A stretch of 64,000 nt of DNA from Crambe crambe (lineage: Eukaryota; Porifera; Demospongiae; Poecilosclerida; Crambeidae), in contig OZ004581.1 in assembly GCA_963924555.1 (NCBI GenBank), forward strand, positions 8,347,338-8,411,337, written 5' to 3'. How positions within the stretch are numbered: the first letter of the stretch is position 1; every line of letters begins with the position of its first letter. Of this stretch, positions 1 through 64,000 are shown piece by piece. Both the position numbers and the translations under genes were made by a program. The notes under the pieces were generated by a model. It was not told where the DNA came from and searched no databases. It saw only the letters and a program-made list of their open reading frames with translations.

Positions 1-3000
1 ATATGTCAGTGAAGGTACGACAGAGTAAGAGAATAGACAGCATGTAAGTAACAATGTAAAAAGTGAGTCAGTTCAGAATAACTTACTGGCTGAAGGAATG
101 AAATTAAGCATCAAAATACGACAGTGACGGTATAACAGAGTAAGAGAATAGACAGCATGTAAATAACCATGCAGAGAGTGAGTCAGTTCAGAATAACTTA
201 CTAACTGAAGGAATCATCAAAATATGACAGTGAAGGTACAACAGGGTAAGAGAATAGACAGCATGTAAGTAACCATGCAGAGAGTGAGTACGTTCGGAAT
301 AACTTACCAACTGAAGGAATGAAATTAAAGCATCGAATACGACAGTGAAGGTACAACAGGGTAAGAGAATAGACAGCATGTAACGATGCAGAGAGTGAGT
401 CTGTACAAAATAACTTACCAACTGAAGGAATGAAATTAAGCATCAAAATATGATAGTGAAGGTACGACAGGGTAAGAGTATAGACAGCATGTAAGTAACA
501 ATGCATAGAGTGAGTCTGTACAGAATAACTTACTTTCTGAAGGAATAAATTAAGCATCGAAATACAACAGTGAAGGTAAGACAGGGTAAGAGTATAGACA
601 GCATGTAAGTAACAATGCAGAGAGTGAGTCTGTACAGAATAACTTACTTTCTGAAGGAATGAAATCAAGCATCGAAATACGACAGTGAAGGTACGACAGG
701 GTAAGAGAATAAACAGCATGTAAGTAACAATGCAGAGAGTGAGTATGTTCAGAATAACTTACAGACTGAAAAAATGAAATTAAGCATCAAAATATAACAT
801 GTGAAGATATGACAGGGTAAGAGAATAGACAGTATGTAAGTAACAATGCAGAGAGTGAGTTGGTTCAGGATAACTTACCGGCTAAAGGAATGAAATTAAG
901 CATCAAAATATAACAGTGAAGATACGACAGGGTAAGAGAATAGACAGCATGTAAGTAACAATGCAGAGAGTGAGTCAGTTCAGGATAACTTACCGCCTAA
1001 AGGAATGAAATTAAGCATCAAAATATAACAGTGAAGATACGACAGGGTAAGAGTATAGACAGCATGTAAGTAACAATGCAGAGAGTGAGTATTTCAGAAT
1101 AACTTACTTTCTGAAGGAATAAATTAAGCATCGAAATACGACAGTGAAGGTACGACAGGGTAAGAGTATAGACAGCATGTAAGTAACAATGCAGAGAGTG
1201 AGTCTGACAGAATAACTTACTTTCTGAAGGAATAAATTAAGCATCGAAATACAACAGTGAAGGTAAGACAGGGTAAGAGTATAGACAGCATGTAAGTAAC
1301 AATGCAGAGAGTGAGTCTGTACAGAATAACTTACTTTCTGAAGGAATGAAATCAAGCATCGAAATACGACAGTGAAGGTACGACAGGGTAAGAGAATAGA
1401 CAGCATGTAAGTAACAATGCAGAGAGTGAGTACGTTCAGAATAGCTTACCGGCTGAAGGAATGAAATTAAAGCATCGAATACGACAGTTAAGTAACGACA
1501 GGGTAAGAGAATAGACAGCATGTAAGTAACCATGCAGAGGGTGAGTACGTTCAGAATAACTTACCGACTGAAGAAATGAAATTAAGCATCAAAATACGAC
1601 AGTGAAGGTATGACAGGGTAAGAGAATAGACAGCATGTAAGTAACAATGCAGAGAGTGAATCAGTTTTGAATAACTTACTTGCTGTAGGAATGAAATTAA
1701 GCATCAAAATACGACAGTGAAGGTACAACAGGGTAAGGGAATAGACAGCATGTAAGTAACAATGCAGAGAGTGAGTACGTTCAGAATAGCTTACCGGCTG
1801 AAGGAATGAAATTAAAGCATCGAATACGACAGTTAAGGTATGACAGAATAAGAGAATAGACAGCATGTAAGTAACAATGCAGAGAGTGAGTACGTTCAGA
1901 ATAGCTTACCGGCTGAAGGAATGAAATTAAAGCATCGAATACGACAGTGAAGGTACGACAGGGTAAGAGAATAGACAGCATGTAAGTAACAATGTAAAGA
2001 GTGAGTATATTCAGAATAACTTACCAACTGAAGGAATGAAATTAAGCATCGAATACGACAGTGAAGGTACGACAGGGTAAGAGAATAGACAGCATGTAAG
2101 TAACAATGTAAAGAGTGAGTATATTCAGAATAACTTACCAACTGAAGGAATGTAATTAAGCATCAAAATACGACAGTGAAGGTACAACAGCGTAAGAGAA
2201 TAGACAGCATGTAAGTAGCAATGCAGAGAGTGAGTATTTTCAGAATAACTTACTTTCTGAAGGAATAAAATTAAGCATCGAAATACGACAGTGAAGGTAC
2301 GACAGGGTAAGAGAATAGATAGCATGTAAGTAGCCATGCAGAGAGTGAGTACGTTCGGAATAACTTACCAACTGAAGGAATGGAATTAAGCATCAAAATA
2401 CGACAGTAAAGGTACAACAGGGTAAGAGAATAGACAGCATGTAAATGACAATGCAGAGAGTGAGTCAGTTCAGAATAACTTACCAGCTGAAAGAATTAAA
2501 TTAAGCATCAAAAGACGACAGTGAAGGTATGGCAGGGTAAGAGAATAGACAGCATGTAAGTAACAATGCAGAGAGTGAGTCAGTTCAGAATAACTTACAT
2601 ACTGAAGGAATGAAATTAAGCATCGAAATACGACAGTGAACGTACGACAGGGTAAGAGTATAGACAGCATGTAAGTAGCAATGCAGAGAGTGAGTATTTT
2701 CAGAATAACTTACTTTCTGAAGGAATAAAATTAAGCATCGAAATACGACAGTGAAGGTACGACAGGGTAAGAGAATAGATAGCATGTAAGTAGCCATGCA
2801 GAGAGTGAGTACGTTCGGAATAACTTACCGACTGAAGGAATGAAATTAAAGCATCGAATACGACAGTGAAGGTACAATAGGGTAAGAGAATAGACAGCAT
2901 GTAAGTAACCATGCGTATGTTCAGAATAACTTACCGACTGAAGAAATCATCAAAATACGTCAGTGAAGGTATGACAGAGTAAGAGAATAGACAGCATGTA

Positions 3001-6000
3001 AGTAACCATGCAGAGAGTGAGTACGTTCAGAATAACTTACCGACTGAAGGAATGAAATTAAAGCATCGAATACGACAGTGAAGGTACAACAGGATAAGAG
3101 AATAGATAGCATGTAAGTAACAAAGTCAGTTCAGAATAACTTACCTCCTGAAGGAATAAAATTAAGCATCAAAATACGACAGTGAAGGTACAACAGGGTA
3201 AGAGAATAAACAGCATGTAATTGACAATGCAGAGAGTGAGTCAGTTCAGAATAACTTACCCGCTGAAGGAATTAAATTAAGCATCAAAAGACGACAGTGA
3301 AGGTATGGCAGGGTAAGAGAATAGACAGCATGTAAGTAACAATGCAGAGAGTGAGTCAGTTCAGAATAACTTACTCGCTGAAGGAATGAAATTAAGCATC
3401 AAAATACGACGACAGGGTAAGAGAATAGACAGCATGTAAGTAACAATGCAGAGAGTGAGTACGTTCAGAATAACTTACCGACTGAAGGAATGAAATGAAG
3501 CATCAAAATACGACAGTAAAAGTACGGCAGGGTAAGAGAATAGACAGCATGTAAGTAACAATGCAGAGAGTGAGTATGTTCAAAATAACTTACCTTCTGA
3601 AGGAATGAAATTAAGCATCAAAATACGACAGTGAAGGTAAGACAGGGTAAGAGAATAGACAGCATGTAAGTAACAATGCAGAGAGTGAGTCAGTTCAGAA
3701 TAACTTACTCGCTGAAGGAATGAAATTAAGCATCAAAATACGACGACAGGGTAAGAGAATAGACAGCATGTAAGTAACAATGCAGAGAGTGAGTACGTTC
3801 AGAATAACTTACCTCCTGAAGGAATGAAATTAAGCATCAAAACAGGGTAAGAGAATAGACAGCATGTAAGTAACAATGCAGAGAGTGAGTACGTTCAGAA
3901 TAACTTACCTCCTGAAGGAATGAAATTAAGCATCAAAATACGATGACAGGGTAAGAGAATAGACAGCATGTAAGTAACAATGCAGAGAGTGAGTACGTTC
4001 AGAATAACTTACCTCCTGAAGGAATGAAATGAAGCATCAAAATACGACAATGAAGGTGAGACAGGGTAAGAGAATAGACAGCATGTAAGTAACAATGCAG
4101 AGAGTGAGTCAGTTTAGAATAACTTACCTCCTTAAGGAATGAAATTAAGCATCAAAATACGACAGTGAAGGTACGGCAGGGTAAGAGAATAGACAGCATG
4201 TAAGTAACAATGCAGAGAGTGAGTATGTTCAGAATAACTTACCATCTGAAGGAATGAAATTAAGCATCAAAATACGACAATGAAGGTAAGACAGGGTAAG
4301 AGAATAGACAGCATGCAAGTAACAATGCAGAGAGTGAGTCAGTTCAGAATAACTTACCTTCTGAAGGAATGAATTCAAGGATCGAAACACGACAGTGAAG
4401 GTACGAGAGGGTAAGAGAATAAACAGCATGTAAGTAACAATGCAGAGAGTGAGTACGTTCAGAATAACTTACCTCCTGAAGGAATGAAATGAAGCATCAA
4501 AATACGACAATGAAGGTAAGACAGGGTAAGAGAATAGACAGCATGTAAGTAACAATGCAGAGAGTGAGTCAGTTCAGAATAACTTACCTTCTGAAGGAAT
4601 GAATTCAAGGATCGAAACACGACAGTGAAGGTACAACAGGGTAAGAGAATAGACAGCATGTAAGTAACAATGCAGAGAGTGAGTCAGTTTAGAATAACTT
4701 ACCTCCTTAAGGAATTAAATTAAGCATCAAAAGACGACAGTGAAGGTATGGCAGGGTAAGAGAATAGACAGCATGTAAGTAACAATGCAGAGAGCGAATA
4801 CGTTCAGAATAACTTACAATCTGAAGGAATGAAATTAAGCATCAAAATACGACAGTGAAGGTACAACAGGGTAAGAGAATAGACAGCATGTAAGTAACAA
4901 TGCAGAGAGTGAGTACATTCAGAATAACTTACCAACTGAAGGAATGGAATTAAGCATCAAAATACGACAGTAAAGGTACAACAGGGTAAGAGAATAGACA
5001 GCATGTAAGTAACAATGCAGAGAGTGAGTACGTTCAGAATAACTTACCGACTGAAGGAATGAAATTAAGCATCAAAATATAACAATGAAGATACGACAGG
5101 GTAAGAAAATAGACCGCATGTAAGTAACAATGTAGAGAGTGAGTCAGTTCAGGATAACTTACCGGCTAAAGGAATGAAATTAAGTATCAAAATATAACAG
5201 TGAAGGTAAGACAGGGTAAGAGAATAGACAGCATGTAAGTAACAATGCAGAGAGTGAGTCAGTTCAGGATAACTTACCGGCTAAAGGAATGAAATTAAGC
5301 ATCAAAATATAACAGTGAAGGTAAGACAGGGTAAGAGAATAGACAGCATGTAAGTAACAATGCAGAGAGTGAGTCAGTTCAGGATAACTTACCGGCTAAA
5401 GGAATGAAATTAAGTATCAAAATATAACAGTGAAGGTAAGACAGGGTAAGAAAATAGACAGCATGTAAGTAACAATGCAGAGAGTGAGTCAGTTCAGAGT
5501 AACTTACATACTGAAGGAATGAAATTAAGCATCAAATACGACAGTAAAGGTACAACAGGGTAAGAGAATAGACAGCATGTAAGTAACAATGCAGAGAGTG
5601 AGTACATTCAGAATAACTTACCAACTGAAGGAATGGAATTAAGCATCAAAATACGACAGTAAAGGTACAACAGGGTAAGAGAATAGACAGCATGTAAATG
5701 ACAATGCAGAGAGTGAGTCAGTTCAGAATAACTTACCAGCTGAAAGAATTAAATTAAGCATCAAAAGACGACAGTGAAGGTATGGCAGGGTAAGAGAATA
5801 GACAGCATGTAAGTAACAATGCAGAGAGTGAGTATGTTCAAAATAACTTACCTTCTGAAGGAATGAAATTAAGCATCAAAATACGACAGAGAAGGTAAGA
5901 CAGGGTAAGAGAATAGACAGCATGTAAGTAACAATGCAGAGAGTGAATCAGTTCTGAATAACTTACTTGCTGTAGGAATGAAATTAAGCATTGAAATACG

Positions 6001-8740
6001 ACAGTGAAGGTACGACAGGATAAGAGAATGTAAGCAACAATGAAGAGAGTGAGTATGTTCAGAATAACTTACCAACTGAAGGAATGAAATTAAGCATCAA
6101 AATACGATAGTAAAAGTACGAGAACAGACAGCATGTAAGTAACAAAATGCAGAGTGAGTTTATTCAGAATAACTTACCCGCTGAAGGAATAAATTAAGCA
6201 TCAGTGACAGTATGACAGGGTAAGAGAATAGACAGCATGTGAGTAACAATGTAGAGTGTGAGTTGGTTCAGAATAACTTACCAGCTGAAGGCATCAAAAT
6301 ACGACAAGATAAGAGAATAGACAACATGTAAGTAACAATGCAGAGAGTGAGTTTATTCAGAATAACTTACCAGCTGAAGGAATGAAATTAAGCATCAAAA
6401 TACGACAATGAAGGTATGACAGGGTAAGAGAATAGACAGCATGTGAGTAACAATGTAGAGTGTGAGTTGGTTCAGAATAACTTACCAGCTTAAGGCATCA
6501 AAATACGACAGGGTAAGAGAATAGATAGCATGTAAGTAACAATGCAGAGAGTGAGTACGTTCAGAATAACTTACATCCTGAAGGAATAAAATTAAGCATC
6601 AAAATACAACAGTGAAGGTAAGACAGGGTAAGAGAATAGACAGCATGTAAGTAACAATGCAGAGAGTGAGTACGTTCAAAATAACTTACATCCTGAAGGA
6701 ATGAAATTAAGCATCAAAATACGACAGTGAAGGTAAGACAGGGTAAGAGAATAGACAGCATGTAAGTAACAATGCAGAGAGTGAGTACGTTCAGAATAAC
6801 TTACATCCTGAAGGAATGAAATTAAGCATCAAAATACGACAGTGAAAGTAAGACAGGGTAAGAGAATAGACAGCACGTAAGTAACAATGCAGAGAGTGAG
6901 TACATTCAGAATAACTTACCAACTGAAGGAATGAAATTAAGCATCAAAATACGACAGTGAAGGTAAGACAGGGTAAGAGAATAGACAGCATGTAAGTAAC
7001 AATGCAAAGAGTGAGTCAGTTCAGAATAACTTACTTGCTGAAGGAATGAAATTAAGCATCAAAATACGACGACAGGGTAAGAGAATAGACAGCATGTAAG
7101 TAACAATGCAGAGAGTGAGTACGTTCAGAATAACTTACCGACTGAAGGAATGAAATTAAGCATCAAAATACGACAGTGAAGGTAAGACAGGGTAAGAGAA
7201 TAGACAGCATGTAAGTAACAATGCAGAGAGTGAGTACGTTCAGAATAACTTACATCCTGAAGGAATAAAATTAAGCATCAAAATACGACGACAGGGTAAG
7301 AAAATAGACAGCATGTAAGTAACAATGCAGAGAGTGAGTACGTTCAGAATAACTTACATCCTGAAGGAATGAAATTAAGCATCAAAATACGACAGTGAAG
7401 GTAAGACAGGGTAAGAGAATAGACAGCATGTAAATAACAATGCAGAGAGTGAGTACGTTCAGAATAACTTACAAACTGAAGGAATGAAATTAAGCATCAA
7501 AATATGATGACAGGGTAAGAGAATAGACAGCATGTAAGTAACAATGCAGAGAGTGAGTACGTTCAGAATAACTTACATCCTGAAGGAATGAAATTAAGCA
7601 TCAAAATATGACAGTGAAGGTAAGACAGGGTAAGAGAATAGACAGCATGTAAGTAACAATGCAGAGAGTGAGTACGTTCAGAATAACTTACAAACTGAAG
7701 GAATGAAATTAAGCATCAAAATATGATGACAGGGTAAGAGAATAGACAGCATGTAAGTAACAATGCAGAGAGTGAGTACGTTCAGAATAACTTACATCCT
7801 GAAGGAATGAAATTAAGCATCAAAATACGACAGTGAAGGTAAGACAGGGTAAGAGAATAGACAGCATGTAAGTAACAATGCAGAGAGTGAGTACGTTCAG
7901 AATAATTTACAAACTGAAGGAATGAAATTAAGCATCAAAATACGACAGTGAAGGTACGGCAGGGTAAGAGAATAGACAGCATGTAAGTAACAATGCAGAG
8001 AGTGAGTACGTTCAGAATAACTTACCAACTGAAGGAATGAAATTAAGCATCAAAATACGACGACAGGGTAAGAGAATAGACAGCATGTAAGTAACAATGC
8101 AGAGAGTGAGTACGTTCAGAATAACTTACCGACTGAAGGAATGAAATTAAGCATCAAAATACGACAGTGAAGGTAAGACAGGGTAAGAGAATAGACAGCA
8201 TGTAAGTAACAATGCAGAGAGTGAGTACGTTCAGAATAACTTACCGACTGAAGGAATGAAATTAAGCATCAAAATACGACGGTAAAAGTACGGCAAGAGA
8301 ACAGACAGCATGTAAGTAACAAAATGCAGAGAGTGAGTTTATTCAGAATAACTTACCCGCTGAAGGAATAAATTAAGCATCAGTGACAGTATGACAGGGT
8401 AAGAGAATAGACAGCATGTGAGTAACAATGTAGAGTGTGAGTTGGTTCAGAATAACTTACCGGCTGAAGGCATCAAAATACGACAGGGTAAGAGAATAGA
8501 CAGCATGTAAGTAACAATGCAGAGAGTGAGTTTATTCAGAATAACTTACCCGCTGAAGGAATGAAATTAAGCATCAAAATACGACAATGAAGGTATGACA
8601 GGGTAAGAGAATAGACAGCATGTGAGTAACAATGTAGAGTATGAGTTGGCTCAGAATAACTTACCATCTGAAGCATCAAAAACAACAATGAAGGTACGAC
8701 AGAGTAAGAAAATAAACAGCATGTAAGTAATAGTGCTGAA
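1..8740 (-). repeat. Array A: 115-bp tandem repeat with a splice-site-like core
   Basis: About 79 head-to-tail units fill this stretch. The full unit is 115 bp; shorter variants lack roughly 10 bp around the GACAGTGAAGGTA segment. Read on the minus strand, the unit runs through a T-rich tract, TTTCATTCCTTCAG, three variable bases, then GTAAGTTATTCTGAAC. This resembles an intron end, a 3-nt exon and an intron start. Variable triplets seen (minus strand) include CCA, TTA, TTG, AAA, TCT, CCG, GCG, TCG, CAA, CTG, TAT, GAG, CGG, CGA, AAG, ATG, ATT, GAT and TTT; I found no TAA, TAG or TGA here. Another variable triplet lies after GTGAGT on the plus strand. Neighbouring units share variants in blocks, for example a four-unit block near 2,205 recurring near 2,665, so local amplification is recent. 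The array runs off the left edge of the window. Confidence 0.95.
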
Positions 8741-8975
8741 AGTTGTCAAGAATAACTCACATCCTGAAGGATCTAAATATGTCAATGAAGGTATGACAGG
8801 GTAAGATAATGAGAAGTGATAAAACAATAATTATGTTAATGAAGTATAAGTAATGACTTACCAGGAGAAGGGGTAATAAGTTCCAACATCAAATTGAGTG
8901 TGTATGGTGTGAAAGAACATGATGCCAAATATAATAATGTCAGTCTTGAATGACTCACCTCCTGAAAGAAAACAT
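8741..8975 (-). repeat. Degenerate terminal units of array A
   Basis: The array decays here into diverged units that still keep the core. At about 8,757 the minus strand reads CCTTCAG, GAT, GTGAGTTATT. At about 8,953 it reads TTTCTTTCAG, GAG, GTGAGTCATT. The unit between them, at about 8,855, keeps the donor GTAAGTC but has CTC where the acceptor AG should be. The same terminal units occur after array B near 35,545-35,850, so the two arrays share one duplicated edge. Confidence 0.7.
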
Positions 8976-11600
8976 TGATACACATACTAACTAAAGGTCG
9001 TGATCATAACATAATTCAGCACTTTCTAATCGATAAATATTCCAGTCACAATCTTGAAACCTCCTTCCTTTTTTGGTAAAGGGTTGACAAGTGAGAATTG
9101 GCCCCACCCGTACACATGGGTCACATAGGCACACTGCAGTACAGCACAAGCTGCACTTCAGGTGAGGAAGGAATGAGCTTCCAAGTCATTACCAGTGATG
9201 GGTTGCATTGGTACACTCTCTATAATCAATACTCCACAACTAAATGAGCTGTCACACCCTAGCCCCTAGTCCCTAGTCCCTAGCTACCTTTTTCATGTGA
9301 ATGCACTCACAAAATATGGTTCAGCTCTGCTAGAAGTAGCCTTCTTCTCTGCTTCTTCATTCTCTTCACCTTTTTTATCACTCATGATGTGATCCAGTAA
9401 ATATTTCTTACCTGATCCAAAAGTCTGTGGGTTCAAAGGTTATAATGATTCACTACGCATGCGCAAGATGCAAGTGGTTTCTGCACATAAATAAATAAAT
9501 CTGAAAATAATGGTCTCAAAATTAATGTCTAACCTAGATGAGTGAATGGTTTTAAGAAAGCATAAGTGAAGAGATTAGACAACATGATAAGCATTAAGTG
9601 ATACCTGCACGTGAAAAGGGGAAAGTCATTCAGCCTGCAGTGTGAAATGTCACACTGATCCGTCCTTCTTTACTTCTCTCTATTATTTTATTACACATGT
9701 GCACATGTCTGCATCCTTCTCAATATAATTATCAGTCTGTAAAGGATGCAGTCATGCATATGTATACCTGTAGCACCTGTGTGATAGAGAGAAGTTATTA
9801 AAGAGGGATGGATCAGTGTCTATTCACAACACACTAACAAAGAACCTCATTTATTTACTTATAGATTGAAGAGCCTGAGTGAATACATTCACACACTTCT
9901 TCTCTATCTGACCTCTCACCCACTTCTCTCTCATCCACCATCTAACCGCTCACCCACTTAATTCCTTCTTCTCCATTTAACCTCTCACCCACTTCTCCAT
10001 GCATCCTCCACTTTTTCTCCATCAAACCTCGCACCCACTTCTTCTCCACCTAACCTCTCACCCACTTCTTCTATCCTGTCACATACTTCCTCTCCACCTA
10101 GCCTGTCCCACAATTTTTAGCCTGCCGCCCACTTGATGGAGGAACTCTTTCAGAGTTCTGACCGTAACCAAAGATGTCAGTCAACAACATTCAATGCACT
10201 GCAATATGAGCACTTTGACAAAGCATGTGACGTATCACTCAAGTCATGTGTTGAGGACAGACTCCTGTACAATTCAGTAATGTTTCTGCAAGAAAAGGTT
10301 AGCTAACTATACAATTATTATGGGGTGGACAGGGGGGGTGCACCCCCTCTGATTTCAATTAAAAAAATAACTAGCAGAATAACACTGAGGCAATGACTTA
10401 TCCTGTTTTTGCTTCCCAAATACCAGATGCAATAATATAAGAAAACTCTAAAATTTTCCCAGAGGAGCATACCCTAGTTGGCGGGCCTTGCATGCTGTGT
10501 AGCCTACCTTCGATTCCTCAATGGAACCCAGATTTGGTACCCCCTATATTTCGTAGTGGATTTTGTACCCATGCAAAATATCATAGTTGATTTTGCACCC
10601 CTAAGTAGATTCAAAATCCACTACCACATCTTTTCAGTGGATTTGGTATGGGGGTGCATAATAATTCACTAGTGGATTAGGTAGGGGGTACGAAAAAAGG
10701 GGTGCCGAATTTCCTGTGACACCATACCTGGTCTTACACCTTAAGTTACGGTATACATGGGCATCATGCCCCCCCCCCCCCCCCCCACCCCCTCCCCTTT
10801 CAAATTCCTAGATCCACCCTTGTACATAAGCAAGAAGATTTTTCTGTTGTAAAGGTAATTTCTATGTCATATATCTAATGGTACAGTACATATGTACATG
10901 TTAACCTCCTTTTTCTCAAGGGTGGGCATAGGCGCCACCAGACTAGACATGCAATGTGGTCTTAATAATAATCATTGTTATGATAATACCATGGATATTA
11001 CAAAGCATTTAAATACACAACTCCTGATCTGAAATGAATAAGACGCTAAAGGCATCTCAGGAACAATCAGTTCACAAGGTTGTGGCCCAGCCCCCATTTC
11101 TTTCACAGCTAAATACTGTGAATGGATGAGCTGTAATCTGATGAAGGAAACGTCAAATTCATTCCCAGAATACTCTTCATTGGAGCTGGCAGTAGAGTTG
11201 ATACTCCCCTCATGATTGGAAGCGGTTTCAATGGTTCCACTCATCTCAGGAGGTACTTCGTGGGACGGCTGGTAAGTGGTGCGAGCATGAAGAGAAAATG
11301 ACATTGCAATGACAAACTCGTCTCCCTCGACATAAACAGCATCTGCTTCGGGGAGAAGTGGCATAGCGTAGTTGCCATCTTCTGTCTCAGTGGCCTCATC
11401 ACTCGCATCACCAGCTGCTTCAATAATCGCTATGGTATTGTTTCGACCAAGACCAAAAAAAGCACAAATATTTGTAAAGACGTGAAAAAAAGAAAAAAAG
11501 AAAAAAGGCTGATAAGGATAGTGATTCTCCATCTGTTCTGATTCAATGGAATTTGGAATTCAGATGATGCAGAATCGACTAATGAGGTGTAACCTCATCA
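8976..11600. repeat. Segmental duplication, copy A (paired with 35,640-40,680)
   Basis: Sequence from the array edge to about 11,600 is clearly similar to 35,850-40,640. Shared landmarks are the ATACACATACTAACTAAAGG block, a stretch repeating CCTAGTCCCTAG, a run of ACCTCTCACCCACTTCT motifs at 9,880-10,130, and the paralogous minus-strand coding sequence at 10,978-11,590. Copy A lacks two insertions present in copy B: the 2.5-kb transposon (empty site near 9,536-9,552) and an 82-bp hairpin (empty site near 10,160). A poly-C run lies near 10,770. Apart from the coding remnant I see no gene in this segment. Confidence 0.8.
10978..11590 (-). pseudogene. Broken paralogue of the novel gene at 40,091-40,789
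   Basis: The minus strand encodes a sequence closely matching the protein at 40,091-40,789, including the shared motif GLGRNNTIAIIEAAGDASDE and the stretch PQPCELIVPEMPLAS. Near 11,490-11,530 the upstream part, which reads NQNRWRITILIS, falls into a different frame at an A/T-rich run. Similarity ends near 11,590. I therefore read this as a truncated, frameshifted copy carried by the segmental duplication. The family is not one I recognise. It has an acidic, Ser/Thr-rich middle and no clear catalytic motif. The C-terminal end differs from copy B because the frames diverge after the EMPLAS motif. Confidence 0.6.
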
Positions 11601-12850
11601 GCACCGTAAACTGGGCTTAATCCTTGAGGACATCTCTTACATATGGAGCAAAATTTTGTGACTTGGATCTACCTGAAGATTGGAATGTGTTGAAGTCTGT
11701 GATCATCAGTGGATCAGTAATATAGAGAAGCTATATCATACAGCCTATCCTACAGATACACTGTGGAGGCATTGAAAACAATCTTGAAGATGGTGTTTAT
11801 CCTTTTTGCAACAATTGTAATAAAGAGAAGGCACATGTATAGCTAAGAGAGGAGCTCGAGAGAAAACATAATTATTTTGTTTATAGTTTAGCCAGCCATA
11901 GCTAGCTAGTGTGTATTTTACTGTTGTTTTTTGATCATTTGTGTTTTATTAATTATTATACTGAATATTGAACTCTGCAAATTTAGAAATCTTGTGACGA
12001 TAAACAGTGAATTTAGTTTGCATGGCCTAACCAGTTACACTCACATTTATTTTAACTTTGGTAAGTCACTACTCATATGGACCATAAAAGTTATCACTAT
12101 CTATGGTTATCATTACAACGCACCTGTAAGTAATTTGGCCATGTTTTTGCACTGTTGAAATAACTGACGTGGGTTGATGGTTGCTTTGACTTTTGTATTA
12201 TGAGAGGAACTAAACTGTTAAGATAGAAATATTGAAGTGGGGGTAGCTAGTTGCTGGATTTTAACTCAAAAGGTCGACACATAGTTATAATGGATATCAT
12301 AATTTAAAAAGTCAACACACTAACTGAACAATAACACAATGAGAAGCTTAATAAGAACACAACAAATAGCATGTATCATACCTAGCTATACAGTAGTAGT
12401 GACAAAAGGGGGAGGGGGGTACAAAAATAACTATGACAATGACCTCAAATCAAACACAGGAAAAACCATATAGCTACATAGCAAAAATAGAGGGGGAAAA
12501 TTATAATATAGAAAAGGCATCACATTTTTCCATTCGGTGGAATGTCTCTCATGATGTCCTGGTATTTTTCTTTACTTTTTGGTTTGTCCTGCCCCCCAGC
12601 ATTTCCTTGTGGTAGTTTTTATTCAGCCCACCACTGAGAATGGTACCATCACTTGCATTCTTTGTCCAGAGCAATCGACCCTCCTTCGTCTTCATGTGAG
12701 TATAGTATGCACCACTGTCTATACCCCGCTGATCCATTTTGACTTCACCCTCTCTGAGGCCAGTAAAATTTGAACGCCTTCCATTTTTTGAAACAGATAA
12801 AAATACCTCCTTCCAGCGCTCCCTCTCTTCTCCAGTTTTAGGAAAAACAT
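11601..12850. other. Gene-poor stretch
   Basis: AT-rich sequence with only short open frames on either strand, none with a recognisable domain or good splice-site context. I see no RNA gene, terminal repeats or tandem repeat here. Confidence 0.5.
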
Positions 12851-12878
12851 GGCCCTTTTTGGGGGTAAATACATGATT

Positions 12879-15800
12879 TCAACGATGACTTGGTTTGCCA
12901 CCATCACCATTGCTACCACCACTGCCACCACTCCTATTGCTGCCATCACCCCTGCCACCACTCCTATTGCTGCCATCTCCATTGCTACTGCCACCACCAG
13001 CAGCAGTGCGCTGACTTGAGAATGATGTGGAACAGTTATGTGCACCAATATATTGTGCAGGTCTAGAAAATCTGCCTACCCTTCCTTGAGTGATTTTCGG
13101 TGCTACTAGCACTCCTCCATAGCAGATAGATCTAGAATCAAGGTCATCTTTAATCAGTTGAGCAGCAGGTACCCAATCACTAAACTTCAAATGACTAGAA
13201 GGCAATGGAGAAGTTTTCAGCGATTGAATAAAATGGTTAAAAGCAGCATACTTGCTTACATAGGATCGAGTAATACTCTGTCGAATTTCTGAAGCTGTTG
13301 GAAGAGGCATAGAAGAACATATAAAATCTCTCAGTTCTCTAGCAGAAGAAGGATTTCGAGTAGAAAGCCATGCTCTAACATACCTTTCTAATGAATATCT
13401 TGACAACTGACTGTTGCTAGACTGCACAAAAACATCAACAATCTGGGATAGAACAGACTGGTCTTTTTTATGTAATCCCTCTTTTACTATAGGCTCTACA
13501 TCAGACCGATAGGCAACGACATTATAGGGCAAATTACGAACCAATTTATCAACTTCATTTGAAACTGTAGTGTAATCTTCAGCTTCAGGCCAGATTCCAA
13601 TTTCTCTACTCATACTGTTTAGAGCTTTTTCGATATTGCTCTGGTATTGCTGTCTGGCATCAGTCTGTACTTCTGTAAGCAGCTCCCTACTCACAGTAAT
13701 ACCACTACCATCAGCTTTTGTTTTTAGATCCTTCAATACTGAATGCACCAATGCACCATAAACTTGCAGCTTACAGAGTTCACGTAAGCGCAAAAATATA
13801 GGAAAGTATAGGCCAAGCTCGTCATAATGTTTAGTCAAATCTGATGCAAATGTTGCTTCAGGGCTATTAGGGTCATCTTCATGAAGTGTATCCTGAAGCC
13901 TACCATCAGAATCAGGGAGTAAGGGATGGCTGCGGACAGACATTTTCATTGCCCCAAAGCGGAATTCAATTTCTGATCCTGATTGATGTTGATCACAAGT
14001 AAGTTCTTCTGCCTGGATCTAAAAACGATGAACTCTGGATAGGCTTGGACCTCGTTCAGCAACTGGGCGAATTTTATGCTTTAATCTGGAAGGAAGGTTC
14101 TTTGTCAATCCATTACTGCATGATCGTTGAACAAAGGGAGGCTTTGATGACACTTCTGCTCCAACACTGAATGATTTAAGTAAGTAATCAGTTTAGAATA
14201 AAGTGTGTAAGAGATCAGTATTGTGGAGTTTGTCAGAGGACATTCTCATGCATTGAAAAGGATGAAATCTTTCGTGCACACTTGGGGGGTCAAGACTAAA
14301 GTAAACAGGAAGAATATCTGAAAAGTCCAATTGCAGCACTGCAGCAATGTCTGCCCGAGAGAAGAGACCCACTTTTCCCTGACTAGGATTTGCAGGTATG
14401 ACTACAGCTTTTATGGAAGGATTGTTTTCACTCAGATCTACCACAAAACCTTTCAATTCAGCATACTCCAAATTGCTCATACAAAATTGACCATTTCGTG
14501 ATTCAAGCCAACCTTCAGAATCACGTGGACTGAGATGAGAGGTCAAATTTTGAGAAATATCTTCCCAAGAGTATCCCTTTTCACGCAGTAACGATTCCAT
14601 AGCTCTTTCACGTGCACTAGCTGAATCAGGAAGTGTAGTGACATGGCGAAGATCATTTTCATACAGCTGATACTTTAGTTCAGCCTCACGCAAGGGACTA
14701 TTGAGTGGATTGACATTTTGAAGACCAAGGAGAAAGTTGCTGTGTATATTGCCAGAGGTAATGTGCATAATCATGGCTTCAGATACAGGAACAGTGTGTG
14801 CCTGCCAAAATGGATTCATCCTGCCAGTTTTGATTATGGTTTTTACCAACTCTTTAAAGAACTCACAGTCTTCATGGGAAACTATCTGACTAGAATTCTT
14901 CAATTGAAAGACAGATATCAAGACCCTTAAAGCCAAACGTGATGCATACAATTGCATACCTGGATGAAGAGCGATTGAAGCTATGCCATAAGATTGCTTC
15001 AAGATATCAATAATCAGCTCACTATGAGCATATATATCACTTAGTGGAAGTCTTGGTTTCTTCTCCAAGTCATCAAACAACCAAAAAGCAGCATGAAGAA
15101 AGCACAATACAAATTCAGAAGGATGGCTACAAGATGGCACGAGATCAAGATAAGCTAAACCAGCTTCCCAAGCTGTCCATTTCTTCTCTGAATCTGTTTA
15201 TGAATCCCCATTTCATACTTCCGATGGCTTCTGGCATTGTGCCCTTGAAATGAAAATTCAGGCCACATTTGAGAAAAGGGGGGTTTTATATCTGAAGGAG
15301 GTGGAAGAAGTTGAAAATTATTCCCATCACCACCAAAAATAAGTTCTGGTGAATCAATAAAATGCTTAGCAGCTGTGCAAGCTTCTCTGATACCACTCAA
15401 CAAAAATAGGTTATTAGCCGGATCATTTAAGATATCCAAAAAGACCTGGATAATTTCTTTGCTCAAGAAATCATCTGGAAGACCATGCCATGCTGCAAGC
15501 TCAATATCAGCTAAGCCATGTCTTACCTGTTTTTGCACAATTTTTGATATACCTCTGAGGAAAATGATAGGATAGCGATCGGAATGAAGCATCTTGTCGA
15601 TATAGCATTCCTTGTTCTTTATAAATGCCTCAAGTGCACTGATATAGAAGCTATCTCCTGAAGTTATTGCTGCTATCATTCCCTTCAGATCTCGTGACTG
15701 CCACAACTTTTCTAATTCAGTAGTATAAAGAAACAACCTCATTTCATCCTCATGAATCTTCTCTTCTGATAGAGCACGAAGGGAAGACTTGATTTCTTCA

Positions 15801-16903
15801 CGAGTATGTTTGAAGCTTGGGATTTCTATGGAATCTTGAATTGAGCTTTCTAATTCCATTACGTGACAAGAAATTTCATTCACAGCCAACATCAAATCCC
15901 ATTTCTCGTTTAGGATCAGATGAGGATCCTCTGCCATTTTTTGCAAAGCATCTGTGGCAAGTCTTGTTATTTTTAACATGTCAATTGAATTTTCAGGAGT
16001 TTGGTTCATCAAATATACAATCAGAATCAAAGCTAATTCAGGATACCCACTAAGCAGAGAACGAACTATCTTCTTAACAGGCTCTGCTGTGCTACCAATT
16101 TCTGAACCCACACTTATGGCCATGGTAAGACATCCAATACTTGCCTTCAAATCATTCTTGCTCAAAAAATTGATTCTAGTTTCAGTCCAACTCTGAACAT
16201 CAAGTGCGTGAAAGTGGTGGATACACTTAGGGCACAGTAGTTGAGTTTTAGAACTCAATCTTGGAAAGACTTTTGAGTCAATAGTTGATTGGCATGGCTT
16301 GCAAATCATTGTACCACACCAGTAGCAGTTGTGCTGCTTGGAGAATCTAGACAACTTCTTTTCACATATGGAGCAGTTTCTGTTTCTGGTTTGCTCTACA
16401 GCAGTGAAGTCTGGTGTTTCAGTGGATACAAGTGGAATGTACTTCAAGAGGATTTGCAGCTTTTCGTCACGTGATTTTCCATCGATTTCAATGTCAGAGA
16501 ATAAGCTCAGAAGTGTAGTTATGTCTTTATCACGCGCTTTTGTTAAGGTGATAACAGGCACCATACTTGAAGATGAGGAGCTAATATTTTTCAAACTGTT
16601 CTTTACACAAGCTGTGACTTCATCGATATTAGCACGGTGTAAGACAAAGTGTGGATCACTTACAACGTTTGTACAAGCATCTTTCAGTATTTCATAACTT
16701 GATTTCACTACAGCTTTCTTATAAGGTTTTGGGCTTGTCTTGTTTAACAGTATATGCTGGGAAAACATCTGCGAATCACATGACAATTTGTTTAACTCCT
16801 CTTGAAGACTACATATAACATTTATTGTCTTATGTGATCTGAACATCATTTTATATGTATGCAATTCCTCCAAGTAATCTTCAGATAATCTTTTTGCTGC
16901 ATA
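12879..16903 (-). pseudogene. Large FYVE-like zinc-finger protein, single long exon with disabling changes
   Basis: One minus-strand exon of about 4 kb begins at a good acceptor (TTTTTGTTATGCAG, ending near 16,904); upstream exons were not found. About 170 residues in lies a zinc cluster CSICEKKL, then KQHNCYWCGTMICKPC, then a later CPKC: eight cysteine/histidine ligands with FYVE-like spacing but without the canonical basic RRHHCR motif. The rest is predicted helical and unrecognised, and ends in a Gly/Ser/Asn/Asp-rich tail coded at 12,879-13,010. Coding continues across two in-frame stops, TAA at 14,193-14,195 and TAG at 14,019-14,021, with residue-like sequence on both sides. A change of frame lies between about 15,155 and 15,197. 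The simplest reading is a decaying gene; assembly errors or a very short intron at the frame change are alternatives. If functional, a FYVE-like finger would suggest binding to endosomal phosphoinositide, but the missing basic motif weakens that. Confidence 0.55.
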
Positions 16904-18264
16904 ACAAAAATGAAGTCATATACTTACATATTAATAGTTCTTATTTTCAACAGATATATATTTCATCTATCACTGTAAACACTATTATACTCATTAACAC
17001 ATACATGGGTTCAGCAGATTTTACCTATAATAGTCTCACACACACTTTTTAATATTTGGTGAGGATACGCTTGAAATTCATTTCAATATAGCATGCGACA
17101 TATTACATATCATAATTTTATGCATGCTTTTATTCTTTGACATAGCTATGTTTTTTAAGGGCAACTGAAATGATACATGGTGTTTAGCAACGTGAACATC
17201 AGTGTTTGCACAAGGAGCGGAGTTTGAACTAGAGTCAGATAGAAGTACGTGCCAAAGTACCAACTAAACCCAGAGAAGAGCAACAAGGTACCAAGGCAGC
17301 ATAATTAGCAAACTTTTGTGGATTGCCATCCAAGGACTTTCGTGGAAATAACTTTCACAGAATCAGCTAGCCAGCTACCACACCCACTCCACGATCCTGT
17401 AGCTAGTATATGCACTGTAATGTATGTATCTTGACCTTTTTTAGCGGGTCAATAACTTTAGCTTTAGCAGCAAAAGATGATGAAGGTTAGCTAGATCTTT
17501 ATAGATCTTTGACAGGGACTAGGGCTACTTTAGAGTCAGCGCTTGCTCCCGGATGGAAAAATAGCTCCAGTATGATCAATTGCCATGCTGCCAGACTTGA
17601 GGTCAAAGGTAAATTTTATTTGGTTTCAAATTTTTGCCACGAAGTAGAGGAAACACAGTATCTTTAGAAGCTAAAAATCAATATTAGCTAAAATATCTAA
17701 GGGGCAGTTTCAAACTAGAATCAGAGAGAAGTTAGTATCTAGCTCTATGGTGTAGCTCCCTGGTGCTACAAATGAGGGAAATAACCAGCTTAGACTATGG
17801 CATCATAAATCAGGATCTTGCTGCATTGCAGGAAGTTAGCACGCACATGGCCATTGGATAATGAGCACATTTTTTCTCCAGTGCTCAGAAACATGGAGCT
17901 CATAGTATCCATTAAGATCACTGAATAGATCCTCCAGCAATCTTTATTGAAGTGCATTCAACTTCCAGAAGTTTCCTGAAAAAGAACAACCTCAAGAAGC
18001 CACTATCAAGGAAGAGATCTCCAAAGCTGCCCCTGAAAAAACTCTTGATGAATAAGCTCCATCAATGTACTGAAATGTGAAGACAGTAGAGTTGATACAT
18101 TATTATGTAATCAAGTGAATACAAAGAATGGAGAGATCAATCAGAACTAATTTGGAGTATACATAGAAAGCACTCAAGCTACGTACCAAAAAACAATACA
18201 CATAGCTAACTGCCAAGTTCTACTTACGATCGAAAACCAGTATGAAGTACCCTCATACTTGGTA
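16904..18264. other. Gene-poor stretch before the Merlin element
   Basis: AT-rich sequence with only short open frames and no recognisable domain. I see nothing I can name. It could contain 5' exons or the promoter of the 12,879-16,903 gene, but no convincing exon stands out. Confidence 0.4.
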
Positions 18265-18273
18265 TCAAACTGC

Positions 18274-19575
18274 GGATCAACTGAACTACACGGACCAGTA
18301 TTATAATTAATAGTGCACGCTATTTATGACGTCATCGGGTCGAAGGTCAATTATTATAATAATTTTTTTAATAATTGGCGGGAAACACGCGGGAAGAGAA
18401 ATGTCCCTGCTAGATCTTGGGCCTGTTGCCTTTGGGGGGACCCCTGCCATCATCACTTTTCTCCAGAGCAAAAATGTCCTTGCCAGGCAGAAAGAGTGTC
18501 CCTGTGGAGCCATGATGGAGTTGCAGAAGAGATCTGATGTCAGTGATGGCTGTCGTTGGCGATGCCCTGATTGCCGTAAGGCAATTTCAATCAGAAAGGG
18601 AAGCTTTTTTGAAAAATCAAAAATAACCCTCTAGAAATGGCTCCTCTCTTGATGCACTGGTGGGCAAAGTAGTATCCTGTAAAGGATGCTGCAGATGAGA
18701 CTGAAGTTTCTCTGCATACAGCAATCCAAGTGTATTCTTGGATGAGGGACGTATGCAGCTACAGACTATGCACACTTGATCCTCAGATCAAACTTGGAGG
18801 GGCAGGAAAAATTGTAGCCATTGATGAGTCCCTCTTCTCTCATAAACAAAAGGTAAATTTGATGAAGTGGTTACTGTTAACTCACAGAGGCCGGCCAGCA
18901 CAGCAAGATGTTTGGGTTTTTGGAATGTGTGATATCAGCACAAATCCAGCACTTGGCTACATGGAGATTGTAACTGCAAGGGATTCCGCCACACTCCTAC
19001 CAATAATTCAAGCCCATGTGAACCCAGGAACAGTCATATGGTCGTATTGCTGGGCTGCTTACAACAGTATTATTGCCTTGCCTTCTGTCCAGGCTCATGA
19101 CACTGTTAATCATTCAATAGAGTTTGTTGCTCCTTCAGGCGTGCACACCAACCACATCGAGTCCTACTGGAACAGAGCAAAAATCAAGCTGAAGAGAATG
19201 CGAGGCTGCCATCGTTCTCAGCTCCCATCTTATTTGGATGAATTTATGTGGAGGGAAAGGTATGGGAAGAAAAGTGACGACATTCTAACCAACATATATA
19301 GAGACATAGCTCTTTGGTATCCAGTCTAGACACTAGCAATAAATATGCCATGAATTATACCTAAATAACCTACCACAATAGCTAACCTTTCATTTTGATT
19401 CCTCTTCCATAAATTAATGACGTATTATAGACATACTTCAGACACTGAGTCAGCAGAGAGAAGTAGGCCAGGTCAACATGAGGTCTTTAGTCTAAAGGAT
19501 GACCTTCGACCCAATGACGTCATAAATAGCGCACACTATTAATTATAGTACTGGTCCGTGTAGTTCAGTTGATCC
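18274..19575 (+). mobile_element. Merlin-superfamily DNA transposon, 1.3 kb, complete ends
   Basis: The element is bounded by inverted repeats of about 75 bp, starting GGATCAACTGAACTACACGG at the left and ending with the reverse complement at the right; they differ at only a few positions. It is flanked by a perfect 9-bp target duplication, TCAAACTGC, at 18,265-18,273 and 19,576-19,584. Merlin elements make 8-9 bp duplications and encode an IS1595/ISXO2-type DDE transposase, which matches the coding remnant inside. The near-identical ends suggest a fairly recent insertion. Confidence 0.92.
18326..19329 (+). pseudogene. Merlin (IS1595/ISXO2-like) transposase, inactivated
   Basis: Two open pieces belong to one transposase. 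The 5' piece (18,326-18,634) ends in a zinc ribbon with CPCG and CPDC pairs, followed by ISIRKGSFFEKSKI, and then a stop. The frame is broken between about 18,634 and 18,730. The 3' piece (18,730-19,329, 199 codons) contains the DDE core. The first acid is in VAIDES (residue 32 of the piece), and the final acid is in HTNHIESYWNRAK (residue 144), followed by the family-typical PSYLDEFMWRERYG. The second catalytic Asp, expected in a SDxWAAY context, is Tyr here (SYCWAAY, residue 106). With the stop, frame break and lost catalytic Asp this copy should be inactive, though its ends could still be mobilised in trans. Confidence 0.9.
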
Positions 19576-19709
19576 TCAAACTGCAGCATACTCTATTTGA
19601 TGCTGCCGTACAAAGACAGATTCTCCCTTCTATATCATGATGTAACTGTTTTGATAGACACTATTGCTGAGTAGGCAAACACACAATACTTTAACAATAC
19701 AAGCAAACT

Positions 19710-20427
19710 GGCCTCTTTCCCAGGCCTTCCTCTCTCACTGGTATCATAGATACTAAATACGGATTTAGTATCTATGCTGGTATAGTCTCTCACGAAGAAA
19801 AAGGTAAAGTATCACAGGAGGAAAAGAAGAAGAAGAAGAAAAATAAGAGAGCCTGGTAAAACTTATCACATACGTGAGGATACAAGCGTAATGCAAACCA
19901 CACCATGACAATGGTTAGTCTCGCGCGCGCCCCTCCAAAATAAAATCGGAGTGTCTGGTGTCACGCATATATCAAACTCGTTCTCTCCTCCAGATTCTGG
20001 AGGACATACTTTGAGCTGTATAGCTTATGTAGCGGGTGTGGTTTCATACGTAAAGCGTGGGTGGGAATAAGCTTAGCGCGCTATTAATTCGGCTCGTTCA
20101 GGCGGGATCATCATTGCATTCTGGTCAGCAATTAATAGCGCGCAAGTTTAGTAATCAATTCAATGGTATTCATGCATTCTATCAGGCGCGCGTGCGATAC
20201 TAATCAAGAATGAGTTTGATATACACGTGCCCTCTGATTCTATTTTGGAGGGGCGGGCGTGCAAGACTAGACAATGGTGACATCCGCCTTTCTACCCTCA
20301 CAATAAGTTTTACCAGGCCTTCCTCTCTCTTATTTTTTTCTTCTTCCTCTTCTTTTTCTTTTCCTCCTGTGTGATACTTTACTTTAGAGACTATAGCAGT
20401 GAGAGAGGAAGGCCTGGGGATGAGGCT
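19710..20427. mobile_element. Outer MITE with long inverted repeats
   Basis: Inverted repeats of about 150 bp start with GGCCTCTTTCCCAGGCCTTC at the left; the right end, reverse complemented, begins AGCCTCATCCCCAGGCCTTC. Both arms continue through CTCTCTCACTG, a purine-rich AAGAAGAAG tract and TAAGAGAG. The flanks carry a direct repeat ACAAGCAAACT (19,699-19,709 and 20,428-20,438), taken as the target duplication. There is no coding capacity. A second MITE sits inside it (19,916-20,269). The 21,599-22,152 element has similar tips. Confidence 0.8.
19916..20269. mobile_element. Inner MITE (TAGTCT ends, 9-bp duplication) nested in the outer MITE
   Basis: The ends are TAGTCTCGCGCGCGCCCCTC at the left and, as reverse complement, TAGTCTTGCACGCCCGCCCC at the right. 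Similarity continues inward through CCAAAATA and ATATCAAACTC. A perfect 9-bp duplication GACAATGGT flanks it (19,907-19,915 and 20,270-20,278). The same TAGTCT tip and 9-bp duplication size occur in the MITE at 52,640-53,215, so the two probably share a transposase source. It has no coding capacity. Confidence 0.85.
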
Positions 20428-20439
20428 ACAAGCAAACTA

Positions 20440-21598
20440 CATAGTACATGCAGATTGCGATCGAAAAGCAGTTACTTCCGTTCAAATACTGCCGACTTTT
20501 TGGTATCAGCTGAAAAAGTAAGCTCTACAAAAGTAGAGTATGACCATTAATTTATAAATGTGGCAGTGACTTGGAGTCATTTTTCAGGGTTGGAGCTCCT
20601 ACAACATAGTACTTAGTAGACTTGTAGTCATGTACAAGACAAAGACTGGTACCCAAGGTCAAAATGGAATGTTGTCTAATTGACCACAAACAAGCCCACA
20701 TGAGCACCAATAATTTACAATGCAATCTTCAATGCAGAGTGCATTAGTGTTAGATAAGTTGCGATAATTAATGTGCATTATTTACTCTTGATCACACCCA
20801 CTTATGACGTAGCAAGACTCCAGTTAAAGCCATTTCAGCCATGGATATCTCAGGTCAGGTAAGGAGTAGCCTCAGTATATCAAGCCTAGAGGTCAAGGAT
20901 GATGTCATCAAAAAAAAAGTGTCACTGACCTTTTGCTGCATGCTGCACAGTCTGGGAATATGGACGGAGAAGAAGAAGGGCATGTAGTCTTGGAAGGAAA
21001 ACTATTGTATGCAGTGATACTAGTGGGACTGCTGTGGCCATAAAACATTTGAAGTTAGTTTTGAGTGTGCTAGTTCACGGTTAAAAAGCGGTGTTTCTCA
21101 CCTTTTGTGACCATGTATCTCGAAGCACAAAGCATGAGTACGTTGAAATATCAAATCTCTCAGCAAAGAGTCAAGATTAGGAAAGCGTTTGCTGCAGCTT
21201 GCACAGTCAACCCAAATCACCTCTAGACCTGCCTCGTTTTTCAATGAATTGTTCAAGTTTATTTTAAGCGGCATAGGTTATAAATCGACTATTGCTTTTG
21301 TTAGAAACAAAGTTATAATATAAAAAATATCATGGCTAATTTTAAGTAGCAAAACATGCAGAAAATCTGCTTGATCTAGAGTATGATGCCTGCCTAGCAT
21401 ACCCACTGAAACTTTGTGCATGCAGGATGATAAATATCAAAGCCTCAGCCTGCAGGTGTTACCACAGATCACTTAAAAGAAGGAGCCGTTTTTGTACCTG
21501 CACTTAGCCTGCCGGTGTTTGATAAATCAATTTACTCTACTGGCATGCACACTTCATGTATGAACGTGACCTTTGACTGTTACATACACACCAGCATT
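20440..21598. other. Gene-poor stretch
   Basis: No supported coding region, RNA gene or tandem repeat. Open frames are short and lack splice context or domains. Confidence 0.4.
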
Positions 21599-22152
21599 AG
21601 CCTTGGCCACAGACCCTCCTTTTTAATTTATGCTTGTGGAGGGCCTGGTATGCGAAGTCACGTGGGGGTAGAACTGGGTAGAACTGGCAGTTGTATTAAA
21701 ATAAAATGCTGGTAACTCTGCCTACGCACTGCAGGAGCGAGGAGTCAGTTCCTAGGGTAGCAAGAATGCCACATCTCTCGGAATCTCTGGCTACTTGCAA
21801 CTAGCTAGAACAGTTAGAAGTGTAGAAACATGTACGTATACCCAATAGTGTTTTGTTTCATAGACATATTCTACATTACTCAGCCAGGTGCAAATGGAGT
21901 TTTGTTGGCTAGAAAATCGGGAGCGATAGTTATCTAGCTATACTCTGTGAAAATTTCTACCTAGCAGCTATCTAGTAGCCAAACAACTCAACCAGCAGCT
22001 GAACCAGCTAGCTTACTGTATAACATGCGTTCCATAATGATGTCATGGTGATGTGGCCAATGGCAAAGCAGTCGCCCACGTTCATGTATTGTGACATCAC
22101 TTCTGGTAACTTCGCATACCAGAAACATAAAGGAGGGCCTGGGGTCGAGGCT
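21599..22152. mobile_element. Probable MITE related to the 19,710 element
   Basis: The left end reads AGCCTTGGCCACAGACCCTC. The right end, reverse complemented, reads AGCCTCGACCCCAGGCCCTC, close to the tip of the 19,710-20,427 element. TGGTATGCGAAGT recurs in inverted orientation just inside both ends. I could not find a clear target duplication, so the boundaries are approximate. It has no coding capacity. Confidence 0.5.
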
Positions 22153-22386
22153 ACAAAACGTATCATTAAATAAAGGATAAAGCAATCTCAATAACTTTTC
22201 AAAGCATAATTAACTAGAGCAGTCCTAGACCTCATACCAGCACGCACTAACTGTTGATGATTTATGGGCGGGGTGTGGAGGCAGAGCATAATGGCAAATA
22301 ATAATAGATTCTAGCTGGTCAACAGCGAGCTGGTGTTTTGCACGCTGCCTTCTTTGATCTTCGGATTGGGCAGACACAAAATACTT

Positions 22387-22477
22387 ATATCCCTGAGTAT
22401 CCGGATTTAAAGCTCTTGACCCTCGGGTGCTGCGTGCCCTTGGGCCTCAAGTTTTAAATCCCTCACACTCAGGATAT
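22387..22477. repeat. Imperfect palindrome of about 90 bp
   Basis: The arm beginning ATATCCCTGAGT and passing GGATTTAAAGC is mirrored by an arm containing GTTTTAAATCC and ending CTCAGGATAT. The loop lies around the GGGTGCTGCGTGCCC segment. It could be a small foldback element or a hairpin-forming site. It lies about 90 bp from the 3' edge of the DnaJ exon, on the same strand's downstream side. Confidence 0.5.
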
Positions 22478-22562
22478 AACTATTACAAATGGACCCATAT
22501 TACAAAAAAAACTGTAGACACAGAAAATTTAGAATACATGCATGTACTAAGTACTACTATAC

Positions 22563-22853
22563 CTGAAGGTAATGCAAATTCTGGACAAATTTTCAAGTCA
22601 TGATCATTCACCTCTTCCTCATCATACTTGTTTCTCTTGATACGATCAGTAAGAATGCTTTTAGCTTCATTTATTCTCTTCATTGCTTCTTCTGAGCTTG
22701 GGTTGAGAGTTTTATCTGGATGAAACTGGCGAGCTTTAGCATGGTAGGCTTTTTTGATTTCTTCTTCAGTAGCATTAAAACTCACTCCCAATACATCATA
22801 GTGGCTACCATGAGTTGACAGTTGAGGAGGAACAAAAGATTCCATTATCAAAC
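22563..22853 (-). CDS. DnaJ (J-domain) co-chaperone, one exon
   Basis: A minus-strand exon lies between an acceptor (AATTACAG ending at 22,854) and a donor (CTTCAG then GTATAG at 22,562). It encodes a J domain: HYDVLGVSFNATEEEIKKAY (helices I-II), the diagnostic HPDK loop, then SSEEAMKRINEAKSILTD and a basic-acidic end RIKRNKYDEEE. J domains stimulate ATP hydrolysis by Hsp70 partners through the HPD motif, which is intact. An in-frame ATG occurs at 22,845, so this could be a first coding exon (start MESF) or an internal one. Downstream exons were not recognised within the window, so the J-protein class is unknown. The domain sits close to the N-terminus and no Gly/Phe-rich region follows in this exon. 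Confidence 0.85.
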
Positions 22854-22899
22854 CTGTAATTATAATGCCAGAAATAATTATAATTATGAAAAATAGGGA

Positions 22900-24900
22900 T
22901 CACTGTCTCAAGTTAAAAAGGGATGGAATAACAATAATGCACAAGTCAGTAGTCACTCAGTATGTATAGATTTCTATAATACTGACCCACTGGGTGAAGG
23001 GTACTTGCTACAGGATTTTTTTTTTTTTCCAGGAGGGGGAGAGTGTGCATGGCGAGGAGAATTATGTGGGCCGGAGGCTAAAAATGAACTACACTGAATA
23101 AGAGCAGTTCTCAGTGTATGTGGAAAACTTCAGCCAGGGGGGAGGGATGAATGAATCCCAGGGTGCCCCTGTATACATCCCTGCCAGGGTTCATTTATTA
23201 CATTCGTAGTTTGGGTAGAGGAGAAAGGAAATAGAGGAGGATAGCATTACTATATAGCTTCTTTATTATTCAGTACTGCAACTCACTAATATGATATCTC
23301 AGAGCATGCAAGCTAGTCATCATAACATAACCCACAATACATAATACTCATTATAGTACCACATACTCCAGTCTCACTTCCTACATAGCTGTGCTGTCAC
23401 ATGATGTGTATCTATAATTATTGAGTGGAACTAACCCATTTCAACAAGGAATTTAAGTATTACAGTCAGTGTATAACAAATCAAAAGTTGCTATGAGAAA
23501 GAAATAACTACTTGCAATGAGAACAGAGCAAGCTGAGATAAACAAATACTACAGTGATTACTCACTCTACTAAGAACTTTGGTCAAGTTTTCGATGAGTA
23601 ATCAAAGTGTAAAAATAATAGATTTTTAGTAGCTATGCAGGCACAGTTCATGCAATCACGAAAAAAATCACTTGCTGTGTACTACCAGCTCATTAGTGTG
23701 GAAGCCAGAATAGAGCAGCCATTAAAGCTTGCTGGCATACTGGTCCTGCTATAAGTGTAACCACTAGCTATGGAGCTAGCTACAAATAATATACTGAGTA
23801 GCTATGACTTAGATAGCAGTTATGTAAAAAAAAAGGGGGGGGGGGGAGGGGGGGGGGTTGCACTGTAGCTACACAAAAATCAGATACAGTGGAAAAGGAT
23901 ACTCTGAAAGAGGACAACCTCTCAACAAAGGACAATCTTTGTATATGCACTCAAAGTACTGATAAACTCTCTACAAAGGACAAAAACTGGGTCCCAAGTG
24001 CATCTATTATTCGGAAGTTCACGTTCACTGCATCTAAAATAATACACTGATGGTCTGAGTTCCTCATGATCTAAGACATGTTTCCTAGATATAGTCAGAT
24101 CTCCACTATTAAGTGAACTCAGAGTTTTAGTATATCTGTGATGGTTATTCCTCTAATGACCTCTTGAACGGTCAAAGTGAAGCAGTGGGATGAGCCCCAC
24201 CCTCAAACAATAGCCTCTGACAAGCAGACTAGCTAGCTAGCAACTTTGACAATTCATGGCTAATAAGAATCAAATTAGCCTGCTTTATACTACATTATAG
24301 TCTAACCACTGTGTAAAGTGAAACAAACTACTTTGGCAAAAATGTGGGAGTAATGTGTTTCAGTCTTCCTTTTCTAGAGTGCTTACGGTGTTGTGTAGAT
24401 TTCCTTGGATTTCAAGTCTTGGTGATGGCATAGATCGAACACTGCGATTCCAATACCCCTTTACGAATATGATCATGTCACGGGACCGGAACCGGACCCA
24501 TGACACGCCCATTGCACGTGATGTTATTATAGCGCAGACGAGCCCCGCCCCCAGTCTAGGGACAGTAGCGCCAGAACTGGCCAGAGCTGTACATTAATGA
24601 TAAAAATTGTACCTGGCATCCATTAGATCTATACCTATTAGAGGTGTCAGGGTCATGATAATCCTCCACCAACTGTCCCAAGAAGTCCTGGGATAAACAT
24701 TTGATTCAAGCCACACTAAACCACCTTTTCCACACATGATTCAGATCTAGCTGCTACTGAAAAGGATGGGGCATGGCTACATGCTTTGCCAGTATCGTCT
24801 CTTGGACTGAGACTTGATGACACCATCGTAGTATCCAACTGATTTTGTTTATGCCAATTTTTTGTACCTTGCACTCATTCCTATTTTCATTGTTAAAATT
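22900..24900. other. Gene-poor stretch with homopolymer runs
   Basis: AT-rich sequence with an A-run followed by a long G-run near 23,828-23,860 and a T-run near 23,019. No coding exon, RNA gene or transposon ends that I can support. It may contain the remaining exons or 3' UTR of neighbouring minus-strand genes. Confidence 0.4.
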
Positions 24901-24927
24901 ATTATCATGACAAAAAATAAACAAAGT

Positions 24928-25244
24928 TCAAAAATACCAATCACTGATAGTTTCGTTTATTTCTTCTGCAAGTATTTTCAATCCGATATCATTTAAGACT
25001 TTGACAAGACTCTTCCACGAAACTTCCACTCCCTTTCCTTCCAACCAGTTGTTGAGTATTCTGGTGGTGATGTCCACTGGAACCCCACGAAGTTCTTTTT
25101 GAATGGCCTTCACATGAGCACCTGTTTCATCCTTCAGCAGTGATATCCCAAAACTGGTATAATCTGCTCCAATCTTGTTTGGAATGTTGATGTTACGCTT
25201 GAGGCCAGGGAAGTTGAGTAAACAGGGCATAGTGGGCTTCAAAC
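24928..25244 (-). CDS. Death-domain terminal exon
   Basis: A cytoplasmic exon follows the transmembrane exons. The N-terminal part (KPTMPCLLNFPGLKRNINIP) is followed by a Death-fold helical pattern: ADYTSFGISLLKDETGAHVK, then ITTRILNNWLEGKGVEVSW, then LVKVLNDIGLKILAEEINE. NNWLEGKG..VSWKSLVKVL matches the helix 4-5 Trp/Leu pattern of Death domains. Stop TGA at 24,928. A paralogous exon with over 90 percent similar residues by eye lies at 54,644-54,981. Confidence 0.8.
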
Positions 25245-28200
25245 CTGGAAGAGTAAGTGACAACCAAAACTTTCATTAATATTGCCCCTGAAGGAACTGC
25301 AATCAAAAGGGGACATGCTTGGACAATGACTGCAAGTAACTAGCTATTCTAGTAATAGTTAGCTAAGTAACATAATAATATTATTATGGTGGCTAGACTT
25401 GTTCATGTTTGGATTTCTTTAATGACCAGGTCCACTGGCTATCACAGTCAATAGCTTTAGGCTTTTTTATTTTTTAGTATTCTTACATTCTGAAGTGCTC
25501 ATCCCTCCCTGAGATGACGGGTAGACCTTTAAATCAGCTGTACCTAATGATTGAGTGTGCATATAAAACACTATGGAGAGCACATTGGCACTACGTAGCT
25601 TACCAGGCATCCACTTTGGCATAAAGATAGCTAAAATGATGGCTAGGAGGGCAATAACAATTGCGATGATGGTGGTAGCTGCAATGGGTCCAAATAATTA
25701 TTATTGCATGTATGGAGAGTACATTGGTGCTACGTAGCTTACCAGGCATCCACTTCAGCATAAAGATAGCTGAAATGATGGCTACTAGAAGGGCAATAAC
25801 AATTGCGATGATGGTGGCTGTTGTGGTAGCTGTAATGGGTCCAAATAACAATTTCATGGAATGAGCTAGTGCTAGTGACAAGCACTATAACTTATGCTAC
25901 TAAAATACTAACACCCCACTTTCAGGCACCCCACATTTGCATCCTATAAAATTTTGTGTAAATAAACATTTTTGAACACAATGGTAGCTACCCTCAGTCA
26001 TCATGTTAAAGAATAATTTTGCAGAATCTTTGCAACAAGAATATCGTTATGATAGAGCTATACTGCTGTGGTCCAGGCCTATTGTTCTAGCTACCACTAC
26101 TCTGCTACTACTTCCAAATAAGGAATGGTCTTGGGTCCTTCCGTCTGTTGCAAAGATTCTGCAAAACCCTGTAAATATTGTGACTATACTATTATTCATC
26201 GTGCTAGTAACACACACTCTGATCCAATGATTACCTGTATGAGGAAATTGTGAGGATTGATGGTGTCTATTAGCCTCTGTCGAAGGTTGTTCATCTATTA
26301 AAGATCGTTTGCCTATCAGAGAATAGATTTATGTGAAAATCACAATGCTCTATACTGTAGGTAAAGGAAACTGTTAAGATAAAAATTACAAGCTATATTC
26401 AAACAGAAAATAACTTTGGGATCAATAATATTGAACTAAGTAATAATTATTTGAAAGATGATTAACCAAATTCCACTTTCTGCTCCAAACAGAATTGATA
26501 TACCGTCTATGCATAAATAAACATTGATCAACATGTATCAGAAAATTTATAAAAGAGGAGAAGAATAGAATTAGTTAATGGGCATAAAATTAAATAGTTA
26601 TGGAGACGCAAAAATTCATCTGCTGACATAAAAATTAATGTCCCTCTTGGACTAAAACTTGCTCCCTCCTTGCCAGAATGATAATGGGGGTAAAAAGGAT
26701 GGTCTCCTCCCATTTGCCACAAAATAATAACCACTCAATCCCTCTGAGGTGGTAAAACATGCAAGTATGAATTTCTTGCTTGTATGAATACACAGTGATG
26801 TGGGTGTCACACTGTGGTGGTGGACCATTGATGATATCTAATTACCTTTCCATGAGCAGGACAAACAGCTGCTAGATCAAGACTAGTGATCTCATTATAA
26901 TAACTCACACCATCCCATAAAAAAGTTATACCGAATCACAATGACACACAGGAAGTGTTAGGTGAGAGAGAGAGAGAGAGAGAGAGAATATTGCTGCTAA
27001 GGACGCATTAAGAAGGACTAGCTTGCAACCTCCTGAATTCTGGTTAGGAACTCACAGGAGGACTGCTTATATATCTCTTTTCAGCATGTAGTGTGGATAC
27101 CCAAAGTCCCAGCTGAAGCTATAACTAGTGTTGTATCAGATAAAATTAATGACAAGTTTGTTTCTGACAGAGCTAAATGAATGAAGTGCACTGCCTTTTC
27201 TTCACACTCTCTACTTTAAATAATAAAATGGGCTGGGCTTCTGTTAGTTATCGTACCTGGATCAATGTTGATGGTAAAAAAATTATTATTCAAAGTGCCA
27301 TATATTTCCACAATGTATTCAAGTGGCTGTACTTTCTGTCCCTCCTTTATCCACTTTGCCACTAATTCACAATGCGGTACTACTTGACTTTCTGGTTTAT
27401 GAAGATCCACTCGTTTCTTATCAATCTACAAGATAGCCAGTGCAATACTATAGCTAATTATGTGCACACACATTTATTACCTCTGGTAATACTGAGGGGA
27501 AAATCTTCCATTTTTCTTGTAGAGTAACACCTTCTCTCTCAATGCTTAAGTTGATTTTATTGTCTCTGAAGTAAAATGATTGTTCTGGACCAGTTGCAGC
27601 TTTTTTAGATGAATACTGTTTCCGGACAGTCTATAATTATAACAAAGTAGTATGAATGGACTGGTCATGATATTATGATATAAAAGCTACACATAGACAT
27701 TCCTAGAAGTAGCCGAGTCAGCAAAAAGTGACAAGCCATGTCAATATTAGCACCTATGAACTTCAATTTTACACACCTTGGAATATTATTCTATGATTAA
27801 CTCACATTTACGTGTGCATCATCACTCCATGTAACAGCAAAGTGTATATCTTTGTTGGTATGCTTTCCCATATAAAACACACCAAACCAATATACACGTT
27901 CATCAGATCCGTTTTCTACTACTGCTATTCCACAAAATTGGTTTAAAGTTATCATTCCATAGGTGCTGTGTTCATTAAAGGTCCCTCCATGGATGATAGT
28001 GAAGGAAACTGGACGATCCTCTTTGGTTTTTGAAGATGATGGTTGTAGGTATGTGGTATGTGAAGCCCTAGCAAAGGAGAGGCAGAAGCTGTTCTTACGT
28101 GGAGCACAGTGCTGAATTTCTAGACTCAATTGAACTTGAAATTTACACTTTGGGTTAGATCGAAACCAAAAAACAGGACTGACCAGTTCAGTATTTAATG

Positions 28201-28786
28201 GGAATACATAGTGACCGGAAAGTGAAGCAATGATAGTAATAGTGCAGGTGCTCAAGTTGCTAGGTAGGGATCCTGGTGGAATATTTAGTCTCAATCCATA
28301 TCCTTTCCAATCAAAGAATTGAGAAGAATTGGTCACCTGGATTTCTGTAACTTGTATTCCTGTACCAAATGAATCAGATATGCATGATATACCGTGTTCA
28401 CTTGCATATGGAATAGAGCATTATGTTATGATGTGGTCTTATAGAGCCACATAAAAGATAGGTTGGTATAATGCTTAATGCTCGACATTTAATTATGATA
28501 TTAATAACTATACCTTTATAAACAGTAAGGACAGCAACAGTGCTATTTATAGAATGTCCACCACCAGAGATAGTACAATAATACTCTCCACTTGATTCCA
28601 CAGATACGTTGTAAATTCTCAAAGTAGCAAGATTGGAACCTTCAATATTGATCTTGTTTGATAGTGGTGTGCCATTCTTATACCACTTGTAGACCAAGTC
28701 CATTCCATCTGCTCTCACTTCAAAACTCACATCACTTCTTTCGGCAATACTTATGTTTGATGGTTGCTTCTTAATCAGAGGAGTGA
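24928..28786 (-). CDS. Ig / ZU5 / transmembrane / Death-domain receptor-like protein (multi-exon model)
   Basis: Exons assembled on the minus strand, all with GT..AG borders: Ig 28,514-28,786; ZU5 27,806-28,359; two exons after ZU5, 27,481-27,630 and 27,257-27,425; a 78-nt linker 26,235-26,312; two alternative transmembrane exons 25,743-25,829 and 25,604-25,678; a 57-nt exon 25,487-25,543; and a terminal Death exon 24,928-25,244 ending in TGA. The reading frame joins across the junctions I could check, for example ZU5 to the next exon in phase 0, and the 57-nt exon to Death completing a Cys codon. Ig, ZU5 and Death also occur together in UNC5 netrin receptors, but there ZU5 lies after the membrane segment; here its exons come before it. 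The 5' end is missing and one gene versus two cannot be settled. Near-copies of the 3' exons occur at 54,644-55,840. Confidence 0.65.
25604..25829 (-). CDS. Two tandem, near-identical transmembrane exons
   Basis: Exon 25,743-25,829 (87 nt) and exon 25,604-25,678 (75 nt) are recent duplicates. Both start in the same phase after a CAG acceptor and end at the same donor context, CCTG then GTAAGCTACG. Both encode a short Thr-rich lead, a hydrophobic helix built on IIAIVIALL, and the stop-transfer end KWMPG. They differ mainly in the length of the Thr-rich lead and in a few helix residues (ISAIFML versus LAIFMP). Using both would place two membrane helices back to back; using either keeps the frame. 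This fits mutually exclusive splicing, or one decaying duplicate. Further copies occur at 29,443-29,515 and 55,346-55,441. Confidence 0.7.
26605..26735. repeat. Intronic repeat block, copy 1 of 4
   Basis: A block running through ATTCATCTGCTGACATAAAA, a GTCCCTC-type stretch and CTCCTCCCATTTGCCACAAA recurs at about 56,095-56,225, 57,285-57,405 and 58,595-58,720. All four lie in introns of the Death-domain genes, downstream of or beside the same linker-exon types. They track duplication of exon modules together with intron sequence. A GA microsatellite follows at 26,962-26,988. Confidence 0.7.
27257..28359 (-). CDS. ZU5 domain and following region (three exons)
   Basis: Exon 27,806-28,359 carries the ZU5 signature: FDWKGYGLRLNIPPGSLP, then a C-containing strand with ASLSGHYVFPLNTELVSPVF, as in ankyrin, UNC5 and PIDD. 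Exons 27,481-27,630 and 27,257-27,425 follow in frame. Their FYFRDNKINLSIEREGVTL and CELVAKWIKEGQKVQPLEYI may correspond to the UPA-like region that follows ZU5 in UNC5 and PIDD; that is an inference from position. ZU5 domains usually mediate intramolecular or cytoskeletal contacts inside the cell. Confidence 0.75.
28514..28786 (-). CDS. Ig-domain exon (91 codons)
   Basis: The exon is exactly 273 nt, so it can be gained or lost without a frame shift, as is usual for Ig exons. It shows an Ig C2/I-set pattern: IKKQPSNISIAERSDVSF, then VYKWYKNGTPL with the core Trp, then LRIYNVSVESSGEYYC with the F-strand Cys, and a G strand STVAVLTVYK. The B-strand Cys that normally pairs with the F-strand Cys is absent (SFEVRADG), so the canonical disulfide cannot form. 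The acceptor is TTCATTGTAG, the donor AAAG then GTATAG. Confidence 0.8.
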
Positions 28787-29279
28787 CTACAATGAATGTT
28801 GTTACAAAAGTCAGTGAATGCATTCACACAATTATTCAATGTATAGCTATTCTAGCCAGATACTAAAGGACTGCAATCAGTGCTTCAAACAACAGCCAAA
28901 GGACATAATATATTCCAACCAATCTTCTTATTTTTGTTTAACTATAGCAGGCACTAGCAGGCACTGCAGGGGTGGGTGGCCGTGGGGCAAGGGCTCTCCA
29001 CTGTTAGCAGCCTGATATCTTGAATGTGTAGTCATGAGTCACATCCTTATGTGTAGATAGTTTTGTAGCGTGCTGTGCTGAAGGAACACTGCCAGCTTTC
29101 TGTAGCAAACTGCTTTCCCTTCCTAAAGCAGGCAGGCACTACTATATATAATAAGCACATTATAGAGTATGCTAGCACTAGAGCAAGCAATAGAAGGTAT
29201 AGAGCAGGTATTTAACAGACACCATAGAGCAGTCCTACTGTTGTTAGTAGAAGGCTTTAGGCTTTCTTAGCATTCTTAC

Positions 29280-29515
29280 ATTCTGAAATGACTTTATAGC
29301 TCATTCCTCCTCGAGATGATGGACTGGCCCTGACATCTTCTAAATCAGCTATACCTAATGATTGAGTTTGTATGATACATGCAGCACTGGCATGGAATAA
29401 GCACTGCATGGAGAACATGCACACATGATCATATTATCTTACCAGGCATCCACTTTATCATAACAGAAGCTGAAACAATGGCTAGGAGGGCAATAACAGT
29501 TGCAATGATGTAATA
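29280..29515 (-). CDS. Transmembrane exon and short follow-on exon beside array B
   Basis: Exon 29,443-29,515 encodes a helix IIATVIALLAIVSASVMIKW ending MPG, a paralogue of the 25.6-kb transmembrane exons. Exon 29,280-29,354 is the paralogue of the 57-nt exon at 25,487, lengthened by 18 nt. The acceptor of the transmembrane exon (CTCCATGCCAG) directly abuts the last repeat of array B, and the Thr-rich 5' part present in the paralogues is missing. The exon also starts in a different phase from its paralogues (73 nt rather than a multiple of 3). It may be a truncated relic, or an exon whose acceptor was replaced by array sequence. Confidence 0.6.
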
Positions 29516-29524
29516 CTGGCATGG

Positions 29525-32500
29525 AGTAAATACGACAGTGAAAGCACGGCAAGGTAAGAGAATAGATAGCATGTAAGTAACACTGCAAAGAGTGAGCCAA
29601 TCCAGAGATAACTTACCCACTGAAGGAATGAAATTAAGCATCAAAATATGACAGTGAAGGTATGACAGGGTAAGAGAATAGACAGCATGTAAGTAACAAT
29701 GCAGAGAGTGAGTATGTTCAGAATAACTTACATGCTGAAGGAATGAAATTAAGCATCGAAGTATGACAGTGAAGGTATGATAGGGTAAGAGAATAACACC
29801 ATGTAAGTAACAATGCAGAGAGTGAGTCAGTTCAGAATAACTTACATGCTGAAGGAATGAAATTAAGCATCGAAATACGACAGTGAAGGTACGACAGGGT
29901 AAGAGAATAGACACCATGTAAGTAACAATGCAGAAAGTGAGTCAGTTCAGAATAACTTACCAACTGAAGGAATGAAATTAGGCATCGAAATACGAAGTGA
30001 AGGTACGACAGGGTAAGAAAATAACAATACAGAAAATAAGTTCAGGATAACTTACCAACAGAAGAAATAAAATAAACAATACTATGGTGAAGGCGTGACA
30101 GGACAGGATAAGAGAATAGAGTGTATATAAGTAGTGAGTCATTTCAGATTAACTTACCGACTGAAGGAATGAAATTAAGCATAAAAATATAACAGTGAAG
30201 ATAGAGAATAGGCAGCATGTAAGTAATAATGTAGAGAGTGAGTCAGTTAAGAATAACTTACCAACTGAGGAAAAAATTAAGCATCGAAATACGACAGTGA
30301 AGGTACGACAGGGTAAGAGAATAGACAGCATATAAATAACAATGAAGAGAGTGGATATGTTCAGAATAACTCACCTTCTGAACAAAAGAAATGAAGTGTC
30401 AAAATACGATAGTGAAGGTACAACAGGGTAAGAGAATAGACAGCATGTAAGTAATAATGCAGAGAGTGAGTCAGGTCAGAGTAACTTACCGACTGAAGGA
30501 ATGAAATTAAGCATCAAAATACGACAGTGAAGGTACGACAGGGTAAGAGAATAGACAGCATGTAAGTAACAATGCAGAAAGTGAGTCAGTTTTGAATAAC
30601 TTACACACTGAAGGAATGAAATTAAGCATCAAAATAATTATGACAGTGAAGGTACAACAGGGTAAGAGAATAAACAGCATGTAAGTAACAATGCAGAGAG
30701 TGAGTCAGTTCAGAATAACTTACCCACTGAAGCATCAAAATATGACAGTGAAGGTGTGACAGGGTAACAGAATAGACAGCATATAAGTAACAATGCAGAG
30801 AGTGAGTCAGTTAGTATTAACTTACTGGCTGAAGGAATGAAATTAAGCATCAAAATACGACAGTGAAGGTATAACAGGGTTAGAGAATAGACAGCATGTA
30901 GAGAGTGAGTCAGTTAAGAATAACTTACCAACTGAAGGAATGAAATTTAGCATCAAAATACGACAGTGAAGGTATGACAGGGTAAGAGAATAGACAACAT
31001 GTAAGTAACAATGAAGAGAGTGAGTCAGTTAAGAATAACTTACAAACTGAAGGAATAAAATAAAGCACCAAAATACACAAGTGAAGGTACGATAGGGTAA
31101 GAGAATAGACAGCATGTAAGTAATAATGCAGAGAGTGAGTCAGTTCAGAATAACTTACAAACTGAAGGAATGAATTTAACATCAAAATACGACAGTGAAG
31201 GTATGACAGGGTAAGAGAATAGACAGCATATAAGTAATAATGAAGAGAGTGAGTCAGTTAAGAATAACTTACCCACTGAAGGAATGAAATTTAGCATCAA
31301 GATACAACAGTGAAGGTATGACAGGGTAAGAGAATAGACAGCATGTAAGTAATAATGAAGAGAGTGAGTCAGTTAAGAATAACTTACCCACTGAAGGAAT
31401 GAAATTTAGCATCAAAATACGACAGTGAAAGTACGACAGGGTAAGAAAAAAGAATGTAAGTAACAATGCAGAAAGTGAGTCAGTTCATAATAACTTACCA
31501 GCTGAAGGAACATAAAATACGACAGTAAAAGTATGACATGGTAAGAAAATAGACAGCATTTAAGTAATAATGCAGAGAGTGAGAGAATAACTGACCCACT
31601 GAAGGTATGGAATTAAGCATCAAAATACAACAGTGAAGGTACAGAGAATAGACAGCATGTAAGTAACAATGCAGAGAGTGAGTCAGTTAACTTACCAGCT
31701 GAAGGAATAAAATAAAGCACCAAAATACAACAGTGAAGGTACGACAGGGTAAGAGAATAGACAGCTTATAAGTAACAATGCAGAGAGTGAGTCAATTCAG
31801 ATTAACTTACGAGCTAAAGGAATGAAATTAAGCATCAAAAAACGACAGTGAAGGTACGACAGGGTAAGCGAATAGACAGCATGTAAGTAAATGTAGAGAG
31901 TGAGTCAATTCGAAATAACTTACCTCCTGAAGGAAAGAAATGAAGTGTCAAAATACGACAATGAAAGTACGACAGGGTAAGAGAATAGACAGCATATAAG
32001 TAATAATGAAGAGAGTGAGTCAGTTAAGAATAACTTACCCACTGAAGGAATGAAATTTAGCATCAAGATACAACAGTGAAGGTATGACAGGGTAAGAGAA
32101 TAGACAGCATGTAAGTAATAATGAAGAGAGTGAGTCAGTTAAGAATAACTTACCCACTGAAGGAATGAAATTTAGCATCAAAATACGACAGTGAAAGTAC
32201 GACAGGGTAAGAAAAAAGAATGTAAGTAACAATGCAGAAAGTGAGTCAGTTCATAATAACTTACCAGCTGAAGGAACATAAAATACGACAGTAAAAGTAT
32301 GACATGGTAAGAAAATAGACAGCATTTAAGTAATAATGCAGAGAGTGAGAGAATAACTGACCCACTGAAGGTATGGAATTAAGCATCAAAATACAACAGT
32401 GAAGGTACAGAGAATAGACAGCATGTAAGTAACAATGCAGAGAGTGAGTCAGTTAACTTACCAGCTGAAGGAATAAAATAAAGCACCAAAATACAACAGT

Positions 32501-35500
32501 GAAGGTACGACAGGGTAAGAGAATAGACAGCTTATAAGTAACAATGCAGAGAGTGAGTCAATTCAGATTAACTTACGAGCTAAAGGAATGAAATTAAGCA
32601 TCAAAAAACGACAGTGAAGGTACGACAGGGTAAGCGAATAGACAGCATGTAAGTAAATGTAGAGAGTGAGTCAATTCGAAATAACTTACCTCCTGAAGGA
32701 AAGAAATGAAGTGTCAAAATACGACAATGAAAGTACGACAGGGTAAGAGAATAGACAGCATGTAAGTAACAATACAGAGAGTGAGTATGTTCAGAATAAC
32801 TTACCTTCTGAAGGAATGAAATTAAGCATCGAAATATGACAGTGAAGGTAAGACAGGGTAAGAGAATAAACAGCATGTAAGTAACAATGCAAAGAGTGAG
32901 TCAGTTCAGAATAACTTACCCATTGAAGGAATGTAATTTAGGACTGTGAAGGTACAACAGGGTAAGAGAACAGCATGTAAGTAATAATGCAGAAAGTGTG
33001 TCGGTTAAGAATAACTTACCTTCTGAAGGAATGAAATTAAGCATCGAAATATGACAGTGAAGGTATTACAAAGTAAGAGAATAGACAACATGTAAGTAAC
33101 AATAAAGAGAGTGAGTCAGTTCAGAATAACTTACCCACTGAAGGAATGAAATTTAACGACAGTGAAGGTATGACAGGGTAAAAGAATAGACAGCATGTAA
33201 GTAACAATGCAGAAAGTAAGTCAGTTTATAATAACTTACCATCTGAAGGAATGAAATTTAGCATCAAAATACGACAGTGAAAGTACGACATGGTAAGAAA
33301 ATAGACAGCATGTAAGTAACAATGCAGAGAGTGAGTCAATTAAGAATAACTTACCCACTGAAGGAATGAAATTTAATGACAGTGAAGATATGACAGGGTA
33401 AGAGAATAGACAGCATGTAAGTAACAATGCAGAGAGTGAGTCAGTTAAGAATAACTTACCCACTGAAGGAATGAAATTTAATGACAGTGAAGGTATGACA
33501 GGGTAAGAGAACAGACAGCATGTAAGTAATAATGCAGAGAGAGAGAGAGTCAGTTCAGAATAACTTACCCACTGAAGGAATGAAATTTAATGACAGTGAA
33601 AGTACGACAGGGTAAGAGAATAGACAGCATGTAAGTAATAATGCAGAGAGAGAGTCAGTTCAGGATAACTTACCCACTGAAGGAATGAAATTTAGCATCA
33701 AAATACGACAGTGAAGGTATGCAGGGTAAGAAAATAGACAGCATGTAAGTAACAATGCAGAGAGTGAGTCAGTTCAGAATAACTTACCCACTGAATGAAT
33801 GAAATTTAGCATCAAAATAAGACAGTGAAGGCATGACAGGGTAAAAGAATAGACAGCATGTAAGTAACAATGCAGAGAGTGAGTCAATTCAGAATAACTT
33901 ACCCACTGAAGGAATGAAATTTAACGACAGTGAAGGTATGACAGGGTAAGAGAATAGACAGCATGTAAGTAACAATGCAAAGAGTGAGTCAGTTAAGAAT
34001 AACTTACCCACTGAAGGAATGAAATTTAACAACAGTGAAAGTACAACAGGGTAAGAGAATAGACAGCATGTAAGTAATAATACAGAGAGTGAGTCAGTTA
34101 AGAATAACTTACCCACTGAAGGAATAAAATTTAGCATCAAAATATGACAGTGAAGGTATGCAGGGTAAGAAAATAGACAGCATGTAAGTAACAATGAAGA
34201 GAGCGAGTCAGTTAAGAATGACTTACCCACTGAAGAATGAAATTTAGCATCAAAATACGACAGTGAAGGTATGACAGGGTAAGAGAATAGACAGCATGTA
34301 ACAATGCAGAGAGTGAGTCAGTTCAGAATAACTTACCCACTGATTTAGCATCAAAATACGACAGTGAAGGTATGCAGGGTAAGAAAATAGACAGCATGTA
34401 AGTAACAATGAAGAGAGTGAGTCAGTTTATAATAACTTACAAACTGAAGGAATAAAATTTAGCATCAAAATACAACAGTGAAAGTACGACATGGTAAGAA
34501 AATAGACAGCATGTAAGTAACAATGTAGAAAGTAAATCAGTTCAGAATAATTAACTTACTAACTGAAGGAATAAAGCACCAAAATACAACAGTGAAGGTA
34601 TGACAGGGTAAGAGAATAAACAGCATGTAAGTAACAATGCAGAATGTGAGTCAGTTCATAATAACTTACCAGCTGAAGGAACATAAAATACGACAGTGAA
34701 AGTACGACATGATGAAAAAATAGACAGCATTTAAGTAATAATGCAGAGAGTGAGTCAGTTCAGAATAACTTACCCACTGAAGGAATGAAATTTAGCATCA
34801 AAATACAACAGTGAAGATATGACAGGGTAAGAGAATAGACAGAATGTAAGTAACAATGCAGAAAGTGAGTCAGTTCATAATAACTTACCAGCTGAAGGAA
34901 CATAAAATACGACAGTGAAAGTACGACATGGTGAGAAAATAGACAGCATTTAAGTAATAATGCAGAGAGTGAATCAGTTCAGATTAACTTACCCACTGAA
35001 GGAATGGAATTAAGCATCAAAATACAACGGTGAAGGTACAAAAGGGTAAGAGAATAGACAGCATGTAAGTAACAATGCAGAGTCGGTCAGTTCAGAGTAA
35101 CTTACCAACTGAAGTAATAAAATTAAGCATCAAAATACGACAGTGAAGGTAGGACAGAGTAAGAGATTGCATATATGTAACAATGCAGAGAATGAGTATG
35201 TTCAAAATAACTTACTCACTAAAAGAATGAAATTAAATATCACATACGACAGTGAAGGTACGTCATGTAAGAGAATAGATAGCATATAAGTAACAATGCA
35301 AAATAACTTACCTCTTGAAGGAAAGAAATTAAACATCAAAATACGACAGTGAAGGTACGACAGGGTAAGAGAATAGACAGCATGTAAGTAACAATGCAGA
35401 CAGTGAGTCAGTTCAGAATAACTTACCTGCAGAAGGAATGAAATTAAGATCAAAATATGACAGTGAAGGTACGACAGGGTAAGAAAATAGACGGCATGTA

Positions 35501-35640
35501 TGTAACATTGCAGAGCTAGAGAGAGTGAGTATGTTCAGAATAACTTACCTCTCTAAGGAAATTAACTAAGCATCAAAATATGACAGTGAAAGTACAGCAA
35601 GGTAAGGGAATAGACAGTATGTAAGTAATAATGCAGAAAG
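29525..35640 (-). repeat. Array B: 115-bp tandem repeat family
   Basis: About 50 units in the same orientation as array A, more diverged and often shortened. The minus-strand core, CTTCAG then three bases then GTAAGTTA, is kept in most units. The triplet is mostly TGG in the centre of the array, with TTG, CAT, TTT, CTG, GAG, AAG, CTC, TGT, ATG and others. One unit near 35,210 has TGA. Several units, mainly toward the high-coordinate edge (near 32,915, 35,308 and 35,425), have lost the acceptor AG. A seven-unit block is present twice in a row (31,205-31,970 and 31,971-32,736), essentially identical by eye. Confidence 0.93.
31205..32736 (-). repeat. 766-bp higher-order repeat, two copies
   Basis: Two consecutive 766-bp copies, each of about seven 115-bp-type units with a matching set of deletions and variants (for example the CATAAAATACGACAGTAAAA junction at about 31,511 and 32,277). 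Copies start at 31,205 and 31,971. This marks recent unequal exchange inside array B, or a collapse or duplication during assembly. Confidence 0.85.
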
Positions 35641-36548
35641 TGAGTCAGTTCAGAAGGAGATCTAAATATGTCAATGAAGGTATGACAGGGTAAGATAATG
35701 AGAAGGGATAAAACAATATCTTAATAAAATATAAGTAATGACTTACCAGGAGAAAGGGTCCAACATCAAATTGAGTGTATAATATTATGGTATGAAAGAA
35801 CATGATGCCAAATATAATAATGTCAGTCTTGAATGACTCACCTCCTGAAAGAAAACATTGATACACATACTAACTAAAGGTCGTGATCATAACATAATTC
35901 AACACTTTCTAATCAATAGACATTCCAGACACAATCCTTATTTCCTTCCTTGTTTTGGTAAAGGGTTGGCAAGTGAGAATAGGTTCCACATGCATATGAC
36001 ACACTGCAGTACAGCGCAAGCTTCACTTCATGTGAGGAAGGAATGAGCTTCCATGTCATTACCAGTGGTGGGTTGCATTGGTACACACTCTATACTCCAC
36101 AACTAAATGAGCTGGTGTCACACCCTAGCCCCTAGTCCCTAGCTACCTTTTTCATGTGAATGCACTCACAAAAATTGTTTCTTCATTCTCTTCATCTTTT
36201 TTATCACTCATAGAAGTAGCCTTCTTCTCTATTTCTTCATTCTCTTCATCTTTTTTATCACTCCTAATATAAATTACCTGCGCCATCCAAAGGTATGGAA
36301 TCTTGCAAAAAATTAATCGTCAGCAGGCGTCATCCGTAAACCGACTACTACGCATGCGCACAACTTAAAAATTTGAAATTGCACTCAGATTTGGAAAGAA
36401 CTTTTGAAGAGCTAGCTAGTGACTGTTCTAGTATAGTTCTAACCTATTAGTATGCCATTCATCTTCTCTGGTGAGATTTTCGAGGCTCAAAGTTGAGCAT
36501 GCGCGAGAATACACACTCAGCAAGTTAATGTCTAACCTACAGATGAGT

Positions 36549-39036
36549 GGGGTGTCTAGAATCGGTGGACCAGGAACGGTGGAATGGAATACTGGAATGG
36601 AAATTATTAATTATTGCAAATAATTATGATCATTTAGAACTAAAATGAATTATAAACATCCAGGCATGTGCATGGTGCAGAGCCTCCAACCATAGTGATT
36701 TATCAGTATTTTTACTGAAATTTGACCAAAAATACTGAAGATTTTTCCAAAAATACTGAAATTTAAGCAAATTCACTATACACATTTTATATTAGTGTTA
36801 CTTAAAAATGGCTGAAAATACTGAAAATGAGACAATTTATACTGAAATCAAAGTTTACAGGTTGGAGGCACTGATGGTGAGATACTGTGTATGTGTTGGT
36901 AGCAACTGTACCAACAATGAGGCTGGCATTTGCAGCATAGAAGGCTCGAAGTCTGGACAATGAACTTTGATGCATGGAATATTGCAATGATAGTAGACAT
37001 TTCCATAACGTGTTTGGGGATCGTCCAGTGATCCAAATTTTTGCCACTCTTGGTGCTTCACACACAAATCAAAAGGTTTGGGAGGCTTTGGATACTTCTG
37101 CCTACAACCATGACAGACACGAATGTTCCCTGTGATAAATGACAGTATAAAAGGATTACTACTTGAATGCTGCACTGATGGACTGCAGTGGACCAGTGGA
37201 GGTGGGAAAGTTGGCATTTGATGATACCGAGTGACGAAACTTGAATCATGTGGTAGAATATTCAACTGACCACCAGTTACAACAACATTAGCAATAGTTC
37301 CCCGAGGATGGCAGGTTCGTGAAGTGTTCTAACTTCCCTGATGAAACAATTATCTTCTAGGAATGCCTTGTGCATTACTACAGATAACTCATCATTTGCT
37401 GATGCAGATGGAAAGGAAATCTTCTTTTGACACTGCTTCAAATAAGAAACCTGTTGTTCGTTCCTTGGTAATTCACAAGCATCAATAGCAGAAACGACTC
37501 CACCTACTACAGCTGAAACAGTGGCAACTGCATCTTTGGGGCCACTTCCACAAGCACATTGATCTTCCATTGTACTTGGTAATGTTGGGAAAAATGGTTT
37601 ATCCCTATCTTTGCTATTTCCATGTGGAAAGATGGATGGCTTGAAATTCTCGGGTAGATAATACACAACAAGGCACAGATGATGAGGCTGATTAGATGTA
37701 TCTGTAAGTTGTAAAGTTCCGTATCACATTTAGACTATATGCATGCACGTCAGAAAAACAAATAGTCTAAGCCAATGCCCCCCCCCCCCCCCCCCCCCAT
37801 TACAAGCAGAGGGACATTCCTTCAATCAGTAGGTATTCAAGGCACGTGCTATACCCTATACAATTAGAATAAAAAATTCACCTGAGATCAATGCCACTAT
37901 CCTTCGGAAATATTTGTTGCAAGGATGGGTAGAATGCAATCGCCTCAAATAAAAAATATCTTCCCCACTGGCTCCTTGAGCCACCTTTTCCACACAAACT
38001 TTGTTGTCCTGATTGAAAGAACACTTAAAGACATCAGTATGGGAACCATGATGCTGCCATCTACCATACATATCTTTTTTTTACATCATCTGGGTGCTTT
38101 AAATTCCTGAGATCCACTACAAATGTCGAATTACATTGTATTTCTAGGGGCCTCTGTTGTGCAATTCTTTCCTCATTGATATTAGGATCCAAAAGTATCT
38201 GCATTATCTGGTGAGCCGAATACTTTAAAGGTGGACTTTCATAAATTGGAACACCATTTGCAGTTCTATATCACAAAGAAAAAATGCTACGTGTTTTGAT
38301 GGTTTACACAACTGCATGGATTGTATAGGACATGTTTCTTAGGTCCTTGTAAGCCACTACCTATTTCTCATTCCTTATGGACAACTACAGTATGGAGCCT
38401 CAGCATTGGCTCAGACGACTAGAGCCTCACCTTTTATCACTTCTACATTCAACAATATTGGAATCATCATCATCTGTGACACAATAAGAAGATCATTGCA
38501 ATGCCAAAAAGAAGTTATACAGTACTCTAGGAGTTTGCTCTATAATGATTATCAAGTTTGGAGCAAATAGTCGTGACTTATGCACACAAGTCTTCCTCTT
38601 CTGATGATAAATTTTTCACTATTCTTCTAAATATAAAAAAACATTATATTGGACATATCTGGCTGATGCATGGGTCTGGTAAGATAGTCTAGCCATATCT
38701 ATGATTAGTTAGATAACCATAACATTGCTACCTAATTTTACTATACACAACTAGTAGCAAGCTTTTTACCAACTAACCTGTACTGCTCTCCATAGAGGAC
38801 TTTTACTGGAGAAGCCGCTTCATCCACAACTATGGGGCTACTAAAGGTACCCGACATCGTAGCCTTAAAAAAAGACACAAGGCTTTTAGCCACAGTTTAG
38901 GTTAATCAGTCTTGAAACGAACAAAGCATGCACGAGCTAGGTGAAAAGAACATTATGCGCATGCGCATAATATTCCACTGTTCCAGTCCAGTGTTCCATT
39001 CCACCGTTCCCGTTCCACCGATTCTAGACACCCCCC
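36549..39036 (-). mobile_element. 2.5-kb gene-bearing DNA transposon with an identifiable empty site
   Basis: Inverted repeats of about 50 bp: the left reads GGGGTGTCTAGAATCGGTGG then GGAACGGTGGAATGG, and the right is the same in reverse complement with a few changes. The flanks are AGATGAGT (36,541-36,548) and AGAGGAGT (39,037-39,044), an 8-bp duplication with one mismatch. The paralogous segment near 9,535-9,555 reads CCTAGATGAGTGAATGG with a single AGATGAGT and no insert, which independently fixes the borders. An 8-bp duplication fits hAT, P or Merlin-type elements; no DDE or RNase H-like motif was recognised, so the superfamily is open. A poly-C run lies at about 37,780-37,798. Confidence 0.88.
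36855..38857 (-). pseudogene. Multi-exon gene inside the 2.5-kb transposon, frameshifted
   Basis: The likely start is ATG at 38,857 (MSGTFSSPIVVDEAASPVKV), with a donor at 38,777. Further exons include one near 38,432-38,484 (DDDDSNIVECRSDK) and a long one from about 38,270. That exon reads NSTFVVDLRNLKHPDDV, then changes frame at an eight-A run (38,075-38,082). It resumes as MYGRWQHHGSHTDVFKC and GEDIFYLRRLHSTHP. The last part has NPFILSFITGNIRVCHGCRQ and FDLCVKHQEW, a short Cys motif followed by a conserved-looking block; another frame change lies near 37,300. From memory, similar sequences recur in sponge, cnidarian and mollusc genomes as transposon-associated proteins, but I cannot name the family. 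It may be the element's own transposase or an accessory protein. The two frame breaks suggest this copy is dead. Confidence 0.55.
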
Positions 39037-39604
39037 AGAGGAGTGAATGGTTTTAAGAAAGCATGATTAGACAGCGTGATAAGCATTGAGTGACACCTGC
39101 ACATGAACAGGGGAGTCATTCAGTCTGCAGTGTTAAATAATGTCACACTGATCCATCTTTCTTTACTTCTCTCTATTTATTACACAGGTGCACATGTCTG
39201 CATCCTTCATAATATAATTATCATTCTGTAAAGGATGCAGTCATGTATATGTCTACCTGTAAAACCTGTGTGATGAACAGAGAGAAGTTATTGAAGATGG
39301 ATGGATCAGTGTAACATAGAACCTCATTTATTTACTCATAAATTGAAGAGCCTGAGTGAATACATTCACACACTTCTTCTCTATCTAACTTCTCACTCAC
39401 TTCTCTCTCATCCACTAGCCCTAGATCCTAGACCATCTAACCTCTCGCCCACTTAATTCCTTCTCCATTTAGGTTACCTCTCACCCACTTCTCCATCTCT
39501 ACTTTTTCTCCATCTAACCTCTCACCCACTTCTTTATCCTGTCACGCACTTCCTCTCCACCTAGCCTGTCGCACAACCCATTTGATGGAGGAACTCTTTC
39601 AGAG

Positions 39605-39686
39605 GATCATCATGAGAAATGCATGGAAGATAGGATACTTTATTGAAGTATCCTATCTTCCATACATTTCTCAAATTATTTCGATG
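39605..39686. mobile_element. 82-bp hairpin insertion absent from the paralogous segment
   Basis: The insert is almost a perfect palindrome: the arm GAGAAATGCATGGAAGATAG continues GATACTT, then a TATTG loop, then the reverse complement back to ATACATTTCTC. The stem is about 27 bp with one mismatch. The flanks are CAGAG at 39,600-39,604 and 39,687-39,691. Copy A reads CTTTCAGAGTTCTG at the matching place near 10,160, with no insert. It is a tiny foldback or MITE-like element. The stem length resembles small-RNA precursors, but the loop is too short for a typical microRNA. Confidence 0.8.
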
Positions 39687-40090
39687 CAGAGTTCTGACAC
39701 CAAAGATGTTGACAACATTCAATGCACTGCAATATGAAATAGCTAGTAGAATGCATATAGCTAAATGACTAACCAAATACCAGATGCAATCTAAAAATTT
39801 TCCCAGGGGACCCGTGGGCTGGCTCGCGAGACTATCTTCAATTCCTCAATGGAACAACCCAAACTTGGTACCCCCCCCCCCCCCCCCCCCCCCACATCCA
39901 CATCATAATAAAATTCTTGTTTTTCAAGGGGAACCACAGGCTCTATATCTAATTATTACTGGGCGCGCGCGTCATACGTCTTGCGCGCGCCTGGAGGCGC
40001 CGATCCTTTACCTCCTTTTTTTTTCCTTGGGCGGCCAGACTACACGTGTCCTACATGCACTGTGGTTATATTATAATTATTATTATGCAT

Positions 40091-40789
40091 TTAAATACAC
40101 AACTCCTGATCTGAAATGAAGTGAGATGCTAAAGGCATCTCAGGAACAATCAGTTCACAAGGTTGTGGGCCAGCCCCACCCACTTCTTTCACAGCTAAAT
40201 ACTGTGAATGTGATGAACTGTAATCTGGGAGATCTTCATCACTGTCAAATTCATTCCCACTGGAGCTGGCAGTAGAATCTTCGATACTCCCCTCGGTTTC
40301 AATGGTTCCACTCATCTCAGGAGGTACTTCGTGGGACGGCTGGTAAGTGGTGTGAGCACAAAGAGAAAATGGCATTGCGATGACAAACCCGTCTCCCTCA
40401 ATATAAACAGCATTCGCTTCAGGGAGAAGTAGCATAGCATAGTTGCCATCTTGTGTCTCAGTGGCCTCATCACTTGCATCACCAGCTGCTTCAATAATTG
40501 CTATGGTATTGTTTCGACCAAGACCAAATAAAAAGCGCAAGTATTCATAAAGACGTGAAAAAAAATGGCTGATAAGGATAGTGATTCTCCATCTGTTCTG
40601 ATTCAATGGTGCTTGGAATTCAGATGATGCAGAATCGACTGAGTAATGAGGTGTAACGTCAGGAGTCTGAAAGTGATGAGTGACGGAAGAGGTGGAGGTA
40701 TGCAATCTGTCGACTGTGGCTGCTTGTGGAGGCAGGGGAGGTCGCTGAAGGGGTTGCTGTTGATAGCGAGGGTTCACACGTCGAATGAT
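40091..40789 (-). CDS. Novel protein exon, Pro/Gln-rich start and acidic middle
   Basis: A minus-strand exon begins after an acceptor TTGATAG (ending at 40,790) and reads IIRRVNPRYQQQPLQRPPLP, then a Ser/Thr-rich stretch. Next comes a hydrophobic segment ITILISHFFSRLYEYLRFLF, possibly membrane-associated, and then GLGRNNTIAIIEAAGDASDE. The rest is acidic and Ser-rich, ending PQPCELIVPEMPLAS and a stop at 40,091. I do not recognise the family. The paralogue at 10,978-11,590 conserves the GLGRNN and EMPLAS motifs, supporting a real coding sequence. The gene lies upstream (in its own direction) of array B, just as the broken copy lies upstream of array A. Whether its transcript continues through the array to the transmembrane exon at 29,443 is unknown. 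Confidence 0.6.
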   Translation of the reverse strand: MIRRVNPRYQQQPLQRPPLPPQAATVDRLHTSTSSVTHHFQTPDVTPHYSVDSASSEFQAPLNQNRWRITILISHFFSRLYEYLRFLFGLGRNNTIAIIEAAGDASDEATETQDGNYAMLLLPEANAVYIEGDGFVIAMPFSLCAHTTYQPSHEVPPEMSGTIETEGSIEDSTASSSGNEFDSDEDLPDYSSSHSQYLAVKEVGGAGPQPCELIVPEMPLASHFISDQELCI

Positions 40790-40799
40790 CTATCAAGGA

Positions 40800-43385
40800 A
40801 TAAGGGGACAATAAAATTAATTTGCATCAAAAAAGTGTACAGCAAAGAGAAAGTGAAAAAAGTGTACAGTGAAAAAAAATGATCACCTACCCCTTGCTGC
40901 TCTAATCGTGAACAAACACAAGCTTCAGATGGTCAAAGTGAAACTGTTCCTTATTTGCTACTTTTATGGTCTAGAGAGATAGAAAGGTCTTTATTCTACA
41001 TCCATGAAAAATAGGAGCTCTACAGAAGAGACTACCTGACTGTAACTAAGAATCCAAGAACTGCATTTATGCTCCTTGTGCCATGAGAATTTTGCTAAAG
41101 CTCAGACTGGCCAATTATGTTGTGGACGCAAAGCAAGCTCAGGGTAAAATCTCTAATCACTAATGAAATCACATTTATGAATTTCTTCATGATGAATGAA
41201 GTGTTGAGTTTTAATACTGTTACTCAGTAGTGACGCCTGAATATACAATGTAAAACACTCGTGAATTACAAAAACAATTCTATATTGACCCAATATGCTA
41301 AAAACAATCAAAAGTGAAGTTTACTATTGATGCCAAAGTATCCTGAGCTAGCTACAAGCTGAAGTTACAACTCACCAGTATGCAGTCAGCTTCACATTAA
41401 CATTATGGAAGTTGATTGAAAGTCATTAATAGGGCCTGGGGTAGTACATTTTTGTGGCACTGAAAGTCTGTCTGGCACATTGCCATTATTTGTTATGGCC
41501 ATACTAGCTAGTGGAGAGTTACTGTTGGACACCTTTTTTCGTTAAATCACTAACCCTTGAATTTTATGCTGAGGATGACCACTGGCACTGTATGGTGGTT
41601 GAAACTGTGATTGAATGCAGAAAAAAAGATGTCAAATTCTGACAATACCTAGCCACACTGGACTATAGCTACAGAGAGTTGTATTACGTAGAGCTACAGA
41701 GCAGGCTTGTGGCATTGTGGGGGTGGACCCTTCAATTAAACTCTTTATGGGTTGGGACAGACATGTCAATTATAGTGGTGCTCATGGGTCCACAATTCAC
41801 ATCAAAAAAGGTTATTATCATATCCTCTAATTAGATTGTAGATGTACTTGTCTTTCCTCCAAGCAATTTTCACCTTGTAAGGTTTCCCTATGTAGTGACT
41901 AACTGAAAGATTTGTGATCTTCTAACATAGGATACATCATAATGAAGATGGTCAATAAAATATTTTTTTAAGTCTGCATGCTAGGGTTGTCTAGCCAAGA
42001 GGCAGTGTGGCCTGCCTCTAGGGGCAGGGGTGGAGTCTTAGGTCAGGTATGGGGGTTTACCTGACCACTTTTTAGTCATGAACTTTGACCTTCTACACAC
42101 CAAATTAAAAATCTCCCTAGAATGCACCAGATTCATCTAAGAGGCATGCCCCCAGACCAGATGGCGTGCTTTGCACGCTGTGTAGTCACAATACCAGTAC
42201 TACCTGATCACTTCACTCCATCCTCAGGTTGGTTTATGGGCCCTCTCTGCATCTGGGTTCTGGGAAATCGTTGAGTCATTGTCAACACATTTTATGGGAT
42301 ATCTGTGTGTATCTGGTCTGAATAGCCAACAAAGATAAATTCAAAGTACATTCCAAATATCGAGGGTTGAGATTGGTCATTGGAACTACAAAGTGTTGGT
42401 GGGAATGTGGGTAATCTATGTACTTGTGCCTCGGGCTTTCTGGTAGATGCCATTAGTCTTGCAGGTGTTGAGGTAAACTTATGTGGGCTGTGACCAGGAA
42501 GAGACCTAGAAAGGTTACCTTAAAATGTGTTGGTATGTGACCTTTTTCTTTGGGAGGTCACTGCAAGTAAACAACACGATTTTTTGTTTAGTTGTCCCAT
42601 GTATCCACACAATGAATATTGTACTACTATATCAACAATGAATATTATACTATCATATCAGTGATGATATGGTCATGTGACTCTACACCTATTTTGGTAT
42701 TTTTAAAACAACAATAACAATAACAACAACAATGAGAATTATTCTTAATAGATCCCCTTTCATTTTAAGATTCAATATCATTTGCAAGTGTACGTATTCT
42801 CACTTTGACTCAGGCCATCTTGATGGTCCACATACAGCCCTTCACTGTCTCACAAGTGCTGGCACACACCTTTTTTTAATTTATTATTTTTTTAAAGCAT
42901 ATACCTCGCACACTGCACAGGGACGATTTAATAGAAAAATAATATCATGTGTAAGTGATTATTGCACACAAAAGAAGAGATTGATTGGTGAAGTAATAAG
43001 ACAGTGTGATAAGTGCATTATGTATAAAGAATATGAAAATGATTGGACTGTGATAAGTGATAGATTGGATTAGCTAAGTGATATCATTTAATAATAAAAC
43101 AGAGGGAAGGTCACATCAGCCTGCGACTCTGCAGTCTTAAATAATAACTGTGTAATAAAAAATAGGTATGTTTTTCACAACACAGCTGCTCAAACTAATG
43201 AGTTGCAGACAAGACCTCGCAATGTGGAAACCATAGTTACTTTATGAAGGATTTTTGGGAGGTTGGAGGGTGCGTAGTAGATACATGCTTATACTTACTA
43301 TGTGCCCATTTCATACAAGACAACCATCAATTCACTAGCAGCACCATCTTGGCTTTTTCTTTCTCCACCATTAACTCATTCCAAA
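40800..43385. other. Gene-poor stretch
   Basis: AT-rich, with an ACAACAATAACAATAAC-type microsatellite near 42,707-42,732. Open frames are short and none shows a domain or a consistent exon structure. I see no supported gene. Confidence 0.4.
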
Positions 43386-43387
43386 CC

Positions 43388-43640
43388 CTAACACAAACTC
43401 CTTCTTCCACCTCTTGTCTCTCTCACGGCCCTCACAATGCAACCCTCCATGGAGTCCACCTCTCCCTCGCAAGTAGGAGGTGAGGCCTGAGCATGAAAAG
43501 ATTTCAAGTACACTGGGAAGGATTCCGAAGTATTGGACAACCAAGAGGATTCAAGTAGCAACTCTTGATCGTTTAACGCACCATTTCCACCACCATTCAA
43601 TCGTGCTAGTTCTAGTTCTGCAGTAAGATAAGCAGTTGTG
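43388..43640 (-). CDS. Possible exon, unknown product
   Basis: A minus-strand frame reads ELELARLNGGGNGALNDQEL, then LLLESSWLSNTSESF and a Cys-containing end, after a plausible acceptor (ATCTTACTGCAG near 43,620). About 180 bp upstream another short frame with a donor (CAGG then GTAAGTCATT) resembles a segment of the 51,250-51,390 exon, KERxYLITML. The two do not join in frame under the obvious splice choice, so this may be a broken relative of the 50.5-51.4 kb gene. Function unknown. Confidence 0.2.
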
Positions 43641-44023
43641 TTAACAAGTTAGCTGTACAAGATCTGAACGATGACGTAATCTATGCTTACATGTGTCTGC
43701 GACCGACGACTGTGATCTATCGTGCCATGCCTTCCAAGTATCATCTCACGCTTTAGCTATTTAACTCTAATGACTTACCCTGCTGGCTACATCATCGAGC
43801 AGCCTTTTGTTTCGAGCATTGTAATCAGATAGCTTCTTTCTTTGGCCACGGCTTGTAACTCATAGAATACTCATTCGAGCGTATTAATTTTTTTTTTTTT
43901 TTTTTTTTAAATTAAGAATAACTTTTTTTTTTTTCTTGAAAACAACAGTACAGTCAATTTTTTGATGGCAAAGGGAATATAAGGATGATGAGAATGTAAG
44001 GTTATAAAAACAAAACACAATAG

Positions 44024-44298
44024 TCAATCAGGGTCTGGTGATAGTCTGCTCTCCGCTGAGGCAAGATTAATGTCAGTCTCGAGAAGTGGATTTTTTCTTG
44101 TTGATCTAGAACCCCTTATGCATAAAATGGCAGAGCGTAGTAGGGCAAAATTGAGGCGGCATCGAAGCCATCCCATTGTCCTTGAGTATGGCATGTCTCT
44201 TTTCGTAGATAAAAAATCAGCTAATCTCTTGTAGAACACACTACTCTCTTTCCCCATGCCACCTGAGGTTGAGAAAACGAGGGGGGTGAACACACCGG
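44024..44298 (-). pseudogene. LINE ORF C-terminal domain, second part
   Basis: The ORF resumes after the nested element: FTPLVFSTSGGMGKESSVFY, then KRLADFLSTKRDMPYSRTM and LRCRLNFALLRSAILCIRG, ending with a stop at 44,024. Removing the insertion with one CCGG copy joins both parts in a single frame through VEAGVFTPL, which shows the insertion hit an intact ORF. The 3' UTR runs from here to the T-run at 43,889. Confidence 0.65.
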
Positions 44299-46434
44299 TG
44301 TCAAAGTCACGGATGACTCCCCCCGGAAAATGACTCCCCCAGTCATTCCTGCCTAAGGTATAAATGACTCCCTCCTGGTGAAAATGACTCCCCACGTGGT
44401 CATTCCTGCCTTGGCGCCTGATCACAAAGGTAAAGTAATAAATCATGTAGCTAACTCATTTATCTCAGGAAGAAGTTGATGCTGAAGATGGTGATGAACC
44501 TGTGCAATTTTATGTGTATACAGGGCTAGCAACAAATATTGCTCCTGTCAGATCCTGCATATTGTGACTGCCTGAATGATGCCAGAGATATGGTGGAATA
44601 TGAAGATTGCTTGAACTGGTTTCACCAAAACTATGCATATAATTATTATGACTGTTCTTTGTGCAAGCACTATATGATGCATCTTCATTTGAACTTTAAT
44701 GCATGCATATTTTGGTAGTCAATGACATTTGCTCCTATATAGGAGGGAGTCATTCCTAGGATGAAATGATTCCCTTCCATTTAAGGAGTCATTCATGCCT
44801 AGGATGAAATGATTCCCTTCCATGGCTCATGCACTCATGCCTGGGATGAAATGACTCCCCTTCCATTTAGGGAGTCATTCATGCTGAGGATGAAATGATT
44901 TCCTTCCATGGCTATTGATTTTTCAGGGAGTCATTCATTCCTAGGATGAAATGACTCCATTCCATGGCTATAGATTTTTCAGGGAGTCATTCGTGCCTAG
45001 GATGAAATGACCTCCTTTCCATTTAGGGAGTCATTCGTGCCGAGGATGAAATGGCTCCCTTCCATGGCTATAGATTTTTCAGGGAGTCATTCATGCCTAG
45101 GATGAAATAACTCCATTCCATGGCTATAGATTCTTCAGGGAGTCATTCGTGCCTAGGATGAAATGACTCCCTTCCATGCCTATAGATTTTTCAGGGAGTC
45201 ATTCATGTCTAGGATGAAATGACTCCATTCCATGGCTATAGATTTTTCAGGGAGTCAGTCATTCGTGCCTAGGATGAAATGACTCAATCCCTTCCATGGC
45301 TATAGTATAGATTTTTCGGGGAGTCATTCATGCCTAGGATGAAATGACTCGATCCCTTTCATGGATATAGATTTTTCGGGGAGTCATTCGTGCCTAGGAT
45401 GAAATGACTCGATCCCTTCCATGGCTATAAATTTAGGGAGTCATGCATTCATGCCTAGGGTGAAATGACTCCCTTCCATGGCTATAGATTTTTCAGGGAG
45501 TCATTCGTGCCTAGGATGAAATGACTCCCTTCCATGGCTATAGATTTTTCAGGGAGTCATTCGTGCCTAGGATGAAATGACTCTCCTTCTATGAATATAG
45601 ATTCAGGGAGTCAGGGAGTCATAACTGGAGTCATATCCATGGAAGAGGAGTCATTTGATCCTATAGGTACCAATGACTTCGGGAGTAGGATGAAATGACT
45701 CCCCTTCTGTGGATATAGATTCAGGGAGTCATTGAAGAGTATAGCCATTATTTTCAGGGAGTCATTGAAGGGTATAGCTAGCCATGGACAGGGAGTTATT
45801 TCATCATAGGCACCAATGACTCCCTGAATCGAGATAACTGGACTACATGGCTGGAGTCACAATAGCCATGCATGGAAGGGGAGTCATTTGATCCTATATA
45901 TAGGTACTGATGACTTTAGGAGTCATTTATACCTATGATGAAATGACTCCCCTTCTGTGGATATAGATTCAGGGAGTCATTGAAGAGTAGCCATTGCTTT
46001 CAGGGAGTCATCGACTGGTACAGCCATGGAAGGGGAGTCATGCATTTCATCCTAGGCACAAAACATTTCATTTACTGAATTCCACAAGCAACTAAATAGC
46101 TAGTGCTCCTTGATTTTGCATGCTGCAGCAATGCAGACTGGTGAGTCTTTTTCCAGGGGCAGACGAGTCAGAAATGACTAGGGAGTCACTCAGACCTAGG
46201 CGTGAGTGACCGGGAGTCATTCACGCCTAGTCAAGAGTGCTCGGAACTGGGGAATCATTTTTTCCAGGGGGGAGTCATTACAGACTAGTCAGAAATGACC
46301 GGGGAGTCACTCAGACCTAGGCGTGAGTGACCGGGAGTCATCCACGCCTAGGCATGAGTGACTGGGAGTCATCCACGCCTAGTCAGGAGTGACCGGGGAG
46401 TCATCGCCGAGGGGAGTCACCGCTGACTATGACA
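44299..46434. mobile_element. 2.1-kb TGTCA-ended element filled with a GAGTCATT minisatellite
   Basis: The inverted ends are TGTCAAAGTCACGGATGACT at the left and, as reverse complement, TGTCATAGTCAGCGGTGACT at the right. A 4-bp CCGG duplication flanks it (44,295-44,298 and 46,435-46,438). The borders are confirmed because excision restores the interrupted LINE ORF in frame. TGTNR tips with 4-bp duplications are typical of Ginger-type elements, so this could be a non-autonomous relative; that is an inference. There is no coding sequence inside. Confidence 0.82.
44730..46060. repeat. Minisatellite of about 56 bp with internal dyad symmetry
   Basis: Roughly twenty units of about 56 bp occupy most of the TGTCA element: GAGTCATTCGTGCCTAGGAT, then GAAATGACTC, then CCTTCCATGGCTATAGATTT and TTCAGG. 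The first 30 bp of each unit form an imperfect palindrome, GAGTCATT...CCTAGG...AATGACTC, whose tips resemble the element's own subterminal GACTCC/GGAGTC sequence. A second, shorter variant with GAGTGACCGGGAGTCA occurs at 46,150-46,420. Confidence 0.88.
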
Positions 46435-46777
46435 CCGGCCTCTACTTCCTGGACTCTCTGGTTGTACTCTCTCTTCTTTTCTTGTTCATTTCTTCGATAT
46501 AAATGTGTCAGATCCTGGGAGCGATAGCTAGGAGCATTTGGGTTGAAAACCCTAACGTCAAAGTATGCATCCTGGCCTCGGTTCCAGAATCCTCTAGCTT
46601 TAATATCAGGCCTCGCTTCAGAGTCGGTGTTAGCAGTTCGATAATTGAAAATTTCTCCTTGCAATGGTTGGAGTGGGGGTTCTGTGGATACATTATGACA
46701 CACTTCAGTTAGGAGGGTAGCTGTAAAGTCACGAAGTTCATTGTGCCTCTGGATCATGAAGCCACCTCTCTTGCAGC
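46435..46777 (-). pseudogene. LINE ORF C-terminal domain, first part (restriction-like nuclease region)
   Basis: Coding starts at the truncation with CKRGGFMIQRHNELRDFTAT, then SEARPDIKARGFWNRGQDAY, then FDVRVFNPNAPSYR and RRNEQEKKREYNQRV, stopping at the nested element. The RPDI ... FDVRV pair fits the D ... (D/E)xK-like pattern of a restriction-like endonuclease placed C-terminal to reverse transcriptase, as in R2/NeSL-type LINEs. That assignment rests on pattern and memory of similar invertebrate repeat proteins. The reverse transcriptase part is lost by 5' truncation, so the copy is inactive. Confidence 0.65.
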
Positions 46778-46799
46778 TTCGAGCGTATTAATAGTTTTT

Positions 46800-47549
46800 A
46801 ATTTAACCGCGAACCCAGCGCCATTCACCTTATTTTCGCGGGTCAACCTGATTGCATATTAAACTGGTAACAGGATGGTGCGTGTTGTTTTGATATAATA
46901 TACAGCAGCCATGGTCTGAGGATATGCACACTATGCAGCCATGGGGTCCTCCTGTTCAGCTTGTAGGCTTCCATTTCTTCTTCAGTGGGTTCCTGACACT
47001 CCCCATCCCTCTTCAGAGAGTTGTATGGTCTCATCCATCACCATCAGTCTCTCCATCTTCCCCTCTCGGTCCTCCTCAGCCAGTAGTGCCTGAGGGTGGG
47101 GGAGGGGAATAGATCAGGTGATTTTATCAAAGCTGAAAGATACTGATTATGGTACAGTAAACTCCCTCCTTAATTAACAAAACCTTCTGAATTCCTATTA
47201 AGAGCCATTAGTTATTAATTGGATAGAGAAAACATGACTGCATTTTTGAGAAATAACACTTTATTTTTTGAAATTCTTCATTTTCCTAACAATAATTCTT
47301 TCAATTTAGTGTGACCTGATAACATAGATGTCAATATGCAATTTTCCCCACTTTGGAATTTCACCAATTTTCATAGCAACAAATACCACCAAGGATTGGT
47401 TATACAATAGAATTACTCAAACCCACCCCAAGGCAATTGCACTTCATTATTATGGTGATGGCATTGTGTCATCACCTGCCAGACGTGTGACAGTGGAGGG
47501 TAGAAATCTTTTGAAAAACGACTCACCAGTGACCTCAGCTACCTAATTA
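46800..47549. other. Gene-poor stretch
   Basis: No supported gene. Short open frames on both strands lack domains and splice context. Confidence 0.4.
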
Positions 47550-50320
47550 ACCCTACCAGTGAGGTAAGATAGCTCTTGGATCCACAGAAACCTTATAGAC
47601 CAGATAAAGGGAATCTTCCCCTGCTATCCCCCTAAAAACCACTAATTCAATGATTATTTAATAGGACCTAGACACAATAAATCTAGAAAACTATTGTAAT
47701 TATTGTGTATCGATACACCAGCCACTACTATGATATTCCACACGAATAGTTCAACATCATCCTTATACGACATCCACTTCCTATAGGATTAGCTATAGGA
47801 TTAGACAGCTGCTACTAATAATGACAGGGACAATCACAGGAGGAGGGAGGGCATGTTAGAGTCTTGCTACTAATAATCACATGACCTTGAGTTCCCATAG
47901 TATAAAAATGACTAACACTGTGTTGCCTTGGAAACCCCAGGCAGATATTAGCCTTATACCTGATGTTACCAAGGACAACGGAATTATGAATATTCCAACT
48001 AGAAACAGCATGTTAACAATTTCCTCCATGTGGTAGATTGCCTGAGGATACAGAGCTATGAAGTGGGTCCAACCCAAATAATATGGTTGTGCATACAAAT
48101 ACTGTTCCTGATTGTTCAAGCCGTAGTAAAGATGAAACTTAATTAGTAAACAACTGAGAAAAGTGGAATACAAATAGACTATTGCCACAAAGAATGAATG
48201 TACCCACTTCAATAAATTTCAATTTATGGCCAAATAAAATTAATGGCCACTTCAAATTCATCAACAGTTGACTTGAGCCACGTGCCAGAACATGCTGTGG
48301 ACCTGATGATTAATTGTTCAGAACACTTGATGAATAATATAAAATGGCTCATTGGCTCAAGTTACTTGTTGAATTAGACCACTTTCTCTGCTTTTGAGAG
48401 ATCCTTAGTGCAAAGGCCATCATGATATTCACACTCTTGCAGTTAGTGAATTTCTCTCCAGTTTGGGTTCAAGGTTTTTTTGCATGAGGTGTTCTAGAGG
48501 TCTTTTGCATGAGGTATTCTAGGGGTACTCTCTCTCTCTCAGCTAACTTAATACTTACTGAGTGATTGTTTGGGAAGATGTCTTCTTCATAACATGACTT
48601 AGCAATGGCTTTCTCTTGTCCCTTGATGACATTGCCAGAGCGAGAATACTCCACATAATTCTCAACAACAGTTCATTGGGTGGTACCTACACAATGACAA
48701 ATACGCATACCATATAAGGTAGCAGTAATATATCATAGCTCCAGCCAAGATCCACAGAATAGCAGCAAAGAAAAGGGAAAGAGCAGTCAGTGAAGTCATC
48801 ATTATTGTTGGGACCAGATATTATGCTGTGAGCAAATGTGTGCGAAATTTTCAGAGAAACCAACCAATCAGCATTGGACTGCAGTAAAGCAGAAATATCT
48901 CAGAGGCACAGTCAATTTGTTTGTATGGCAAATGAGGCTCCAGTATGACTATTGCTTTGAAAGTCCTGTGTGCCTACGAATCTTGATACAATTAGGCCCT
49001 GAAGGAGGTAACTACCATTGGGTCATGTGTGATAGCTAACTACATCACTTCTTAAACCAACAAACTTCTGGCCTAGCCCAAGAATCCATTTTCTTGGTCT
49101 GGCCAGGAGCGTTAATGGATTGTATTATACATGTTTATCGTATCACACTATTTTTATCTTTGTTTATATTTCCTGATTTGAGCAAGCTAAAATCAATGAT
49201 TGAATTCCTAGCAGGATTAGAATTGTGGAGATGTCTTGCCACCTGTACCTAGAGCACACACCACACCATACCACACCACACCACACCTCTGTCAATACCA
49301 TACCACCTGCAGGCTAGCACCTAGAAAACAGTCCAGATAGTAATCATCACTATTGCCCCATCTCTCATTGGACCTGTTGCATTGTCCAGTCACTTGACAA
49401 TTACAAGAAGTGATTATGCCCACAAAGTGCCTATTACGTGAAATTTAATGATCTCCTAAGCCATAATTAATCTTAGTGACTCTATATATCCACCTTCTAA
49501 AGAAAAAAGGTCACTTTTCTAGGTCTATCCCAATGACCTCTACCTAATTACCCCTAGCCCTATCAGTGAGGCCTCTAGGCTAGACAGCCTTACACACCAG
49601 AAAAAGGGAATCTTCCCCTGCTATGCCCCTAAAAAATCACTAATTCAACAATAATTGCTAGGCACAATAAATCTAGCTGTCCATAAACTATTGTAACAAT
49701 TGTGTATCCATACACCGGCCACTACTACAATATTCCACACAAATAGTTCAACATTATCCTTATACGACAGCTGCTACTAATAATGACAGGGACAATCACA
49801 GGAGGAGGGAGGGAGGGCATATTAGAGTCTTGCTACTAATAATGACAGGGACAATCACAGGAGGAGGGAGGGAGGGCATGTTAGAGTCTTGCTACTAATA
49901 ATGACAGGGACAATCAATCACATGACCTTGAGTTCCCATAGTATACTAATACTGTGTTGCCTGGAGGCAGACATTAGCCTTATACCTGATGTGTTAGCAA
50001 TTTCCTCCATGTGATACATTGCCTGAGGATACAGAGCTATGAAGTAGGGTCCAACCCAAATATGGGTGTACATAGTCATACAAATTCTTTCATGATTGTT
50101 CAAGCCAGAAAGGTGAGAAAAGTGGCAATACTCAAAATGCTAAGTGGATACAAATAGACTATTGCCACAAAGAATGCCAATGTACCCAACTTTAATGAAT
50201 TTCAAATAAATAAAATTTAATGACCACTTCATCAACAATTAACTCAGCCACATGTCAGAATCATTCTCAGAACATGCTGTGGACATGATGATTATTATTG
50301 TCCATAACATTATGACTAAT
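47550..50320. repeat. Duplicated non-coding segment (about 47,550-48,330 and 49,540-50,320)
   Basis: The two parts share long stretches, such as GATACAGAGCTATGAAGT, CTATTGCCACAAAGAATG and CTACTAATAATGACAGGGAC. In the second copy the block TAATGACAGGGACAATCACA with GGAGGAGGGAGGG is itself tandemly repeated about three times (49,780-49,920). An open frame at 47,877-48,212 looks hydrophobic but is not conserved in the second copy, so I do not call it a gene. A CCACACCATACCACACC microsatellite lies near 49,258-49,290. Confidence 0.7.
48780..49040 (+). pseudogene. Ty1/Copia retrotransposon relic (pol, RNase H-proximal)
   Basis: The plus strand encodes CAKFSEKPTNQHWTAVK then YLRGTVNL, matching the conserved Copia pol stretch just before RNase H, where the family has a pattern like KPTxxHWxAVKRILRYLKGT. 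Here the residues between AVK and YL are shortened and no long frame surrounds it. No LTRs were seen nearby. It is a small dead fragment between the two duplicated segments. Confidence 0.6.
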
Positions 50321-50507
50321 ATTAAAAGGCTCATATCAACAGTATTCTTTACCCACTGAATTCGACTCACTTTTCTCAGTCTTTCTGCTTTCTCTTCTTC
50401 TTTCTTTGCTTCCTCTTTTTCTCTCTCTTGGAGCTCATTTTAGCACGATTGCTCCACTAATGACAGGGGCTTGCCCTCCTCCTCCTATCATCATCATCAT
50501 ACTTGGT

Positions 50508-51390
50508 CTACCTGACCACCCCATATGCATCCTCTGAGATTTCGTGCCACATACATAATGTCTCTCTGTACATCAGTACAAGTGCTCCTGCAGGTGAGGG
50601 ATTACCAGTAAACAAGTGGCTAGGGGAAATGAGATAGGATGTCTCCCAATTGCATTCCACAGTGTGAGTGTACATACATGCAGAGCCTACATGTATTGTG
50701 GTTGCCCAACTGTTCTCGTTTAGTTGAGTTTGTGCCAAATCTACACACACACACATTATTTCCAGTGTCCATTCCATAAGACATGCTGATCACCCCATCC
50801 CAACACCTGGAAAATGACATGCAGAGTACGTTATATTAATCACAGCTACATGCTTATTTTAAAGTTTGTGGTCACTAAAAAATGATCTTTTAAAGTAGTC
50901 GTCAAATAACAACAACAACAACAACAACAACAGGTAATGTGTTAGTGGGTTGGATACTTACCTTTGTTCCAGCCTGTCCTGTGTAGTAGGATCCTTTATT
51001 GATCATGGAGTGACAGCAGACATAGCCCCCCTGGAACCTGCACAGGAGAGATTAGGAGAACATTGATGGCTACTCACTACTAGGACATTCACACACTCTA
51101 CACAGGGAAGGAAGAGACAGCATTAGTTTATACACACTCAAAACTCTTCAGTCAAGTGCCCAGTCTGACAAGTGTCTCACTTGACCCTAGCTAATTGTAG
51201 TCGTTTGATCTGTGAGTATCTTTAAGCTAACTAAACTTTGACTTACCCTGGCAGCAGTGGGGAGTTTTCTATTTGATATCCGTTTGTTGTTAGATCGCCA
51301 AGCATTGTGATCAGGTAGTTTCTTTCTTTCACGGCTTGTATTGTTGTAAGAAGATCGGTAATGCTGTAGTTGATGAACTCCCTTGGACAT
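50508..51390 (-). pseudogene. Unrecognised multi-exon gene, probably damaged
   Basis: Exon 51,248-51,390 reads CPREFINYSITDLLTTIQAV then KERNYLITMLGDLTTNGYQI and ENSPLLPG, up to the donor GTAAGTCAA. It joins in frame to exon 50,962-51,037 (FQGGYVCCHSMINKGSYYTG, QAGTK), which lies between good splice sites. The next exon starts near 50,806 after TTTTCCAG and reads VLGWGDQHVLWNGHWK, then a stop. A GT microsatellite follows, and then an open frame in another phase to 50,508 (SHLFTGNPSPAGALVLMYRE, HEISEDAYGVVR). The exon-exon frame match supports real coding sequence. The late stop and frame change near the microsatellite suggest decay or a missed splice. I do not recognise the protein; repeated Gly-Trp and Gly-Gly-Tyr segments hint at a beta-rich fold. 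Confidence 0.4.
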
Positions 51391-51399
51391 GGCTAGACG

Positions 51400-52630
51400 T
51401 AGACTAAAACAATTACTAGTTACAGTCGTTACGCAACCTTAAATTTTAATTTTTTATGACGCCATGTTTGACTTGCCACGTGGGCAATTTTTTGTTGAAC
51501 AAGTGGTAGGTAGTTCTAGCCTCTCTACTCTCCTTTAGAGCAATTTTCAGTGGCCACGCTTGAAGTACCTATGCAGGAAAGCTGTAAAAACAAGCTATGT
51601 GTTTATGGAGTGTAGATAGCTAGGCACTCTGTTTTTAACGGGGAACTTCTGTTAGATGGATTAAAGAGCTGTACTTGGGTCTCGTTGGAAAGCGCGCTCT
51701 AGGACAACATTGGAAAGCGTGCACAATTCAATAACCAGGTATGTTAAAGATAGTTATTTTACCAGTAGATATGTCATTTTAAAGTAGATGTATAGGTGTC
51801 GAAAAATATAATCCACGAGATTACAGAATGATAATAATAATAGAGCTACAATAAATCCATCTATCATCCTCACTTTCAATTTCAAAGTCAATTTCATCTT
51901 AAAAAACAAAGTCCATAATATCAACATCATGATCTCTCTCTGTGGTGTTGCAGCAGTTTCTGCATTCATATCCAGCTGAGCAAGAGTTCGCCTTCTTTCT
52001 ACAATTGGTTCACACACCTGTAACCTCTTATCAAACTCTCAAGTCTATTCCTGATGGTCTTGATGTTTTCATTAGTGTCTCACACTACAGCGAGTGAGTT
52101 ATTCTTTATGGACCATCTGTAATAATTATGATAGTGACTGAAGTATTGTCCCCACAGGTGCAGAACCCAGCAGGATCTCTTCCAGTGCTTCATTGGAGGC
52201 TGTCGTCCCATTTTCAAATTTTGTTCTGAACCACGGATGTCATCAAGCCATTTATGATGCTGTTCTTCCACCGACAATCCCAGGTTATTGAACATAGAGT
52301 AGTGGGTGGCCGGACATTGTGTAATAAAACCTTTTGAAGTACACCGTACCCACTAATTGTAGGAATTCCAAATAGCCTGACTTCCAGTTTAAGGGTAACC
52401 CTTAGGCAGCTTTAGTATTAGCCAGTGGCTAGTTGGTTCGCCTTGTGCCCATTTTGGACACTAAAGTTATAAAATAAAAAAAAGGTTCCTGAAGCAGTAC
52501 TTCTAGTAATAAGGAAGCAGAAAAGTGGCTTTACCTATCCCACTGAAAAAGGACACATAATCACAGCCAGTACATACCAACAGTGTCTGAAGAACATGGG
52601 GTAACTCTGATGGTGTGAGCTTGCCTAGCT
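51400..52630. other. Gene-poor stretch
   Basis: No supported gene. Short open frames only. The sequence near 51,420-51,480 may hold the promoter of the 50,508-51,390 gene, but no recognisable element stands out. Confidence 0.4.
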
Positions 52631-52639
52631 CTGGATCAG

Positions 52640-53215
52640 TAGTCTGACGTAGCCGACCCTTTACCTTCCTTTTCTTGGGGGCGGGGGAAGGAGAAAGGGT
52701 CTGGTGACTCTAGCATCAACGACTTGTGTCGCGCATGAAAAACAACACTTGGATTCATCATGTGATATAGCCACAAACTTTTGTTTCTACCACTTTTTGG
52801 AGCCTGCCCCTTGCTTTTCTATGGGATCAAGATCGACTCGATAAGCCCTTGATGGGATCGATTGTGGCTGTAGCTAGCTGTTTCAAGTGAGATGAGAAGT
52901 TATCAGCAGGTGGATCAATTGACTTATATGGCATTATGAGGCTAGGGGAGCGAGCATTAGGTGTATGGGACGTACTATTCAAACACTGTTGTGACTCCAA
53001 GGCTCTTGTCACTTGATCCCCACTTCTTAGACCTCTCCAAGAATTCTCCTTTCTCTAACTACTGCTTTTCACGCAAATTACTTGCGCACGGTTTATGATT
53101 GCCATGATGTAATGTTCAAAAATGACACAAGTTGTATATGCTAGAGTCACCAGACCCTTTCTCCTTCCCCCCACCCCCAAGAAAAGGAAGGTAAAGGGTC
53201 GGCTACACCAGACTA
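52640..53215. mobile_element. MITE with TAGTCT ends and 9-bp target duplication
   Basis: Inverted repeats of about 95 bp start TAGTCTGACGTAGCCGACCC (left) and TAGTCTGGTGTAGCCGACCC (right, reverse complement) and continue through CCTTCCTTTTCTTGGGGG and GGTCTGGTGACTCTAGCAT. Perfect 9-bp duplications CTGGATCAG flank it at 52,631-52,639 and 53,216-53,224. Its tip and duplication length match the nested MITE at 19,916-20,269. A 9-bp duplication is typical of Mutator-like (or Merlin) transposition. Confidence 0.9.
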
Positions 53216-53299
53216 CTGGATCAGCTTCTAAGGCCATGATCAGATTTTTGAGGTGAAATAGCCTTAACTCTCTGGCACTATAAAGGCTGATTTATGCAA

Positions 53300-53533
53300 T
53301 TATGTCCTTGTTTTTGGAAAAGTAACCAGCCACCTAGGTGTATGGCTAGGATCTGCAAGTACCCTTGTTATATCCCTTCTGCAGGTTTGACAGATTACTC
53401 CATCTTCAGGGACATCAAGGCTTGATATGTACCTGTAACCCTCTACATTTTTCCACTTGGATGGTGTATTCAGATGGATTTTTCCATGGCAGAGGTAGCA
53501 AGCTTCTGTGAGGCTGGTGGTCTGCTCTGTCAT
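53300..53533 (-). CDS. Possible small zinc-binding protein fragment
   Basis: A minus-strand open frame contains ACYLCHGKI and, 37 residues later, VICQTCRRDI: two CxxC pairs that could bind zinc, separated by KWKNVEGYRYISSLDVPEDG. It ends at a stop after PRWLVTFPKTRT. The upstream border is unclear, although an in-frame ATG exists at 53,533. I do not recognise the family, and it may be an exon or relic of a transposon-associated protein. Confidence 0.3.
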   Translation of the reverse strand: MTEQTTSLTEACYLCHGKIHLNTPSKWKNVEGYRYISSLDVPEDGVICQTCRRDITRVLADPSHTPRWLVTFPKTRT

Positions 53534-53639
53534 TGCATATAGCTATATGTATTAGTGTACTGATAACCTTTTTTAATGATAAAATATTACCATGTATATT
53601 CGTTTGTTCCTTCTCTCCCTCAGAATACACTCAGCAGCA

Positions 53640-54640
53640 GTTGAAATACTAAGTAATAGGATTGTTTACCTACTTATCAACCTACATACAATTATAAACC
53701 ACAAGTACACTTACCTTAACCACTTCAGCTGCACAGTGAATGCAGCTGGACTTTGCACGCGCTAAGTACACTGCTGCCGATCGTGCACAAGTCCATACTT
53801 GGATGATTGTAAGCTAAGGATGTCTGAATAGTGTTGGAGAAAGTAAAGCTTTAGATCTGTGTCGGAAAATATTATACCACGCTAGTTAGTACATCCTTTC
53901 AAAACAGGTATGTTGCGTGTTTGGTGCCCGTGCAAGTGGATTTTGGCAGTTGTAAGCGATTAAGTGCGTTAATAGTGTACTAGGAAGGTTGTGTGTCCTC
54001 GCTAACAAATTTCAAGTCCAAGAATGCACAGGTAACGGAATAAGAAAACGTTTTCTAGAGGTGCTGTTTTGATTCACCGTGCACCTACGGCAAGAATTGA
54101 CATTTCCGGTATAATTAAATTTCAATGGGGCTCAATTGACTTCCGGTTTGGTTGCGTAACGACTGGTTAATTATGTAGCCACGTCCACCGGCATGCGCAT
54201 GTCATTCAATTGGATCGAGTATAGTAGCCACTTCCTTGTGAGGGCACTTCATCATTCAAAGTATAAAAAGCGCGCGCAAAAAAAAAATCTTAAGGTAATG
54301 ATAGGAAGAATAGTAAGAAGCAATGGAAGGATCAGTGTCACTCTGGGAGCCTTCATCCTCTTCTGAAAAAGGAAAAGAACTCTAAAATAAATTCTTTTGC
54401 GCACGTGACAAGTGCATGTGACTGCATTCCAGATCCAGAGTGTCCACTGAAGCCTGGCCACAGTTACCAGGCCCATGCCCAGTATATACCGTGGAATGGC
54501 CCAGTATATACCGTGCGTAACGCCCACCCACCCACGTGGAGAGTACATCGTTGTGTTTATCACAGTACTTATTATGCATTATGCCATGCTACATTGTACT
54601 TATAAGGAACATTGATTCAGCAAGAAGCTTTGAAATTATG
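53640..54640. other. Gene-poor stretch
   Basis: No supported gene. Contains a short A-run near 54,278 and two adjacent copies of CCAGTATATACCGTG near 54,478-54,515. Confidence 0.4.
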
Positions 54641-54643
54641 TAA

Positions 54644-54981
54644 TCAATTTCTTTTAATAAATAAACTTGTATACCAATCACTGACAGTTTCATTTATTTC
54701 TTCTGCAAGTGTTCTCAATCCGATATCATTTAAGACTTTGACAAGACTCTTCCATGAAACTTCTACTCCCTTTCCTTCCAACCAGTTGTTGAATATTCTC
54801 GTGGTGATGTCCACTGGAACCCCACGAAGTTCTTTCTGAATGGCCTTCACATGACCGCCTGTTTCATCCTTCAGCAGTGATATCCCAAAACTGGAATAAT
54901 CTGCTCCAATCTTATTTGGAATGTTGATGTTACGCCTGAGGCCAGGGAAGTTGAGTAAACAGGGCATAGTGGGCTTCAAAC
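54644..54981 (-). CDS. Terminal Death-domain exon, paralogue of 24,928-25,244
   Basis: The same acceptor and lead (LKPTMPCLLNFPGLRRNIN) and the same Death-fold body as the 24,928 exon, with scattered conservative changes (Arg for Lys, Ser for Thr, Gly for Ala). The end differs: after SDWY this copy continues TSLFIKRN before the stop, where the paralogue stops after one more residue. The high similarity suggests a recent duplication or gene conversion. Confidence 0.8.
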
Positions 54982-57900
54982 CTGGAAGAGTAAGTGACAA
55001 CCAAAACTGTTAATGATGAGTGAAGGTGTATTATGCATGAGTTATCACATTCATTAAAGTAATATTGCCCCTGAAGGAACTGCAATCAGTGCTTCACATA
55101 TGTAGTACCCTAAGAGGACATGCTTGGACAATGACTAACTAGCTATTCTAGTTCGTGTTTGTATTCGTTGATGACCAGGTTCACTGGCTATCACAGTCAA
55201 CCACTTTTTTTACTATTCTTACATTCTGAAGTGCTCATCCCTCCCTGAAATGATGGGTAGACCTTTAAATCAGCTGCACCTAATGATTGAGTGTGTACAT
55301 ACAGCATTGCATGTATGGAGAGTACATTGGCGCTACGTAGCTTACCAGGCATCCACTTTGACATAAAGATAACTGAAATGATGGCTACTAGAAGGGCAAT
55401 AACAATTGCGATGATGGTGGTTCTGGATGCTGTTGTGGTAGCTGTAATGGGTCCAAATAATTATTACTAAAACAATTTCATGGAATGAGCTAGTGCTAGT
55501 GACAAGCACTATAACTTAAATCACATACCAACCACACTAACAATAGTAACACCCCACTTTCAGGCACTCCAGGTATATAACATTTGCATCCCATAAAATT
55601 TTGTGTAAACAAACATTTTGAGCACAATGGTAGTACCCTCAGTCATCATGTTATAGCTCAAAAGTGGGTTAGGAGGCGATATAAATAATTATTATGACTA
55701 TATAAAATTCATTATTCATTGTGCTAATATTCACCCTAACACACGCTCTGATCAATACTTACCTGTATGAGGAAATTGTGAGGATTGATGGTGTCTCTTA
55801 GACTCTGTCAAAGGTTGTTCGTCTATTAAAGATCGTTTGCCTATCAGAGAATACCAATACAAGATTTATGTGAAAATCAGAATGTATGTTAAGACAAAAA
55901 TTACAAGCCATATTCAAACAGAATATAACTTTGGGATCAACTAAGTCATAATTATTTGAAAGATGATTAACCAAATTCCAATTTCTGCTCCAAACAGAAT
56001 TGATATACTGTCTATACATAAATTAACATGTATCAGAAAACTTATAAAGAGGGGAAGAATAGAATTAGTTAATGGACACAAAATTAAATAGTTAGGGAGA
56101 TGCAAAAACTCATCTGCTGACATAAAATTAATGTCTCTCTTGGACTAAAATTTTGCTCCCTCCTTGCCATAATGATAATGTGGGTAAAGAGAATGGTCTC
56201 TTCCCATTTGCCACAAAATAATAAAGTACATAACCACTCGATCAGAGAGAGAGAATAAAAACAAAGGGAAAAAAGATGAACCTTGTGGAGTGTGTGCCTC
56301 TTTTGAAATAGGAAGGGTGGATGCTGAGGTGAATTGCTGCAATACTTCTGAATCTATATTTAAAAGGTGATACCATAAACTACACATCTATACATGATTC
56401 AAAACACCATTGCAATTAAGTACAAAAATCTAAGTTTACCTTCATACTTTCCATGGATGGAACATTTCTCAGCATTGAGAGCTGCTTTTAGATCTGCTGC
56501 CAATTTTTCCTGTCGGCCATCTTTCAACAAGTTGTATAAGCCTCTCCATTTCTCTGAGTAACGTTTGCAGTGGGCCATTTGGGGAGCATTGGCCAGCCAT
56601 TCTCCAATCACATCTCGTAAGCAATCAACATCTGACTCTTGCTTCGCTACGGACTTGATGCGATAAGGTGGGATGCCAACAAGCTCAGCTATCTTCTTCC
56701 AGTAGGGAGCCAAGTCATCCAGGATTCTGATTTCTCTGTGCTTGCCAGTTTCATGGTCAAAGTACTTGATAAGTTGTAAGCTTTCAATGGTTGCATCTTC
56801 ATCCCAAAGAGGACTTGTACCAACTGTTGTAATGATAATAACCACATGTTCACATTATACTGTAGTGGATTATAATCATGACTGCATGGCTACATATATA
56901 TATATACCTTGCTTGCTAACTTATACTACTAAATCACATACTAACCACACTAACAATACTAACACTGGATGGGGCCCCCACTTTCTGGCATCCCAGGTAT
57001 ATAACATTTAGCATCCCGTTAATTTTTTGAAAACAAACACAATGGTAGCTACCCTCAGTCATCATGTTATAACTCAAAAGTGGAGTGGATACTGTAGGCA
57101 CAGGAAACTGTTAAGATAAAAATTACAAGCTGTAAGTTCTAATTATTTGAAAGATGATTAACCAAATTCCAATTTCTGCTCCAAGCAGAATTGATATACT
57201 CTCTATGCATAAATAAACATTGATCAATTTATATCATGCAAAAATTAGTCCTCTACAAAAATAGTTGGGGAGACAGTTCAAATTGCAAAAATTCATCTGC
57301 TGACATAAAATCAATGGTCCCTCAAGGACTGAAATTTGAGGGTCCCTCCTTGCCAGGGGATGATTTTTATAAAATGAATGGTCTCCTCCCATCTGCCACA
57401 AAATTAAATCACCCCCCTCTAAGCATGCAAGTGTGAATTTCTAGCTTGTATAATGATGCAGGTGTCACACTGTGGTGGTGGACCATTGATGATATCCTGA
57501 AGATTCCCTAAATAGGAAGGTCTCATTTCACTGTAGCTACTAGCAAAGCACTCACTCAAGGTGTCTTGACTTGCTTCAACTGATTTCCTTGTTAGTTCAC
57601 TCTATAGTAAAAGTTTCTTTAAGTCATAGAAGATGATGTTCTTTAAACTTACGTCAGGAGCACTGCTTGTTCCTAGTGGTTGAGGTTTGCTGGTCAAAGA
57701 TGGTGTGGACTGAGTAGGTGCTAAACTGCAACCAGGTTGAAGTTGAGGTGCACTTTCCAACTGGTTCAATGCTGAGATGAAAACATAATCATAATAATAC
57801 TAATAACTTTAATAACTACCATCAGTGACAGGTCAGGAATTTGTGAATACACACCATTAGAGGTATCGGACCAGGTGGTCTCTGGATCTTTCACTTTCTG
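54644..57900 (-). CDS. Death / transmembrane / Death gene model, paralogous to the 24.9-kb gene
   Basis: Minus-strand exons in order: 57,857-57,900 (KVKDPETTWSDTSN); 57,653-57,771 (Pro/Thr/Ser linker with TKxQPLGTSSAPD-type end); 57,556-57,601; Death exon 56,440-56,823; 56,282-56,353; linker 55,763-55,840; transmembrane exon 55,346-55,441; 55,223-55,279; terminal Death exon 54,644-54,981. The last four match the exons at 26,235-26,312, 25,604-25,829, 25,487-25,543 and 24,928-25,244 in order, spacing and splice borders. The terminal exon is extended at its 3' end relative to the paralogue. The order predicts a Death domain on each side of the membrane helix, which is odd. Two overlapping genes, or use of only some exons, is equally possible. 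The upstream exons at 57.5-57.8 kb duplicate exons of the Roco gene (59,485-59,718), so the two models may be one locus with alternative splicing. Confidence 0.55.
56440..56823 (-). CDS. Death-domain exon (128 codons)
   Basis: The exon is 384 nt, phase-neutral, with acceptor ATTACAACAG and donor GAAG then GTAAAC. After a lead TSPLWDEDATIESLQLIKYF comes a Death-fold pattern: LDDLAPYWKKIAELVGIPPY (helices 1-2, core Trp), IKSVAKQESDVDCLRDVIGE, then WLANAPQMAHCKRYSEKWRG and LYNLLKDGRQEKLAADLKAAL. The W..A..LGI-like start and W...YN.LK.G..KLA end are Death-domain hallmarks. It would act as an adaptor surface for Death-Death contacts in the cytoplasm. Confidence 0.8.
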
Positions 57901-58192
57901 ATAGTTTGGCACAGTTGCATGTTATCTACAGTATCTAGTCACAACCCACCCATACCATGTAACACTGGATGGGACCTCCCACTTTCTGATACCCCAGGCA
58001 TATAACATTACCATCCATAAAATGATGTCAAAAATTTTAAAGGAAAAACCTTTTCGAACAGGATGGTAGCTACCCTCAGTCATCATGTTATAACTCTGGG
58101 TCACGATGTGACTAGACCTATAAAATTCATTATTCATTGTGCTAGTAACCTAATATTATTCACCCTAACACACACTCTGATCCAATGATTAC

Positions 58193-58270
58193 CTGTATGA
58201 GCAAATTGTGAGGATTGATGGTGTCTATTAGACTCTGTCAAAGGTTGTTCATCTATTAAAGATCGTTTGC
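58193..58270 (-). CDS. 78-nt linker exon, third copy
   Basis: An exon with acceptor CTGATAG and donor CATACAG then GTAATC encodes a KRSLIDEQP..ES.RHHQS-type linker. It matches 26,235-26,312 and 55,763-55,840. All three are 78 nt and phase-neutral, and sit before transmembrane or Death exons. The surrounding intron sequence is also copied. Confidence 0.6.
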
Positions 58271-58827
58271 CTATCAGAGAATACCAAGATCATGTGACAA
58301 TTAGAATGCTGTATACAGTAGGCACAGAACTGTTAAGATTAAAATTACAAGCTGAAAATAATTTTGGGATCAACTTAAGTTATAATTATTTGAAAGACGA
58401 TTAATCAAATTCCAATTTCTGCTCCAAGCAGAATTGATATACTCTCTATGCATAAATAAAATTTATAAAATAAAGGAAGAATAGAATTAGTTAATGGGCA
58501 TACCCTGCGAAAAAAAAAGGTCTGGGTATGAGGCTATGGGCATATCATGCAAAAATTAGTCCTCTACAAAAATAGTTGGGGAGACGGTTCATATTGCAAA
58601 AATTCATTTGCTGACATAAAATCATTGGTCCCTCAAGGACCGAAATTTGAGGGTCCCTCCTTGTCAGGGGATGATGTTTGTAAAATGAATGGTCTCCTCC
58701 CATCTGCCACAAAATTAAATAATCCAAACCCCTCTAAGGTGGTAAAACATGCAAGTGTGAATCTCTTGCTTGTATGAATACACGGGTGTTATACTGTGGT
58801 GGTGGACCATTGATGATATCCAATTAC

Positions 58828-58903
58828 CTTTCCAAATCACAGTGTCTCTAATAGATTTAGCAAGTTGGTTCAATCCAATATCTTCCAGCACAGACACCAG
58901 AGT
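58828..58903 (-). CDS. Partial Death-domain exon
   Basis: A short exon with acceptor ATCATAG and donor AAAG then GTAATTGG encodes TLVSVLEDIGLNQLAKSIRD TVIWK. This matches the last two helices of the terminal Death exons (LVKVLNDIGLxxLAEEINET). The earlier Death helices were not found immediately upstream, so this is either the second half of a split Death domain or a relic. Confidence 0.5.
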
Positions 58904-58984
58904 CTATGATGAGAACATGCACCTAGCTCTCCATTAAAGCCCCATGAATTTTCAATCAGATAAGGGAGTCTATGATGAGAACAT

Positions 58985-59080
58985 GCACCTAGCTCTCCAT
59001 TAAAGCCACCTATAGCTCTCCATTAAAGCCACCTATAGCTCTCCATTAAAGCCACCTATAGCTCTCCATTAAAGCCACGT
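58985..59080. repeat. 23-bp tandem repeat
   Basis: Four to five copies of TATAGCTCTCCATTAAAGCC with ACC between them. They begin after two partial copies of a longer block, GAGTCTATGATGAGAACATG then CACCTAGCTCTCC (58,901 and 58,967). The repeat lies in an intron just 5' of the exon at 58,828-58,903. Confidence 0.9.
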
Positions 59081-59484
59081 ACTCTGCAATGCCCCAATAG
59101 CTACATGTAAAAGAGAATGCATAAACATCCTCACAGTGCCCTTGAAGTGCATGTTGTGATTCACCAACTGAAATGCCTGAAACTCCATGCAAACTTTATA
59201 ATAACAGTTAGTTCTACTAATACACTGTGCACTGAGCAACCTATGGACCATTTATATAATCATTCTCCCTAATAGTCCACTTAGAGACCCTTAGCTCACT
59301 AGTGGATTAATAGAGAGAACAGACTGTATAGCAACCACCTCTGGACCACCAAAAGGTGGTCTCTTAAGGAGGTGGTCTCTTTACAGAAGTCAAAATTAAT
59401 GGTACAAGTACTATTGGGACATAACCAAGTGGTCTTTAAAGAGAGGTGGTCTCATTTCATTGTACTAACAAATTATCCACTCAC

Positions 59485-62380
59485 TCAAGGTGTCATCTTT
59501 AACTTGACTTGCTTCGACTGACTTCCTTGTTGGTTCACTCTATAGACATACACAATGGAGGTTGTCTCATAAAAATGACAGTCTTTAGTCATAGCTACTT
59601 ACATCAGGAGCACTGCTTGTTCCTAGTGGTTGAGTTTTGCTGGTCAAAGTTGTGGACTGAGTAGGTGTTGGACTGCAACCAGGTTGAAGTTGAGGTACAC
59701 TTTGCAACTGGTTCAATGCTGAGATGAAAACATCATAATAATAATATTAGCTAATAGCTACCATCAGTGACGGGTCAGGGAATAGACCTATATTATTTTA
59801 CCTTTCTCCAATTCTTTCTTTAACTGATCAATCTCCTTGTTCTTTTCGAGTATTTCTCTGTCCTTTAAACTCAGTTGCTGCTCATAGTGTTCCTTGTGAG
59901 TCTGTTCATACTTGTGGTAAAAAAATCTGAAAAAAAAAGTGATATTAGCCTATTATGTCAATACAGTCATCACAAGTACTTTTTCTGCATGTTTTGCATG
60001 CCTATACTGTTCAGATGCTGGAGGAGGTGATGTCTGGATACTATCTCCATCTCTTCCTGCCAGAGGTCTAGCAGAATCTGGGCATTATTGTTGATGTATT
60101 CCATCTCCAAGGCTTCTGCCAGTTCCTTCACCTTCTCACACTTCTGAACCTCCATGGCAATAACCTCAAGTTCAGAAGGAGAGACAATAGCAATCTCCTA
60201 AAAAAAAAAAAACTGTAAAAATTACACCCACTTATCTTATTTACTATATAACTACTCACCTGTCGAATACTCAACCAAAAGTTTTGATCAATACTTAATT
60301 TTGTCCGAATACTTTTTTCACAAACTAGTGCAGGATTAGAAATGGTGGTGTCTGCTGGAAGGATAACGAAATGATCTCTCTGTGGACAACCTTCACACTT
60401 TAATGCAAAATTGATGCCGATCCCTGGCAGCCATTTCTTGATTTCTATGAAAGACTGTTGAATGATTTCAAGTATGGCATGACATGAACTTATGAAGGTG
60501 GGACATTTATATGTCCTTGAATCGATACGTTGTACATCAATTCTCACACTAAACTTTTCTTCTGAAATAAAAAGTCGGTCCAGTTGCTGTCCAGGAGATC
60601 CAAACAAGAATTGGATTTGATTTCGATATATTTTCTTATCGACTGGTAGATGACATTTAGGGTGCTTTGACATGACTGCTGCCAGTTGAGTGAAGAAGCC
60701 TGGAGGTAAGTAGTTGGTGCTGAAAACAAGATGCAATGGAATTGCAAACTTGATGGCAGTGCTAGTCGAGTGTGGATCAGCAACGTTCGGTAAATGAGGT
60801 AGCATGGATGGAACAAAATATTTCAAACCTGGACTCTTGTATTTTTCAATACTGATTTTAGCAATGATCAAGAAATGCTCCAATAGATCCACAATCTGTT
60901 GAGGTTGCAACTCTTTTTGAGCTCTCAATACTTTTTGGTATAATGATTCTACCAATACTCCATCCTCACGCAACAACTTCCAGAGACGGCTGTTTCTATA
61001 TTCTTCTCGGCCTTCCAGTGCCAACAAACGGGCTATTTGCTTGATGAGCCATTGAGGGTCAGCAATGACACAAGACTTCAAGCTGGGGATGTCTGAGTAG
61101 TGAAAGAACACGGCAAGATCGTGATAGAATGTAAGGATGCTAGTAAGAGTATCTTCAGGGATAAAACATGCTCTGCATAGTTCCTTCACTTCCTCTAAAG
61201 AAACTACTGGCTTCTTTTGAGATCTGGCATATCTCTGGAACACTTTCCTGAACAGCAACCAAGTGATTGGAGTACGAATAGCTAAATCTTCTGTTGCAAA
61301 GTTACTCACAGTTTCACGAATGAGCTTAAAAGTGGGATCTTCTTTCATCTCTCCTTTACCAGCTGTCGTGTTATCGACTATTGATCCATCCAAAACAATA
61401 TCAGAAAAAACTTTATCTGCAATTTCTGAAGAAAGCTTTTCAAGAATCTCATGTTTCCTTTCCTTAACAGAAATATCATCACCATGTGAACCAACTGGCA
61501 GAATGCAAGGATATTTGGGGACTTCTTCATCTTCTACAATTTCTTTATCGATAATGAGCCTCTTATTCAAGAGAGTAGCATGAATGGTAGATATCCACTG
61601 CACCATCAGGTCCAGTGTGGATATATCTTCTAGATGCTCAGTGGCTCTTCCTTTCAAATACGTGAGTGACCGACACTGATCGTGGAGATCACATCTGGCA
61701 TCGAACATTAAGAGAAACAATGTCCTCGCTGTTAGGAATGCAGGAAGAATTTTAAGAAAGACTGGCTGGCCTCCACAATCCCACACATGCAGATAAACTT
61801 CCTCTTCAATAAATGGGTCATCAGTGGTTATAACAGAAAGAATCTCTTTCAAAATCCCCTCAATCAATGGGTGGTCAAATTTGGGGGCAGTTTTACTAGG
61901 TTGATTTTTGTCACTGCTCACATCACTTCCTGTGGCAGAAATGGAATCTTTGTGGTCAAGAATAGTTTGTATCAACTGAGCAAGTCCTTTGATTTCATCA
62001 GCATCAGTTATTTTAGTCCAGAACTTTCCTTCCTGGCTGCAGGCCCAGTAACTCTCAGTGGGGCGGAGGGAGAACGTGTCAGCAACCTGGGTGCTGTAGG
62101 CTTCACAGGGAAGGGGCAGATTCATCAAGCCATTGAGTAGACTGCTCTTGCCCACACCTCCAGGACCAACGATCATCACACGAGCATATGCAATCTTCGT
62201 TTCACCATGCCCAAGGGCATTCAAGTAATCCACTGAAAATCAAATGTACAAAATAATTAATATCTATCAAAGTAAATATATTACCTTCAGTCCTTGAGGC
62301 TCGAGTCTCAAAATAGAATTCAACATGGAAACGAAGTTGATTCACAAGTGAATTATGCACAAAAGACATACACTCACCAC
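59485..62380 (-). CDS. Roco protein: ROC-COR, Death-like, coiled coil (multi-exon model)
   Basis: Minus-strand exons: 62,285-62,380; 60,260-62,232 (ROC-COR); 59,980-60,197 (Death-like); 59,802-59,926 (coiled coil); 59,603-59,718; 59,485-59,539. The frame joins from the first exon (RFHVEFYFETRASRTE) into VDYLNALGHGETK of the ROC exon, and from ROC-COR to the next exon in phase 0. Roco proteins are GTPases in which COR mediates dimerisation. ROC-COR with a Death domain recalls DAPK1, but no kinase or ankyrin repeats are seen. Array C sits directly upstream of the first exon. The two last linker exons are duplicated at 57,556-57,771, linking this model to the Death gene downstream. The true 5' end (LRR, ankyrin or other recognition domain) is outside or beyond the array. 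Confidence 0.75.
59802..59926 (-). CDS. Coiled-coil exon
   Basis: A 125-nt exon encodes a charged heptad-like helix, QLSLKDREILEKNKEIDQLK KELEK, after FFYHKYEQTHKEHYEQ. It is likely to extend dimerisation of the Roco protein. Borders: acceptor TTTTTTTCAG and donor AAAG then GTAAAATA. Confidence 0.65.
59980..60197 (-). CDS. Death-like helical exon after COR
   Basis: The exon starts in phase 0 after a T-run acceptor (TTTTTTTAG) and reads EIAIVSPSELEVIAMEVQKC, then KVKELAEALEMEYI and AQILLDLWQEEMEI, HHLLQHLNSIGMQN. LAEAL near the start, then LLDLWQ and LLQHL, fit helices 2 to 5 of a Death-type fold. It sits exactly where Death domains sit in Roco-Death proteins. The call is by pattern only. Confidence 0.6.
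60260..62232 (-). CDS. ROC-COR exon (about 657 codons)
   Basis: A single long exon, acceptor TTTGATTTTCAG and donor CGACAG then GTGAGT. Its ROC GTPase motifs are intact: P-loop VGPGGVGKSSL near residue 22, DCGGQ near 152 (the switch II DxxGQ), and SHGDD near 249 in the place of NKxD. Long inserts lie between motifs (SATGSDVSSDKNQPSKT). COR follows: ITWLLFRKVFQRYARSQKKP, LCRACFIPEDTLTSILTFYH and the typical LKSCVIADPQWLIKQIARLL. A C-terminal region (FAIPLHLVFSTNYLPPGFFT) follows, with a GIGINFALKCEGCP stretch like the post-COR beta domain of other invertebrate Roco-Death proteins. With P-loop and switch motifs kept, nucleotide binding is likely. Confidence 0.9.
62285..62380 (-). CDS. First visible Roco exon, with a repeat-derived acceptor
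   Basis: A 96-nt exon with acceptor CATATTTTCAG and donor CTGAAG then GTAATA. It encodes GECMSFVHNSLVNQLRFHVE FYFETRASRTE and splices in frame to the ROC exon. An in-frame ATG (MSFVHNS) could be a start codon, so it may be a 5' exon. The acceptor side, on the plus strand ACTCACCACCTGAAAATATG then AACAGTGAAAGTA, aligns with the 115-bp unit (ACTTACNNNCTGAAGGAATG ... GACAGTGAAGGTA). The exon's first bases, GTG then GTGAGTG, look like the triplet and donor of a repeat unit. Confidence 0.65.
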
Positions 62381-62479
62381 CTGAAAATATGAACACCACA
62401 ACAGTGAAAGTATTATGAGATTCAGTGAGCGAGCATAGACTCTCAGGTCATGACTCAATGTATGTGTTATGATTAACAG

Positions 62480-64000
62480 CATGTAAGTAACAATGCAGAG
62501 AGTGAGTCAGTTCAGAATAACTTACTCGCTGAAGGAATGAAATTAAGCATCAAAATACGACAGTGAAGGTACGGCAGGGTAAGAGAATAGACAGCATGTA
62601 AGTAACAATGCAGAGAGTGAGTACATTCAGAAAAACTTACAGACTGAAGGAATGAAATTAAGCATCAAAATACGACAGTGAAGGTACGACAGGGTAAGAG
62701 AATAGACAGCATATAAGTAACAATGAAGAGAGTGAGTATGTTCAGAATAACTTACTTTCTGAAGGAATAAAATTAAGCATCGAAATACGACGGTGAAGGT
62801 ACGACAGGGTAAGAGAATAAACAGCATGTAAGTAACAATGCAGAGAGTGAGTCAGTTCTGAATAACTTACTATCTGAAGGAATGAAATTAAGCAAATATG
62901 ACAGTGAAGGTACGACAGGGTAAGAGAATAGACAGCATGTAAGTAATAATGCAGAGAGTGAGTACGTTCAGAATAACTTACCCACTGAAGGAATGAAATT
63001 AAGCATCAAAATACGACAGTGAAGGTAAGACAGGGTAAGAGAATAGACAGCATGTAAGTAACAATGAAGAGAGTGAGTACGTTCAGAATAACTTACCTCC
63101 TGAAGTAATGAAATTAAACATCGAAACACAACAGTGAAGGTACGACAGGGTAAGAGAATAGACACCATGTAAGTAATAATGCAGAGAGTGAGTCAGTTCA
63201 GAATAACTTACCGACTGAAGGAATGAAATTAAGCATCAAAATATGATGGTGAAGGTACGACAGGGTAAGAGAATAGACAGCATGTAAGTAACAATGCAGA
63301 GAGTGAGTCAGTTCAGAATAACATACCGGCTTAAAGAATGAAGCATCAAAGGATGACAGTGAAGGTACGACAGGATAAGAGAATAAACAGCATGTAAGTA
63401 ACAATGCAGAGAGTGAGTCAGTTCTGAATAACTTACTATCTGAAGGAATGAAATTAAGCAAATATGACAGTGAAGGTAAGACAGGGTAAGAGAATAGACA
63501 GCATGTAAGTAACAATGAAGAGAGTGAGTACATTCAGAATAACTTACCTCCTGAAGTAATGAAATTTAACATCGAAACACGACAGTGAAGGTACGACAGG
63601 GTAAGAGAATAAACAGCATGTAAGTAACAATGCAGAGAGTGAGTCAGTTCTGAATAACTTACTATCTGAAGGAATGAAATTAAGCAAATATGACAGTGAA
63701 GGTACGACAGGGTAAGAGAATAGACAGCATGTAAGTAACAATGCAGAGAATGAGTCAGTTCAGAATAACTTACATACTAAAGGAATGAAATTAAGCATCA
63801 AATACGACAGTGAAGGTACGACAGGGTAATAGTATAGACAGCATGTAAGTAACAATGCAGAGAGTGAGTCAGTTCAGAATAACTTACTTGCTGAAGGAAT
63901 GAAATTAAGCATCAAAATACGACAGTGAAGGTACGGCAGGGTAAGAGAATAGACAGCATGTAAGTAACAATGCAGAGAGTGAGTACGTTTTGAATAACTT
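62480..64000 (-). repeat. Array C: 115-bp tandem repeat family, running off the right edge
   Basis: Thirteen units in the same orientation as arrays A and B, starting about 100 bp 5' (on the minus strand) of the first Roco exon. Minus-strand triplets between the acceptor and donor motifs are CGA, TCT, AAA, ATA, TGG, GAG, TCG, CCG, ATA, GAG, ATA, TAT and CAA: no stop triplets, nine different codons in the first nine positions except one repeat. All units keep AG before the triplet, and all but one (GTATGT near 63,320) keep GTAAGT after it. Confidence 0.95.

Follow-up and report, generated by a model that had tools for sequence, protein, structure and literature searches.

Satellite-like arrays in Crambe crambe that may encode N-terminal regions of ROC-COR GTPases one codon per exon

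The window, a 64,000-nt stretch of Crambe crambe DNA, opens with a tandem array in which each unit resembles a short intron followed by an exon of only three bases, raising the question of whether satellite-like DNA of this kind can code for protein and, if so, how its codons would be used. Each unit contained an intron of mostly 112 nt, running from GTAAGT through GCTTAAT (branch-point-like in appearance) and a pyrimidine tract to CAG, then exactly three bases and the next donor (CAG-NNN-GTAAGT). On the minus strand of positions 1–8975, 77 units with 19 distinct triplets were detected, in agreement with the approximately 79 units and 19 triplets of the sequence-only reading. The strict motif CAG-NNN-GTAAGTTA occurred 66 times on the minus strand of this array and never on its plus strand, and averaged 0.0 in 200 mononucleotide shuffles. 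Over the wider set of units measured, acceptor and donor were 3 nt apart in 728 of the 739 pairs lying at most 30 nt from each other; by eye, the remaining 11 still had AG-NNN-GT in 10 cases and loss of the exon in one, and for a further 55 donors, outside these 739 pairs, an anchor acceptor was lacking at up to 30 nt. As a control, the mirror motif (CAG-NNN-GTAAGT) was read on the plus strand of the first array (1–8975), where its triplet was CAT in 59 of 61 occurrences.

Column statistics were compiled from 696 loosely matched units from 274 kb, with at most 10 mismatches tolerated in a 37-mer and the triplet left free. The bases flanking the triplet, earlier described as almost fixed, proved to be so (G 696/696 and T 693/696 of the GT; 688/696 and 689/696 for the AG), a conservation slightly favored by the selection because the 37-mer contains these AG/GT sites. 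Entropies of the three triplet positions were 1.97, 1.86, and 1.38 bits, with a donor-like bias in the base before GT (G 434, A 157, T 97, C 8; n = 696). The sequence-only reading had called the triplet the most variable spot of the unit and proposed per-column entropy as a check. This held in part: intron positions +17, +18, and +69 were also highly variable (1.68, 1.37, and 1.66 bits), but the triplet was more variable than the introns overall (mean pairwise difference per site of 0.659 vs. 0.115). Positions +17/+18 shared 0.963 bits of information with the codon preceding them (0.322 when shuffled); a code linking the two was considered and rejected, as shared ancestry of the units explains this value equally well. 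Read-through frames within the arrays were also rejected: each unit is of a length that puts the next one out of frame, and the TAA in GTAAG, noted by eye, stops one of the frames. No RNA structure was found in the consensus intron (z +1.19), and Rfam gave no match at gathering score over the whole window.

Eight copies could be read through from an exon 1 ending on a codon boundary (phase 0), via 29–191 detected units and a 22-nt exon, to a ROC-COR GTPase exon. The 22-nt exon and the ROC frame fix a phase-0 acceptor; with phase 0 at both flanking exons, each triplet should therefore be one whole codon. Exon 1 joined to the 22-nt exon stays in frame even without any array unit. The predicted features of genes B1 and B3 in the window were:

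9311..9385, minus strand: exon 1 of gene B1, 25 codons, MSDKKGEENEEAEKKATSSRAEPYF; donor GTGAGT directly after, phase 0.
8959..8961, minus strand: first one-codon exon of gene B1, GAG (Glu), in the context TTTCTTTCAG-GAG-GTGAGTCATTC.
87..8961, minus strand: array of gene B1 within the window, 77 detected one-codon exons, 0 stop triplets.
62526..63890, minus strand: gene B3 array, portion within the window, with 12 of its 29 detected one-codon exons (QYIEISEWIKSR).
62378..62380, minus strand: last one-codon exon of gene B3, GTG (Val), in the context TATTTTCAG-GTG-GTGAGTG.
62285..62306, minus strand: 22-nt exon of gene B3, TRASRTE + G, its codon-boundary start set by the ROC frame.
60131..62232, minus strand: ROC-COR exon of gene B3, open frame from TGGATTACTTGAATGCC, the coordinates being those of the frame.

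The B1 array continues below window base 1 with 51 more units, 128 in total (C1:8356298 down to 8341642), and the B3 array runs from 62526 past the window end. The end of B1 exon 1 with its donor was found at 35 places in the genome and the B3 ROC-exon acceptor at 23, both within 3 mismatches. The exon 1 protein looked hydrophilic by eye. The first array residue was Glu in all 12 copies read, and Glu-Asp opened eight of nine copies (seven ROC genes, L033, and L034), A1 beginning with Glu-Arg. An equivalent of the last one-codon exon was recognized by eye in A2 and A6 (GTG) and A4 (ATG) and was not seen in A5; the 22-nt exon was present in B3 and seven other copies (six plus L033). In Pfam, region 60189–62233 of B3 matched Roc (4.2e-09, 37.1 bits; cut-off 27) and COR-A (4.1e-16, 59.6 bits; cut-off 35.3), giving the order of a Roco protein, a ROC GTPase domain and then COR. 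The ROC frames behind the arrays were open for 672–711 residues in six of the seven genes; in the seventh, the fetched sequence ended within the frame.

None of the 709 triplets of the seven ROC genes was a stop, against 91 expected from base frequencies (TAA 24.6, TAG 61.7, TGA 4.8). When the joined triplets were read in the two wrong frames, 18 and 34 stops appeared in 702 codons each. The 378 distinct three-codon contexts were also free of stops; 5000 permutations averaged 44.5 and never gave fewer than 27 (for TAA and TGA alone, mean 15.1 and minimum 5). A test restricted to the 36 distinct types of triplet was not significant (P(0) = 0.086). CAG was missing as well (0/709 vs. 38.9 expected), and acceptor competition may therefore partly underlie the depletion of TAG. 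Genome-wide, exact-core units included no TAA or TAG, one TGA, and 14 CAG; for comparison, a core longer by one base gave 2101 units. In all, three stop triplets were found, in copies A3, B2 (a duplicate of A3), and L030, and none of these three had a ROC acceptor (3 mismatches allowed) ahead of the next exon 1. Two copies were fetched after the model had been fixed: L033 had a phase-0 exon 1, 62 codons starting with Glu-Asp and containing no stops, and both the 22-nt and ROC exons; L034, part of an array on the other strand, had 82 codons and no stops.

The one-codon micro-exons proposed in the sequence-only reading are thus strongly supported at the sequence level by the phase-0 flanks, the absence of stops among 709 triplets, the fixed mirror triplet CAT, and the fit of L033. 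Each array is probably where a ROC-COR GTPase gene, or a diverged copy of one, encodes its N-terminal region, each codon in an exon of its own. Transcription would start from exon 1, and the array introns would be removed singly by intron definition, which we propose because a 3-nt exon has no space for U1 and U2AF at both ends simultaneously. The codon added at each step would form bases −3 to −1 of the donor that follows, and splicing would thus add residues one by one, like a ratchet. By default, the product would carry most codons in order, with 29 to 191 residues or somewhat more, since detection may have passed over diverged units. More than 100 consecutive 3-nt exons would have to be spliced with great fidelity, which counts against the one-codon reading, as do the lack of detected relatives and of hydrophobic periodicity in the array peptides, the copies in which a ROC acceptor was not detected, the possible share of acceptor competition in the TAG depletion, and the non-significant test on triplet types.

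Exon 1 occurred in 35 copies on contig C1 of the 143-Mb assembly, and among the matches listed (100 of 2101 per listing) all array-core places lay on C1. Extrapolation from 404 exact among 799 detected units and from 2101 exact units suggests approximately 4150 one-codon exons in the genome. Within the window, further arrays of like kind lay at 29617–35844 and from 62526 on, the former belonging to copy B2:

36170..36211, minus strand: exon 1 of copy B2, shortened, MSDKKDEENEETIF, phase 0 donor.
29617..35844, minus strand: array of copy B2, 48 detected putative one-codon exons, Trp-rich.
29443..29515, minus strand: transmembrane-like exon after the B2 array, YYIIATVIALLAIVSASVMIKWMP + G.

The B2 array contained a TGA triplet at 35216–35218 (minus strand), and no ROC acceptor was detected between the transmembrane-like exon and the next exon 1. 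By eye, the second unit of B2 had lost its exon. Across the genome, the ROC acceptor was undetected in 12 of 33 copies of one orientation and in both copies of the other (plus strand), some of which had stops or Trp/Cys-rich triplets.

Such copies, with their stops and lost units, would fit arrays that once coded in this manner and are now mostly spliced around, their stop avoidance being inherited. Against this stand the seven neighboring ROC genes, with zero stops, AG and GT intact in nearly all units, and long open ROC frames after six of the seven arrays, and decay of this kind is hardly credible. It is also very unlikely that exon 1 and the 22-nt exon are separated by a single large intron in which the array is a non-coding satellite, with incidental splice-like motifs and a mutable triplet. 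Stops are absent in the frame predicted by the flanks and present in the other two, the mirror triplet is fixed as CAT, and the most conserved sites (AG, GT) adjoin the most variable run. A non-coding satellite would nevertheless be compatible with the frame being kept when the whole array is skipped, with the further variable sites in the intron, and with the searches for read-through or retrocopies of the joined codons: the genome search with joined peptides of five of the nine arrays gave no convincing match (one at chance level, E 3.5), and the protein search with the B1 composite N-terminal region gave no relative at E ≤ 0.1 among 419 candidates.

The sequence-only reading had suggested a library of selectable codons, in which regulated or random choice places few one-codon exons in each transcript and the N-terminal region varies between molecules. 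Because donors and acceptors are near-identical in all units, units could easily be skipped, never with loss of frame, and exon 1 reaches the 22-nt exon in frame with zero units. Seldom-used units, however, should tolerate stops, and stops were missing from essentially every ROC-gene unit, so that use of most units fits better than occasional choice; as a default, the library was unsupported, and we consider it improbable; some units may still be optional in addition. Long repeated blocks in the joined triplets (e.g., SKEISELPKEELSELLK) also suggest that neighbors are used together, although block duplication alone would produce repeats too. We infer from these sequence features that the N-terminal regions are built from single-codon exons used mostly in order, not from optional codons.

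The literature search returned nothing comparable to arrays of one-codon exons. Introners are likewise near-identical introns in many copies, but are scattered over many genes, whereas the introns here form tandem runs on one contig among the matches listed. In micro-exon genes (MEGs) of Schistosoma mansoni, much of a variable protein is built from runs of very short, mostly frame-keeping exons, as would be so for the arrays; MEGs are described with 10–20 such exons per gene of 6–81 bp (3–81 in the abstract), most of them 15 bp, separated by introns of 0.1–5 kb, and with secreted products (PMC10526429). The anatomy and stop avoidance found here would fit consecutive frame-keeping micro-exons. 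Unlike in MEGs, all array exons would be 3 nt, with 62 in L033 and 29–191 detected in the other ROC genes, and the introns, mostly 112 nt long, form a single tandem satellite. Splicing of 3-nt or 1-nt micro-exons has been described for mouse Ncam, fly TnT, and plant APC11 and VPS55 (PMC8042270, PMC8831610), where they are isolated in ordinary genes rather than in unbroken tandem runs. Recursive splicing, in which an intron is taken out segment by segment at acceptor-donor pairs (PMC13149111), would be similar to the stepwise process proposed here. At a zero-nucleotide recursive site as described there, AG and GU abut and the mRNA gains nothing; here, AG and GT were separated by a triplet that would be kept.

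Satellite-like DNA thus appears to be protein-coding at this locus, with each amino acid in its own three-letter exon between near-identical introns, and RNA confirmation would establish a gene layout that stretches present ideas of splicing. Regions of up to about 190 residues would be spelled one codon per exon, with roughly 4150 such exons putting exon-size limits, intron definition, and splicing fidelity to an extreme test in nature, and a "satellite" could be coding sequence that gene finders miss. Unequal exchange between near-identical introns would gain, lose, and duplicate whole codons without frame shift, a frame-safe route to hypervariable proteins. More tentatively, and with some doubt, skipping and unequal recombination might together form a generator of single-residue diversity that reshapes the N-terminal region of the ROC family with the frame always kept, giving the animal a germline and perhaps per-transcript repertoire.

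In Pfam, the array parts of four joined peptides remained sub-threshold (best Piezo_TM1-24, E 0.002, in lysine/glutamate-rich A1), and the PDB search with the A6 peptide gave nothing below 0.07; matches in both were rejected as sub-threshold or P-loop matches. Hydrophobic periodicity was absent from eight peptides with repeats masked (A2, a near-duplicate of B1, being omitted), no lag exceeding z +0.94 and lags 2 and 11 being low (−1.90 and −2.04). By eye, the array peptide of L034 was coiled-coil-like. Alignment of A2 with B1 showed whole units gained and lost; it was imperfect in duplicated blocks, and the 22 of 125 aligned units that differed, many by misalignment, are unusable as substitution counts. 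Between A3 and B2, all 42 aligned codons were identical, with one gain of six units.

Analysis of the 115-bp tandem repeat at window positions 1–8975 (array 1) bore out the sequence-only reading that on the minus strand of each unit three variable bases are preceded by a 3′ splice site and followed by a 5′ splice site. Units were detected as a YAG with a pyrimidine-rich stretch and a donor-like sequence, with the triplet left free, giving 77 units with 19 different triplets in array 1. The strict motif CAG-NNN-GTAAGTTA occurred 66 times on the minus strand of this interval and 0 times on the plus strand (mean of 0.0 in 200 mononucleotide shuffles). Among 696 loosely matched units from 274 kb, the AG and GT beside the triplet were nearly fixed, while the triplet positions had entropies of 1.97, 1.86 and 1.38 bits. 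No other run of bases was as variable as the triplet, but variation was not confined to it: positions +17, +18 and +69 of the otherwise conserved intron also vary. Positions +17/+18 were mostly TG, GT, AT or AG and shared information with the preceding codon. The base before GT was G in 434, A in 157, T in 97 and C in 8 of the 696 units, a bias expected from the consensus for the last exon base ahead of a donor. An accidental CAG-NNN-GTAAGT is also present on the plus strand of each unit, and its triplet was CAT in 59 of 61 cases in array 1; motif and repetition alone are therefore insufficient to make a triplet variable.

Gene copies in which the array leads to a ROC-COR GTPase exon (ROC genes) shared one layout on the coding strand: exon 1, array, 22-nt exon and ROC exon. 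Exon 1 opens with ATG, spans 25 codons (MSDKKGEENEEAEKKATSSRAEPYF in copy B1) and is directly followed by the donor GTGAGT (GTAAGT in the neighbouring copy A1, whose start was missed by the script and whose 25 codons were read by eye). Because the donor abuts the last codon, exon 1 ends on a codon boundary. The 22-nt exon reads IRASRTE plus G, with small variations between copies, and precedes a ROC exon starting TGGATTA, the frame of which places the start of the 22-nt exon at a codon boundary. Both ends, independently of each other, thus lead to the prediction that the array triplets are whole phase-0 codons. The first array residue was Glu in all 12 copies read, and the second was Asp in 8 of 9 (seven ROC genes and the further places L033 and L034); only A1 differed there. 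Several copies had, as judged by eye, an extra one-codon exon after the array (GTG in A2, A6 and B3; ATG in A4). In B3, the ROC exon matched Pfam Roc and COR-A, and other assemblies contained close relatives of it.

A coding role for the triplets requires that this frame contain no stops. The seven ROC genes (281 kb) contained 0 stops in 709 triplets, where position-wise base frequencies predict 91 (TAA 24.6, TAG 61.7, TGA 4.8), and the two other frames of the joined triplets held 18 and 34 (n = 702 each). To allow for array growth through block duplication, units were collapsed to 378 distinct three-codon contexts, none of which held a stop (5000 permutations: mean 44.5, minimum 27). For the 36 distinct triplet types alone, the test was not significant (mean 1.98, P(0) = 0.086). 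Avoidance of TAG could arise from a YAG competing as acceptor; in line with this, the CAG triplet was found in 0 of 709 vs. 38.9 expected. With TAG set aside, however, the permutations still gave a mean of 15.1 and a minimum of 5 for TAA and TGA, and counts across the genome were 14 for CAG vs. 0 for TAA/TAG and 1 for TGA. Together these sequence data show the gene anatomy, the phase and selection against stops.

Three further places were read once the model was fixed. L033 had a phase-0 exon 1 and 62 codons (EDMREQRRWEDRERRFLLLEEKRLEEQLRELGLLSEEEELSEDERRFLLYRSSLSPFSSYRQ) with 0 stops, followed by the 22-nt exon and the ROC exon; with only 0 and 1 stops in the other two frames, this copy taken alone offers little contrast between frames. 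L034 lies on the other strand and lacked a ROC match; it had 82 codons with 0 stops in the part read vs. 5 and 2 in the other frames, and its array peptide had a coiled-coil-like look by eye. L035 covers the start of the copy with the stop of place L030; it had a 20-codon exon 1 ending in phase 0 and 35 array codons with stops in no frame, including a Trp/Cys/Gln-rich run.

In the 143-Mb assembly (119 contigs; the window is C1:8347338–8411337, C1 being OZ004581.1), the exact core occurred 1910 times on one strand and 191 times on the other, and its reversed control pattern 0 times. A contiguous 281 kb including the window contained nine arrays with 799 detected one-codon units. Gaps of 181–227 nt between detected units, and some larger ones in A3, B2 and A1, indicate that some diverged units were missed or had lost the exon. 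Scaling by the exact share (404/799) gave a rough genome-wide figure of ~4150 units. The exon 1 end together with the donor was found at 35 places (≤3 mismatches), all on C1: 33 at 8.16–9.37 Mb and 2 in the opposite orientation at 6.64 and 6.71 Mb. The ROC-exon acceptor occurred at 23 places (≤3 mismatches), all in the orientation of the 33 copies; with each acceptor assigned to the nearest upstream exon 1, it was present for 21 of the 33 and absent for 12.

The three stop triplets found were a TGA in A3, a TGA in its duplicate B2 and the genome-wide TGA in L030, and no ROC acceptor was detected before the next exon 1 in any of these copies. In B2, which lies in the window, the second unit was lost (by eye) and the array leads to a transmembrane-like exon. 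Arrays at window 29617–35844, C1:8229165–8234628, L030 and L035, all without a detected ROC exon, were rich in Trp/Cys/Gln/Pro codons (TGG, TGT, CAA/CAG), and all three stop triplets sit in such copies; L034, likewise without a ROC match, looks normal. These copies may have decayed, or they may contribute to a different product.

Splicing of the array triplets as one-codon exons is inferred from the sequence features. Since exon definition is implausible with 3-nt exons and ~112-nt introns, the introns would be excised singly. Every excision would bring the newly joined codon to positions −3 to −1 of the following donor, in the manner of a ratchet that adds one residue per splicing step. The predicted product is an N-terminal region of 29–191 residues, or somewhat more, before the GTPase. 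The absence of stops from essentially every unit argues that most units are used. The consensus intron folded no better than shuffles, and hydrophobic periodicity, with repeats masked, gave no support for a fixed codon order. To judge from an approximate unit alignment of A2 and B1, most differences between copies reflect whole units and blocks that were gained or lost, the pattern that unequal exchange would leave if it were favoured by near-identical introns.

A search of open-licence full texts yielded no account of consecutive one-codon exons. The nearest kinds are schistosome micro-exon genes (PMC10526429), isolated 3-nt and 1-nt micro-exons (PMC8042270, PMC8831610) and zero-nucleotide recursive sites (PMC13149111). 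The schistosome genes and the recursive sites each have a defining feature that was looked for in the arrays and found absent.

Other features of the window were as follows.
10981–11559 and 40094–40789, minus strand: two open frames with a near-identical stretch, GLGRNNTIAIIEAAGDASDEATET..., in common; the former had no Pfam match
18673–19326, plus strand: open frame with an ISXO2-like transposase domain (Pfam, E = 3e-17)
22486–22899, minus strand: open frame with a DnaJ domain (Pfam, E = 3.6e-21)
24931–25272 and 54647–55009, minus strand: receptor-like open frames with sub-threshold Death domains
27800–28420, minus strand: receptor-like open frame with a sub-threshold ZU5 domain
28401–28823, minus strand: receptor-like open frame with an I-set Ig domain
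44750–45603: a further tandem repeat with periods of ~43–56 bp and a core like GGGAGTCATTC...GAGGATGAAATGA
56402–56854, minus strand: receptor-like open frame with a still weaker, sub-threshold Death domain

Transmembrane-like stretches occur near the receptor-like frames at window 24931–28823 and 54647–56854.
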